Made by a program: the position numbers and the translations under genes. DNA of 64,000 nt from Bombyx mori (lineage: Eukaryota > Arthropoda > Insecta > Lepidoptera > Bombycidae): NCBI RefSeq assembly GCF_030269925.1, contig NC_085128.1, positions 11,534,501 through 11,598,500 on the forward strand. Reading direction: 5' to 3'. Shown here piece by piece: positions 1 to 64,000 of this stretch. The notes below the pieces were generated by a model. It made no database searches. It was given only the letters and a program-made list of their open reading frames with translations, and had not been told where the DNA came from. Position 1 is the stretch's first letter, and every line of letters starts with the position of its first letter.

Positions 1-3000
1 GGATAAACCTACTTCAGATCCAAGTGGTAAGTTTCCATAAAAATGTTGACAAATGCCGTCTATGTAATAATACAGTGTAATGTAAACGCTCTTTTTTGCT
101 ACAGCATCTGCCGCATCGACGACCGATACATCTGTAACGGATAAACCTACTTCAGATCCAAGTGGTAAGTTTCCATAAAAATGTTGACAAATGCCGTCTT
201 AGTAATGATACAGGTTAATGTAAACACTCTCTTTTGTAACAGCATCTGCCGCGTCCACGACAGACAAATCTGTAACGGATAAACCTACTTCAGATCCAAG
301 TGGTAAGTTTCCATAAAAATGTTGACAAATGCCGTCTTAGTAATGATACAGGTTAATGTAAACACTCTCTTTTGTTACAGCATCTGCCGCGTCCACGACA
401 GACAAATCTGTAACGGATAAACCTACTTCAGATCCAAGTGGTAAGTTTCCATAAAAACTTGAACAAGTACCGTCTTAATAATGATACAGTGTAATGTAAT
501 CGCTTTCTTTTGTGATAGCATCTGCCGCATCGACGACCGATACATCTGTAACGGATAAACCTACTTCAGATCCAAGTGGTAAGTTTCCATAAAAAGGTTG
601 ACAATTACCGTCTATGTAATAATACAGTGTAATGTAAACGCTCTCTTTTGTTACAGCATCTGCCGCATCCACGACAGACAAATCTGTAACGGATAAACCT
701 ACTTCAGATCCAAGTGGTAAGTTTCCACCACAACGTTGAAAATGTTTGTCTAGTTAATGTTATAGTGTAATGTAAACGCTCTCTTTTGTTACAGCATCTG
801 CCGCATCGACGACCGATATATCTGTAACGGATAAACCTACTTCAGATCCAAGTGGTAAGTTTCCATAAAAATGTTGACAAATGCCGTCTTAGTAATGATA
901 CAGGTTAATGTAAACACTCTCTTTTGTTACAGCATCTGCCGCGTCCACGACAGACAAATCTTTAACGGATAAACCTACTTCAGATCAAAGTGGTAAGCTT
1001 CCATAAAAACTTGAACAAATGCCGTCTTAGTAATGATACAGTGTAATGTAATCGCTTTCTTTTGTGATAGCCTCTGCCGCATCGACGACCGGTACATCTG
1101 TAACGGACAAACCTACTTCAGATCCAAGTGGTAAGTTTCCATAAAAACTTGAACAAATGCCGTCTTAGTAATGATACAGTGTAATGTAATCGCTTTCTTT
1201 TGTGATAGCATCTGCCGCATCGACGACCGATACATCTGTAACGGATAAACCTACTTCAGATCCAAGTGGTAAGTTTCCATAAAAATGTTGACAAATGCCG
1301 TCTTAGTAATGATACAGGTTAATTTAACGCTCTCTTTTGTTACAGCATCTGCCGCATCGACGACCGATACATCTGTAACGGATAATCCTACTTCAGATCC
1401 AAGTGGTAATTTTCCATAAAAATGTTGACAAATGCCGTCTTAGTAATGATACAGGTTAATGTAAACGCTCTCTTTTGTTACAGCGTCTGCCGCATCCACG
1501 ACAGACAAATCTGTAACGGATAAACCTACTTCAGATCCAAGTGGTAAGTTTCCATAAAAATTTTGACAAATGCCGTCTTAGTAATGATACAAGTTAATGT
1601 TAACGCTCTCTTTTGTTATAGCATCTGCCGCATCCACGACCGATACATCTGTAACGGATAAACCTACTTCAGATCCAAGTGGTAAGTTTCTACCACAACG
1701 TTGAAAATTTTTGTCTAGTTAATGTTATAGTGTAATTTAAAAGCTCTCTTTTGTTATAGCATCCGCCGCATCCACGACAGACAAATCTGTAACGGATAAA
1801 CCTATTTCAGATCCAAGTGGTAAGTTTCCATAAAAATTTTGACAAATGCCGTATTAGTAATGATACAGGGTAATGTAAACGCTCTCTTTTGTTACAGCAT
1901 CTGCCGCATCGACGACCGATACATCTGTAACGGATAAACCTACTTCAGATCAAAGTGGTAAGTTTCCATAAAAACTTGAACAAATGCCGTCTTAGTAATG
2001 ATACAGGGTAATGTAAACGCTCTCTTTTGTTACAGCATCTGCCACATCCACGACAGACAAATCTGTAACGGATAAACCTACTTCAGATCCAAGTGGTAAG
2101 TTTCCATAAAAATGTTGACCATTACCGTCTATGTAATAATACAGTGTAATGTAATCGTTTTCTTTTGTTACAGCATCTGCCGCATCCACGACCGATACAT
2201 CTGTAACGGATAAACCTACTTCAGATCAAAGTGGTAAGTTTCCATAAAAATGTTGACAAATGCCGTCTTAGTGATGATACAGGGTAATGTAAATGCTCTC
2301 TTTTGTTACAGCATCTACCGCATCGACGACCGATACATCTGTAACGGACAAACCTACTTCAGATCCAAGTGGTAAGTTTCCATAAAAATGTTGACCATTA
2401 CCGTCTATGTAATAATACAGTGTAATGTAATCGTTTTCTTTTGTTACAGCATCTGCCGCATCCACGACCGATACATCTGTAACGGATAAACCTACTTCAG
2501 ATCAAAGTGGTAAGTTTCCATAAAAATGTTGACAAATGCCGTCTTAGTGATGATACAGGGTAATGTAAATGCTCTCTTTTGTTACAGCATCTACCGCATC
2601 GACGACCGATACATCTGTAACGGACAAACCTACTTCAGATCCAAGTGGTAAGTTTCCATAAAAAGGTTGACAATTACCGTCTATGTAATAATACAGTGTA
2701 ATGTAAACGCTCTCTTTTGTTACAGCATCTGCCGCATCCACGACAGACAAATCTGTAACGGATAAACCTACTTCAGATCCAAGTGGTAAGTTTCCATAAA
2801 AATGTTGACAATTACCGTCTATGTAATAATACAGTGTAATGTAATCGTTTTCTTTTGTTACAGCATCTGCCGCATCCACGACCGATACATCTGTAACGGA
2901 TAAACCTACTTCAGATCAAAGTGGTAAGTTTCCATAAAAATGTTGACAAATGCCGTCTTAGTGATGATACAGGGTAATGTAAATGCTCTCTTTTGTTACA

Positions 3001-6000
3001 GCATCTACCGCATCGACGACCGATACATCTGTAACGGACAAACCTACTTCAGATCCAAGTGGTAAGTTTCCATAAAAAGGTTGACAATTACCGTCTATGT
3101 AATAATACAGTGTAATGTAAACGCTCTCTTTTGTTACAGCATCTGCCGCATCCACGACAGACAAATCTGTAACGGATAAACCTACTTCAGATCCAAGTGG
3201 TAAGTTTCCATAAAAATGTTGACAATTACCGTCTATGTAATAATACAGTGTAATGTAATCGTTTTCTTTTGTTACAGCATCTGCCGCATCCACGACCGAT
3301 ACATCTGTAACGGATAAACCTACTTCAGATCCAAGTGGTAAGTTTCTACCACAACGTTGAAAATTTTTGTCTAGATAATGTTATAGTGTAATTTAAAAGC
3401 TCTCTTTTGTTCTAGCATCCGCCGCATCCACGACAGACAAATCTGTAACGGATAAACCTATTTCAGATCCAAGTGGTAAGTTTCCATAAAAATTTTGACA
3501 AATGCCGTATTAGTAATGATACAGGGTAATGTAAACGCTCTCTTTTGTTACAGCATCTACCGCATCGACGACCGATACATCTGTAACGGATAAACCTACT
3601 TCAGATCCAAGTGGTAAGTTTCCATAAAAATGTTGACAAATGCCGTCTTAGTAATGATACAGGTTAATGTAAACACTCTCTTTTGTTACAGCATCTGCCG
3701 CGTCCACGACAGACAAATCTGTAACGGATAAACCTACTTCAGATCCAAGTGGTAAGTTTCCATAAAAACTTGAACAAGTACCGTCTTAATAATGATACAG
3801 TGTAATGTAATCGCTTTCTTTTGTGATAGCATCTGCCGCATCGACGACCGATACATCTGTAACGGATAAACCTACTTCAGATCCAAGTGGTAAGTTTCCA
3901 TAAAAAGGTTGACAATTACCGTCTATGTAATAATACAGTGTAATGTAAACGCTCTCTTCTGTTACAGCATCTGCCGCATCCACGACAGACAAATCTGTAA
4001 CGGATAAACCTACTTCAGATCCAAGTGGTAAGTTTCCACCACAACGTTGAAAATGTTTGTCTAGTTAATGTTATAGTGTAATGTAAACGCTCTCTTTTGT
4101 TACAGCATCTGCCGCGTCCACGACAGACAAATCTGTAACGGATAAACCTACTTCAGATCCAAGTGGTAAGTTTCCATAAAAACTTGAACAAGTACCGTCT
4201 TAATAATGATACAGTGTAATGTAATCGCTTTCTTTTGTGATAGCATCTGCCGCATCGACGACCGATACATCTGTAACGGATAAACCTACTTCAGATCCAA
4301 GTGGTAAGTTTCCATAAAAAGGTTGACAATTACCGTCTATGTAATAATACAGTGTAATGTAAACGCTCTCTTTTGTTACAGCATCTGCCGCATCCACGAC
4401 AGACAAATCTGTAACGGATAAACCTACTTCAGATCCAAGTGGTAAGTTTCCACCACAACGTTGAAAATGTTTGTCTAGTTAATGTTATAGTGTAATGTAA
4501 ACGCTCTCTTTTGTTACAGCATCTGCCGCATCGACGACCGATATATCTGTAACGGATAAACCTACTTCAGATCCAAGTGGTAAGTTTCCATAAAAATGTT
4601 GACAAATGCCGTCTTAGTAATGATACAGGTTAATGTAAACACTCTCTTTTGTTACAGCATCTGCCGCGTCCACGACAGACAAATCTTTAACGGATAAACC
4701 TACTTCAGATCAAAGTGGTAAGCTTCCATAAAAACTTGAACAAATGCCGTCTTAGTAATGATACAGTGTAATGTAATCGCTTTCTTTTGTGATAGCCTCT
4801 GCCGCATCGACGACCGGTACATCTGTAACGGACAAACCTACTTCAGATCCAAGTGGTAAGTTTCCATAAAAACTTGAACAAATGCCGTCTTAGTAATGAT
4901 ACAGTGTAATGTAATCGCTTTCTTTTGTGATAGCATCTGCCGCATCGACGACCGATACATCTGTAACGGATAAACCTACTTCAGATCCAAGTGGTAAGTT
5001 TCCATAAAAATGTTGACAAATGCCGTCTTAGTAATGATACAGGTTAATTTAACGCTCTCTTTTGTTACAGCATCTGCCGCATCGACGACCGATACATCTG
5101 TAACGGATAATCCTACTTCAGATCCAAGTGGTAATTTTCCATAAAAATGTTGACAAATGCCGTCTTAGTAATGATACAGGTTAATGTAAACGCTCTCTTT
5201 TGTTACAGCGTCTGCCGCATCCACGACAGACAAATCTGTAACGGATAAACCTACTTCAGATCCAAGTGGTAAGTTTCCATAAAAATTTTGACAAATGCCG
5301 TCTTAGTAATGATACAAGTTAATGTTAACGCTCTCTTTTGTTATAGCATCTGCCGCATCCACGACCGATACATCTGTAACGGATAAACCTACTTCAGATC
5401 CAAGTGGTAAGTTTCTACCACAACGTTGAAAATTTTTGTCTAGTTAATGTTATAGTGTAATTTAAAAGCTCTCTTTTGTTATAGCATCCGCCGCATCCAC
5501 GACAGACAAATCTGTAACGGATAAACCTATTTCAGATCCAAGTGGTAAGTTTCCATAAAAATTTTGACAAATGCCGTATTAGTAATGATACAGGGTAATG
5601 TAAACGCTCTCTTTTGTTACAGCATCTGCCGCATCGACGACCGATACATCTGTAACGGATAAACCTACTTCAGATCAAAGTGGTAAGTTTCCATAAAAAC
5701 TTGAACAAATGCCGTCTTAGTAATGATACAGGGTAATGTAAACGCTCTCTTTTGTTACAGCATCTGCCACATCCACGACAGACAAATCTGTAACGGATAA
5801 ACCTACTTCAGATCCAAGTGGTAAGTTTCCATAAAAATGTTGACCATTACCGTCTATGTAATAATACAGTGTAATGTAATCGTTTTCTTTTGTTACAGCA
5901 TCTGCCGCATCCACGACCGATACATCTGTAACGGATAAACCTACTTCAGATCAAAGTGGTAAGTTTCCATAAAAATGTTGACAAATGCCGTCTTAGTGAT

Positions 6001-9000
6001 GATACAGGGTAATGTAAATGCTCTCTTTTGTTACAGCATCTACCGCATCGACGACCGATACATCTGTAACGGACAAACCTACTTCAGATCCAAGTGGTAA
6101 GTTTCCATAAAAATGTTGACCATTACCGTCTATGTAATAATACAGTGTAATGTAATCGTTTTCTTTTGTTACAGCATCTGCCGCATCCACGACCCATACA
6201 TCTGTAACGGATAAACCTACTTCAGATCAAAGTGGTAAGTTTCCATAAAAATGTTGACAAATGCCGTCTTAGTGATGATACAGGGTAATGTAAATGCTCT
6301 CTTTTGTTACAGCATCTACCGCATCGACGACCGATACATCTGTAACGGACAAACCTACTTCAGATCCAAGTGGTAAGTTTCCATAAAAAGGTTGACAATT
6401 ACCGTCTATGTAATAATACAGTGTAATGTAAACGCTCTCTTTTGTTACAGCATCTGCCGCATCCACGACAGACAAATCTGTAACGGATAAACCTACTTCA
6501 GATCCAAGTGGTAAGTTTCCATAAAAATGTTGACAATTACCGTCTATGTAATAATACAGTGTAATGTAATCGTTTTCTTTTGTTACAGCATCTGCCGCAT
6601 CCACGACCGATACATCTGTAACGGATAAACCTACTTCAGATCAAAGTGGTAAGTTTCCATAAAAATGTTGACAAATGCCGTCTTAGTGATGATACAGGGT
6701 AATGTAAATGCTCTCTTTTGTTACAGCATCTACCGCATCGACGACCGATACATCTGTAACGGACAAACCTACTTCAGATCCAAGTGGTAAGTTTCCATAA
6801 AAAGGTTGACAATTACCGTCTATGTAATAATACAGTGTAATGTAAACGCTCTCTTTTGTTACAGCATCTGCCGCATCCACGACAGACAAATCTGTAACGG
6901 ATAAACCTACTTCAGATCCAAGTGGTAAGTTTCCATAAAAATGTTGACAATTACCGTCTATGTAATAATACAGTGTAATGTAATCGTTTTCTTTTGTTAC
7001 AGCATCTGCCGCATCCACGACCGATACATCTGTAACGGATAAACCTACTTCAGATCCAAGTGGTAAGTTTCTACCACAACGTTGAAAATTTTTGTCTAGA
7101 TAATGTTATAGTGTAATTTAAAAGCTCTCTTTTGTTCTAGCATCCGCCGCATCCACGACAGACAAATCTGTAACGGATAAACCTATTTCAGATCCAAGTG
7201 GTAAGTTTCCATAAAAATTTTGACAAATGCCGTATTAGTAATGATACAGGGTAATGTAAACGCTCTCTTTTGTTACAGCATCTACCGCATCGACGACCGA
7301 TACATCTGTAACGGATAAACCTACTTCAGATCCAAGTGGTAAGTTTCCATAAAAATGTTGACAAATGCCGTCTTAGTAATGATACAGGTTAATGTAAACA
7401 CTCTCTTTTGTTACAGCATCTGCCGCGTCCACGACAGACAAATCTGTAACGGATAAACCTACTTCAGATCCAAGTGGTAAGTTTCCATAAAAACTTGAAC
7501 AAGTACCGTCTTAATAATGATACAGTGTAATGTAATCGCTTTCTTTTGTGATAGCATCTGCCGCATCGACGACCGATACATCTGTAACGGATAAACCTAC
7601 TTCAGATCCAAGTGGTAAGTTTCCATAAAAAGGTTGACAATTACCGTCTATGTAATAATACAGTGTAATGTAAACGCTCTCTTCTGTTACAGCATCTGCC
7701 GCATCCACGACAGACAAATCTGTAACGGATAAACCTACTTCAGATCCAAGTGGTAAGTTTCCACCACAACGTTGAAAATGTTTGTCTAGTTAATGTTATA
7801 GTGTAATGTAAACGCTCTCTTTTGTTACAGCATCTGCCGCATCGACGACCGATATATCTGTAACGGATAAACCTACTTCAGATCCAAGTGGTAGGTTTCC
7901 ATAAAAAGGTTGACAATTACCGTCTATGTAATAATACAGTGTAATGTAAACGCTCTCTTTTGTTACAGCATCTGCCACATCCACGACAGACAAATCTGTA
8001 ACGGATAAACCTACTTCAGATCCAAGTGGTAAGTTTCCATAAAAAGGTTGACAATTACCGTCTATGTAATGATACAGGGTAATGTAAACGCTCTCTTTTG
8101 TTACAGCATCTACCGCATCGACGACCGATACATCTGTAACGGATAAACCTACTTCAGATCCAAGTGGTAGGTTTCCATAAAAAGGTTGACAATTACCGTC
8201 TATGTAATAATACAGTGTAATGTAAACGCTCTCTTTTGTTACAGCATCTGCCGCATCCACGACAGACAAATCTGTAACGGATAAACCTACTTCAGATCCA
8301 AGTGGTAAGTTTCCACCACAACGTTGAAAATGTTTGTCTAGTTAATGTTATAGTGTAATGTAAACGCTCTCTTTTGTTACAGCATCTGCCGCATCGACGA
8401 CCGATATATCTGTAACGGATAAACCTACTTCAGATCCAAGTGGTAAGTTTCCATAAAAATGTTGACAAATGCCGTCTTAGTAATGATACAGGTTAATGTA
8501 AACACTCTCTTTTGTTACAGCGTCTGCCGCATCCACGACAGACAAATCTGTAACGGATAAACCTACTTCAGATCCAAGTGGTAAGTTTCCATAAAAATTT
8601 TGACAAATGCCGTCTTAGTAATGATACAAGTTAATGTTAACGCTCTCTTTTGTTATAGCATCTGCCGCATCCACGACCGATACATCTGTAACGGATAAAC
8701 CTACTTCAGATCCAAGTGGTAAGTTTCTACCACAACGTTGAAAATTTTTGTCTAGATAATGTTATAGTGTAATTTAAAAGCTCTCTTTTGTTCTAGCATC
8801 CGCCGCATCCACGACAGACAAATCTGTAACGGATAAACCTATTTCAGATCCAAGTGGTAAGTTTCCATAAAAATTTTGACAAATGCCGTATTAGTAATGA
8901 TACAGGGTAATGTAAACGCTCTCTTTTGTTACAGCATCTACCGCATCGACGACCGATACATCTGTAACGGACAAACCTACTTCAGATCCAAGTGGTAAGT

Positions 9001-12000
9001 TTCCATAAAAAGGTTGACAATTACCGTCTATGTAATAATACAGTGTAATGTAAACGCTCTCTTTTGTTACAGCATCTGCCGCATCCACGACAGACAAATC
9101 TGTAACGGATAAACCTACTTCAGATCCAAGTGGTAAGTTTCCACCACAACGTTGAAAATGTTTGTCTAGTTAATGTTATAGTGTAATGTAAACGCTCTCT
9201 TTTGTTACAGCATCTGCCGCATCGACGACCGATATATCTGTAACGGATAAACCTACTTCAGATCCAAGTGGTAAGTTTCCATAAAAAGGTTGACAATAAC
9301 CGTCTATGTAATGATACAGGGTAATGTAAACGCTCTCTTTTGTTACAGCATCTACCGCATCGACGACCGATACATCTGTAACGGATAAACCTACTTCAGA
9401 TCCAAGTGGTAGGTTTCCATAAAAAGGTTGACAATTACCGTCTATGTAATAATACAGTGTAATGTAAACGCTCTCTTTTGTTACAGCATCTGCCACATCC
9501 ACGACAGACAAATCTGTAACGGATAAACCTACTTCAGATCCAAGTGGTAAGTTTCCATAAAAAGGTTGACAATTACCGTCTATGTAATGATACAGGGTAA
9601 TGTAAACGCTCTCTTTTGTTACAGCATCTACCGCATCGACGACCGATACATCTGTAACGGATAAACCTACTTCAGATCCAAGTGGTAGGTTTCCATAAAA
9701 AGGTTGACAATTACCGTCTATGTAATAATACAGTGTAATGTAAACGCTCTCTTTTGTTACAGCATCTGCCGCATCCACGACAGACAAATCTGTAACGGAT
9801 AAACCTACTTCAGATCCAAGTGGTAAGTTTCCACCACAACGTTGAAAATGTTTGTCTAGTTAATGTTATAGTGTAATGTAAACGCTCTCTTTTGTTACAG
9901 CATCTGCCGCATCGACGACCGATATATCTGTAACGGATAAACCTACTTCAGATCCAAGTGGTAAGTTTCCATAAAAATGTTGACAAATGCCGTCTTAGTA
10001 ATGATACAGGTTAATGTAAACACTCTCTTTTGTTACAGCGTCTGCCGCATCCACGACAGACAAATCTGTAACGGATAAACCTACTTCAGATCCAAGTGGT
10101 AAGTTTCCATAAAAATTTTGACAAATGCCGTCTTAGTAATGATACAAGTTAATGTTAACGCTCTCTTTTGTTATAGCATCTGCCGCATCCACGACCGATA
10201 CATCTGTAACGGATAAACCTACTTCAGATCCAAGTGGTAAGTTTCTACCACAACGTTGAAAATTTTTGTCTAGATAATGTTATAGTGTAATTTAAAAGCT
10301 CTCTTTTGTTCTAGCATCCGCCGCATCCACGACAGACAAATCTGTAACGGATAAACCTATTTCAGATCCAAGTGGTAAGTTTCCATAAAAATTTTGACAA
10401 ATGCCGTATTAGTAATGATACAGGGTAATGTAAACGCTCTCTTTTGTTACAGCATCTACCGCATCGACGACCGATACATCTGTAACGGACAAACCTACTT
10501 CAGATCCAAGTGGTAAGTTTCCATAAAAAGGTTGACAATTACCGTCTATGTAATAATACAGTGTAATGTAAACGCTCTCTTTTGTTACAGCATCTGCCGC
10601 ATCCACGACAGACAAATCTGTAACGGATAAACCTACTTCAGATCCAAGTGGTAAGTTTCCACCACAACGTTGAAAATGTTTGTCTAGTTAATGTTATAGT
10701 GTAATGTAAACGCTCTCTTTTGTTACAGCATCTGCCGCATCGACGACCGATATATCTGTAACGGATAAACCTACTTCAGATCCAAGTGGTAAGTTTCCAT
10801 AAAAATGTTGACAAATGCCGTCTTAGTAATGATACAGGTTAATGTAAACACTCTCTTTTGTTACAGCATCTGCCGCGTCCACGACAGACAAATCTGTAAC
10901 GGATAAACCTACTTCAGATCCAAGTGGTAAGTTTCCACCACAACGTTGAAAATGTTTGTCTAGTTAATGTTATAGTGTAGTGTAAACGCTCTCTTTTGTT
11001 ACAGCATCTGCCGCATCGACGACCGATACATCTGTAACGGATAAACCTACTTCAGATCCAAGTGGTAAGTTTCCATAAAAATGTTGACAAATGCCGTCTT
11101 AGTAATGATACAGGTTAATGTAAACACTCTCTTTTGTTACAGCATCTGCCGCGTCCACGACAGACAAATCTGTAACGGATAAACCTACTTCAGATCCAAG
11201 TGGTAAGTTTCCATAAAAACTTGAACAAGTACCGTCTTAATAATGATACAGTGTAATGTAATCGCTTTCTTTTGTGATAGCATCTGCCGCATCGACGACC
11301 GATACATCTGTAACGGATAAACCTACTTCAGATCCAAGTGGTAAGTTTCCATAAAAAGGTTGACAATTACCGTCTATGTAATAATACAGTGTAATGTAAA
11401 CGCTCTCTTCTGTTACAGCATCTGCCGCATCCACGACAGACAAATCTGTAACGGATAAACCTACTTCAGATCCAAGTGGTAAGTTTCCACCACAACGTTG
11501 AAAATGTTTGTCTAGTTAATGTTATAGTGTAATTTAAAAGCTCTCTTTTGTTATAGCATCCGCCGCATCCACGACAGACAAATCTGTAACGGATAAACCT
11601 ATTTCAGATCCAAGTGGTAAGTTTCCATAAAAATTTTGACAAATGCCGTATTAGTAATGATACAGGGTAATGTAAACGCTCTCTTTTGTTACAGCATCTG
11701 CCGCATCGACGACCGATACATCTGTAACGGATAAACCTACTTCAGATCAAAGTGGTAAGTTTCCATAAAAACTTGAACAAATGCCGTCTTAGTAATGATA
11801 CAGGGTAATGTAAACTCCCCCCGGTGAAGGTCAAGGGGCGACCTGAGGGGGTGAGGCCGCGCGGCGCGCTACCAGCACTCTAGCGCGCTGCCGTGGAGTG
11901 AATAGAGCGACCGGTCGACGGTGTATCGCGTCCCGACCCGGCAGGCTGGTTCTGGTCCAGCGGGGTATTCCGGGACACCAGCGGCACCGTCTGGGCGGCC

Positions 12001-15000
12001 CGACGGGCTGCCGTACCGAGACGGCCGACGTTTCAGAGCCTTCGATTCGCCTCGAAGGCTCCGTCGGCTGGGCGTCCTTGGGGTGAGCCGCGCCGTCTGG
12101 TTGTAGTGTTGACCGCGGTAGCCCCCCTACCTCATCCGGGTTCTGACCTCGGAGGGGATCGGACGTCGGGTGTAAGAGTGCAGAGGAGTCGTTTAGTGGG
12201 TGGGCTCTAAAATCCTTGGGCCCGCGGTCTGCTCACAACACCATGCAGATCGTTGAGTCTCACATACCCCGCGCGCCCCTTTTGCGCGGGGACCTCGTAG
12301 GAGGTTCGGCCCTCTACCCGAAAAAAAAAAAAAAAAAAGGGTAATGTAAACGCTCTCTTTTGTTACAGCATCTGCCACATCCACGACAGACAAATCTGTA
12401 ACGGATAAACCTACTTCAGATCCAAGTGGTAAGTTTCCATAAAAATGTTGACCATTACCGTCTATGTAATAATACAGTGTAATGTAATCGTTTTCTTTTG
12501 TTACAGCATCTGCCGCATCCACGACCGATACATCTGTAACGGATAAACCTACTTCAGATCAAAGTGGTAAGTTTCCATAAAAATGTTGACAAATGCCGTC
12601 TTAGTGATGATACAGGGTAATGTAAATGCTCTCTTTTGTTACAGCATCTACCGCATCGACGACCGATACATCTGTAACGGACAAACCTACTTCAGATCCA
12701 AGTGGTAAGTTTCCATAAAAATGTTGACCATTACCGTCTATGTAATAATACAGTGTAATGTAATCGTTTTCTTTTGTTACAGCATCTGCCGCATCCACGA
12801 CCGATACATCTGTAACGGATAAACCTACTTCAGATCAAAGTGGTAAGTTTCCATAAAAATGTTGACAAATGCCGTCTTAGTGATGATACAGGGTAATGTA
12901 AATGCTCTCTTTTGTTACAGCATCTACCGCATCGACGACCGATACATCTGTAACGGACAAACCTACTTCAGATCCAAGTGGTAAGTTTCCATAAAAAGGT
13001 TGACAATTACCGTCTATGTAATAATACAGTGTAATGTAAACGCTCTCTTTTGTTACAGCATCTGCCGCATCCACGACAGACAAATCTGTAACGGATAAAC
13101 CTACTTCAGATCCAAGTGGTAAGTTTCCATAAAAATGTTGACAATTACCGTCTATGTAATAATACAGTGTAATGTAATCGTTTTCTTTTGTTACAGCATC
13201 TGCCGCATCCACGACCGATACATCTGTAACGGATAAACCTACTTCAGATCAAAGTGGTAAGTTTCCATAAAAATGTTGACAAATGCCGTCTTAGTGATGA
13301 TACAGGGTAATGTAAATGCTCTCTTTTGTTACAGCATCTACCGCATCGACGACCGATACATCTGTAACGGACAAACCTACTTCAGATCCAAGTGGTAAGT
13401 TTCCATAAAAAGGTTGACAATTACCGTCTATGTAATAATACAGTGTAATGTAAACGCTCTCTTTTGTTACAGCATCTGCCGCATCCACGACAGACAAATC
13501 TGTAACGGATAAACCTACTTCAGATCCAAGTGGTAAGTTTCCATAAAAATGTTGACAATTACCGTCTATGTAATAATACAGTGTAATGTAATCGTTTTCT
13601 TTTGTTACAGCATCTGCCGCATCCACGACCGATACATCTGTAACGGATAAACCTACTTCAGATCCAAGTGGTAAGTTTCTACCACAACGTTGAAAATTTT
13701 TGTCTAGATAATGTTATAGTGTAATTTAAAAGCTCTCTTTTGTTCTAGCATCCGCCGCATCCACGACAGACAAATCTGTAACGGATAAACCTATTTCAGA
13801 TCCAAGTGGTAAGTTTCCATAAAAATTTTGACAAATGCCGTATTAGTAATGATACAGGGTAATGTAAACGCTCTCTTTTGTTACAGCATCTACCGCATCG
13901 ACGACCGATACATCTGTAACGGATAAACCTACTTCAGATCCAAGTGGTAAGTTTCCATAAAAATGTTGACAAATGCCGTCTTAGTAATGATACAGGTTAA
14001 TGTAAACACTCTCTTTTGTTACAGCATCTGCCGCGTCCACGACAGACAAATCTGTAACGGATAAACCTACTTCAGATCCAAGTGGTAAGTTTCCATAAAA
14101 ACTTGAACAAGTACCGTCTTAATAATGATACAGTGTAATGTAATCGCTTTCTTTTGTGATAGCATCTGCCGCATCGACGACCGATACATCTGTAACGGAT
14201 AAACCTACTTCAGATCCAAGTGGTAAGTTTCCATAAAAAGGTTGACAATTACCGTCTATGTAATAATACAGTGTAATGTAAACGCTCTCTTCTGTTACAG
14301 CATCTGCCGCATCCACGACAGACAAATCTGTAACGGATAAACCTACTTCAGATCCAAGTGGTAAGTTTCCACCACAACGTTGAAAATGTTTGTCTAGTTA
14401 ATGTTATAGTGTAATGTAAACGCTCTCTTTTGTTACAGCATCTGCCGCATCGACGACCGATATATCTGTAACGGATAAACCTACTTCAGATCCAAGTGGT
14501 AGGTTTCCATAAAAAGGTTGACAATTACCGTCTATGTAATAATACAGTGTAATGTAAACGCTCTCTTTTGTTACAGCATCTGCCACATCCACGACAGACA
14601 AATCTGTAACGGATAAACCTACTTCAGATCCAAGTGGTAAGTTTCCATAAAAAGGTTGACAATTACCGTCTATGTAATGATACAGGGTAATGTAAACGCT
14701 CTCTTTTGTTACAGCATCTACCGCATCGACGACCGATACATCTGTAACGGATAAACCTACTTCAGATCCAAGTGGTAGGTTTCCATAAAAAGGTTGACAA
14801 TTACCGTCTATGTAATAATACAGTGTAATGTAAACGCTCTCTTTTGTTACAGCATCTGCCGCATCCACGACAGACAAATCTGTAACGGATAAACCTACTT
14901 CAGATCCAAGTGGTAAGTTTCCACCACAACGTTGAAAATGTTTGTCTAGTTAATGTTATAGTGTAATGTAAACGCTCTCTTTTGTTACAGCATCTGCCGC

Positions 15001-18000
15001 ATCGACGACCGATATATCTGTAACGGATAAACCTACTTCAGATCCAAGTGGTAAGTTTCCATAAAAATGTTGACAAATGCCGTCTTAGTAATGATACAGG
15101 TTAATGTAAACACTCTCTTTTGTTACAGCGTCTGCCGCATCCACGACAGACAAATCTGTAACGGATAAACCTACTTCAGATCCAAGTGGTAAGTTTCCAT
15201 AAAAATTTTGACAAATGCCGTCTTAGTAATGATACAAGTTAATGTTAACGCTCTCTTTTGTTATAGCATCTGCCGCATCCACGACCGATACATCTGTAAC
15301 GGATAAACCTACTTCAGATCCAAGTGGTAAGTTTCTACCACAACGTTGAAAATTTTTGTCTAGATAATGTTATAGTGTAATTTAAAAGCTCTCTTTTGTT
15401 CTAGCATCCGCCGCATCCACGACAGACAAATCTGTAACGGATAAACCTATTTCAGATCCAAGTGGTAAGTTTCCATAAAAATTTTGACAAATGCCGTATT
15501 AGTAATGATACAGGGTAATGTAAACGCTCTCTTTTGTTACAGCATCTACCGCATCGACGACCGATACATCTGTAACGGACAAACCTACTTCAGATCCAAG
15601 TGGTAAGTTTCCATAAAAAGGTTGACAATTACCGTCTATGTAATAATACAGTGTAATGTAAACGCTCTCTTTTGTTACAGCATCTGCCGCATCCACGACA
15701 GACAAATCTGTAACGGATAAACCTACTTCAGATCCAAGTGGTAAGTTTCCACCACAACGTTGAAAATGTTTGTCTAGTTAATGTTATAGTGTAATGTAAA
15801 CGCTCTCTTTTGTTACAGCATCTGCCGCATCGACGACCGATATATCTGTAACGGATAAACCTACTTCAGATCCAAGTGGTAAGTTTCCATAAAAAGGTTG
15901 ACAATAACCGTCTATGTAATGATACAGGGTAATGTAAACGCTCTCTTTTGTTACAGCATCTACCGCATCGACGACCGATACATCTGTAACGGATAAACCT
16001 ACTTCAGATCCAAGTGGTAGGTTTCCATAAAAAGGTTGACAATTACCGTCTATGTAATAATACAGTGTAATGTAAACGCTCTCTTTTGTTACAGCATCTG
16101 CCACATCCACGACAGACAAATCTGTAACGGATAAACCTACTTCAGATCCAAGTGGTAAGTTTCCATAAAAAGGTTGACAATTACCGTCTATGTAATGATA
16201 CAGGGTAATGTAAACGCTCTCTTTTGTTACAGCATCTACCGCATCGACGACCGATACATCTGTAACGGATAAACCTACTTCAGATCCAAGTGGTAGGTTT
16301 CCATAAAAAGGTTGACAATTACCGTCTATGTAATAATACAGTGTAATGTAAACGCTCTCTTTTGTTACAGCATCTGCCGCATCCACGACAGACAAATCTG
16401 TAACGGATAAACCTACTTCAGATCCAAGTGGTAAGTTTCCACCACAACGTTGAAAATGTTTGTCTAGTTAATGTTATAGTGTAATGTAAACGCTCTCTTT
16501 TGTTACAGCATCTGCCGCATCGACGACCGATATATCTGTAACGGATAAACCTACTTCAGATCCAAGTGGTAAGTTTCCATAAAAATGTTGACAAATGCCG
16601 TCTTAGTAATGATACAGGTTAATGTAAACACTCTCTTTTGTTACAGCGTCTGCCGCATCCACGACAGACAAATCTGTAACGGATAAACCTACTTCAGATC
16701 CAAGTGGTAAGTTTCCATAAAAATTTTGACAAATGCCGTCTTAGTAATGATACAAGTTAATGTTAACGCTCTCTTTTGTTATAGCATCTGCCGCATCCAC
16801 GACCGATACATCTGTAACGGATAAACCTACTTCAGATCCAAGTGGTAAGTTTCTACCACAACGTTGAAAATTTTTGTCTAGATAATGTTATAGTGTAATT
16901 TAAAAGCTCTCTTTTGTTCTAGCATCCGCCGCATCCACGACAGACAAATCTGTAACGGATAAACCTATTTCAGATCCAAGTGGTAAGTTTCCATAAAAAT
17001 TTTGACAAATGCCGTATTAGTAATGATACAGGGTAATGTAAACGCTCTCTTTTGTTACAGCATCTACCGCATCGACGACCGATACATCTGTAACGGACAA
17101 ACCTACTTCAGATCCAAGTGGTAAGTTTCCATAAAAAGGTTGACAATTACCGTCTATGTAATAATACAGTGTAATGTAAACGCTCTCTTTTGTTACAGCA
17201 TCTGCCGCATCCACGACAGACAAATCTGTAACGGATAAACCTACTTCAGATCCAAGTGGTAAGTTTCCACCACAACGTTGAAAATGTTTGTCTAGTTAAT
17301 GTTATAGTGTAATGTAAACGCTCTCTTTTGTTACAGCATCTGCCGCATCGACGACCGATATATCTGTAACGGATAAACCTACTTCAGATCCAAGTGGTAA
17401 GTTTCCATAAAAATGTTGACAAATGCCGTCTTAGTAATGATACAGGTTAATGTAAACACTCTCTTTTGTTACAGCATCTGCCGCGTCCACGACAGACAAA
17501 TCTGTAACGGATAAACCTACTTCAGATCCAAGTGGTAAGTTTCCACCACAACGTTGAAAATGTTTGTCTAGTTAATGTTATAGTGTAGTGTAAACGCTCT
17601 CTTTTGTTACAGCATCTGCCGCATCGACGACCGATACATCTGTAACGGATAAACCTACTTCAGATCCAAGTGGTAAGTTTCCATAAAAATGTTGACAAAT
17701 GCCGTCTTAGTAATGATACAGGTTAATGTAAACACTCTCTTTTGTTACAGCATCTGCCGCGTCCACGACAGACAAATCTGTAACGGATAAACCTACTTCA
17801 GATCCAAGTGGTAAGTTTCCATAAAAACTTGAACAAGTACCGTCTTAATAATGATACAGTGTAATGTAATCGCTTTCTTTTGTGATAGCATCTGCCGCAT
17901 CGACGACCGATACATCTGTAACGGATAAACCTACTTCAGATCCAAGTGGTAAGTTTCCATAAAAAGGTTGACAATTACCGTCTATGTAATAATACAGTGT

Positions 18001-21000
18001 AATGTAAACGCTCTCTTCTGTTACAGCATCTGCCGCATCCACGACAGACAAATCTGTAACGGATAAACCTACTTCAGATCCAAGTGGTAAGTTTCCACCA
18101 CAACGTTGAAAATGTTTGTCTAGTTAATGTTATAGTGTAATGTAAACGCTCTCTTTTGTTACAGCATCTGCCGCATCGACGACCGATATATCTGTAACGG
18201 ATAAACCTACTTCAGATCCAAGTGGTAAGTTTCCATAAAAATGTTGACAAATGCCGTCTTAGTAATGATACAGGTTAATGTAAACACTCTCTTTTGTTAC
18301 AGCATCTGCCGCGTCCACGACAGACAAATCTGTAACGGATAAACCTACTTCAGATCCAAGTGGTAAGTTTCCATAAAAACTTGAACAAGTACCGTCTTAA
18401 TAATGATACAGTGTAATGTAATCGCTTTCTTTTGTGATAGCATCTGCCGCATCGACGACCGATACATCTGTAACGGATAAACCTACTTCAGATCCAAGTG
18501 GTAAGTTTCCATAAAAAGGTTGACAATTACCGTCTATGTAATAATACAGTGTAATGTAATCGCTTTCTTTTGTTACAGCATCTGCCGCATCGACGACCGA
18601 TACATCTGTAACGGATAAACCTACTTCAGATCCAAGTGGTAAGTTTCCATAAAAATGTTGACAAATGCCGTCTTAGTGATGATACAGGGTAATGTAAACG
18701 CTCTCTTTTGTTACAGCATCTACCGCATCGACGACCGATACATCTGTAACGGATAAACCTACTTCAGATCCAAGTGGTAAGTTTCCATAAAAATGTTGAC
18801 AAATGCCGTCTTAGTAATGATACAGGTTAATGTAAACACTCTCTTTTGTTACAGCATCTGCCGCGTCCACGACAGACAAATCTGTAACGGATAAACCTAC
18901 TTCAGATCCAAGTGGTAAGTTTCCATAAAAACTTGAACAAGTACCGTCTTAATAATGATACAGTGTAATGTAATCGCTTTCTTTTGTGATAGCATCTGCC
19001 GCATCGACGACCGATACATCTGTAACGGATAAACCTACTTCAGATCCAAGTGGTAAGTTTCCATAAAAATGTTGACAAATGCCGTCTTAGTAATGATACA
19101 GGTTAATGTAAACACTCTCTTTTGTTACAGCATCTGCCGCGTCCACGACAGACAAATCTGTAACGGATAAACCTACTTCAGATCCAAGTGGTAAGTTTCC
19201 ATAAAAAGGTTGACAATTACCGTCTATGTAATAATACAGTGTAATGTAATCGCTTTCTTTTGTTACAGCATCTGCCGCATCGACGACCGATACATCTGTA
19301 ACGGATAAACCTACTTCAGATCCAAGTGGTAAGTTTCCATAAAAATGTTGACAAATGCCGTCTTAGTAATGATACAGGTTAATGTAAACACTCTCTTTTG
19401 TTACAGCATCTGCCGCGTCCACGACAGACAAATCTGTAACGGATAAACCTACTTCAGATCCAAGTGGTAAGTTTCCATAAAAATGTTGACAAATGCCGTC
19501 TTAGTCATGATAAAGTATAATGTAATCGCTCTCTTTTGTTACAGCATCTGCCGCATCGACGACCGATACATCTGTAACGGATAAACCTACTTCAGATCCA
19601 AGTGGTAAGTTTCCATAAAAAGGTTGACAATTACCGTCTATGTAATAATACAGTGTAATGTAATCGCTTTCTTTTGTTACAGCATCTGCCGCATCGACGA
19701 CCGATACATCTGTAACGGATAAACCTACTTCAGATCCAAGTGGTAAGTTTCCATAAAAATGTTGACAAATGCCGTCTTAGTGATGATACAGGGTAATGTA
19801 AACGCTCTCTTTTGTTACAGCATCTACCGCATCGACGACCGATACATCTGTAACGGACAAACCTACTTCAGATCCAAGTGGTAAGTTTCCATAAAAAAGT
19901 TGACAATTACCGTCTATGTAATAATACAGTGTAATGTAAACGCTCTCTTTTGTTACAGCATCTGCCGCATCCACGACAGACAAATCTGTAACGGATAAAC
20001 CTACTTCAGATCCAAGTGGTAAGTTTCCACCACAACGTTGAAAATGTTTGTCTAGTTAATGTTATAGTGTAATGTAAACGCTCTCTTTTGTTACAGCATC
20101 TGCCGCATCGACGACCGATACATCTGTAACGGATAAACCTACTTCAGATCCAAGTGGTAAGTTTCCATAAAAATGTTGACAAATGCCGTCTTAGTAATGA
20201 TAGAGGGTAATGTAAACGCTCTCTTTTGTTACAGCATCTGCCGCATCGACGACCGATACATCTGTAACGGATAAACCTACTTCAGATCCAAGTGGTAAGT
20301 TTCCATAAAAATGTTGACAAATGCCGTCTTAGTCATGATAAAGTATAATGTAATCGCTTTCTTTTGTTATAGCATCTGCCGCATCCACGACAGACAAATC
20401 TGTAACGGATAAACCTACTTCAGATCCAAGTGGTAAGTTTCCATAAAAATGTTGACAAATGCCGTCTTAGTAATGATACAGGGTAATGTAAACGCTCTCT
20501 TTTGTTACAGCGTCTGCCGCATCCACGACAGACAAATCTGTAACGGATAAACCTACTTCAGATCCAAGTGGTAAGTTTCCATAAAAATGTTGACAAATGC
20601 CGTCTTAGTAATGATACAGGTTAATGTAAACGCTCTCTTTTGTTATAGCATCTGCCGCATCCACGACCGATACATTTGTAACGGATAAACCTACTTCAGA
20701 TCCAAGTGGTAAGTTTCCATAAAAACTTTGACAAATGCCGTCTTAGTCATGATAAAGTATAGTATAATCGCTTTCTTTTGTTATAGCATCTGCCGCATCG
20801 ACGACAGACAAATCTGTAACGGATAAACCTACTTCAGATCAAAGTGGTAAGTTTCCATAAAAATGTTGACAAATGCCGTCTTAGTAATGATACAGGTTAA
20901 TGTAAACGCTCTCTTTTGTTATAGCATCTGCTGCATCCACGACCGATACATCTGTAACGGATAAACCCACTTCAGATCCAAGTGGTAAGTTTCCATAAAA

Positions 21001-22641
21001 ATGTTGACAAATGCCGTCTTAGTAATGATACAGGGTAATGTTAACGCTCTCTTTTGTTACAGCATCTGCCGCATCGACGACCGATACATCTTTAACGGAA
21101 AAACCGACTTCAAATCCAAGTGGTAAGTTTCCATAAAAACGTTGACAAATACCGTATAGGTAGTGATACAGTGTAATGTAATCGCTCTCTTTGGTTATAG
21201 CATCTGCCGCATCGACGACAGATAAATCTGTAACGGATAAACCGACTTCAGATCCAAGTGGTAAGTTTCCATAAAAACGTTGACAAATACCGTATAGGTA
21301 ATGATACAGTGTAATGTAATCGCTCTCTTTGGTTATAGCATCTGCCGCATCGACGACAAATAAATCTGTAACGGATAAACCCACTTCAGATCCAAGTGGT
21401 AAGTTTCCATAAAAACGTTGACAAATGCCGTCTTAGTCATGATAAAGTATAATGTAATCGCTTTCTTTTGTTATAGCATCTGCCGCATCGACGACAGATA
21501 AATCTGTAACGGATAAACCGACTTCAGATCCAAATGGTAAGTTTCCATAAAAACGTTGACAAATACCGTATAGGTAGTGATACAGTGTAATGTAATCGCT
21601 TTCTTTTGTGATAGCATCTGCCGCATCCACGACAGACAAATCTGTAACGGATAAACCTACTTCAGATCCAAGTGGTAAGTTTCCATAAAAACGTTGACAA
21701 ATACCGTATAGGTAGTGATACAGTGTAATGTAATCGCTCTCTTTGGTTATAGCATCTGCCGCATCCACGACCGATACATCTGTAACGGATAAACCCACTT
21801 CAGATCCAAGTGGTAAGTTTCCATAAAAATGTTGACAAATGCCGTCTTAGTCATGATAAAGTATAATGTAATCGCTTTCTTTTGTTATAGCATCTGCCGC
21901 ATCGACGACAGACAAATCTGTAACGGATAAACCTACTTCAGATCAAAGTGGTAAGTTTCCATAAAAATGTTGACAAATGCCGTCTTAGTAATGATACAGG
22001 GTAATGTTAACGCTCTCTTTTGTTACAGCATCTGCCGCATCGACGACCGATACATCTTTAACGGAAAAACCGACTTCAAATCCAAGTGGTAAGTTTCCAT
22101 AAAAACGTTGACAAATACCGTATAGGTAGTGATACAGTGTAATGTAATCGCTCTCTTTGGTTATAGCATCTGCCGCATCGACGACAGATAAATCTGTAAC
22201 GGATAAACCGACTTCAGATCCAAATAGTAAGTTTCCATAAAAACGTTGACAAATACCGTATAGGTAGTGATACAGTGTAATGTAATCGCTCTCTTTGGTT
22301 TATAGCATCTGCCGCATCCACGACCGATACATTTGTAACGGACAAACCTACTTCAGATCCAAGTGGTAAGTTTCCATAAAAAGGTTGACAATTACCGTCT
22401 TAGTAATGATACAGGGTAATGTAAACACTCTCTTTTGTTACAGCATCTGCCGCGTCCACGACAGACAAATCTGTAACGGATAAATCTACTTCAGATCCAA
22501 GTGGTAAGTTTCCATAAAAACTTGAACAAGTACCGTCTTAATAATGATACAGTATAATGTAATCGCTTTCTTTTGTTACAGCATCTGCCGCATCGACGAC
22601 TGATAAATCTGTAATGGATAAACCTACTTCAGATCCAACTG
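1..22641 (+). CDS. Array of 160 complete 60-nt phase-1 micro-exons (20-aa repeat)
   Basis: Each 138-bp unit contains a pyrimidine-rich acceptor (CTCTCTTTTGTTACAG), a 60-nt exon and a donor (GTAAGTTT). The first complete exon is 105-164 and the last is 22582-22641; bases 1-26 are the end of an earlier one. Of three phases only one is open: the last G of an exon plus the first CA of the next makes an Ala codon. The repeat reads [20 protein letters not shown], with 10 of 20 residues Ser or Thr, three Asp and one or two Lys. Main variants are Thr or Lys at position 9, Pro or Gln at position 19, and Ala or Thr at position 3. Acceptor variants (TTATAG, GATAG, TTCTAG) and donor variants (GTAGGT, GTAATT, GTAAGC) all keep AG and GT. 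No exon I read has an in-phase stop. Ser/Thr-rich repeats of this kind are typical of O-glycosylated mucins and sericin-like glue proteins; that role is inferred. Confidence 0.72.
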
Positions 22642-25600
22642 GTAAGTAATCATGTTACAGTGGAAGTTTCCACGTATCTAAACTAAGCCGGCCATTTTTT
22701 AAACTGTTATTCTTGTGTTCTATAAATCATTATGACACCATCTACTCCGAAACCTGTGACTGACAAACCCACGTTAGATCCAAGCTAGATCCGTTAAAAC
22801 ATTCAGATTTCTTCGTATTAAAATGAAACTGCCAGCTTATTTTTATCTCCTTACTTAATGCTCTCTTTATGTGTAATTTTTTTTGTAACTTAGATGGGTG
22901 GACGAGGTCATAGCCTACCTGGTGTTAAGTGGTTACTGGAGCCCATGGACATCTACGACGTAAATGCGCCACCCACCTTGAGATATAAGTTCTAAGGTCT
23001 CAAGTATAGTTACAACAGCTGCCCCACCCTTTAAACCGAAACGCATTACCTACTCGCGCGGACTCACACGAGGTCCTACTACCAGTAATTACGCAAATTA
23101 AAATTTGCGGGTTTGATTTTTATTACACGATGCTATTCCTTCACCGTGAAAGTCGAGGACTCGAGAACATTTGTTGAGTACGTATTTCATTAGAAAAATT
23201 GGTACCCGCCTGGTATTCGAACGTTCATTCGAACATTCGTTTTGAGCGATGTCCGGACGTCTTATCCTTTAGGCCACGACGACTTGAAATTTTGTTTGTC
23301 ATGTTCTTTATTTCTTTTTAGAACAAAACATGTCAACAGTAGTGCAGCCAATGATCGTACGAACTACAACTGATTCGACTGGTTAGTTACAATGTTTAAT
23401 CCTTCGCTATTAAAATACTGTCATTATTGTTTGTGGACATAATTATTTGAAAATACATTAAAAAACGTTATTATAACGGGTAAGATTTAAGACGAAAAAA
23501 GTATAATTACTCGTCTGTTTAAAAAAAAAAAAAAACTTGTTTTTTTAAATAAAATGTAAACTTGGAACATAGCACGGCAATAAAGAAGCCTTATTTTTAC
23601 TCATTTTATGATTAGCAGTTTCAAATGAAAGTCTTATTCAACGACTACCATACGAGCTCTTGACAATATCAACGCTTTAGTCAATTAACTTATGTATATA
23701 ATTGAAGTTCAAAGATACTTAAAACATTGGTTACAGAACCCACAACCGAAGAAACTCCAGGAGAAAGTGAAGGTAAGTTAATATATTGTATATTATTATT
23801 AGCTAAATATTTTGATCAGACTAAGAAAATGCGCTGAATGTACTTATAGTTGAATTAATAGTAGTGGACTTGACTGTCTTTTATTAGTTACTTGAATGTC
23901 ATTGGCATCGCATTCATTGATTATTCAATTATTTATTGATTCGATGTTATTGTCTAATGCTACTGCTCCACCTGCCTAAGCGCTAACGTTATTGTTAATG
24001 GCGAACTACGCCTTAATACACAACACTCACAATGGAGCTTGAAGCAGCTGCCTAGTTGCGACAATGAGCGTCATAAATTATTTTATGCATTCATGCAATT
24101 TAAAAAGAGAGAATGTGGGATTGCAGCTTTGAATTCCAACGACACGGCTTTAATAAAATTCTAACGCCTTTTCATTTGACCACTCCATTGTTGTTGTCGT
24201 ATGTACCTAAATGCAGTTCCCGCCTAAAACAAAGTGCACGCGTCCTTGCTATGCGCGCGCGTCCTGTTATATCCCTACATAGCATACAATAATGTTTACC
24301 AAACATCAACATCAGCATTTATTCCCGATGATGATTTCTAGCTAGCTTTTTAAAGCAGTTCGGGTCAGACTTTCATCGGAGTGGGACGTATACCGAGTTT
24401 TCCTCACTTTCCCTATAAATAATATAAACTTAGTCTAGGGAGTATTAAAAGTGTTTTTTAAAAAGAAGTTCCTAGTTTCAATTCTAACAATCCGATAGAA
24501 TGAGACGGCGTTAGGCTAAGTTCATATATGATCGCGCGGTACTGCGCGTCACCGCGCGGGGTGGAAGCGTTCACATGACAGAATTATGTACGCCCGAGAG
24601 TCTGGCATCAACATTGATTGAGAATGGACGTGGAGGAAGCAATTTGCTTATTAATTTTAAACCGAAAATTGAGACGTCGGAGAAAAAGACAAAGATGATA
24701 CTGGGTGCATGCTATTTTAATTAAAAGACTTTTTTCAAGCCTGTTTGTAACTTTATATCCCGACCTGAGACTACACGAACAAATTTTTTTTAACTACCTA
24801 CTTTAGGATGTCATTTGCATCTTTTGATTTTTTATATGATTGCGTTAAAAACTATTTAAAATCGATAGACGCGATATTATCGTCTGCGCTAAGTACTCAT
24901 TTTTCTTTGATCTATGCGTCTGTCCATCTCAAGCCGCGAAGATCAGCTGAACAGGTAGATACAGTTTTGCAGAACCTGTACCGCGTGTGTGTAATATGTG
25001 AACAATAAACACTGCTTAGATTGATCTTGTACCGCACGGTACCGCGCGGTCATGTGAACTTAGCCTAAATGTAGTCAACGTCAATTATTATTAGCGCGCT
25101 AAACTACACGCTAAAACCCTTTGATGTGTCAAAAAAACCGATACTCGAGTTATTGCTTAACGTTTAACGCCATTAATAATGCCATTTGTTTTTAACACAT
25201 TAAAACGTTGGCCACATCTACGTAGCGCCTATATTAATGGAGCAGTAGAATAAGATAATCAAAAAATTCATTACATTATCTTCCAGTAGGACGTTAGAGC
25301 CTGTAGTAGCAGTAGTAGTAGGGGCGCTCCGCCAACCTAATGAAATTATAAACTTTTTCAGAAAATACAACAGAAGAACCGATGGAAACAGGTCAGTTAA
25401 TCTTTGAAATCTTTGAATTTTATTCTAGACTTTCCATCGCAATAGTTCAAAAATTGTAGTTAGTGGTTCCTTCTTAACATACATACTACACGATTATCAT
25501 CGCGGTAAAGTAGTACCAACCCTGAGTACTGGGCAAGGGCGACGGTTTCGATTCGTTTTCGACGAACAAGTTTATTTTGTCTTTGTCCGGGTGCTTAATA

Positions 25601-28600
25601 CCTATACCGATCCACTAACGGTGCTTCTAGGTACCTCAAGCACCGGTCATCGTCCTCGTCGAACCCGTCGCTTGCGGCGAAGGGCTCGACGAGTAAATTA
25701 ACCCTCAGATACAGCCCACTGAGTTTCTCGTCGGATCTGCTCAGGGGGTCGCGTTTCCGGTCCGGTGGTAGATTCTGCAAAGCACGGCTCTTGCCGTGGG
25801 TTCGTGTTTGCAACATCATCAGGTTTGAGGCCCGTGAGCTCACCTACTAGTTAAGGCTACGCTGATATTGCCTCTCAAGGCTCTCAGCTTAGGTAGGAAA
25901 AAAACCTATATATGTATATATTTTAAACATATAAAAGTATATATTTCAAGAATATCTCTGATTTTCGTAGTAGAAGGGGATCTAGTTCAGGACTGGGTGA
26001 CCGATTATAAAATACAAAAAAAAGGATTTTTATGGAATACTAGCGACCCGTCTTCGCTTCGCTTCGGAAACATTAAATTTTATTATTGATAGGCGAGTCC
26101 CGCCATGTTGCGTGCGGTACGACCATAACTGCGGGTGAAGCCGCGGGGCGAAGCTAGTCTAAAAAAAGTAGCCTAAGTTACTCCTTATATCATCAGCTAC
26201 CTCTATCAGAGAAAGTCTCGTCAAAATCGGTCTAGCCGTTCCAGAGATTAGCCGGAACAAACAGACAGACAGACAGACAAAAATAGTAAAAAAAAATTTT
26301 TTGGTGTATTTACCGTATATAGTATATTCATATGCATGTAGGAAAAAGCGGTTATTTCAATGTTACAAACAGACACTCTAGTTTTATTTATAAAATATAA
26401 TATATATAGGTATATATTTTTTTATTGCCTAGATTTGTGGACGAGCTCACAGCCCACCTGGTGTTAAGTTACTGGAACCCATAGACATCTACAACGTAAA
26501 TGCGCCACACACCTTGAGATATAAGTTCTAAGGTCTCAATATACTTAGTTACAACGGCTGCCCCACCCTTCAAACCGAAACGCATTACTGCTTCACGGCA
26601 GAAATAGGCGAGGCGGTGGTACCTACCCGTGCGGACTCACAAGAGGTCTTACCACCAGTAATTACGCAAATTATAATTTTGCGTGTTTGATTTTTATTAC
26701 ACGATGTTATTCCTTCACCGTGGAAGTCAATCGTGAACAATTGTTAAGTACGTATTTCATTACAAAAATTGGTACCCGCCTGCGGGATTAGAACACCGGT
26801 GCATCGCTATATACGAATGCACCGGACGTCTTATCCTTTAGGCCACGACGACTTCAAAATATGTATAGATTAAATGACAGATAACGTGCAACTTAAGCCC
26901 GCGAAGCCTGAATTATTATCCTTTTTTATTTAGATTGGTATAGCTCTTTCTGAAATGTTAATTAGAGTATTCCTGAACATAAAGACTGAAGTGACTATTA
27001 ATACGATTGCCTTTTTTTTATAAGATGACAAAAATCACGATCGAAAAGTATTGGTTGATGAAGTAAATCAAATTTACAAAGCAGACAAAAAAAAAATTTT
27101 CGTGCGTAGTAACTATTATACTAATTTTTTTTTTTAAACATGTGCAATGCTTTTTTAATATTGTTTTAATTTCAAAATTTTAAGTCTATATAATTTAATA
27201 CATTATGTAATTTCAAGGCTCTAATTCTAGCTGTAGTTCTAGAAGCCTCCATATTTATCAATTAATATTATTAGATGACATCATAAAAAAACATTTTTTC
27301 CGTTCCACGTAATTGTGTATCAAAACAAATCGAATGTATGTAAATATTATGTTCATTTAATGCCACCTGGATCAATAAACAATAACTGTTTGATTAATTA
27401 GAATAAAAAATAATATCATACGGAACGTGACAATCGTAAAAGAATACGAAACTCGCACGTGAATAATATAATAAATTTATTCATTTGCATAAATAGCTGT
27501 TTTTTTTTGTTATGTAAAGAAATGTACATATTATTATGTAAATTTAATCAAATCCAATATAAATAACCGCTTCCAGTCATCGTATTAAGCGTAGTTATGC
27601 TACAGTTAATCATTCATCAACCTCTTAAAAACACATTGAATTTCTGAGGGAAATTTCTCTCCCTATATCTAATATGAATTATATATATATATATAAAATT
27701 CACATAATATAATTGTATATATTATAGTGTGTGTATTTTTTTGTATATATACTATGTGTTTCATTTATTTACTGCCTTTATTGGGATATGTATATACATA
27801 TATATATTTGTATGTATGTTTAAGACCTTTGGACGATTGGTAGAGAATGCCTTAAGCATGAAGTCCACCAATGTAGATAAACATATGAAGTGTAATAATG
27901 TAATAATGTAATAATGTATGAAGTGTATAGTCGTCGTGGCCTAAAGGATAAGACGTCCAGTGCATTCGTGTTGAGTGATGCACCGGTGTTCGAATCTCAG
28001 GCGGGTACCAATTTTGCTAATGAAATACGCACTCGACAAATGTTCACGATTGACTGTCACTGTGAAGAAATAATATCGTGTAATAAAAATCAAACCCGCA
28101 AAATTATAATTTGCGTAATTACTGGCGGTAGGACCTCTTGTGAGTCCGCAAGGGTAGGTACCACCACCCTGCCTATTTCTGCAGTGAAGCAGTAATGCGT
28201 TTCGGTTTGAAGGGTGGGGCAGCCGTTGTAATTATACTTGCGACCTTAGAACTTATATCTCAAGGTGTGTGGCGCATTTACGTTGTAGATGTCTATGAGC
28301 TCCGGGTTTACCTTTAAACCGTTTAGTAACCATTCAACACCAGGTGGGCTGTGAGTTCGTCCACCCATCTAAGCAATAAAAAAAAGATAAAAAAAACACA
28401 ATAGTAAAATTTCAGTAAATACTTAACCGTTTGTTTGAAAAAAAACCGTATCATCCCTACCAATCTTCCGGTTTAGACCGGTATCAAAACGGAAGGAAGA
28501 AATTTTCTGTTTGCAGCTCTTTCTTAAATAGGTTACAATTTATTTATTACTTTATGAATGAATACGTGAAAGGTCAACCTTATTGTAATTTAAGCTATGT

Positions 28601-31600
28601 TTTCTTTAGGAAACTTTTTTTCCAGATTGTCCTGGTTATAACAAAAAAAAAAGTTTACGTTACAATGTAGTGGTAGATAGGAAACTTAATCTGTAGAGAC
28701 GGCTTATTATTTACCAAAAAATGATATGGACTTAGTTATTATGGAATGTTACTAAATAAATACAAAGATGCAAAAAAAAACACGTGTGGCACTCGGAGAC
28801 TGCCGCGGTAAAGCTATAGCATAGCATTTTTTATCAACTTACGCAATTATAAATCGACAATAATAATTTAATATTAAAACTGGTGGTAGGAACACTTCTG
28901 AGTCCGCACGGGTAGGTACCAACGCCCCGCCTATTTCTGCCGTGATGCAGTAATGCGTTTCGGTTTAAAAGGTGGGGCAGCCATTGTAACTGTACTGAGA
29001 CCTTAGAACTTATGTCTCAAGGTGTGTGGCGCATTTACGTTGTAGATGTCTATGGGCTCCAGTAACCACTTAACACCAAGTGGGCTGTGAGCTCATCCAA
29101 ACATCTAAGAAACTAAGAAAAAAAAAGCAAAAACAAACAAAAACAACAATAAAATAAGACCACGCTATATTTATAAACATTAACCAAAGCAAAACATTAA
29201 GTGTCCCCTTCACACTCATAACCAAGACCGCGCGAGGGAGAGATGGGCAGACTTTTCATGATGTGCATGCGGCAGTGCGACATCACGCCGCGCGCTTATT
29301 CACAAACACTACACAAGCGCAACGTGTGAATGTGTTGAACGCGAGCTACATAGTAGGCGTAGTGGGGATGTCAGGTTATTTTCGTTACGGAATTTTTTGA
29401 TTCAGTCGCCGCGCTCAAGGCCCGCGATAGAAGCTATGCAATAGCTTAATAAATAAATGTCTATTGTTACACATTCCGTACATTAAGGGAGTATTCATCG
29501 TGATTAGTTCTGGAATGAGGCAAATAATAACCATTGTAGTTACATACACGTTAATAAAAAAAGTTAATCGACTATATGAATAAATTATATGTATAGTAAT
29601 TTTAACAATCCCTCCTTCTCCTGGCGTCAAAAATGCTGGGGTCCTCAACAGAGCGAAGCGACCTGAGACTGAAGAGATGCCGCGCTTTGCTGAAGCGGTA
29701 CGCGGGAAAAAAATATCGGGAAATTCTTTTTTCGGATGAAAACATTTTTACCGTAGAAGAGAGCCACAACAAACAAAATGATAAGGTGTACGCACACAGT
29801 AGTGAAGAAGCGAGCAACCATATTCCGCGTGTCCAACGAGGTCATTTTCCATCCTCGCTCATGGTATGGTTGGGAGTTTCTTATTGGGGCTTAACAGAGG
29901 TACATTTTTGTGAGAAAGGTGTAAAAACGAATGCAGTTGTGTATCAAAATACAGTCCTGACGAACCTTGTGGAACCTGTTTCTTATACCATGTTCAATAA
30001 CAGGCACTGGGTATTCCAACAAGATTCGGCGCCAGCTCATAGAGCGAAGAGCACACAAGACTGGCAGGCGGCGCGTGAAATCGACTTCATCCGGCACGAA
30101 GACTTGCCCTCCTCCAGTCCAGATTTGAATCCGTTAGATTACAAGATATGGCAACACTTGGAGGAAAAGGCGTGCTCAAAGCCTCATCCCAATTTGGAGT
30201 CACTCAAGACATCCTTGATTAAGGCAGCCGCCGATATTGACATGGACCTCGTTCGTGCTGCGATAGACGACTGGCCGCGCAGATTGAAGGCCTGTATTCA
30301 AAATCACGGAGGTCATTTTGAATAAACTTTAGTGTCATAAGAATCTATGTTTTGTTAAGTTCATTTTGGTATATGAATGGTTACATAATGAATAAACTTG
30401 TTTCAATTATTTTACATTAAACATGTGACTGAATTTATGACCTGACTAGGTATACTCATCGATTTTGTGAAAATCATAGATACCTACATTGGGTGATGCT
30501 CTTCCAGTCCGGTAACATACAGCCAATTATGTTGCGTTGCATAATTTGCAATTATCGCGTGCAAGCTTAGAGAGTACATATTTTTATTTATGGTAACAGG
30601 AAATTCAACAATGAAATACGCCACTTCAGGGTCTACAGTTCCTAAAGCTGAGTGTCCAGATGCACAGAAACGTTTTGAAGAGGCCGTTATTGCCTATAAC
30701 GGAAAGTACTTAACTGTAAGTATTTTGATAAGTTGTTACTACTATCCATACCATATTTTAATTAAATAAATAGACTATCTTCTCTTGGTCCTTTTTATGG
30801 CAAATTTTTGACAACGTATCATATATTATTTATCTAGCATTGGGATTTGTTTTGTTTTTAATAAATTTCTGTAGCCTTCTCAACTCCCGCTTATTTCAGT
30901 AAATATGTAAAAAAAATATTTAAAAGAAAATTGTATGTTTCAGGAATTAGTATCTGAAAATACCGGTTTTTCGGTAGTAGGATCCAGTCTTTCAACATTC
31001 TACTTATTAGCGCAGCTAGCTTCTTATTCGAGTGGTCCGGCTTATAAAGAAATTATGACTTTCCTTAATTTACGGAACAAGGAAGAAGTAAGACTTTATT
31101 AATACGTAGAAATACTTGTACGCTTTTGTTTTGCATTGATTGCAAGATTAAATACCGCGGAAAATGAGCACTTTTGCGGTTTTATTTTTATTTTTTATAG
31201 GTGGACGAGCTCACGGCCCACCTTGTGTTAAGTGGTCACCAGAGCTCATAGACATCAACAACGTAAATGACCCATCTACCTTGAGATATGAGTTCTGAGT
31301 CTTAGTTTTTACCGTACAATGGTTGTCCCACCATTCAAACCGAAACGCAATACTTCTTCAAGACAAAAAAAGGTGTTGATACCTACTCGTGCAGGCTCTC
31401 AAGAAGCCTTACCATTAGAAGCCCACCGTTTATTAATAAAATTTGAACAAAGATTACATTTTCAGCTCTTTAAGAAGAACTGGTTAGATTTTTCTCTTTA
31501 GAAAGGCTCCGAACCTGACAGTTCTGGTGTAGTTATCGGAGTCCTTAGACTTGATAATTTGAGTTATTCACCGCATGAGATCTTGTTATAATATTCTAAT

Positions 31601-34600
31601 AAACAAATGTCCCCCTTGCTCGTCGAGCTAAGATTCTCTTTCTGCCTTATGGGCACTGGGAATAAAAATTCGAGACAAAAAAAGTACAGGCAGATCCCGC
31701 ATACCATAAATCTATATTAAAAGGTACTGAGTTTGGTGGAGAATCATTGTAGTTATATTATTTAGAGCCACTAAGCACTATACCAGCAAGGCGATCGAGT
31801 AAATTATGATGAAAGCATTTTGTAAAAAAATGAAATTTATATGTTTGGGTGATTGTTGGTGGTGGTAGGACGTATTCACAGGAGGTTTATCGATTCATGC
31901 AGATACTTTATAGTAGACTGAGCGTGCTCGGACAGTAAAATAATAGAAAAGGAACTAGTTTCATCATCTAAAATCTTGCAGATTGAGTGCGTCATCAGAA
32001 ACATCGGTGTCAATAAACAATTTACGTTTGACAAGATATATGCGAAGCTATCTCCCGAACTCAGCGAGGACTTCAAAAAGGACACTAGAGTAATATTTAA
32101 GGACGAAGCTCAGAACATTGATTTCCGTAATCCATCTAGAGCAACGAGAGAAATAAATAATTATGTGAGTATAATATAGTGATCACATAACATTTTATCA
32201 TTATACAGGGTGCCCAGAGGTCGTTGCCGATACCGAAAAAGGCTGTCATCTGCAATACCTTTACTACCTAGGTTGTTTTCCGCTTTTTCGTTGGGATTTG
32301 ATTAAAGTTCGGTCCTTTTGTTTCATTTAATAATCAATTGAAAATAATAATAAAGTTTGTTCCTTACAACGGAATCCGTATAATGGGAGTTGTTTTTATC
32401 TCATTATAAAGCCAAACCATTATAAAACAAAGACCCAAAGTTTTGACATCATCACCGAAATGAATTTTCCTTCAATTCATTACAGAATTCCGAAACGAAG
32501 TTTTAATTTTGACATTAAGGCGATTCGTATTACATGTTTTACGTAATTTTCAGGCTGCTAAGCATTCAAACAAGAGGATTCAAAACTTCAACACCGGTAT
32601 GATTGATCCTTCCACCAATCTACTGTCAGTCAACGGTAAATATTATCAGGTAAGAGCTTTAGGATACTAAACCTATGTCAGGATTGCAAAAATATTAGGA
32701 ATCAAATTTCTGGCACAGTTCAACATACCCTTTTCTCTTAAATCTCAAAATGTCTGGAGTCAGGCTTGGTGGTCAAATTACCACATAAATTATATTATAA
32801 CCTTCGCTATAATCTGGATTTTATTGAGAATTCGTCCTGGCCCATACGATAAAAGGTCAGGTGTACTCGTATCGAGCGACGCGACTGCTGGGGTTCAAAT
32901 CCAGTAGGTTGGTATTATTTTTTCTAATGAAATATGTACTTACCACATACTCACAAATGACTCCGACGATGAGGGCATAATATCATATAATCAATATTAA
33001 ACTTATAATGAGCGTAATTACTGGTGGAAGGACGTCATGTGATCCGTAAGGGTAGGTACTGCCACGCTGCCGCTTTAAACGGAGGGGCAGCCGAACTAGA
33101 CAATTGAGGCTTAAACCTCATGATTTAAGATGGCGGCACTCACATTGCGACGCCTATAATCTTTGGTAATCACATAACACCAGGTGAGCCGTTTGAGAGA
33201 TTGTTTATAAATAAGTCTTTAAAAAGTCATGGAAATTTCCTATATAAAATCGTACAAGTAAAAATGAACAGATTTAGATTTCTAAGTGGAATTCATTTAC
33301 AGTTTTCGCTGAACGACTTCAGACCTAATGAGGTCAAAGACAAAGACTTCCGATCCGGACAAGGTAGAAGTGAAAAAGTACAAACATTAATCAAGAAAGA
33401 TGCACTTACATACTTGGATAGCTCCTACTTAAAATCCAAGGTATGGTGATTAAATAATTCCTTTAACAAAGCGTTTATAGTCCTGTGTACTCGAGTCAAG
33501 TCATTACGATACGCAAGTATTTTAGGGTAGCGTCAGAACGCTACTTCGACAAAGCAGATCGACACGATAACCCTTTTATCGTGACGGAAGGTAATTAATT
33601 ACACATCCGGCCTAGACGATGGGGCAACGCAAAGCCGCTGTCGCCCGGAATATGACTTGTTGGATCCCCCGAATCCATTCTCCATCCTTTTTGGCCTTTT
33701 AAGTACCGGTCACCGTCCTCGTTGATTACGACGAAGAGTTCGATGAGCGAACTAATCCATAGACACGACGCACTGAGTTTCTTGATGGATCTTCCGTTAA
33801 CGCGTAGTTGGAATAGCCTTTTAAGCTTCCAGCGAATACCTAGGGAAAATAGTCATTAGACTAGGACCTTGTTTAAACCACGTCAGACGTACCAAGTATC
33901 CTGCATAAATACCTATATAATACAAGTTCATGAACACAACGTTATCAGAACTAATAAAATCGATCATCTGAAATTTATATAATAATATTTGCATAATCAC
34001 TAGGACGACATAAAGTAACATTTGTTTATCACTTCCTCTATTACTCTCTATTTCGAAAAAGAAACATTCCTGCGGCTCGGTATGGAGTTTTAAAAGAGCC
34101 TTTATAACATCCGCAATTTCGAGCATCTTAACTCCGTACCGGTTACGATTCTAATCTCCTCCACTTCCTATCCTCCTTCCTCATAGTAAAGACATTTTTT
34201 TCGTAATTTTTTTTATTGCCCTTGTAGTTAGATGAGCATACGGCCCACCTAATGGTGAATGGTCGTCCATGGACTTCAGCATTACCAGGGGCAAAGCCAA
34301 GCCGTTGCTTGCCGTTAAACTCCTAATTTGACATGTTAGATTAAATGTTTCTTCTTAGTCCAGTTTTTTTTTCTTAGATTCAGCTTATCACCTGTGTCAC
34401 CATTTTCAAAACACGTCCATTTTTCGGCGTTGTTACTTGTTTAGTCGCTTTGGAAATTTTTAAATTTAAAATTTGATAGTTTTGTAAATTTAAAGTAAAT
34501 GTTTCGGCATTACACTAAGTTAGCCAAAGAAGAAAACAAAAATGGTACTTAACGTTTCCTTAAATATTTATCATTTTGACAGGTCGTGAGACTACCGAAT

Positions 34601-37600
34601 GATAAATACAATCAATATCTCGTCCTAGTATTACCACATTCACACAAAGACATAAAGGACGTTATTAAGAAACTTGAAGACTCTAAAACGTTCAGGTCGA
34701 CAGTAGTTAATTTAGAAGGAGGGCAGGTTTCTGCTGTTAATCTGCACATACCGATTGTAACCGAAGGTTATACCGAGGACATGAAGAGGACTCTGGATAA
34801 GGTAAAGTACTGTTGCGTTTAAAATTAATTCAAACAATTCCATATTTTAATAATAAATAGTTGTTGTATATTAAACTGTATACATTCAAACAGATGAAGT
34901 AAATACAACCGATTTTTATGACGACCATACATTTGTTATTGATATGGGTTACTTTGTTCCTTTCCACCAAACCAATTGTTGGTTTTATCACTTGCACTGT
35001 ACATGTGAATACGACGTACGTATTCAAAACAGCGGGCGTTTTAGCATAAAATTTAATATGAATGGGTTTTCGGCATTTAATAAATACTATTTTTGGGCCG
35101 GGGTCTGAATCTCCTTTGAGATCCCGGTACATAGGAGCGCGTAAGGTAAATAAGACTGCCCCCGACGAAGCAGGAATCACCGAAGATGGAAGCTGGTGGT
35201 TTCAGCGACCTAGACGTCTAACTTCTTCCCTACTCCTTAGTCGAACATCCAATACCCACCCGGGACCCGGTAGGGGTAGAGGCAGTAGCCGTGGTAAATA
35301 CTGGAACCAGACGTGCAGCTCACCCTAAGGACGCCTGACCGATCGGTCGCTTTCTGCGTTAAAATCTAAGAGGCGCACTAGGGCTGCGCGTTCTCTACCT
35401 TGTTGGTCACCCCGAAGCGGATCACAAAGTGAGATAGAGATCTATGTAAGCCTTTCTCTTGTCGTCTGGATAAGAGCAAATAGGTAGCCTCTTCAAAGCT
35501 AGAACAGCTCTCTAACTCACGCTTCTTTGCCTACTTTCACCGAGTCCACCACCTGGAAGATGTTGAGCATCGCCTTCCAAAACACTTTAGTGGCGAATAC
35601 CACTACGACGGCTGTCAACAAAAAGGTTCGTCCGATTCAAGTGACGAAGACAGTACGCTAGTCCTCTCAGGCAGATTAGGAAGCGATTGTGTGTTCTGTC
35701 ATATCCGAATGGTGGCACTCTTATCGTCAATACTAACCGCCGAGCTGGGTAGAGGCCGAAACAGATCTAACCCGTCATCAACTGCATCAGCTGAAAGGCA
35801 ATCTTCGATCGCAGTTCACCAACTCACTGGCGAAACGACTGCTGATTTTCGACGACGGTCCTTAGACAGCAGTTAGGCCCGCCAGACGGCGTGACCAGGC
35901 CTCTAACACGGCCCATTGAGATTGTAGTTTCTGCGCTCGGATAATACCAAAACTGGGAAGCGGCCGGTCATAATGTACGCGACCGTCTCGCAGGACACGG
36001 TGCAAGATCCTCGTATCGCCTTTACCATGACAGCGCTCTATGTACGTCTCAGCATCGCAATTTTTGGTTGGCGGAATTATATAGGGTTACAGTGATATGG
36101 AGCGTACCATCTTCACATAAAGACGCTGCTGGCCATTCAATATTTTTGAAATGAGTGAAGAAGCTCCAACGATCACCCAATTCGAAGCCCAAGTACCGAC
36201 GTCCCATATTTATCAGTAAGCCTTAAAGGCTGTATATATATATAACTAGAGAAAACTTTAAATTTAGGTCTTCAAGCGACTAGATTGAATTTTATGAAAC
36301 AGAGCAATGATTAAATCAGCCTTAAAAATAGGTACATATGTTTGAGAGCTACGACGCCATAAAAAGACTAAGAACAGGGGTTTCAAATACACGACAACTT
36401 TATGTTAGAAGTGTAGTTAGTTTATTCGCTGATATATATTTATTGTTTGTTTTCAGACTGTGAAAGTAACTAAAGTATTCGACCCTAAAACATCTGGATT
36501 AAATAACGTATACAACAAGGATGAAACAACTTACGTGTCTAAAGCCTTATCGACGGTTATATTTGATATGAGCAGCTTCCAAATAGAACCGGAACCTTCA
36601 AGAGGTAGGGATTTTGTCTTGTTAATCAAATTTTACACAATTGTGTTTCAATAACATGAGAAGATTAAATTAAATAACATCAAACTTCCACGTTCCATTT
36701 CCCGCCTTACGGCCTGGCCACGGGGATCGGCGGTGCGAACAGCGAAGCGGTGGGCGAGGCGACCATTCGCGCAGCACCGTTTGCAGGCCACGGGTACTCA
36801 CGTTCGCCGCCGCGACTAGTAAGGCAGTCCGACAGCGAAATGTCTATATCGAAATTATCTCGATATTGCTTACAAATTAATAGTTTTTTGGTTCAGGACC
36901 TATTATTTGGAAAAGATTGTGAAGTACATGATTTGAATAAGAATCGGAGTATACCTATAGATGGAGAATTCCACAAGAAGTACGAGAAATACTTTGGGTG
37001 GCTAGACTTCCAAATAGCTGGTCTAGCTAGTATTTCAGCTATTTTATTTTTTTATTACTTAGATGGGTGGACGAGCTCACAGCCCACCTTGTGTTAAGTG
37101 GTTACTGGAGCCCATAGACATCCACAACGTAAATGCGCCACCCACCTTGAGATATAAGTTCTAAGGTCTCAAGTATAGTTATAATGGCTGCCTCACCCTT
37201 CAAACCGAAACGCATTACTACTTCACGGCAGAAATAGGCAGGGTGGTAGTACCCACCCGTGTAAACTCACAAGAGGTCCTACCACCAGTAATTACGCAAA
37301 TTATTATTTTGAAGATTTCATTTTTATCACACGATGTTATTCCTTCACCGTGGAAGTCAATCGTGAACATTTGTTGAGTACGTATTTCATTACAAAAATT
37401 GGTACCCGCCTGATATTCGAACACCGGTGCATCGCTCAACACGATTGCACCGGACGTCCGTTAGGCCACGACGACTTTAAAAATATAAAATAAAAAATAA
37501 ATAAAAAATATAAAAATTTCGGCGTTAATTTTTCGCGGCGAAAACAACTAAACTCATTTAATCACTGCACTATTCGCCGCGACTACCGCTCGACTCCGTG

Positions 37601-37918
37601 GCTCGCGCCGTCCGTATTCATGCATTTGTTTTGCTCGCCCGCCGCATCGCGCGATTCGCTCGGTACATTTCGCCGGTCGCTTCGCCGGTCGCCGGTGCGC
37701 GTGGCTTGTTAGGTACATTTCTATGCGCTTGTTTTAGTCGCTAGACGCTTCGCCGTTCGCACCGCGCGAATATTCGCATCGGCGAATGTCCCGTGGCCAG
37801 GCTGTTAGGGCTTTCTCTGGTGTGATTGTGCTGGGAACATAATTATAATAGTTTTCCTCGACTCGGAATACCAAATATCTTGCACTAAAGTAACCGCAGC
37901 ATGTCGATGCTAGTCTCT

Positions 37919-38000
<82 letters not shown>

Positions 38001-38825
38001 GGTGTGTGTTTGTGTGTGAGTGTGCGTGTGTGCGTGCGTGTGTGTGCGTGGGTGTGTGTGTGTGTATGTGTGTGTGTGAGTGTGTGTGTGTGTGTTTTTT
38101 TTTATTTTATTGCTTAGATGGATGAGCTTGTGGCCCACGTGGTGTTAAGTGGTTACCGAAGCCCATAATAATCGACAACATAAAGCCGCCACCCACCTCA
38201 AGACACGAGTTCTAACGCCCAGTTTTACCCATAGTAGGTACAGCAACTGCCCCACGGCAGAAATAGGCAGGGCGGTGGTACTTACCCATGCGGGCTCACA
38301 ACACGCCCTACTACCAGTAAAGTAACTCTCAGGAATACTAATGAAATGTTTAACTTTTGTCACAGACGAACTGAAGAGACGGGCTGGTTACCCACACGTG
38401 CTACGTGACCATCATTTCAAAGCTGACCATCCTTTCATTTTCTACCTTATATCCGGGAACATTCCCGTGTTGAGCGGTGTTATAGCTTGATAGGAAAAAG
38501 GTGAATATGTCAGTTATCTATTTATCCTCACGCTCTTGGCATTGTCGGCGATCATATGGGAACAACGGTAACCGCTTACTGCAAGGTGGGATGTAAGGAT
38601 GTAAACTAAATCATACGACAAAGTCAGAGAAAGTTTATAATATAGCTTTGTTTTATTTACTACATGATGTGCCACACAACGTATAATTTCTAACTACAAA
38701 AAGTGTGAAATTAACATTAAAATGGCTTTTATTTTAATAGCAAAGTACATACATAAAATCTCATATTATATTTACTCACAAATTCAGATTCCGTCTGTCA
38801 AAATAAAATGTCATTTCATACATCC
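1..38825 (+). CDS. Giant gene: micro-exon repeat arm plus C-terminal serpin
   Basis: This entry is the whole gene model; its exons are listed separately. It consists of about 160 symmetric 60-nt repeat exons (1-22641), three short Thr/Glu/Pro-rich exons (23322-25391) and eight serpin exons (30600-38490), all on the plus strand. Phase continuity supports one transcription unit: every repeat exon and linker exon is phase 1-1, and the first serpin exon starts in phase 1 before the serpin exons continue in phase 0. The visible protein would exceed 3,600 residues, with roughly 3,200 in the repeat and about 388 in the serpin part. The start codon, signal peptide and promoter lie upstream of the window. 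An AATAAA at 38802-38807 is the likely poly(A) signal. Further micro-exons hidden in the long introns cannot be excluded. Confidence 0.72.
105..164 (+). CDS. First complete micro-exon in the window
   Basis: This is a type example of the unit. The acceptor is TTGCTACAG ending at 104. The 60-nt exon encodes [19 protein letters not shown] after the split Ala codon. The donor GTAAGT is at 165-170. The previous partial exon ends at 26 with its donor at 27, giving a 78-nt intron. Confidence 0.72.
355..7825 (+). repeat. 27-unit (3725-bp) tandem duplication inside the array
   Basis: The landmark order of variant units between about 355 and 4080 recurs 3725 bp later, up to about 7825. Examples are 475/4200, 1992/5717, 2544/6269, 2958/6683 and 3786/7511. 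3725 is 27 units minus the single intronic base missing from one unit in both copies (near 1325 and 5050), so that deletion predates the duplication. The copies are nearly identical by eye. Shorter 2- and 3-unit duplications (276 and 414 bp) lie within, between 1992 and 3293. Confidence 0.85.
5461..18140 (+). repeat. 44-unit (6072-bp) tandem duplication inside the array
   Basis: Units from 5461 to 11532 are repeated from 11533 to about 18140. The second copy is offset by 6072 bp up to 11815 and by 6608 bp after the 536-bp retroposon insertion. Landmarks are 5993/12601, 7511/14119, 9176/15784 and 11237/17845. The one substitution I spotted is at about 6194 (C) against 12802 (G). The insertion is present only in the second copy, so it is younger than the duplication. 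Unequal crossing over is the simplest origin; an assembly artefact is possible given the identity. Confidence 0.85.
11816..12338 (+). mobile_element. GC-rich poly(A) retroposon inside a micro-intron
   Basis: A 523-bp GC-rich block ends in an 18-A tail (12321-12338) and is flanked by 13-bp direct repeats GGGTAATGTAAAC (11803-11815 and 12339-12351). This is the signature of target-primed reverse transcription. It lies in the 78-nt intron between two 60-nt exons, upstream of the polypyrimidine tract, and enlarges that intron to 614 nt without touching an exon. A second copy at 55944-56454 begins at the equivalent base, which points to an element with a defined 5' end (SINE-like, or a short full-length retroposon) rather than random 5' truncation. 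No intact reading frame is seen. The family is not named. Confidence 0.85.
22739..22784 (+). pseudogene. Decayed micro-exon just outside the array
   Basis: About 100 bp past the last good exon, this stretch still reads [15 protein letters not shown] in the same phase as the repeat, so it is a shortened repeat exon. The upstream AG acceptor has become AC-ACC and the donor GTAAGT has been replaced by CTAGAT, leaving a TAG. It should therefore be skipped. It marks the degenerating edge of the array. Confidence 0.6.
22875..23290 (-). mobile_element. Bm1-type SINE
   Basis: This is a reverse-oriented copy. The T-run at the left is the A-tail, and the right end carries the reversed tRNA-like head (ggccacgacgac). 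An internal segment between about 23047 and 23055 is missing relative to other copies, and the tRNA B-box region is partly rearranged. Confidence 0.85.
23322..23381 (+). CDS. Linker micro-exon, 60 nt
   Basis: The acceptor TTTCTTTTTAG precedes and the donor GTTAGT follows at 23382. Like the array exons it is exactly 60 nt and phase 1-1, reading [20 protein letters not shown] after the split codon. Its sequence is unlike the repeat apart from Thr/Ser richness. Size and phase suggest it is an ancient, diverged member of the same exon series. Confidence 0.55.
23737..23772 (+). CDS. Linker micro-exon, 36 nt
   Basis: The acceptor TTGGTTACAG resembles the array acceptors, and the donor GTAAGT is at 23773. 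Phase is 1-1 and it encodes [12 protein letters not shown]. The acidic, Thr/Pro/Glu-rich sequence fits a flexible linker between the repeat arm and the serpin. Confidence 0.6.
24511..25068 (+). mobile_element. MITE-like DNA transposon, 558 bp, long inverted repeats
   Basis: The left end TTAGGCTAAGTTCATATATG with a following GC-rich GCGCGGTA segment is matched inverted at the right end (25029-25068, ...CATGTGAACTTAGCCTAA). The terminal repeats are about 36 bp with a few mismatches. The interior has only a 66-codon ORF (24808-25008) with no recognisable transposase, so the element is non-autonomous. The target duplication is unclear (TA or 3 bp). Strand is arbitrary. Confidence 0.75.
25362..25391 (+). 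CDS. Linker micro-exon, 30 nt
   Basis: The acceptor AACTTTTTCAG and donor GTCAGT (25392) bound a 30-nt, phase 1-1 exon reading [10 protein letters not shown]. Its composition matches the preceding 36-nt exon. The next exon I can support is more than 5 kb downstream at 30600. Confidence 0.55.
25562..25904 (+). mobile_element. Jockey-type LINE 3' untranslated fragment
   Basis: The segment around 25700-25770 (gagtttctcgtcggatctgc and the following gggtcgcgtttcc) matches, in reverse, the 3' region of the full Jockey-clade element at 49971-50220. A short A-run follows. The copy is 5'-truncated with no coding sequence. Confidence 0.65.
26040..26285. mobile_element. Helitron-like (Lep1-type) fragment
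   Basis: It contains motifs common in lepidopteran Helitron-like repeats: actagcgacccg at one side, gcgggtgaagccgcgg with ctagtct in the middle, and the tract around 26221-26280 ending in a CAGA(4-5) run. It is non-coding. Confidence 0.5.
26420..26856 (-). mobile_element. Bm1-type SINE, near full length
   Basis: The tail is at the left (tttttttattgcctagattt) and the tRNA-derived head, reversed, is at 26775-26853 with the B-box complement. At about 435 bp this is one of the more complete copies in the window. Confidence 0.88.
27930..28382 (+). mobile_element. Bm1-type SINE, near full length
   Basis: The tRNA-like head gtcgtggcctaaaggataag (A-box region) and the B-box-like ggtgttcgaatctc are at 27931-27999, followed by the Bm1 body and an A-rich tail (aataaaaaaaagataaaaaa). 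A small extra segment sits near 28305-28320. The apparent 93-codon ORF over it is not a gene. Confidence 0.88.
28868..29118 (+). mobile_element. Bm1-type SINE, 5'-truncated
   Basis: The body begins at the ...actggtggtaggaacact position and runs to the A-rich tail. The tRNA head is missing. Confidence 0.8.
29600..30325 (+). pseudogene. maT (DD37D mariner) transposase, N-terminus missing
   Basis: The open frame of 230 codons (29633-30325) covers the catalytic domain of a mariner-superfamily transposase. The visible triad is Asp in FSDENIF, Asp in QQDSAPAH and Asp in SPDLNPLDY. Counting gives 37 residues between the second and third Asp, which defines the maT (DD37D) clade. The N-terminal helix-turn-helix DNA-binding region of about 110 residues is absent and upstream sequence is unrelated, so this copy cannot be autonomous despite the undamaged catalytic frame. 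It lies in a serpin-gene intron in the same orientation. Confidence 0.88.
30600..30715 (+). CDS. Serpin exon 1 (helix A region)
   Basis: The acceptor is GGTAACAG and the donor is GTAAGT at 30716. It enters in phase 1, matching the repeat and linker exons, and leaves in phase 0. After a Ser/Thr-rich start it reads ...[21 protein letters not shown], the amphipathic first helix of a serpin. An internal ATG (30611) is in frame, but the acceptor and phase match argue it is not the start. Confidence 0.78.
30944..31087 (+). CDS. Serpin exon 2 (helix B to D region)
   Basis: Acceptor TATGTTTCAG, donor GTAAGA, 144 nt, phase 0-0. The pattern [20 protein letters not shown] corresponds to the serpin segment normally written N-x-x-x-SP-x-S-x-x-x-x-LA, followed by EIMTFLNL for helix D. 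Confidence 0.85.
31186..31445 (-). mobile_element. Bm1-type SINE, degenerate fragment
   Basis: The recognisable body gtggacgagctcacggccca and the caaaccgaaacgcaatact tract are heavily mutated, and the tRNA head is missing. It lies in a serpin intron. Confidence 0.7.
31982..32164 (+). CDS. Serpin exon 3 (helix D to F)
   Basis: Acceptor AAATCTTGCAG, donor GTGAGT, 183 nt, phase 0-0. It encodes [20 protein letters not shown] followed by [20 protein letters not shown] and EINNY. These match the conserved serpin block of an exposed strand, then x-FY-x-A-x-x-x-x-x-x-F and then the x-x-IN-x-W position, here Tyr. Confidence 0.9.
32554..32649 (+). CDS. Serpin exon 4 (strand 3A)
   Basis: Acceptor CAATTTTCAG-type (ATTTTCAG), donor GTAAGA, 96 nt, phase 0-0. 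It reads ...[20 protein letters not shown] then [10 protein letters not shown], the serpin motif around helix F and strand 3A. The usual NAIYFKG is NGKYYQ here, so the Phe-Lys-Gly is lost. Confidence 0.88.
32842..33215 (+). mobile_element. Bm1-type SINE, degenerate
   Basis: A mutated tRNA-like head (ggttcaaatccagtaggttgg) and body (ctggtggaaggacgtcatgt, ctttaaacggaggggcagcc) can be followed. It lies in a serpin intron. Confidence 0.7.
33303..33440 (+). CDS. Serpin exon 5
   Basis: Acceptor CATTTACAG, donor GTATGG, 138 nt, phase 0-0 (the equality with the array period is coincidental). It reads [20 protein letters not shown] and continues to [10 protein letters not shown]. Position fits the serpin breach-to-strand 2B region. 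The nearly invariant Trp of serpins is absent. Confidence 0.82.
33490..33840 (+). mobile_element. Jockey-type LINE 3' fragment
   Basis: At 33530-33590 the plus strand reads [18 protein letters not shown], matching the C-terminal end of ORF2 of the full Jockey-clade element ([18 protein letters not shown]). A 3' untranslated segment with gagtttcttgatggatctt follows. The copy is 5'-truncated and lies in a serpin intron. Confidence 0.75.
34200..34325 (-). mobile_element. Repeat tail of unnamed interspersed family
   Basis: It contains the gcatacggcccacctaatgg ... cagcattaccaggggcaaag core that recurs at 40935, 41490, 42895 and 57170. A T-run at the left implies minus orientation. Family (LINE or SINE tail) not identified. 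Confidence 0.65.
34583..34801 (+). CDS. Serpin exon 6 (strands 2B/3B to 6A/2C)
   Basis: Acceptor ATTTTGACAG, donor GTAAAG, 219 nt, phase 0-0. [20 protein letters not shown] matches the serpin core V-x-x-LPY-x-x-x-x-x-S-x-x-x-x-[22 protein letters not shown] matches the later V-x-V-x-LPKF-x-x-x-x-x-x-x-L segment. Confidence 0.9.
34802..36456 (+). other. Serpin intron with degenerate GC-richer block
   Basis: No exon is seen. From about 35090 to 36060 base composition rises and several overlapping short ORFs occur on both strands. It looks like an old, unidentified retroelement, but I cannot assign a clade. Confidence 0.35.
36457..36604 (+). CDS. Serpin exon 7 (strand 5A and hinge)
   Basis: Acceptor TTTGTTTTCAG, donor GTAGGG, 148 nt, phase 0 in and phase 1 out. 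[14 protein letters not shown] corresponds to the x-L-x-VS-x-V-x-H-K-x-x-I-E-V strand before the reactive loop. The hinge then reads [11 protein letters not shown] instead of the small-residue run (E-x-G-T-E-A-A-A-A) required for loop insertion. That predicts a non-inhibitory serpin, by analogy with known non-inhibitory members. Confidence 0.87.
36700..37035 (+). other. Protein-like ORF of unknown origin inside the last serpin intron
   Basis: A 115-codon frame (36750-37097) includes a stretch with convincing protein character ([20 protein letters not shown] then [13 protein letters not shown]) preceded by a good acceptor (TTTTTGGTTCAG at 36884-36895). Joining it to serpin exon 7 would hit a stop at once, and it runs into a Bm1 SINE. 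It is probably a retropseudogene or retroelement fragment. Family not recognised. Confidence 0.3.
37036..37478 (-). mobile_element. Bm1-type SINE, near full length
   Basis: The left end is the A-tail complement (ttattttttttattacttag). The body and the reversed tRNA head end at ggccacgacgac (37465-37476). Confidence 0.88.
37500..37800. repeat. GC-rich, Cys-codon-like simple repeats
   Basis: A 300-bp GC-rich patch has repeated cgccggtcgc and tcgcgcgattcgctcgg-like words. No open gene. Origin unknown. Confidence 0.4.
37921..38094. repeat. (TG)n compound microsatellite
   Basis: About 175 bp of TG repeats with scattered A, C and G interruptions. All ORFs over it in both directions are low-complexity artefacts. 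Confidence 0.97.
38095..38335 (-). mobile_element. Bm1-type SINE, truncated
   Basis: Its reversed tail joins the TG microsatellite. The body runs to the tcacaacacgccctactaccagtaa position; the tRNA head is missing. It ends about 30 bp before the last serpin exon. Confidence 0.8.
38366..38490 (+). CDS. Serpin exon 8 (C-terminal exon, strands 4B/5B)
   Basis: The acceptor TTTTGTCACAG is followed by 125 nt to TGA (38488-38490), entering in phase 1 as exon 7 requires. [17 protein letters not shown] matches the serpin signature [F]-x-A-[DH]-[HR]-PF-x-F-x-I, and IPVLSGVIA is the final strand. The loop between hinge and signature reads ...[15 protein letters not shown], with several Arg but no canonical flexible alanine stretch. 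This closes a complete serpin fold of about 388 residues. Confidence 0.92.
38802..38807 (+). terminator. Poly(A) signal of the serpin gene
   Basis: AATAAA is the first canonical hexamer after the stop codon, about 310 bp downstream. A second is present at about 39093-39098. Confidence 0.5.
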
Positions 38826-39490
38826 TAACACTTCTCGTACCTATTACTTTAACAGCAGCGTGATAAAATAACTAAAATAATAATAAATAAATAATTCAAA
38901 TAAGTAATATTAATTGAAAGAGTTAAAACTACTTACAGGTTTTTTTCTGTGAAGGATTTAAAGTTACGGTTGTGTTGTATGATGTATGATGTTGTATGAT
39001 GTTGTGTATAGTAGACTTAAAAAAAATTATTTTCTTTTTCAGATCTCAAAAGTTTTTAGTATGTGTAGTTTATAAGCATGTGATTTGTATGTAAATAAAA
39101 AAAGTGCCAAAACAATAGTGTTTAATTATTTTTTTGTCCACCGCATTTATCATATTTACTCGTATTTTATCGTGTACATATATTAATGAAAAATATTCAA
39201 AATATGTAGTGAAAACAAAACATTAATCAATAAACGAATGATTGAATTTGTAAATAAAATTAATTTCAATTTAAGATTGATTGCCAGTCATACGTTTCGA
39301 AGTAGTTTTACTGGCCAGTAATGTAAAACGGCAATGTAAATTTTTTGTACTTAAAAGGATAAACAAGCTCCTGGTCAACCTAATGTTGTTTGGTCACCAA
39401 AGATAGACCTGATAGATAAAAATCAGTAAACTGAATATCACCTATGTACCTGGAAATATAAAGTCTAGGCTTCATTTTAATTTAAAACTA
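38826..39490. other. AT-rich intergenic sequence
   Basis: Nothing gene-like is seen. A short acceptor-like site at 39031-39042 followed at once by a stop is discussed under rejected items. Confidence 0.5.
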
Positions 39491-39492
39491 AG

Positions 39493-40068
39493 CAATTTTT
39501 TTTTTTTTTTATGATTGAAGGATTACTGGTGGCCCTGAGGCCTTTCCAGTTTCTCCAGGACAGGAGCAAAGGCTCGGCCAGGAGGGGTGGGATTTGCTAA
39601 CAGTTACCCGAGCGCCTCTGAAGGAGACATAACAGCTCAAGAGCAGCTGCTTCGCGAATTAATCTACTACCGGATCGGAATCGCGACCCGCTGAGAAGAT
39701 CCGGCGAGAAACTCAGCGAGCTGACTCATGGGTTAGGTTGCACGGCGAACTCTTTGTCGAGTTCGACGAGTACGGTTACCGGGGTCCCTAAGCCTGCTCC
39801 TAGTGTTAGAGCTGAAGGCGTCTAGTGCAAAGGTTATTGGATCTGATGGATCCGTAAGTACGTGTCTAGGGCGTCGACGGTGACTGGCTCTTGCGTGATC
39901 AGGATTAGGGGAGTAGTCAGCGGCGGCAACGATAAGGCGATTATCATGACGCATAGCCTTATCGAAGTACCGTTCCGACGCTGACTCCATGTATTTCTGA
40001 ATAGATTCGAGGCCCAGGTCGTCGTGTAGGTCAACGTTCCTCACGAACCACGGAGCTCCGACGGCTAA
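39493..40068 (-). mobile_element. 5'-truncated copy of the Jockey-clade LINE
   Basis: It is nearly identical to 49971-50547 of the full element: a T-run (A-tail complement), 3' UTR, and the C-terminal about 110 codons of ORF2 in two shifted frames. Homology stops at cggctaa (40062-40068). The ORF2 remnant has a small insertion relative to the full copy (about 39795-39810), which disturbs the frame. Confidence 0.9.
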
Positions 40069-40075
40069 TAAGCTT

Positions 40076-40317
40076 TATATCGACGCTTGAAAGGCAAACG
40101 TGACTAAGCGACAATAACTGCTTTGTACATAAATGATAGGTAATATTCGATGCGCAAAAAAAAAAAATTCTAGGTCTATTAAATAAAAAAATAATTTCAA
40201 TCCTACAGCTATATTCGTTAAAATATAATTTTTTTCAGGTATTTCAACATTAAATTAGTCTATTGTAAAGTTCACGCATTGTCGCTTAGTTATGTTTGTC
40301 TTTCAAGCGTCGATATA
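40076..40317. mobile_element. MITE with 40-bp terminal inverted repeats
   Basis: 40076-40115 (tatatcgacgcttgaaaggc and on) is the inverse complement of 40278-40317 with about three mismatches. The 242-bp unit has an AT-rich, non-coding interior. TA is present at both outer edges, compatible with a TA target duplication as in Tc1/mariner-type elements. Confidence 0.75.
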
Positions 40318-40339
40318 ATGTTGTAGCAGTGACATGGCT

Positions 40340-40480
40340 GTACTCCTGGTATTGTGTTCACTTTGGTGGGTAGCTTACTCTTCAAATCGTAATTTAACTC
40401 TTTCGCTACAGAAATAAGCGGGAAATTGTGGTGACTATTCGGGTGGACTCGCAAAACACCCTGACTTCCGAAAATGTCGA
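40340..40480 (-). mobile_element. Very degenerate Bm1-like fragment
   Basis: The order of blocks (cttcaaatcgtaatttaac, cagaaataagcgggaaattg, gtggactcgcaaaacaccct) follows the Bm1 body with many substitutions. The 73-codon ORF across it is not supported as a gene. Confidence 0.5.
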
Positions 40481-40759
40481 CGTACGAGCCACCTTTACTA
40501 TAGGCCATCATGAAAATTGTGCATTCAGACGAAACATTAACTCAATTTGAATGCAGTACAATAAATAACCACGATATTATGTCACTAATGATTCAATCAG
40601 TCAACACACCGGATTCCTCATGCCTCGAATCCACCAGTCGCTGCCCTGTGATCACATCACTTAAAAAGACGAATATCTTAATTATTAGTGTTTAAAAAAA
40701 AGTTTCAAATAAACCAAGTTTCCTTTTTAAAGTATAAAGAAACTTTCAGTTTTTATAAA

Positions 40760-40935
40760 CCTACTAGCTGGCCCGGCAAACGTTGCTTTGCCATATAAAT
40801 TATTTTTAGGAAAGATAAATAACCTATATACCAACTGCAACGCCATCTGCCGGGCGGATTTGTAAATCTAAACCATTCTCGAATCCACCTGAAGGTACAC
40901 AAAAAATTTCATTAAAATCGGTCCAGCCGCTTTTT
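40760..40935. mobile_element. Helitron-like fragment
   Basis: It starts with ctagctggcccggcaaacgt and includes catctgccgggcgg and aaaatcggtccagccgct, words typical of lepidopteran Helitron-like non-autonomous repeats. Non-coding. Confidence 0.45.
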
Positions 40936-41065
40936 TTTATTTTTTTTAATTGCCTTTGTAGGCAGACGAGCATACGGCCCACCTGATGGTAAGTGGTCAC
41001 CGTCGCTCATGGACGTCAGCAATGCCAGGGGCAGAGCCAAGCCGCTGCCTACCATTAGGAGGAGT
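40936..41065 (-). mobile_element. Repeat tail, same family as 34200
   Basis: A T-run is followed by attgcctttgtaggcagacg and the aatgccaggggcagagccaa core. Short fragment. Confidence 0.65.
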
Positions 41066-41477
41066 TCAGTGACAAACACGCACAGAAGAAATTTTATATA
41101 TTTATGAAAGTCTTGCCAAAAAAATTAAAGTTTTTAATTAACAAATAAAAAAGTAAGGGTTGAGAGTAGAGGGGTGACAAATTAGGGTTGTATGTATTTT
41201 TGTATGTTGTATCATAAAAAAATAAAAACAATTTTTTTTGTCTAAAATTAAAAAAAAAAAAATTTGGGTTGGACCACCCTTAACATTTAGGCGGATGAAA
41301 AATAGATGTTGTCCGATTCTCTAGCCTGGCCAATATGCACGCTAAGATTCACGAAAATCGGTCGAGCTGTTTCGGAGGAGTTCAATCACGCACACCGTGA
41401 CACGAGAATTATATACATGTATATTAGAATATATATCCCGCTATTGGTTGACGTTTTAACTATAGATTATTTTATCT

Positions 41478-41730
41478 TTTTTTTTTTTGTTTTTTATTGC
41501 CCTTGTAGGCGACGAGCATACGGCCCACCTGATGGTGAGTGGTTACCGTCGCCCATGGACTTCAGCAATGCCAGGGGCAGAGCCAAGCCGCTGCCTACCG
41601 CTTAATACTCTCCAAAAGCCTCGTTTGAAGAAGGACATGTCATAGCGCTCGGGAAACACCGTGGAGGGGAGCTCATTCCATAGCCGGATGGTACGTGGCA
41701 AAAAAGACCTATCTACGGCGGCCTAGTTTG
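41478..41730 (-). mobile_element. Longer copy of the same repeat tail family
   Basis: The T-run (41470-41490) is followed by attgcccttgtaggcgacga, the gccaggggcagagccaagcc core, and a further 120 bp (gaagaaggacatgtcatagc, aaaagacctatctacggcgg). This extended part resembles a LINE 3' coding/UTR region. Clade not assigned. Confidence 0.65.
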
Positions 41731-42465
41731 AATATAGCGAATTCCAATCTATGATTCGATTATTCGATTCATGATTCGAATTAGCAGTACAGCTATTATT
41801 ATGTTGCTAATCGGCGCTATAATGGCAGACTTTTTGGCGGGAAGACGAGGAGTGAAGTTGTGTGATTTCTTTTATTTGTTTATTTAGTGTTTAAAACTCC
41901 AGGTTTAAATGTGTAATAACGGTGGTTTATTAACCGTTTAATATCTGTGAAAGTGCAAAAATGTGAGAAAATGAAACAAAGCCGCTGGACGTAGCTTCTC
42001 GAGATCCTCCAAAAAGTCCACTGAAAAAATTTCAGTAAATGACCACTATTTTACTGAGATTATATTTCATCCCATATCATCTCATCTCACTCACTACATT
42101 GAATTTCATCCCAGTTCATTAATGTCTCAAATTAATGATCTTCATTTCATTTCACTCCATTTTATCATTTTTCATAAAAATAAGAATATAAATTAAAATA
42201 AGACCTAAAGGTCTTAGTTACCAGTTCATAAATTCCCTTAAAAAAAAAGCTATAATGGCAGCGGGAACGACTTGCGGGGATTCAGTTGGCCACAGTAAGC
42301 CTTGAGCTGATCTCGAGCCTATAGTATACGTCACAGGTGTGGGACGAAGACTTCATATTATGTATCCTAGCGTGGCAGGTGTTGAACCCAAAATATGGTT
42401 TCCACGAATTAATTTAATTATAATATGGTTTCTACGAAATGATCAAAAAACAAAAAATATATATC
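41731..42465. other. Intergenic, no gene recognised
   Basis: AT-rich, with a patch of TCAT/TTCAT-rich sequence (42060-42175) that looks like a decayed simple repeat. Confidence 0.45.
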
Positions 42466-42685
42466 TATATCTATACTAATATTATAAAGAGGAAAGATTT
42501 GTTTGTTTGTTTGTTTCGAATAGGCTCCGAAACTACTGGACCGATTTGAAAAATTCTTTTTCCATTAGAAGCCAACATTGTCTGTCCCTGATGAACATAG
42601 GCTACTTTTTTTAATTTTTTTTTTTTTTTGGTTTCATGTGTGTTTTAATGTTTCCGAAGCGAAGCGAGGGCGGGTCGCTAGTATA
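42466..42685 (+). mobile_element. Helitron-like (Lep1-type) fragment
   Basis: It begins ctatactaatattataaaga followed by a TTTG run, has the actggaccgatttgaaaaat block common in lepidopteran Helitrons, and ends gcgggtcgctagtatatta. Non-coding. Confidence 0.6.
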
Positions 42686-42889
42686 TTAATATTAGTAATA
42701 TTCTGTGAGTTCTAAGCACAGTTTTGCTAAGTCTAAGTCATAGACTGAATTAGATTAATAAAATTTGAACATTACGAATACTATATACAAAAAAATTCTT
42801 GAGGTCGAAAAAGGCGAAGAACAAAACCTAACTGGTTTAATATATATTTTTTTATTATTAATGATATTTATGATAATTTTTAAATGTTT

Positions 42890-43075
42890 TTATTTTTATT
42901 TTTTATTTTCCTTGAAGGCAAAAGAGCATATCCCATCTGGTTAATGGTTTTGGCGCTCATGAATGTCAGCAATACCAGGGGCACAGTAGCTACCTAATGC
43001 TGAAAACAAAGCGCATTTCTCTATCCTGTCGCCGTGCTAGGCCCGTGCTGTGGCCCACCCTCAGTCATTGCACTG
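42890..43075 (-). mobile_element. Repeat tail, degenerate copy of the 41478 family
   Basis: The blocks aaaagagcatatcccatctg, gcgctcatgaatgtcagcaa and taccaggggcacag are recognisable. Degenerate. Confidence 0.5.
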
Positions 43076-43247
43076 TGGTTTCATATCTATACATTAAACA
43101 TGTACCTATTTACTTGTCCTAACTGACTAACTGATTCATGGAAGCCTTAGCCACTAGGTCTATAAACTTGAAATTTTGGCAATTGATGCCTTTTATGATC
43201 AAACCAATCACTAATCTATCTTCTATATTATATTATATAAAAATAAT

Positions 43248-44135
43248 GGCGGGCGGAGCATGTCGTAATCGAACCGACTAAAAGCTTCTGTCGCTCAACA
43301 ACCGACATCCGAACCTCGCATGAGACAGAACTCATGAAAAGGCAAAGGGGGGAATGTTTAGCGCGGAGCACATCTCGCCTATCACCCTCCCCCTCGGGAC
43401 GCCGGACAGGCGGTCGTTGGTACCACTACCACCAGCCTTCTCAGTCGGCAGGCTATCTGAAGCCCGTTTAGATGCCGCCGGTTAGAATAGGTTCTCCTAA
43501 GGAATACCCCGCTGGTTCAGAACCAGCGTGGGTCGAGGATAGCCGGCCTTCCATCACCCAGACGCTCTTGCGTAAAACGCGTGCAGAGCAACTTGCACGT
43601 CGTCTTCTTAGGCCCCCTTCGCCAGTCCCCAGACCGACATGTAGGGGGGACTCGAAACACTCAGAGGACCAGAGGGCGAAATCCGCCTCCCTGGCCCCCG
43701 CTCGAAGACGGCGGGCTTGTGCGTCTCTCACGTGCCCCGCCGCCTGCTTCTGCGAGTGCACCATCACGAGCATCGCCTTCTACGACTTGCCGCTGCCGAG
43801 CATCGGTGCTACAACACTCGGCAACGACAAGTTGTTCCCTATTTTTGTGACGAGGTCACGGCACCATCCCTCCCATGCGGGGCAGACGACGAGCGTGTGC
43901 TCTGCCATGTCCAAGTCGCAACCACAATGGTGGCACTCTGCCATCAGCTCGGCTACGATCCGGTGCAGGAATTCACCGAAGCAACCATGCCTAGTGACCA
44001 CCTGCGTGAGCCGGAAAGTGAGGCATCCTCTGTCACGATTCACCCTATCCACAAGAAGCGGGCGAATCGCCTCGACGGTCCTACGACGAACCAAAGGATC
44101 GGCCAGCCACCTGGATCATGACTCCACCACGGATT
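43248..44135 (-). pseudogene. R1-clade LINE ORF2 C-terminal remnant
   Basis: The minus strand in frame from 44094 reads HHCGCDLDMAEHTLVVCPAW, the C-terminal Cys-His motif typical of R1/TRAS-like ORF2 proteins. The downstream part continues in another frame (43773-43468, CHVRDAQ-like to a stop), so there is at least one frameshift. The reverse-transcriptase core is absent. The 3' part (43248-43467) would be 3' UTR. Large plus-strand ORFs over this GC-rich block (43472-44257) are shadows. Confidence 0.75.
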
Positions 44136-44439
44136 GGGGCCTCCGAGCTCCGACCACACTGGGGCTGGGAAAAGCTTGCATATATTCCGAGCATTCGGAT
44201 CGTCGGTATACCGAGAAAAATCACCCGCTCGGTGGAAAATCTTTCTTCCATCATTAAGCCTCCCAAAGTCAGTTTATTTCTTTCATCAAACCGGAGTAGA
44301 TACTTCACGATACCATCGGCCTGCCTGTTTCGGTAGAGAATTAGTCATGTATGGCCGTTTTAAGGATGAGTCGCCGGCACAAAATGCAATTCAGGCGTCC
44401 TCATGTCTCAAGGTAGGTAGTGGGATTAAGATTTTGATA

Positions 44440-45184
44440 TTTTAAGGAAGAGTCTCACGTGATTTCGATGGCGAACATAGATTTACATCCCTATACAAAA
44501 TAAAGAAAAGCGAAGAAAATTGTAAAAATAGAAACAACACGCCCGACCAAATCATAACTGACGCAGGATGATGACCACGTCTTGTATTTTTTTGACCACT
44601 CGTTTCTTTAGAATTATGAGCGTACCTACACTTTATCATTAAGGATTATTGTAGTGTTCTTCAATTGTTAAATTTTTTCATCGGTAAAGAGGATATTTTT
44701 GTGCCTTTCCCCTGTATAACGCGACAGAAGGCGTTTTAATCGATCCGCTCTCTTTAATTGTAAAGATTGATTAAGTGCATGCCCTGTACATCACCGAGCT
44801 TCAGGTTTTATAATACGCGACAGAGTCTTGGCGGGAATCTTCATTTCTCGCGATAAGAGATTTTGCTTCCTAATGGGGTTTGTATGAATTCTGGTTTTGA
44901 CAGCATTAACCGTCTTTGTATTTCTAACAACACGCTGCCGCCCCGATCTTTTCTGGTCATCGACGTATGAAGTGTTGTTGTATCTGTTGATAGTACGATA
45001 TACGACCATATCGCGAATACCAAGCTTTTGAAGTGTCTGGAATATATCGACGGCTCCATACCCACTTTGTGCAAGGCGATCACTGCAATCTTATTGTTAC
45101 GCCGTTTTAAAGTGCTTGTTAAGTGTTTTAAGTATTCTAAATGTTAATTTATGTTAGCTTATGTAACAGTATTTATGGTCAGAT
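44440..45184 (-). pseudogene. Decayed maT (mariner) transposon
   Basis: The minus strand carries the N-terminal helix-turn-helix part in two frames (IALHKVGMEPS..., DDQKRSGRQRVVRNTKTVNA) and a middle piece (TRRGHHPASVMIWSGVLF). The catalytic end is missing. The right end has tttatggtcag, matching the terminal sequence of the maT relic at 46612-47147. Confidence 0.75.
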
Positions 45185-45196
45185 TACTTATTTCAA

Positions 45197-45600
45197 AAGT
45201 CATCGTGACCCAAAGGATAAGACGTCCGGTGCATTCGTATCTAGCGATGCACCGGTGTTTGAATCCCGCAGGCGGGTATCAATTTTTCTAATGAAATACG
45301 TACTCAACAAATGTTCACGATTGGCTTCCACGGTGAAGGAATAACATCGTGTAATAAAAATCAAACCCGCAAAACTATAATTTGTGTAATTACTGATGGT
45401 AGGACCTCTTGTGAGTCCGCACGGGTAGGCACCACCACCCTGCCTATTTCTGCTGTGAAGCAGTAATGCGTTTCGGTTTGAAGGGTGGGGCAGCCGTTGT
45501 AACTATACTGAGACCTTAGAACTTAGAATCTCAAGGTGGGTGCCGCATTTACGTTGTAGATGTCTATGGGCTCCAGCAACCACTTAACGTTTAAAGTTTT
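45197..45600 (+). mobile_element. Bm1-type SINE, near full length
   Basis: The head cgtgacccaaaggataagac and a B-box-like gtgtttgaatcccgc are followed by the full body. It ends near aacgtttaaagttttttttt. It sits 13 bp from the end of the maT relic. Confidence 0.88.
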
Positions 45601-46610
45601 TTTTTATTTCTATAATATGCACATGCCCATAACAAATAGTATTTGATCTATTATTGAAAAATCCAATCTAATTGGTAAGTCCATTCTTGGTAAATCGTAC
45701 TTCACTGCATTGCCGATGCTTCATAATCAAATCGGATATTCATTCTTCTTCTTCTTCTTCTTCTTCTTTGTCGTACCCTCACTAATGAAGATCGTGATCA
45801 TATATGACTTGTCTCTATACTTAATATTATAAGCGTGGAGTGTTTGTTTGTTTATTCATCTTGCATGTTGAGATGAAACAACGTAATTAATGACATGATT
45901 TTTTATCCCGAAAAAACATCTCGTTCTCACGGGAAACTGTTTTATTCTCAAAAAAATACTTACACTTCTCCTTGGACACGCGGACGAAGCCGCAGTCATC
46001 AGATAACTTGTCATCTATAAACAGTTATCGTCTGAATTAAGGATTATATTAAGGACTAGCTGTGCCCGCGACGCCGTCCGCGTGGAATAGCGATTTTGGG
46101 CAGCAGTTTTAGGACATATCTTTTGGTTTATAAGCACCGTCATTTGGGTATTTAGAAAAATCTAATTTAAAGTAATGCTTCTCTATACACGACATAGACG
46201 TATAGCCATCGGGGATCAAAGCATACAGGTTGCTAGGATTGCTAACATGTGACAGAGCTACATAACCGTGTGACCGAGTTGACTGTGTGAAAAGCAGTTA
46301 ACACTTATATCTGCACCCACAACTTTTAGCGTTTGACCTTTATTATCATCACGAAGCCTAGGCTCGGTGGAAACGCGATCGGTAGTGAGTTGTGCTTCCT
46401 GTTATTTTAGTGTCTCCCGAAATCGGGCAAGCTTTTGCTGTCCGAACCCTCTGAGAGCTCAGACGGACTTCCCTATCAGTAATTCGATCAGTCATTCGCT
46501 CGAGTAAGGATCGCAGCAGATGGAGGGAAATCGTACGGGAGAAAGTGATGCAGCGGGGGAGTCACGACCCTCAGTAATAAGGAAAACAACGCGCGGAGGA
46601 TACTCTCTAA
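45601..46610. other. Intergenic; TTC microsatellite and Helitron-like pieces
   Basis: A (TTC)n run is at 45745-45770. Helitron-like words occur at 45828-45860 (taatattataagcgtggagt) and 46055-46100 (ctagctgtgcccgcgacgcc). No gene seen. Confidence 0.5.
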
Positions 46611-46611
46611 A

Positions 46612-47147
46612 ACTGACCATAAATCATGGACCTGGCGCCGAGTCTTGCTGGAAGGACCATTCTTGATTATTGAACGTGGTGTTGTTAAGGGGCTTCACTA
46701 CCTTCTCAAGAATGGTATCTAGATACACTTGTGCAGATGTTTTGATAGCTTTTTCACAAAAGTATGGCTCAGTCACTCCTTCACAGCTAATACCCCACCA
46801 AACCATCACTGAAGTCGGATAGTGCCCACGTTGCACTCTGTCGACTAATTGGGAAGCTTCCTTAGAGCTTTGAGCACACAAACATTTTGCTAATACCAAG
46901 CGTATGGAGAGTTTTAAAAATTGCATTTGGCTCCATACCTACTTTGTGTAATGCAATCACAGCGATTCGGTTCTCTTCATCACCCCACCACCACATCACC
47001 ATCACCATTTTAATATCGCAAAATATTGTACAATGTATTAGCGCCAAAATGAGAAAACTCAATGAGCAATCATATAAAAATGACAGATTCCAAATTTAAA
47101 TGTAATATTTTGTTTATTTTTAATTGTAACAGTATTTATGGCCAGAC
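46612..47147 (-). pseudogene. Internally deleted maT (mariner) transposon with both ends
   Basis: The minus strand reads an N-terminal piece (AVIALHKVGMEPNAIFKTLH), then jumps to the mid-catalytic region (VQRGHYPTSVMVWWGISCEG ... FNNQEWSFQQDSAP). The jump implies a deletion of roughly 100 residues, and the sequence stops right after the second catalytic Asp. Outer edges are inverted: tgaccataaat at 46614 and atttatggccaga at 47133-47145. Confidence 0.8.
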
Positions 47148-47586
47148 TAAGTATGTTAATTACCTTATTATTTTTTATTACAGAAGTACAAGAAAAAAGT
47201 TTTGACGCGGACAGAATCAGGGTTTATCTCTAAAAATGAGAAATTGTAGAATTAATGCATTATTTTAAAGAGCAAGTCTTCTAGGGGACTTAATACGTTT
47301 ATTGATATCGAAATATCAAAGAAAAACAATTTCAGTCAATTCATGAACGACATGATAATGAACTTTTCCTGTAATTGAAACAAATTAACAAATTTTCAAC
47401 CGATTGAAACGATTATGTTAATTTAAAATATGTTTAAATTAAAGAAAACGGCTTAAAATGCTTTAAAAGGTTCACATGAAACAAAAACAGTGTTATTTTT
47501 CTTTTATTTAAATATTTACAAAAGCATCCTTTACATTTGTTTACCTATATATTTGTACAAGTGCACGAACTTGTATAAGCGGCGAC
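47148..47586. other. Upstream region of the TIL gene
   Basis: AT-rich; no repeat recognised. It probably contains the proximal promoter. Confidence 0.4.
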
Positions 47587-47622
47587 TATAAAACAGTGAA
47601 TAGCCTTGATAAGCACTTCAGA
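47587..47622 (+). promoter_or_regulatory. Core promoter of the TIL gene
   Basis: TATAAAA lies at 47587-47593, and a TTCAGA initiator-like site is at 47617-47622, about 30 bp downstream as expected. The resulting 5' UTR would be about 20 nt before the ATG at 47641. A strong TATA/initiator pair suits a highly expressed, tissue-restricted secreted protein; this is inference. Confidence 0.65.
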
Positions 47623-47640
47623 AAGCATTCTTTGCTGAAA

Positions 47641-47704
47641 ATGTTAAAGACGTTCTTGTTCGTAGCCTGTATCGCTAATGTGCTTCTAGTAGACTCTACT
47701 GAAG
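47641..47704 (+). CDS. TIL inhibitor gene exon 1, signal peptide
   Basis: ATG with A at -3 opens MLKTFLFVACIANVLLVDST, a classical signal peptide: Lys at position 3 followed by a hydrophobic core. The donor GTAAGC at 47705 leaves phase 1, matching every TIL exon downstream. The product is therefore secreted. A gene of this type (TIL domains behind one signal peptide) acts on serine proteases as a reversible inhibitor, or as a structural Cys-rich protein. Confidence 0.85.
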
Positions 47705-48433
47705 GTAAGCTTGCATTATAAATCTTACGAAATTGTGTGATAAGAGAAAACTGTTTTTTTTTTTAAATTCATACAGCACAAATTTAGACATCGCAATTAA
47801 TTTCTTTATTTTATAAAAAAAAAGTTGTTTAATATTTATATTCGAAAATTTTCATATTTATATTCAAAAAATCACGCAGCGAGACTGCGTAACAAAAAAA
47901 TTACTCAACAGAAGACCACTAACGAAATTAAAGAAATAAATCACTAAAATAAAGTTTTGGTGTTTTGTCTCAAGATGCCTCGTGATAAAATAAAAAAATC
48001 CCTCCCAAAAAAATCTGTTTGCTTACAAAAGACACTTTCTTATTTATTTTAGTAAAATACGTTGCATAAAAATTAACTATTATCCCTATATAACAACAAA
48101 TATTTCAAATGAATAAAATGTGAATAAAAATTGTCGTAAAGTTCTGGAACTTTCGACGAATTTCAAATAATGGTTCACCTTTTATTTTATTTGGGAATAG
48201 TTTTTTTTGACAGTGTTTTTTGGTCCGCCCTATGCACTTTATTTTATTGATATTTAATTTCTACATAAAACATGTATGCTAAAAGACCTCCGTGATAAAT
48301 AATAAGTCCCGATTAGTTTTCAATAAAGACTGGGGTGCCGTTATTCTAAATTCTAAAGCCACTGTCTCTCGCAACTAACCGGTAAAAATAATACCCAATA
48401 CCGTAATTAATACCATGAGAGTTGATACGGGAC

Positions 48434-49178
48434 GTTCCACCGGATAAGATCGTTCTAAGCAATGATATCGAGGCGCTGCTCGGCATGGGAAGCTCTGTCA
48501 TTCTAGCGGGCGACCTAAATTGTAAACACATCAGGTGGAACTCACACACCACAACCCCGAATGGCAGGCGGCTTGACGCGTTAGTCGATGATCTCGCCTT
48601 CGATATCGTCGCTCCGCTAACCCCGACTCACTACCCGCTAAATATCGCGCATCGCCCGGATATACTCGACATAGCGTTATTAAAAAACCTAACTCTGCGC
48701 TTACACTCGATCGAAGTAGTTTCAGAGTTTGATTCAGACGACCGTCCCGTCGTTATGAAGCTCGGTCGCGCTCCCGATTCCGTTCCCGTCACGAGGACTG
48801 TGATGGATTGGCATACGCTGGGTATCAGCCTGGCTGAATCTGATCCACCATCGCTCTCGTTAAGCCCGGACTCTACCCCGTCTCCTCAGGGTACCGCTGA
48901 AGCCATAGACATCTTAACGTCACACATCACCTCGACATTAGATGGGTCATCGAAGCAAGTTGTAGCGGAGGGCTTCCTTTACCGCTTCAAATTGCCCGAT
49001 GCTATTGGGGAACTCCTTAGAGCTAAGAACGCCTCGATCCGCGCCTACGATAGGTATCCTAAAGAGGATAATCGTGTTCGAATGCGTGCCCTACAACGCG
49101 ACGTAAAGTCTCGCATCGCCGAAGTCAGAGATGCCAGATGGTCTGATTTCTTAGAAGGACTCGCTCCCCCAAATAGGA
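48434..49178 (+). pseudogene. Jockey LINE ORF2 endonuclease fragment
   Basis: It is nearly identical, in opposite orientation, to residues about 119-361 of ORF2 in the full element at 50220-53096, and open for 254 codons. Both ends are missing. The endonuclease catalytic His position has changed: DSDDRPV here against DSDHRPV. It is followed by a 30-bp match to the 3' end of the GC-rich retroposon (gaggtgcggctcctggccc plus A-run, 49199-49227). Confidence 0.88.
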
Positions 49179-49498
49179 TCATATGATAGTATCATAGGAG
49201 GTGCGGCTCCTGGCCCAAAAAAAAAAATGATGCAAAGCCAAAAAATATAACGTAATGGATTAACTACCTGGCCATAATATATTGCAATATATAATATTAG
49301 AGTAATTTTACCTTAATTACATTGCACCATAAATTATTTTAAGCATTAGGAAAAAAACTACCATGCACAGTTTTAAAATATTATACATACGTAAACTAAG
49401 CATAAACTAAAGTTTTCTTTACTTTCTTTCTACTTTACTTTCTACCTGAAAGAGAAACCATTTGCAAGTTACCAAACGTGGCGACTTACGACTGTTTT

Positions 49499-49720
49499 TG
49501 AGTAAAATTCGTTTCGGTTTGAAGGATGGGGCCCCGTAGTATTATAACACTAAAACTCAGCACTCATGTCCCAAGGTGAGTGGCGGAATTTACGTTGTTG
49601 TTGACTATGGGCTAAGGTAATTACAACCAAGTGGACCGGAGCTCATTCACACGTTTACTCTATAAAAGAAACATAGGCAGGACAGTGGTACCTTCCCGCA
49701 ACTTTATTCCTTAACACCAA
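49499..49720 (+). mobile_element. Degenerate Bm1 fragment in the duplicated block
   Basis: The blocks gtttcggtttgaaggatggg, gtcccaaggtgagtggcgga and caaccaagtggaccggagct follow the Bm1 tail order. The same decayed copy recurs at 59653-59870, so it predates the duplication. Confidence 0.6.
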
Positions 49721-49945
49721 ACATTCAAGATTTGGTCTCGGGCTTAGAATTTTTATATAAGTAGCTATTTCCTATGTTTCGAACTTATGGACGGTAGTTA
49801 ATGCAATTTTAAAATTTCTACACATGAAAACTGTAAGCTGTACCATAGCGCATCCAAAAAACAAATAACAACCTTTTTTAATTTAGCAAAACAACTTTGT
49901 GGCGAAAACGAAGAATCTTCAGATTGCGCCAATTGCTATGATAGT
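49502..49945 (+). repeat. Duplicated intron-plus-exon block, copy 1
   Basis: About 440 bp covering the end of an intron and the start of a TIL exon are repeated at 59651-60091 with few substitutions and two short indels (near 49697/59847 and 49760/59912). The duplicated part stays collinear to the point where the second copy is interrupted by an R1-clade LINE. Confidence 0.9.
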
Positions 49946-50219
49946 CCAGATTGTTGTGTGGATCCTATGGTTTTTTTTTTTTTTTTTTTTTATGATTGAA
50001 GGATTACTGGTGGCCCGGAGGCCTTTCCAGTTTCACCAGGAAAGGTGGGCGAGCAAAGGCTCAGCCAGGAGGGGTGGGATTTGCTAACAGCTACCCGAGC
50101 GCCTCCGAAGGAGACCTAACAGCTCAAGAGCAGCTGCTTCGCGAATGAATCTACTACCGGATCGGAATCGCGACCCGCTGAGAAGATCCGGCGAGAAACT
50201 CAGCGAGCTGATTCATGGG

Positions 50220-53096
50220 TTAGGTTGCACGGCGAACTCTTTGTCGAGTTCGACGAGTACGGTTACCGAGGTCCCTAAGCCTGCTCCTAGAGCTGAAGGC
50301 GTCTAGTGCAAAGGTTATTGGATCTGATGGATCCGTAAGGACGTGTCTAGGGCGTCGACGGTGACTGGCTCCTGCATGATCAGGATTCGGGGAGTAGTCA
50401 GCGGCGGCTACGATAAGGCGATTATCATGACGCATAGCCTTATCGAAGTACCGTTCCGACGCTGACTTCATGTATTTCTGTATAGATTCGAGGCCCAGGT
50501 CGTCGTGTAGGTCAACGTTCCTCACGAACCACGGAGCTCCGACGGCTAACCTGCAAAAGCGGGATTGTAGAGATTGAAGGGTGTCTATGTGCGTGCGGGC
50601 CGCGTGAGCGAACACCACACTCGCGTAAGTCATGACGGGCCTTATGCAAGTTTTGTAAAGTGTCACCTTGTTCCGAAGGGACATTTTACTCCGCTTACAA
50701 ATCATGGGGTAGAGTCTACCAAGAATAAACGCGGCACGGTCACGGACTGATTTTATATGCGGGCGGAATGTCATCGATGCATCCAGGGTAACGCCCAGGT
50801 ACTTGACCTTCCTGGCCCAGGGTATGGATTGACTAAAGAGAGTAATCGGGGGTGTGAGATTCCTCCTCCTAATACGGGAGGAAATCCGTGTGGAGCTTCC
50901 CCTCTGAAAGAGCACCGCAGTACTTTTCGCTGGGTTGATGTCTATGCGCCATTTTCGGAACCACTGTCCTAGGGCTAGGGCTGCGCTCTGAAGCTTCTTC
51001 GCGATTAGGGACTTGTTTCTACTGGAATAGTAAACAGTCGTGTCGTCGGCGAATAAAGCTAAATGGGTCGGCGGCGACCGGGGAATATCGTTAACGAATA
51101 AGCTAAATAGGAGGGGTGAGAGGACAGAGCCTTGCGGGACTCCAGCTGTGAGAGGTCGTGGGGAGGAGCGGGTTCCCTCGACTCGATATCGAAAAGAGCG
51201 GTTCGACAAGAAGTCCCGTATGATGAGCACGAGACTATCCGGCACGCCCATGTTGAATAGTTTGAAAATCAAACCATTGTGCCAGACTTTGTCGAACGCT
51301 TTTGCGACGTCGAAGAAGAGAGCTCCCGTGTATAACGGTTTTGGTCGATTAAGCCCCACAAGAATGTGCTCCGTGAGGCGGTGCACCTGTTGAACGCATG
51401 AGTGATTTGTACGGAATCCGAATTGTTCATCGATGAGAATGCCCTTGGATGAGACGAAGTCTCTGAGGCGTTTGTAGAGCAGACGCTCATACAGTTTGCC
51501 TAGAGACATGAGTAGGCTAATCGGGCGGTAGCTCGTCGGATGATTTTTTGATTTACCGGGTTTATGTATGCCGATAACGTCCGCTTCTTTCCACACCGCG
51601 GGAAAGATACAGTTCGCCATAGCGGCATTGAAAATAGATGCCAACATCACGATGAGTTGGACGGGTAGAAGTTTAATAACGCGGTTGGATATACCGTCGG
51701 AACCGGGAGCCTTGCGAGGACGTAGGTCTTTGATCAAGTCTTTAACTTCCATCGGGGTGACGGGTGGTAACACATCAGAGGGTGGCAAGGAGGCTCTGCG
51801 TTCTACCTCACTGTCTACTAATTCTACATGCACAGGGTCCACGGATTGAGTGCTGGGCGTGCACTGGGTTTGCAATGTATCGGCCAGCAGCTCTGCTTTT
51901 TCGTCATCATCGAACGCCGTGAGTCGGCCTGAGGGGCCTACGAGGGGGGGCATAGTTACTACCGTATCCGATTTGAGAGTACGAGCTAAGCGGTAGTAAG
52001 ACCTTTGGGAGGGCGCGAGTCCTTCTAAGAAATCAGACCATCTGGCATCTCGGACTTCGGCGATGCGAGACTTTACGTCGCGTTGTAGGGCACGCATTCG
52101 AATACGATTTTCCGCGGTAGGATACCTGTCGTAGGCGCGTATCGAGGCGTTCTTAGCTCTAAGGAGTTCCCTAATATCGTCGGACAATTTGAAGCGGTGA
52201 AGGAAGTCCTCCGCTACAACTTGTTTCGATGACCTATCTAATGTCGAGGTGATGTGTGACGTTAAGATGTCTATGGCTTCAGCGGTATCCTGAGGAGACG
52301 GGGTAGAGTCCGGGCTAAACGGTAGCGATGGTGGATCAGATTCAGCCAGGCTGATGCCCAGCGTGTGCCAATCCACCACAGTCCTCGTGACGGGAACGGA
52401 ATCGGGAGCGCGACCGAGCTTCATAACGACGGGACGGTGGTCTGAATCTAACTCTGAAACTACTTCGATCGAGTGTAAGCGCAGAGTTACGTTTTTTAAT
52501 AACGCTATGTCGAGTATATCCGGGCGATGCGCGATATTTAGCGGGTAGTGAGTCGGGATTAGCGGAGCGACGATATCGAAGGCGAGATTATCGACTAACG
52601 CGTCAAGCCGCCTGCCATTCGGGGTTGTGGTGTGTGAGTTCCACCTAATGTGTTTACAATTTAGGTCGCCCGCCAGAATGACAGAGCTCCCCATGCCGAG
52701 CAGCGCCTCGATATCACTGCTTAGAACGATCTTATCCGGTGGAAGATAAACGGACGCGATAACGATCGGCGCGTGTCCCGTCAGTGAGATTCGGCACACT
52801 GATGCTTCGATATTAGCGAGCGCGGGAGGATCGAGTGGGACGCAATGCAGGGCTCTTCTATAGTAAATGACGGTACCACCACCACGAGCAGAGAGCCTGT
52901 CGTTCCTGACCATGTTATAGTTCGCGATTTTAGGGTCACGGCGCGCGGGCTTAAGTAGGGTCTCCTGCACTAAAAAGATATCAATTTGATGGTCACGCAA
53001 AAAGTCAGAAACCTGATCACGCTGATTTGCGAGACCGTAAGCGTTAAAAAATCCTATCGTTACGGATAGGGGCTTTATTCTACTTATATACGCCAT
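50220..53096 (-). CDS. Jockey-clade ORF2: endonuclease and reverse transcriptase
   Basis: 958 residues, full length for the clade. The APE-type endonuclease is at 1-225: Glu in VQETLL (45), GDLNCKH (143-149), and the SDHRP catalytic Asp-His (219-220). The reverse transcriptase spans about 455-730: APGSDGI (464-469), SYRPISLL, FDVAKAFD, GVPQGSVLSP (652-661), and the catalytic FADD (682-685). All expected catalytic residues are present. The protein nicks the target and copies its own RNA from the nick. Its ATG comes 3 nt after the ORF1 stop (TAATCAATG), which suggests coupled re-initiation. Confidence 0.95.
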   Translation of the reverse strand: MAYISRIKPLSVTIGFFNAYGLANQRDQVSDFLRDHQIDIFLVQETLLKPARRDPKIANYNMVRNDRLSARGGGTVIYYRRALHCVPLDPPALANIEASVCRISLTGHAPIVIASVYLPPDKIVLSSDIEALLGMGSSVILAGDLNCKHIRWNSHTTTPNGRRLDALVDNLAFDIVAPLIPTHYPLNIAHRPDILDIALLKNVTLRLHSIEVVSELDSDHRPVVMKLGRAPDSVPVTRTVVDWHTLGISLAESDPPSLPFSPDSTPSPQDTAEAIDILTSHITSTLDRSSKQVVAEDFLHRFKLSDDIRELLRAKNASIRAYDRYPTAENRIRMRALQRDVKSRIAEVRDARWSDFLEGLAPSQRSYYRLARTLKSDTVVTMPPLVGPSGRLTAFDDDEKAELLADTLQTQCTPSTQSVDPVHVELVDSEVERRASLPPSDVLPPVTPMEVKDLIKDLRPRKAPGSDGISNRVIKLLPVQLIVMLASIFNAAMANCIFPAVWKEADVIGIHKPGKSKNHPTSYRPISLLMSLGKLYERLLYKRLRDFVSSKGILIDEQFGFRTNHSCVQQVHRLTEHILVGLNRPKPLYTGALFFDVAKAFDKVWHNGLIFKLFNMGVPDSLVLIIRDFLSNRSFRYRVEGTRSSPRPLTAGVPQGSVLSPLLFSLFVNDIPRSPPTHLALFADDTTVYYSSRNKSLIAKKLQSAALALGQWFRKWRIDINPAKSTAVLFQRGSSTRISSRIRRRNLTPPITLFSQSIPWARKVKYLGVTLDASMTFRPHIKSVRDRAAFILGRLYPMICKRSKMSLRNKVTLYKTCIRPVMTYASVVFAHAARTHIDTLQSLQSRFCRLAVGAPWFVRNVDLHDDLGLESIQKYMKSASERYFDKAMRHDNRLIVAAADYSPNPDHAGASHRRRPRHVLTDPSDPITFALDAFSSRSRLRDLGNRTRRTRQRVRRAT

Positions 53097-53099
53097 TGA

Positions 53100-54722
53100 T
53101 TACCGGCGGAGTGAGGGGAGGACGTACGTATTTAATGACGCGTATACGTCGGCGTATTCTTGCACAACGGCGATAAAGTGTTGTGCAGTGGAGGCAGAGC
53201 GAATGGCGTCGCCCAAAGCGTTAACGCGCTCAAAGTTGATCGACTGAAAGAAGTCGATCGCTAAAGCGAGATTGTCGGACGCGGTCGGAGGGCAAGTCGC
53301 GGGAGAGGGACGAGTCGCGGGGGCGGGACGAATCGCGGAGGAGGGAGTTGTAGCCGTGTTCATGTACGGCAGCGGTTTCGCCCAGGCCGAGACACTGGGC
53401 ACCGGCGCCGGAACGAACGCTGGCTTAGCCTGCGACACAGAGGGTGCCGAGGCTTTGATGTCTGGGCCGGAAGCTCGGAGGCGGTTTTGGCGGGCGACGC
53501 GGCGATTTATTTTCGGGGCTCGGGGGCATCCGCGGTAATTTGCGGGGTGACCCTGTGTTCGACACAGGACGCAGCAAGGCGGTTCTGTCGCGGTTTTTTG
53601 ATCGCGAGTGCATAGGGCCGTGGCGTGATCGCCTAAGCACTTGACGCATCGGGGGCGCGCGTGACAGTTACGGGAAGAATGCCCGTATAATTGGCAGTTA
53701 TGGCATTGGCTAGGTGTGCCTTTCTTGTGTGGGGTTTCGACTGCGATTCCGGAAAGGCTACAGACCGTTCGGATGTTGAATATTTGCTTACCCTCGGGGG
53801 TAGGCTGGAGGGCGACGAGAACCATATTATATGGCTCCCTTCCGCGGCCTGTGTGCATGCGGTGTACGGAGTTAACCGGTAGGCCTTGTTCGAGAAGGTC
53901 GGCCTTGACGAGCTCGGCATCCAACTCTTTAGGGATGCCACGTATAACGGCACGGAGTTCGCGTTCCTCCTGGAGCGTATATGTGTGGAAACTTATACGC
54001 TCCTTACGGAGGTAAGAAGAGAGGGCCCTATGGTCGTCGGATGTTCGAACCTTAATTTGAATGCCGTTCGCGAGGTTACGGGCATTCGTAAAATTGATAT
54101 TTTTGGCCTTAAGGGCCAGGGAAACTCGTTCCCAAGCTGCCTTCTCTTGAAGGATTACCGGGGGAGGGGTCTGGGCTTTATTTTGTGCCACCGGACGCGG
54201 CGACGGAGTGGCACGGGCTGGAGGCGCAACGGGAGTCTGAGGGCGGGGGCGCGACGCGTTCGCGGCTTTGCTAATTTTAGCGGCCGCGGGAGCTCGAGAC
54301 TCCGCGGCACGCTTCTTACCCTTTTGCACCAGGGTGAATCCATCCGTCGATGAGGCGGGAGCGAGGTCGACCTCCATCTCCGAGTCAGAGTCGGAGGACG
54401 AGGAGGCGGGCGCAGGTGACCTACGAGTAGGTGTTTTGGACGGTGCGACGGAGGCCGCGGATGATCGCGCTGCTGGAACGGTGACCACGGCGGACGACGC
54501 AGCAGTTTTACTCGCCAGTATAGGCGACGCGGGAACGGCAGGCACGACGGAGGCTGCGGTGCTCGATGCAGAAGCTTTGCACGCAGGTACAGGCGACGCA
54601 GGAGCAGCGAGCTCGGTGGAGTCCACGAGAGGGCTCGCAGTGTGATCGGCCTTGAAGGCCTGAAACTCGGAAGTGAGCTTTGGGTAGCGAAGCCGGAGAA
54701 ATTCCGCAAATACAGCGTCCAT
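53100..54722 (-). CDS. Jockey-clade ORF1: Gag-like RNA-binding protein
   Basis: The frame extends to 54899, but the likely start is the ATG at 54722 (MDAVFAEFLRLRYPKLTSEF), giving 540 residues. An Ala/Ser/Pro-rich, low-complexity N-terminal third is followed by an RRM-like region and three zinc knuckles near residues 355-430: CHNCQLYGHSSRNC, CVKCLGDHATALC and CCVLCRTQGHPANYRGC. This protein binds element RNA to form the transposition particle. The frame is undamaged. Confidence 0.9.
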   Translation of the reverse strand: MDAVFAEFLRLRYPKLTSEFQAFKADHTASPLVDSTELAAPASPVPACKASASSTAASVVPAVPASPILASKTAASSAVVTVPAARSSAASVAPSKTPTRRSPAPASSSSDSDSEMEVDLAPASSTDGFTLVQKGKKRAAESRAPAAAKISKAANASRPRPQTPVAPPARATPSPRPVAQNKAQTPPPVILQEKAAWERVSLALKAKNINFTNARNLANGIQIKVRTSDDHRALSSYLRKERISFHTYTLQEERELRAVIRGIPKELDAELVKADLLEQGLPVNSVHRMHTGRGREPYNMVLVALQPTPEGKQIFNIRTVCSLSGIAVETPHKKGTPSQCHNCQLYGHSSRNCHARPRCVKCLGDHATALCTRDQKTATEPPCCVLCRTQGHPANYRGCPRAPKINRRVARQNRLRASGPDIKASAPSVSQAKPAFVPAPVPSVSAWAKPLPYMNTATTPSSAIRPAPATRPSPATCPPTASDNLALAIDFFQSINFERVNALGDAIRSASTAQHFIAVVQEYADVYASLNTYVLPSLRR

Positions 54723-55212
54723 GATGTCTACGTGCCCAGGTGGGGCTACCCTGGGTCTTAGAAAACACTCGCCTTGCGGCGAGGCCCCAACTTCTCGGAC
54801 CTGAGCGGTTCTATTGAACACAGGTGGCGATGCGGCACGATTACTGCAGGACAAAGAAAAATCACAACAAAACGGAAATAACAAAAAGAAACAAAACAAT
54901 TAAACACTTCCAGGAAGACAGTTTGTCGGCAGATGTACCACGAACACAGAAATAACAAAAGGAAACAAAACAAATAAAAACTTCCAGGAAGAGCACTTAG
55001 TCGGCAGATGTACCACGAACACAGGCCGCGCGAACAATGGCCGGGCTAACAAAAGCCGGGCGAACAAAGGCCGGGCGATCGAGTGGTCGATGAGCACGTC
55101 CGCGCGTGACGGGTGCCTCTATCGGATCCTATGGATTGCATTCAAGGATGCATTTGCAAAGTAGGATATGTGAGGAACGATGAAGGAGTTTGTGTTCGAG
55201 ATGATTGTGATG

Positions 55213-55943
55213 GTACGTACGTAATCTCTATGATTTTTATAAGCCGTGACCATTTTATAACTATTCTAAAATTAAATCACAAATAATGTTACTTATTATT
55301 CACATAAATAAATATTAAATTGATTAATTATTAAATACTTTAAATTATGTATTTCATAATTAATTAATAGATTTTATTAAAAAGAAAAGTTACATTTTTT
55401 GATTTAATAGCATGCCTTATAGTAAGTGTATACCGTTGCTCGAAGACAATGTCAATGCCAATGTGGTTTGTTATTTGTATTCTCGGGATATTATGCTCCG
55501 AACACATAAAAGTCAAACACACCAATTCAACAATATAATAATATAATATGTGTACAATGTTCTATTAAAAAGTAAAAAGAGTAAACAAGTCGCCAGGCAC
55601 TACAAGGCACCAATTAAAACTTAAATTATATTACGTTTTACAATCAACTTAAATCAACGCGCGCGAATCTCGCAGTATGACGTCACGGGACACCTGCGCG
55701 TTCGGGAACTCCGATCGCATCCGATGACGCCCGAGTGCGACCGAATGTTGCACGCTACACCAATAAAGTATATTTATTATTGTTTACTACTGGAAAGTAA
55801 TAGGGCTGTGGGAGCGCAGTTTATAGTGAACTCCACTCAATTTCACTCTAAAGCCCAAAAAAATTTCTCAAAAAGAATGCACTGTTGATGAATGCCATAG
55901 TGCCTGATTAAAGAAAAAGTAGGTCTGCTCTGGTGTATAGCTA
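55213..55943 (+). other. TIL gene intron, first part
   Basis: AT-rich, with no repeat recognised apart from a moderately GC-rich patch at 55660-55760. Confidence 0.45.
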
Positions 55944-56454
55944 ACCCCCGGTGAAGGTCAAGGGGCGACCTAAGGGGGTAGAGGCCGCGCGGCGCGCTAC
56001 CAGCACTCTAGCGCGCCGCCAAGGAGTATCAATAATAGAGCGACCGGTTGGCGGTGTATCGCGCCCCGACCCGGCAGGCTGGTTCTGGTCCAGCGGGGTA
56101 TTCCGGGATACCAGCGGCAGTGTCTGGGCGACCTAACGGGCTGCAGTACCGAGACGGCCGACTTTTCAGAGCCTTCGATTCGCCTCGAAGATTCCGTCGG
56201 CCGGGCGTCCTTGGGGTGAGCTGCGCCGTCTGGTTGTAGTGTTGACCACGGTAACTCCCTTACCTCATCGGGGTTCTGTCCTCGGAGGGGATCGGACGCT
56301 TGGGCGAAGGGAGCAGGGGACTCATTTAGTGGGTAGGGCCCTAAAAACTTGCTTGGGCCCGTGGTCTCGCAGTCGCGGACCAGTTCCACATACCCCGCGC
56401 GCCCCCTAGGCGCGGGGACCTAATAGGAGGTGCGGCTTCTGGTCGAAAAAAAAA
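55944..56454 (+). mobile_element. Second copy of the GC-rich poly(A) retroposon
   Basis: 511 bp starting cccccggtgaaggtcaaggg and ending in an A9 run, collinear throughout with 11816-12338. No clear target duplication is seen here. The sequence after its A-run (gtgcaaagccagaaaat ... ggattaactatctggtcata) is also found after the short A-run at 49217-49227, so it either belongs to the element or to a duplicated intron. Confidence 0.85.
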
Positions 56455-56568
56455 GGTGCAAAGCCAGAAAATATTATAACATAATGGATTAACTATCTGG
56501 TCATATAAATGAATAATGCATTTGTATTCAAATTCAACCATTAATTTCTTTTACATTTTATTTATTAG

Positions 56569-56751
56569 ACTCATGCAATGGGGATCCGAACGCTGTTGCT
56601 GGATGTGGAGTAAATTGTAACAGACATTGTTCTGATATCGGCAAAGAATGTCAAAGTTGTGCTGCTGTTTGCTACGAAGACGGCTGCGATTGTAAAGACG
56701 GATATTATTACGATGATAACATTAATAAATGTGTTTTACCCGAAGACTGCA
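56569..56751 (+). CDS. TIL domain exon
   Basis: Acceptor ATTTATTAG, donor GTAAGT, 183 nt, phase 1-1. It encodes a complete TIL module with 11 cysteines: SCNGDPNAVAGCGVNCNRHC, then a CAAVCYEDGCDC core and KCVLPEDC. The C-x-x-x-C and CDC spacing fit Pfam TIL (the Ascaris-inhibitor/zonadhesin family). A protease-binding loop is expected between the fifth and sixth cysteine, but the P1 residue cannot be set from sequence alone. The extra cysteine (KECQSC) could pair with another module. Confidence 0.92.
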
Positions 56752-57169
56752 GTAAGTTTGGATAATTTATTGAGTACAACTGTATTTTTGTGGTCAATTT
56801 CGGAAAACTTTAATTTATACCGAATGTTTATTTAATGAAGTTTTTTTAAGTACTTTCATTACAAAACAATGGAATGAATATTTTTTTAAGAAAAAGCTGT
56901 GTCGTTACTGTTTTTGCATGTAAATATTTACCAAACGTTGACTCTCACAACAGTGGAGACTGGTCATATTTAGCATTGCTCGCTGTACGCAGAAAACAAC
57001 CACATCAAAATTGAAAAAAAAAAGGAAAAATAGCGAAAATACAATAATTATAATAATATAAAAGCGTAAATAGAAATGGACATTGGCCATAAGATAAAAC
57101 GAAAAGAAAGAGGAGCAGATTACGATGGGGAAAAGAAATAAATTCAAAACTAAGAAAATTATAGAGACG

Positions 57170-57262
57170 GTCATACGGCCCACCTGAAGGTGAGTGGTTA
57201 CTGTCGCCCATGGACTTCGGCAATGCCAGGGGCAGAGCCAAGCCGCTGCGTACCGCAAAATA
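57170..57262 (-). mobile_element. Repeat tail, same family as 34200
   Basis: The core gtcatacggcccacctgaag to aatgccaggggcagagccaa is clear. Short fragment in a TIL intron. Confidence 0.65.
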
Positions 57263-57891
57263 CTATCTTATTTAGTTTATACTAGTTTACAGAATAAATG
57301 AATTAGAAAGAAATGAAGTAGACCTCAATATTTAACCTCAACTATATACCTAACTATATAACTATAGCTCAATATTTAATATTTACCTCAATATTTAATA
57401 GTGTACATAAACATAATATATATGAAACTGAAGTGTATTATTATTTATATACACATCTATTAATAACGAATGTATAGGATTTATATTACTAGAAATTTGT
57501 GTAAGAAGTAAAGATTTATAAAAATAAATTTAAACTTATAAAATTTAAAGTGATCTTCTAGATCTTATAATACTTCTACATCTTCTGTTACTAGACTGAC
57601 TAATTTTAAAACAAATAACTATAAATTTTCAGTATTGTATTTGTTGGAAATTTATTTCTGTATAATTTTCTGTAAAAGACAAAAAACGCAAATTCACAAA
57701 TTTATTGGTAACCGATTTTTTATTGTAGAAACGTGATAAATATTACTTCATTTTTCTCTATACACCTTGTTTCTCGCTACACCCAGAAATACCAACAACG
57801 CAATACTAGAAATAACAAAATATTAATCTAATCACGTTCACAACTTATGTCACGAAACAAAACTAAAGATATAATGTTTTTTTTTTCTTAG
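57263..57891 (+). other. TIL gene intron, AT-rich
   Basis: Nothing recognised except a T-run acceptor tract (57877-57891) for the next exon. Confidence 0.5.
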
Positions 57892-58083
57892 CTCCTACTT
57901 GTGGTAATGATGAAGTCTACAATGATTGTATACAAGGGTACTGCCAACCGAAGAATTGTTCGGAAATAGGGAAACCCGTTGCTTGTCCAAGAATAGATCC
58001 CAAGAATTGCATCAAAGGGTGCTTGTGTAAAGAAAACTACGTCAGAGCTGATAATGGAACGTGTATACCAAAAACCGACTGTC
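57892..58083 (+). CDS. TIL domain exon
   Basis: Acceptor TTTTTTTTCTTAG, donor GTGAGT, 192 nt, phase 1-1. It encodes a ten-cysteine TIL module beginning TPTCGNDEVYNDC and ending KGCLCKENYVRADNGTCIPK and TDC. It most resembles the classic TIL spacing, with CACPRI-like VACPRIDPKNC in the loop region. It continues the tandem series of one domain per exon. Confidence 0.92.
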
Positions 58084-58201
58084 GTGAGTACTTACAGTTA
58101 TTAGTAAATATTTCATAATTTATTTAGAACCGTTCATCCTCACTGTTTTTCTATTCTCTTATTCCTCTCGTATGTATGTTATTATGACTGGTCTCCATTT
58201 A

Positions 58202-58335
58202 GACCTTAGAACTTATATCTCGAGGCGGGTGGCGCATTTACGTTGTAGATGTCTATGGGCTCCAGTAACCACTTAACATCAGGTGGGCTGTGAGCTCGTC
58301 CACCCAACTAAACAATAAAAAAAAATAAAAAAGTA
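58202..58335 (+). mobile_element. Bm1-type SINE, 5'-truncated
   Basis: Only the last 130 bp (gaccttagaacttatatctc to the A-rich tail) remain. Confidence 0.8.
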
Positions 58336-58689
58336 GACAGGCTTCGGATAGGACATTCTTACTTTTTTTTGAAGCCAATTTCTATGTTATTGTCGGACAT
58401 GGTTAGCCAACGTCGTATCGTAGATTTAATAATACGTCAAGACTTTATGACTCAGCTGTCTAATTTTTATGATATTTTCAAACTAAAGAGTCAATTCAAA
58501 GCTTAGCAATTACATCTGACACGCATGGATACCATAATCAAAATTAAATCTTATATCTCACAGTGGGTATTTCTTGGTTTGTATGGAGTTTTGTGACTGC
58601 GGGCATCGGGTGGATGCATAAACTTAGTAAAATAAAGGCCAATTTACCGCGGATTGTCTTATTGAATCTCTCTATTATGAATTTTCAAG

Positions 58690-58872
58690 CATCCTGCGGT
58701 GGAGACAACAACGCTCGTTCCGGCTGCGGCTTGCACTGTAGCAAACGGTGTGGCGATATCGGAAAAAAGCCAAGAGCATGTGCTGCAGTTTGCTATGACA
58801 ATGCTTGCGATTGCAAAGAAGGATTTTACCTAAACGAGAATACAGGAAAATGCGTAAAACCAAACCAGTGCC
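58690..58872 (+). CDS. TIL domain exon
   Basis: Acceptor GAATTTTCAAG, donor GTGAGT, 183 nt, phase 1-1. It encodes a ten-cysteine TIL module (SCGGDNNARSGCGLHCSKRC, then CAAVCYDNACDCKEGFYLNE and KCVKPNQC). It is the closest relative of the exon at 56569 (same length, GC-x-x-C and DIGK core) but lacks that exon's extra cysteine. This supports duplication of exon pairs. The open frame back to 58563 is intronic. Confidence 0.92.
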
Positions 58873-59650
58873 GTGAGTATTTTCAGACGTAGATTGTAGT
58901 TTAGAAAATACTTATACAATACTAATAAACTAGAAAAAAGGAATGAAAAATGTCGATTACTTGAAACTATTAACGCGCCTACATTGATGATACTATGACA
59001 GAAACCTTCCATGGAGGCCCAACCACAAGTATACGGTACGTACGTACGTATCCTATCATACGAGACAAAAACCTTCCTGGAGTCCCAACTATTGGAATTT
59101 CTTTTTCCTTATTCCTTCCTCGACTGCCCTATTCAGGTCTTCCCCTATTAAGGCCATCTGTTGATGCTTCAAGTAAAACTAAGTTTGCATCAAGAAAATA
59201 AAACCAAAGAAAAAACAAATCAAAAGCGGGTATAAAACTGAAATAAAATGCCGGTTTTTAAAACGAAAATTTGTGAATATTGTTAATCAATCTGAATATA
59301 AAACTCTCGCGAGTGTGAAAATTTAATAAGTATCAAAGATCTTCGGAGTGAGTTAACAAGTTTATTTTTTTATCAGTTCCAACAACATTAAACACTTATC
59401 ACAAACAAAAACCGCTTTCAAATGAATGCTTTTAAAGGCAAAAGAAATGTTAAAAAAGAGCATACAAATATGCTCATACTCGTGTGTATATATTTATCTA
59501 AATAATCGATATATGCACAATTAATGTAAAAAAGTTGTTGGTTCATATTGTCAACAGAACTCTATAGGTAGTCCACACCCTTTAAAATAGAACGCATGAC
59601 ACATGACTTGACCTATATCTATTCCCCTGCCTAGTTCGGCCGCGTAGTAA
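58873..59650 (+). other. TIL gene intron
   Basis: AT-rich with no recognised element. Two short tandem-like words (accttccatggaggccca and accttcctggagtcccaa at about 59003 and 59070) are noted. Confidence 0.4.
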
Positions 59651-60091
59651 TAATTCGTTTCGGTTTGAAGGATGGGGCCCCGTAGTATTATAAAACTAAA
59701 ACTCAGCACTCATGTCCCAAGGTGAGTGGCGGAATTTACGTTGTTGATGACTATGGGCTAAGGTAATTACAACCAAGTGGACCGGAGCTCATTCACACGT
59801 TTACTCTATGAAAGAAACATAGGCAGGACAGTGGTACCTTCCCGCGAGGGCTAGCTTTATTCCTTAACACCAAACATTCAAGATTTGGTCTCGGGGTTAG
59901 AATTTTTATATAGCTATTTCCTATGTTTCGAACTTATGGACGGTAGTTAACGCCATTTTAAAATTTCTATACATGAAAACTGTAAGCTGTACCATAGCGC
60001 ATCCAAAAAACAAATAACAAACTTTTTTAATTTAGCAAAACAACTTTGTGGCGAAAACGAAGAATCTTCAGATTGCGCCAATTGCTATGAT
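59651..60091 (+). repeat. Duplicated intron-plus-exon block, copy 2
   Basis: Collinear with 49502-49945, including the same decayed Bm1 tail, the same T-rich acceptor and the first 56 nt of the TIL exon. Confidence 0.9.
60036..60091 (+). pseudogene. Second copy of the TIL exon, broken by an R1-clade LINE
   Basis: The acceptor TTTTTTAATTTAG and the first 56 nt (KQLCGENEESSDCANCYD) are identical to the exon at 49887. The reading frame then runs into the LINE 5' end and meets TGA after about 55 codons. The rest of the exon must lie beyond the element, outside the window. Phase 1 at entry agrees with the preceding exon. Confidence 0.85.
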
Positions 60092-60969
60092 CCCCACCGA
60101 ACGTGGTCTCGCCTTGTCGCGGCGGTGGGGCTTAAGCGTGCACCCCGATACCGTGGAGCAGCGTTGTCTGCACAGGGGTGCCGTGAACAAAGAGGACTGC
60201 ACACCGTGTTCCCGTTTTCCCACCTTTGCTGGACAAAGGGTGCGTGAAGCGGGAGATGGCTCCCTTCTGGAGCCCTCTTGAATGCTAGGCCATGTCCCCG
60301 GCAGCTTTTTGGCTGCTAAAGGGGAAGGCCCTCCAGAGGAGGGTACCGGTACGCCGGCGTGGCCACACCGTGGTCAGACGTGTGGGTCTGTCAGTAATGG
60401 TAGACCCCACGTGGATGAGAAGTGAACCGGAGGGCACTCCCTTCCGGTCGCTGGTTGCCATGTCCCCGGCTGCCTCTTGGCGGCTACAGGGGAAGGCCCC
60501 CCAAAGGGGGGTACCGGTTTACCGGCGTGGCTTCGAAGAAGCACACCGCAATCCCTACCGAGTAGGGGACGGGGGCTGCTGCCTAGCAGGAGCCGTGAGG
60601 ATGCGAACCTCTATAAAAAATGCCCCAATCCCAAGTTTTTGACACCTGACGATGGGATGAATGGCTGGAGGGAGTCTAGTCCCAAGGGTTGTCCCATACC
60701 GTAATCCCCACTTGGTGGGGGGCGGGGGCCGCTGCCTAGTAGGGGCCGCGAGGATGCAAACCTCTATAAAAATGCCCTAATCCTAAGCCTGTGACGTGCC
60801 CGGTGATGGGATGAGTGGCTGGAGGGTGTCCAGTCGTGAGGGCCGTCCCAGGGGACCGACCCCTGGTTAAATAACAAAGGAACAAAATGAATGATGGCAA
60901 ACTTACAAAAAAACATTACCCCAGGAGGGTACCACTCTAGGTGGAGAATCCCTCCGTGCTTCCACTTCG

Positions 60970-63273
60970 GTGGGAGCATGCTGCCCCACGTATTCTGGGG
61001 GGGGCAAAGCATGCCACGATGAAGGGGGCTGTGCGACGGGCAGCGGAAAACCCGTCGAACCGAGGTGTGCCAGCGCTGGCTCGACGCGCTCTGCGCTCGT
61101 CAGCGACTGCGAGGCGGCTGGCCCGAAAGGGAAAGTCAGGCGGAAGAGGAAATCGAGGGGAGTTTCTTCCCGCGAAGGGAAGGGGGGGCTAACGTCGTCC
61201 TCTGACACGGATGCCCCACCGGAGAAAGTGGTGGTAGTCTCCGATTCGGCCTCTGCCGCGGAGGAGATGCCGCCCCCTAAAGGGAGACCCGCTCGGGGGA
61301 AGGGCGCACCGTCACCGGCGCCGTCATCGGCGTCGATGTCTGTCGCCTCGCTGGACGGGCGGACGACAGAAGAGGAGGAGGGCGGTCTTCGGGACCCTGC
61401 CTTGGTCATAGGCAGGGCCATGAAGACCGTCAAGTCGTATGCGGCGACCAGTGCCAAAACCAAAGCTGCTGGCCGCAGGCTGCGGGAAGTCGTCTCGCGA
61501 GTCTCGAAGGTTCTGCCTTCGGTTGCTTCCGCCAATGACCAGGTGGTGCAGCTGATGGCGGAGAATTTGAGGCTCCGAGCACAGCTACAGGCGCAGCGGC
61601 GGCCCGATGACAAGGTTGCTGCTACCAAGCGGGTAGCCGCGACGAGGTCGTCGCCCGCGTTGCCGCGTGCCGCTGGGTCGCGGACTCCTCCGGCATCTGT
61701 GCCGGCGGTGTCGCCGCTGGTCTCCGGGGTCCCTCGGGGTCCCTGTCCCTCAGCGGCGGCTGGCGACCCGTGGCCCGTGCTGCCACCATCGCGCGCGGTA
61801 CAGCGGCGTTCGCGTCTCCCGTCGCCGCGGTCTAGGGAGGCGACGGCCGTCGAGCGGCAGCAGGGATCCGCGGGGCCACGGATCGTGGGCCTGCCGGAAC
61901 CGAATTGCTACAGCCTGGACGAGATTATCGATCGCACCGTCCAGGCTGTAATGGAAAGGCTGGGTGGCGGGCTGGCGGCACTCGAAGCGAAACGTATTGT
62001 CGCTAGTGACGCTGAACGACCTGCGTCTACACATGCCGCGGTGTCGGGTGCTGCAGTGACCCGCTCCACCCCCGTACAGGCTCCAGCCACTAGGGCGGGC
62101 CCGGGGCGAGACAGAGCCAAGCGGGGGGGCGGCGCTAACGCGAAGTGCACATCGCAAGCGCCTCAACCCCGTCCGCTGCCCCCGCCCCCGTCTAACATGG
62201 ACGAGGGGTGGAATGTGGTGGCCCGGCGGGGTGCCAAGAGGGCCGTACCGACAGCTCCCCAAGTGGGTGGAGCACCGGCCACTGCGGCGTCTCAGGCTGC
62301 TCCCCAACAGGGTCGAGCGCCTGTGGCCGCCAAGAAAAAGAAGATGAAGAAGAAGTCGTCGCGCGCGCCGCGGTCGGCGGCAGTGGTCTTAACGCTGCTG
62401 CCGGCCGCCGAGGCCAAGGGCGTGTCATACGGAGATGTAGTCTCCCGGGCGCGCGCGGCTATTGATCTGGACGAGATCGGGGCGGGGGAGGGCCTCCGCT
62501 GTAGGCTGACGGCCAATGGGGCCAAGCTGCTAGAGTGTCCCGGTGCCGATAGTTCCGGCATCGCGGAGCGTCTGGCGGCGAAGCTCCGTACGGTTCTGCC
62601 TGAGGAAGAGGTTCGAGTGCACAGGCCGGTCAAAATGGCTGAATTGAGAGTGACCGGCCTGGACGACTGCACCACTAAGGATGAGGTGGCGGCGGCTATT
62701 GCCGCCCGGGGCAACTGCGCCCTGGAGAATATAACTGTAGGCGAGCTGCGCCTCGGTTATACCGGGGCTGGCTCTGTTTGGGTGCGTTGCCCGGTAGAGG
62801 CGGCCACCTCCTTGGCTGCTCCTCCGCCCGGTAGACCGTCGGGGGAACCGGGCAGGTTGCGCGTGGGCTGGATAGCGGCCCGCGTGCGCCTTCTCGAACC
62901 ACGCGCCTGGCGGTGCCTCAGATGCTTCAGCACTGGGCACTGCCTCGCTAAATGCGCGAGTGCGGTTGACCGCAGCGGATTGTGCTTTCGCTGTGGTCAG
63001 CCTGGACACAAGGCGGCCGTGTGCTCGGCTGCGCCGCATTGCTTATTATGTGCGGCGGCCGGGCGCAAGGCTGACCACCGGGCCGGGGGCAAGGCCTGCC
63101 CTCCGGCCAGCAAGAATGCAGAACGAAATCGGCGCCGCCAAGCTAAGCGGCGTCAAAAGAAGCGGTTGGCCGGGGGAGCACCGGCCGGCACTTTGTCCCC
63201 CGCTGAGGCGTTCGCGCCCGATAGCGGGGGCAATGGAGTAGGGGAGGGAGCGATGGATGTGGTTCAGCCTTAA
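60970..63273 (+). CDS. R1-clade ORF1: Gag-like zinc-knuckle protein
   Basis: 767 codons from the first ATG. The true start may be a later ATG, since the first 60 residues look non-conserved. An Ala/Pro/Arg-rich first half is followed by an RRM-like region, then three knuckles near residues 645-710: CLRCFSTGHCLAKC, CFRCGQPGHKAAVC and CLLCAAAGRKADHRAGGKAC. The role is RNA binding in the transposition particle. The frame is intact and overlaps ORF2 by one base. Confidence 0.9.
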   Translation: MGACCPTYSGGGKACHDEGGCATGSGKPVEPRCASAGSTRSALVSDCEAAGPKGKVRRKRKSRGVSSREGKGGLTSSSDTDAPPEKVVVVSDSASAAEEMPPPKGRPARGKGAPSPAPSSASMSVASLDGRTTEEEEGGLRDPALVIGRAMKTVKSYAATSAKTKAAGRRLREVVSRVSKVLPSVASANDQVVQLMAENLRLRAQLQAQRRPDDKVAATKRVAATRSSPALPRAAGSRTPPASVPAVSPLVSGVPRGPCPSAAAGDPWPVLPPSRAVQRRSRLPSPRSREATAVERQQGSAGPRIVGLPEPNCYSLDEIIDRTVQAVMERLGGGLAALEAKRIVASDAERPASTHAAVSGAAVTRSTPVQAPATRAGPGRDRAKRGGGANAKCTSQAPQPRPLPPPPSNMDEGWNVVARRGAKRAVPTAPQVGGAPATAASQAAPQQGRAPVAAKKKKMKKKSSRAPRSAAVVLTLLPAAEAKGVSYGDVVSRARAAIDLDEIGAGEGLRCRLTANGAKLLECPGADSSGIAERLAAKLRTVLPEEEVRVHRPVKMAELRVTGLDDCTTKDEVAAAIAARGNCALENITVGELRLGYTGAGSVWVRCPVEAATSLAAPPPGRPSGEPGRLRVGWIAARVRLLEPRAWRCLRCFSTGHCLAKCASAVDRSGLCFRCGQPGHKAAVCSAAPHCLLCAAAGRKADHRAGGKACPPASKNAERNRRRQAKRRQKKRLAGGAPAGTLSPAEAFAPDSGGNGVGEGAMDVVQP

Positions 63274-64000
63274 TGGATCACACCTATCGCTTCCTGCAGG
63301 GAAACTTGAACCACTCCGCTGGGGCTCAGGACATGTTGCTCCAGACCATGGCGGAGTGGTCAATTGACGTGGCTGTGGTCGCCGAGCCATACTTCGTTCC
63401 CCCAGCGGATGACTGTTGGTTTGGGGACGTTGATGGCTTGGCGGCCATACATATCAGAAGAACCGCGATGGTCCCCCCCCTGGCGATGGTGACCAGGGGC
63501 CCCGGGATCGTCGCGGTACAGTTAGAAAATATCGTCGTGATCGGGGTGTACTTTTCTCCGAATCGGCCTACCGTCGAGTTCGAGCGGTTCCTGGACGGGC
63601 TAGAGGTGATCGCTCGTCACCTCGCTCCCCGTTCAGTGATACTGGCGGGGGACTTCAATGCGAAGTCTGTCGCTTGGGGTTCCCCATTCACGGACGCTCG
63701 TGGTAGGCTGCTGGAGGAGTGGGCGGTCGCGGTCGGTCTCTGTATCGTTAATAGGGGCTCGATCGCGACTTGCGTGCGGTGGACGGGCGAGTCTATCGTG
63801 GACTTGACGTTCGCGAGCTCGCCCGTCGCACGGCGCATCCTCGGCTGGAGAGTGGTGGTGGGGGCGGAATCGTTGTCCGATCACCGGTATATCCGGTACG
63901 ATCTTTCTGCCCCTGCGCCGACGCCGGCTGCAGGTGCCCGCGGGGTTGACCCCCCGCAGAGTGCATCCCGGTCATTCCCTAGGTGGGCACTGAAGCTCCT
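63273..64000 (+). CDS. R1-clade ORF2, N-terminal endonuclease (runs off window)
   Basis: The ATG at 63273-63275 overlaps the ORF1 stop (TAATG), so translation is probably coupled by termination-reinitiation. The frame is open to base 64000 (about 242 codons). APE-type endonuclease residues are present: Asn in LQGNLNH (9-12), Glu in AEPY, AGDFNAKS, and SDHRY. It would nick the target DNA. The reverse-transcriptase domain lies beyond the window. Confidence 0.9.
   Translation, partial: MDHTYRFLQGNLNHSAGAQDMLLQTMAEWSIDVAVVAEPYFVPPADDCWFGDVDGLAAIHIRRTAMVPPLAMVTRGPGIVAVQLENIVVIGVYFSPNRPTVEFERFLDGLEVIARHLAPRSVILAGDFNAKSVAWGSPFTDARGRLLEEWAVAVGLCIVNRGSIATCVRWTGESIVDLTFASSPVARRILGWRVVVGAESLSDHRYIRYDLSAPAPTPAAGARGVDPPQSASRSFPRWALKL

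Follow-up and report, generated by a model that had tools for sequence, protein, structure and literature searches.

The 138-bp tandem array that begins the silkworm (Bombyx mori) DNA analyzed here appears to be a real array of coding micro-exons and the core of one giant gene, a reading to which we assign a probability of roughly 0.8 from its sequence features. In its fullest form, for which the odds seem to us about even, this is a ~385-exon animal gene in which 362 near-identical 60-nt exons are all spliced into one ~24 kb mRNA encoding a secreted mucin-serpin of ~8,000 residues.

Exon anatomy of the 138-bp array

The window, the whole 64,000-nt stretch of DNA that was analyzed, corresponds to C22:11534501-11598500 in a searched genome of 461.7 Mb (30 contigs). 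The array and the features in and beside it have the following positions in the window.

1..22641, + strand: 138-bp tandem array, 160 complete units (78-nt intron and 60-nt exon, phase 1 to phase 1) and a partial first unit
11816..12338, + strand: 523-bp retro-element-like insert with a poly(A) tail, within the 614-nt intron 11755-12368
22582..22641, + strand: final 60-nt repeat exon of the 138-bp array
22739..22784, + strand: relic unit directly 3' of the array, exon-like but decayed, lacking both the preceding AG and the following GT

Initial annotation of this DNA had proposed that each 138-bp unit consists of an acceptor, a 60-nt exon and a donor, and the window bears this out. Its 161 array donors delimit 160 complete 60-nt exons, all of which are preceded by AG (160/160) and followed by GT (160/160), with GTAAGT in 148, GTAGGT in 8, GTAAGC in 2 and GTAATT in 2. 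The micro-exons had been called identical and their number put at about 160. While 160 complete units are indeed present in the window, this total falls short because the array does not end at the window's edge. It extends ~27.8 kb farther upstream and has 362 full units over 50,406 bp (C22:11506736 to 11557141). Nor are the exons identical; they are only near-identical, with 28 distinct sequences in the window and 55 in the whole array, which contains 124 distinct unit types. Throughout the array the repeated genomic unit holds a complete exon with its acceptor and donor (AG 362/362, GT 361/362), one unit having a broken donor with GG instead of GT. The 60-nt exon is symmetric, running from phase 1 to phase 1, and its modelled neighbors on either side are also in phase 1. 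A genome-wide search for the exact exon pattern returned 169 matches, all within this single array. The composition of the array is 24.7% Ser, 23.0% Thr, 14.2% Asp and 9.3% Pro.

Only one of the three phases had been reported to be open, and the counts agree. In the window the units with stops number 160/160, 141/160 and 0/160 by phase, and the stop-free phase is the phase of the downstream exons. In the whole array stops occur in 0/362 units in the used phase and in 361/362 and 333/362 in the other two. Taken alone a single open phase carries little weight, as open frames of 60 nt are common; 43/828 combinations of offset, frame and strand were stop-free in every unit (360 units tested). The weight comes from the match of the open stretch to the splice sites and to the phase of the downstream exons, together with the substitution gradient described below.

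Array introns in the window have stops in all three frames (160/160), so unspliced RNA would be unable to encode the repeat run. Their lengths are 78 nt (n=156), 77 nt (n=2), 79 nt (n=1) and 614 nt (n=1). An earlier count of three length changes, all in introns, was right about their placement, but the number is four, and since all four fall in introns with a chance probability of 0.10, their placement is a poor argument when taken alone. RNA folding of one 138-bp unit gave a structure that is not unusual (z 0.96). The exon-exon junction string CCAAGTG-CATCTGCC did not occur in the 184 kb examined around the locus.

Downstream exons and the serpin domain

Eleven exons follow the array, three coding for linkers and eight for the serpin.

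23322..23381, + strand: linker exon 1, 60 nt, phase 1 to phase 1
23737..23772, + strand: linker exon 2, 36 nt, phase 1 to phase 1
25362..25391, + strand: linker exon 3, 30 nt, phase 1 to phase 1
30600..30715, + strand: serpin exon 1, 116 nt
30944..31087, + strand: serpin exon 2, 144 nt
31982..32164, + strand: serpin exon 3, 183 nt
32554..32649, + strand: serpin exon 4, 96 nt
33303..33440, + strand: serpin exon 5, 138 nt
34583..34801, + strand: serpin exon 6, 219 nt
36457..36604, + strand: serpin exon 7, 148 nt
38366..38490, + strand: serpin exon 8 (last), 125 nt, a serpin-like C-terminus followed by the stop

All 11 exons are phase-compatible and have GT-AG sites, in agreement with the claim that the open phase of the array (phase 1) is the one used by the linker and serpin exons. 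The proposed compatibility of the array with the serpin gene also held when the serpin was completed to its stop codon with the frame unbroken. The model restricted to the window has 171 exons and 170 introns (GT-AG 170/170) and a single ORF of 3,630 aa. Linker exon 1 has weak similarity to the repeat exon (24/60 bases), and 129 of 10,000 shuffles were as good.

A first serpin model, with junctions near 31920, 33240 and 36898, was out of phase and pseudogene-like and was replaced. Alignment to solved serpins and a Battus serpin revealed two acceptors, at 31982 and 33303, that are in phase and stronger, as well as the last exon at 38366, and the signs of a pseudogene were gone. The first protein-database searches and the Pfam and PDB runs were carried out with the draft serpin, and the last protein-database search and the search of the silkworm's own genome with the final model. 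The 422-aa draft, which predates the addition of the C-terminal exon, matched Pfam PF00079 with E 2.5e-31 over profile positions 10-318 of 370, and its best PDB relative was serpin K (1sek, E 1e-20). Inhibitory serpins have an EEGTEAAAA-like hinge consensus. Judged by eye against this consensus, the hinge region of the reactive loop is off canonical, and the divergent serpin domain is probably non-inhibitory. TIL-domain exons are present downstream.

Among the 18 candidates scored in its own genome, the serpin matched only itself and, weakly, one sequence on C28 (23% identity, E 1.9e-5). Protein-database searches detected no close homologue within length limits of 232-738, 569-1811 and 1397-4445 aa (a 0.55-1.75 rule), limits at which an 8,006-aa record would be missed; the sole relative was a distant serpin from Battus philenor (24% identity), and the two later searches scored only the ~8,000 candidates sharing most words.

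Substitution pattern of the repeat units

Parsimony was applied to 116 distinct units, 350 of the 362 units being usable (78-nt intron). Steps per site were 2.46 in the non-core intron, 2.80 at 4-fold sites and 1.48 at 0-fold sites. The four splice-core bases had 0, 1, 0 and 0 steps (0.25 per site; permutation P 0.021). An excess of change at codon position 3 was found in the same 116 units (permutation P 0.018). In the window, where 156 units were usable and 53 of them distinct, the splice core had 0 steps compared with 5.4 expected; intron and 0-fold sites differed (P 0.012), and the contrast of 4-fold with 0-fold sites was not significant (P 0.15). Nucleotide diversity was 0.023, 0.057 and 0.117 at codon positions 1, 2 and 3 and 0.139 in introns. 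The units vary as coding DNA does, with introns similar to 4-fold sites, 0-fold sites at about half that level and the splice core almost invariant, although the P values are modest. Because units share descent by block duplication, and perhaps by gene conversion, these tests lack independent events. A non-coding satellite would have a structure unrelated to coding or splicing constraint, and the gradient of 2.46, 2.80, 1.48 and 0.25 steps per site is not of that kind.

Exon variants comprise 31 non-synonymous and 18 synonymous types, compared with ~34 and ~14 from mutation alone. Amino-acid constraint on the repeat is thus weak to mild, as in a mucin-like region in which composition is valued over sequence. 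No stops were observed where 2.7 would be expected at the neutral rate, and taken alone their absence across the units is only mildly informative.

Growth, edges and insertions

The array has grown in blocks. A run of 38 identical consecutive units is repeated 44 units apart, and there are further blocks of 18, 14, 11 and 10 units. Divergence is highest at the 5' edge of the array, where the 12 units are all distinct, with exons 5.7% and introns 12.4% from consensus (the latter for the 11 units with a 78-nt intron), and all 12 have the frame and splice sites intact. At the 3' edge 26/33 units are distinct and intron divergence is 8.2% vs 9.3% in the middle. Because the 3' edge is not above the middle in divergence, old units are tested by the 5' edge only. 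Together the edge divergence, the relic unit and the duplicated blocks fit unequal exchange of whole exon-intron units, with selection for a spliceable in-frame exon.

The 523-bp insert is flanked by a 13-bp target-site duplication, GGGTAATGTAAAC, at 11803 and 12339. It occurs once in the array and has near-identical copies elsewhere in the surrounding region examined. Repeats in this DNA resemble Bm1 SINEs. The window also contains an Rfam match to mir-2822, a silkworm microRNA.

Candidate upstream exons and the full gene model

Candidate exons upstream of the array, each running from phase 1 to phase 1, comprise seven that are Thr-rich and 48-60 nt long, together with a 48-nt first unit whose acceptor is weak. 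Farther 5' are an acidic region and then a 61-nt exon coding MKSLILFVALAHAVFIIHSA, which is signal-peptide-like by hydropathy. A scan of 92 kb for Thr-rich micro-exons (48-60-nt phase-1 exons, 50% S/T/P threshold) yielded 15 forward matches, alternative ends included, vs 3 on the reverse-complement control; five of the 15, located far upstream, are probably chance matches. Several 5' candidates have weak sites, with a purine before the AG or GC donors (two introns). Since the 5' exons were selected for openness and phase, joining of the 5' part is provisional.

With these exons the full model covers ~90 kb (C22:11483023-11572990) and has 385 exons and 384 introns, of which 381 are GT-AG, 2 GC-AG and 1 GG-AG. 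Its ORF of 8,006 residues has its sole stop at the end, with a calculated mass of 789 kDa and a pI of 4.1. A 12.8-kb gap in the model (11486871-11499648) may hide exons. Transposon-like ORFs were observed in this gap. A coiled-coil exon at C22:11492008-11492441 exits in phase 0 and had no convincing partner among the candidates. It was excluded from the model and could belong to a separate gene or serve as an alternative last exon.

Alternative explanations

One real micro-exon could have been amplified passively as an intragenic satellite, most copies of which are skipped. Splice sites and frame would then look intact because the copies are young, and skipping would be harmless because the exon is symmetric. 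Identical blocks of up to 38 units do point to recent growth, the repeat exons are under weak amino-acid constraint, and with both flanking exons in phase 1 the frame would survive skipping of every unit. Youth does not account as well for variation in introns and at 4-fold sites that is about twice that at 0-fold sites, or for splice cores that are nearly fixed. Furthermore, the divergent units at the 5' edge are intact, whereas the relic unit outside the array has decayed. We consider passive expansion unlikely.

The array does look like a minisatellite, and given how common open frames over 60 nt are, its splice-like motifs and open phase could in principle be coincidental features of an ordinary satellite. 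Such a coincidence would have to extend to a strong acceptor and donor that exactly delimit the open stretch, a phase that fits the exons on both sides, flanking micro-exons of similar size, substitutions that track codons and the restriction of all 169 exact exon-pattern matches in the genome to one array, and it is very improbable. A different kind of error, unlikely and compatible with a coding micro-exon array, is that the gene is real and its copy number was inflated or deflated in the assembly of long identical blocks. Misassembly could have affected the runs of 38 and 18 identical units (5.2 and 2.5 kb), but 62/124 unit types occur once, providing many anchors, and the insert-bearing 614-nt intron is single in the array.

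Proposed growth and product of the gene

If the array is a coding micro-exon array, each 138-bp unit would be a symmetric phase 1 to phase 1 micro-exon of 60 nt with its own 78-nt intron. Because the length of such an exon is divisible by three and its two ends are in the same phase, gain, loss or skipping of a unit leaves the frame intact. The protein would then lengthen in 20-residue steps as whole units undergo unequal exchange and block duplication. The spliced mRNA would encode, in order, a signal peptide, an acidic stretch, segments rich in Thr, ~362 Ser/Thr/Asp/Pro-rich 20-mers, the three linkers and the serpin.

The repeats are long, tandem and Ser/Thr/Pro-rich, as in mucins, and in the provisional model, where the signal exon was assigned by hydropathy, the protein would be secreted. 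The product is probably a secreted, acidic, unstructured mucin-like or sericin-like polymer on a divergent serpin, and probably heavily O-glycosylated. Sericins have Ser-rich repeats, which the Ser-rich repeat of this array recalls; to our knowledge the 20-mer matches no known sericin repeat. The protein may act in the silk coating, the cuticle or the peritrophic matrix. The presence of a serpin domain is a likeness to lepidopteran silk-associated serpins. The link to silk is circumstantial and counts for little: according to the portion of PMC3278429 consulted, serpins of group F and TIL inhibitors show silk-gland enrichment in the silkworm, and TIL exons lie downstream.

If spliced as predicted, the array would be a natural test of spliceosome fidelity, since the ~360 successive introns are so alike that their sequence gives hardly any guide to the correct partner. 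The gene may grow or shrink through gain or loss of entire exons and, if the model is true, protein length would differ between individuals by whole-exon copy number. Annotation pipelines could file such arrays as satellite DNA, so similar genes may be hidden.

Comparison with known systems

Repeat-rich structural proteins usually keep their repeats in one large exon. The repeat domain of the silkworm gene is seemingly spread over hundreds of symmetric exons, an arrangement in which copy number would shift by unequal exchange, with introns bearing the breakpoints and indels. A search of the open-access literature found no title describing this gene. Going by its title, a 1988 report by Davis is said to describe tandemly repeated exons of Schistosoma mansoni that encode 81-base repeats; the silkworm array would resemble that gene in that tandem exons encode a repeat.

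Tandem micro-exons coding for a mucin repeat are of a kind already known from SmPoMuc of S. mansoni, in which, in the sections of PMC2576457 and PMC4015677 drawn on here, a tiny exon (exon 2) and its flanking introns are tandemly repeated and encode a mucin-type repeat. As described in those sections of PMC2576457, the SmPoMuc exon is 27 bp in units of ~1 kb, with up to 20 genomic copies in a multigene family, and transcripts contain up to 100 copies, for which the authors invoke trans-splicing or exon repetition. The likeness is one of organization alone, a tandem tiny exon with introns and a mucin-type repeat, in a different phylum. Unlike SmPoMuc as it appears there, the silkworm locus is single and has a 60-nt exon, a 138-bp unit, 362 genomic copies and a serpin tail. 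We know of no earlier example of such a scale (362 copies), of a unit as compact as 138 bp or of the serpin tail.

In exon number the silkworm gene is comparable to titin (connectin). Human titin has 363 exons, called the largest number, and its largest exon is 17,106 bp (PMC12198301, in the part consulted). If the silkworm model is true, its 385 exons would exceed that figure of 363. Unlike the size-diverse exons of titin described there, 362/385 exons of the modelled silkworm gene are near-identical.

Sequences flanking the serpin

Features of the serpin neighbourhood and of the sequence upstream of the window (window positions unless marked C22, the host contig)
C22:11492008-11492441 (7508-7941 of L010, a stretch upstream of the window): exon-like, 434 nt, encoding coiled-coil-like repeats (DLKEKKEDLKDDLKEKK)
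29606-30325: transposase-like ORF that resembles mariner when judged by eye
47623-47721: secreted-type first exon, MLKTFLFVACIANVLLVDSTEG, downstream of the serpin
49802-49984: short Cys-containing coding piece, copy 1 (...KQLCGENEESSDCANCYD)
50220-53099, minus strand: long retrotransposon-like ORF, identity judged by eye
55110-58889: four stretches with a Pfam match to PF01826, the trypsin-inhibitor-like (TIL) domain
59951-60089: short Cys-containing coding piece, copy 2 (...KQLCGENEESSDCANCYD)

When the window pieces were scanned against Pfam, 4/7 non-serpin pieces matched PF01826. Together with the secreted-type first exon, the TIL stretches are predicted to form a multi-TIL gene or gene cluster adjoining the serpin. 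The two Cys-containing pieces are nearly identical. Some 10 kb separates them, with transposon-like sequence in the interval, and they represent a putative local duplication.

The transposase-like ORF lies within the intron separating the last linker exon from the serpin. A similar ORF is present in L011, another stretch beyond the window. The only Rfam match to reach the gathering threshold was mir-2822 (50638-50704). Because this match sits antisense to the retrotransposon-like ORF, the mir-2822 microRNA family may be transposon-derived.

Sequences upstream of the window

All Pfam scores for the coiled-coil stretch were under the cut-off, the highest being Apolipoprotein (29.5 bits vs 90 required). 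Its entry phase fits the signal-peptide exons and its exit phase is 0. The stretch may be either an alternative last exon or a separate gene.

Among the 362 array units, only one (C22:11533915-11533974, in L014, upstream of the window) has a defective donor, with GG in place of GT. This unit provides a natural test for in-frame skipping of a single exon.
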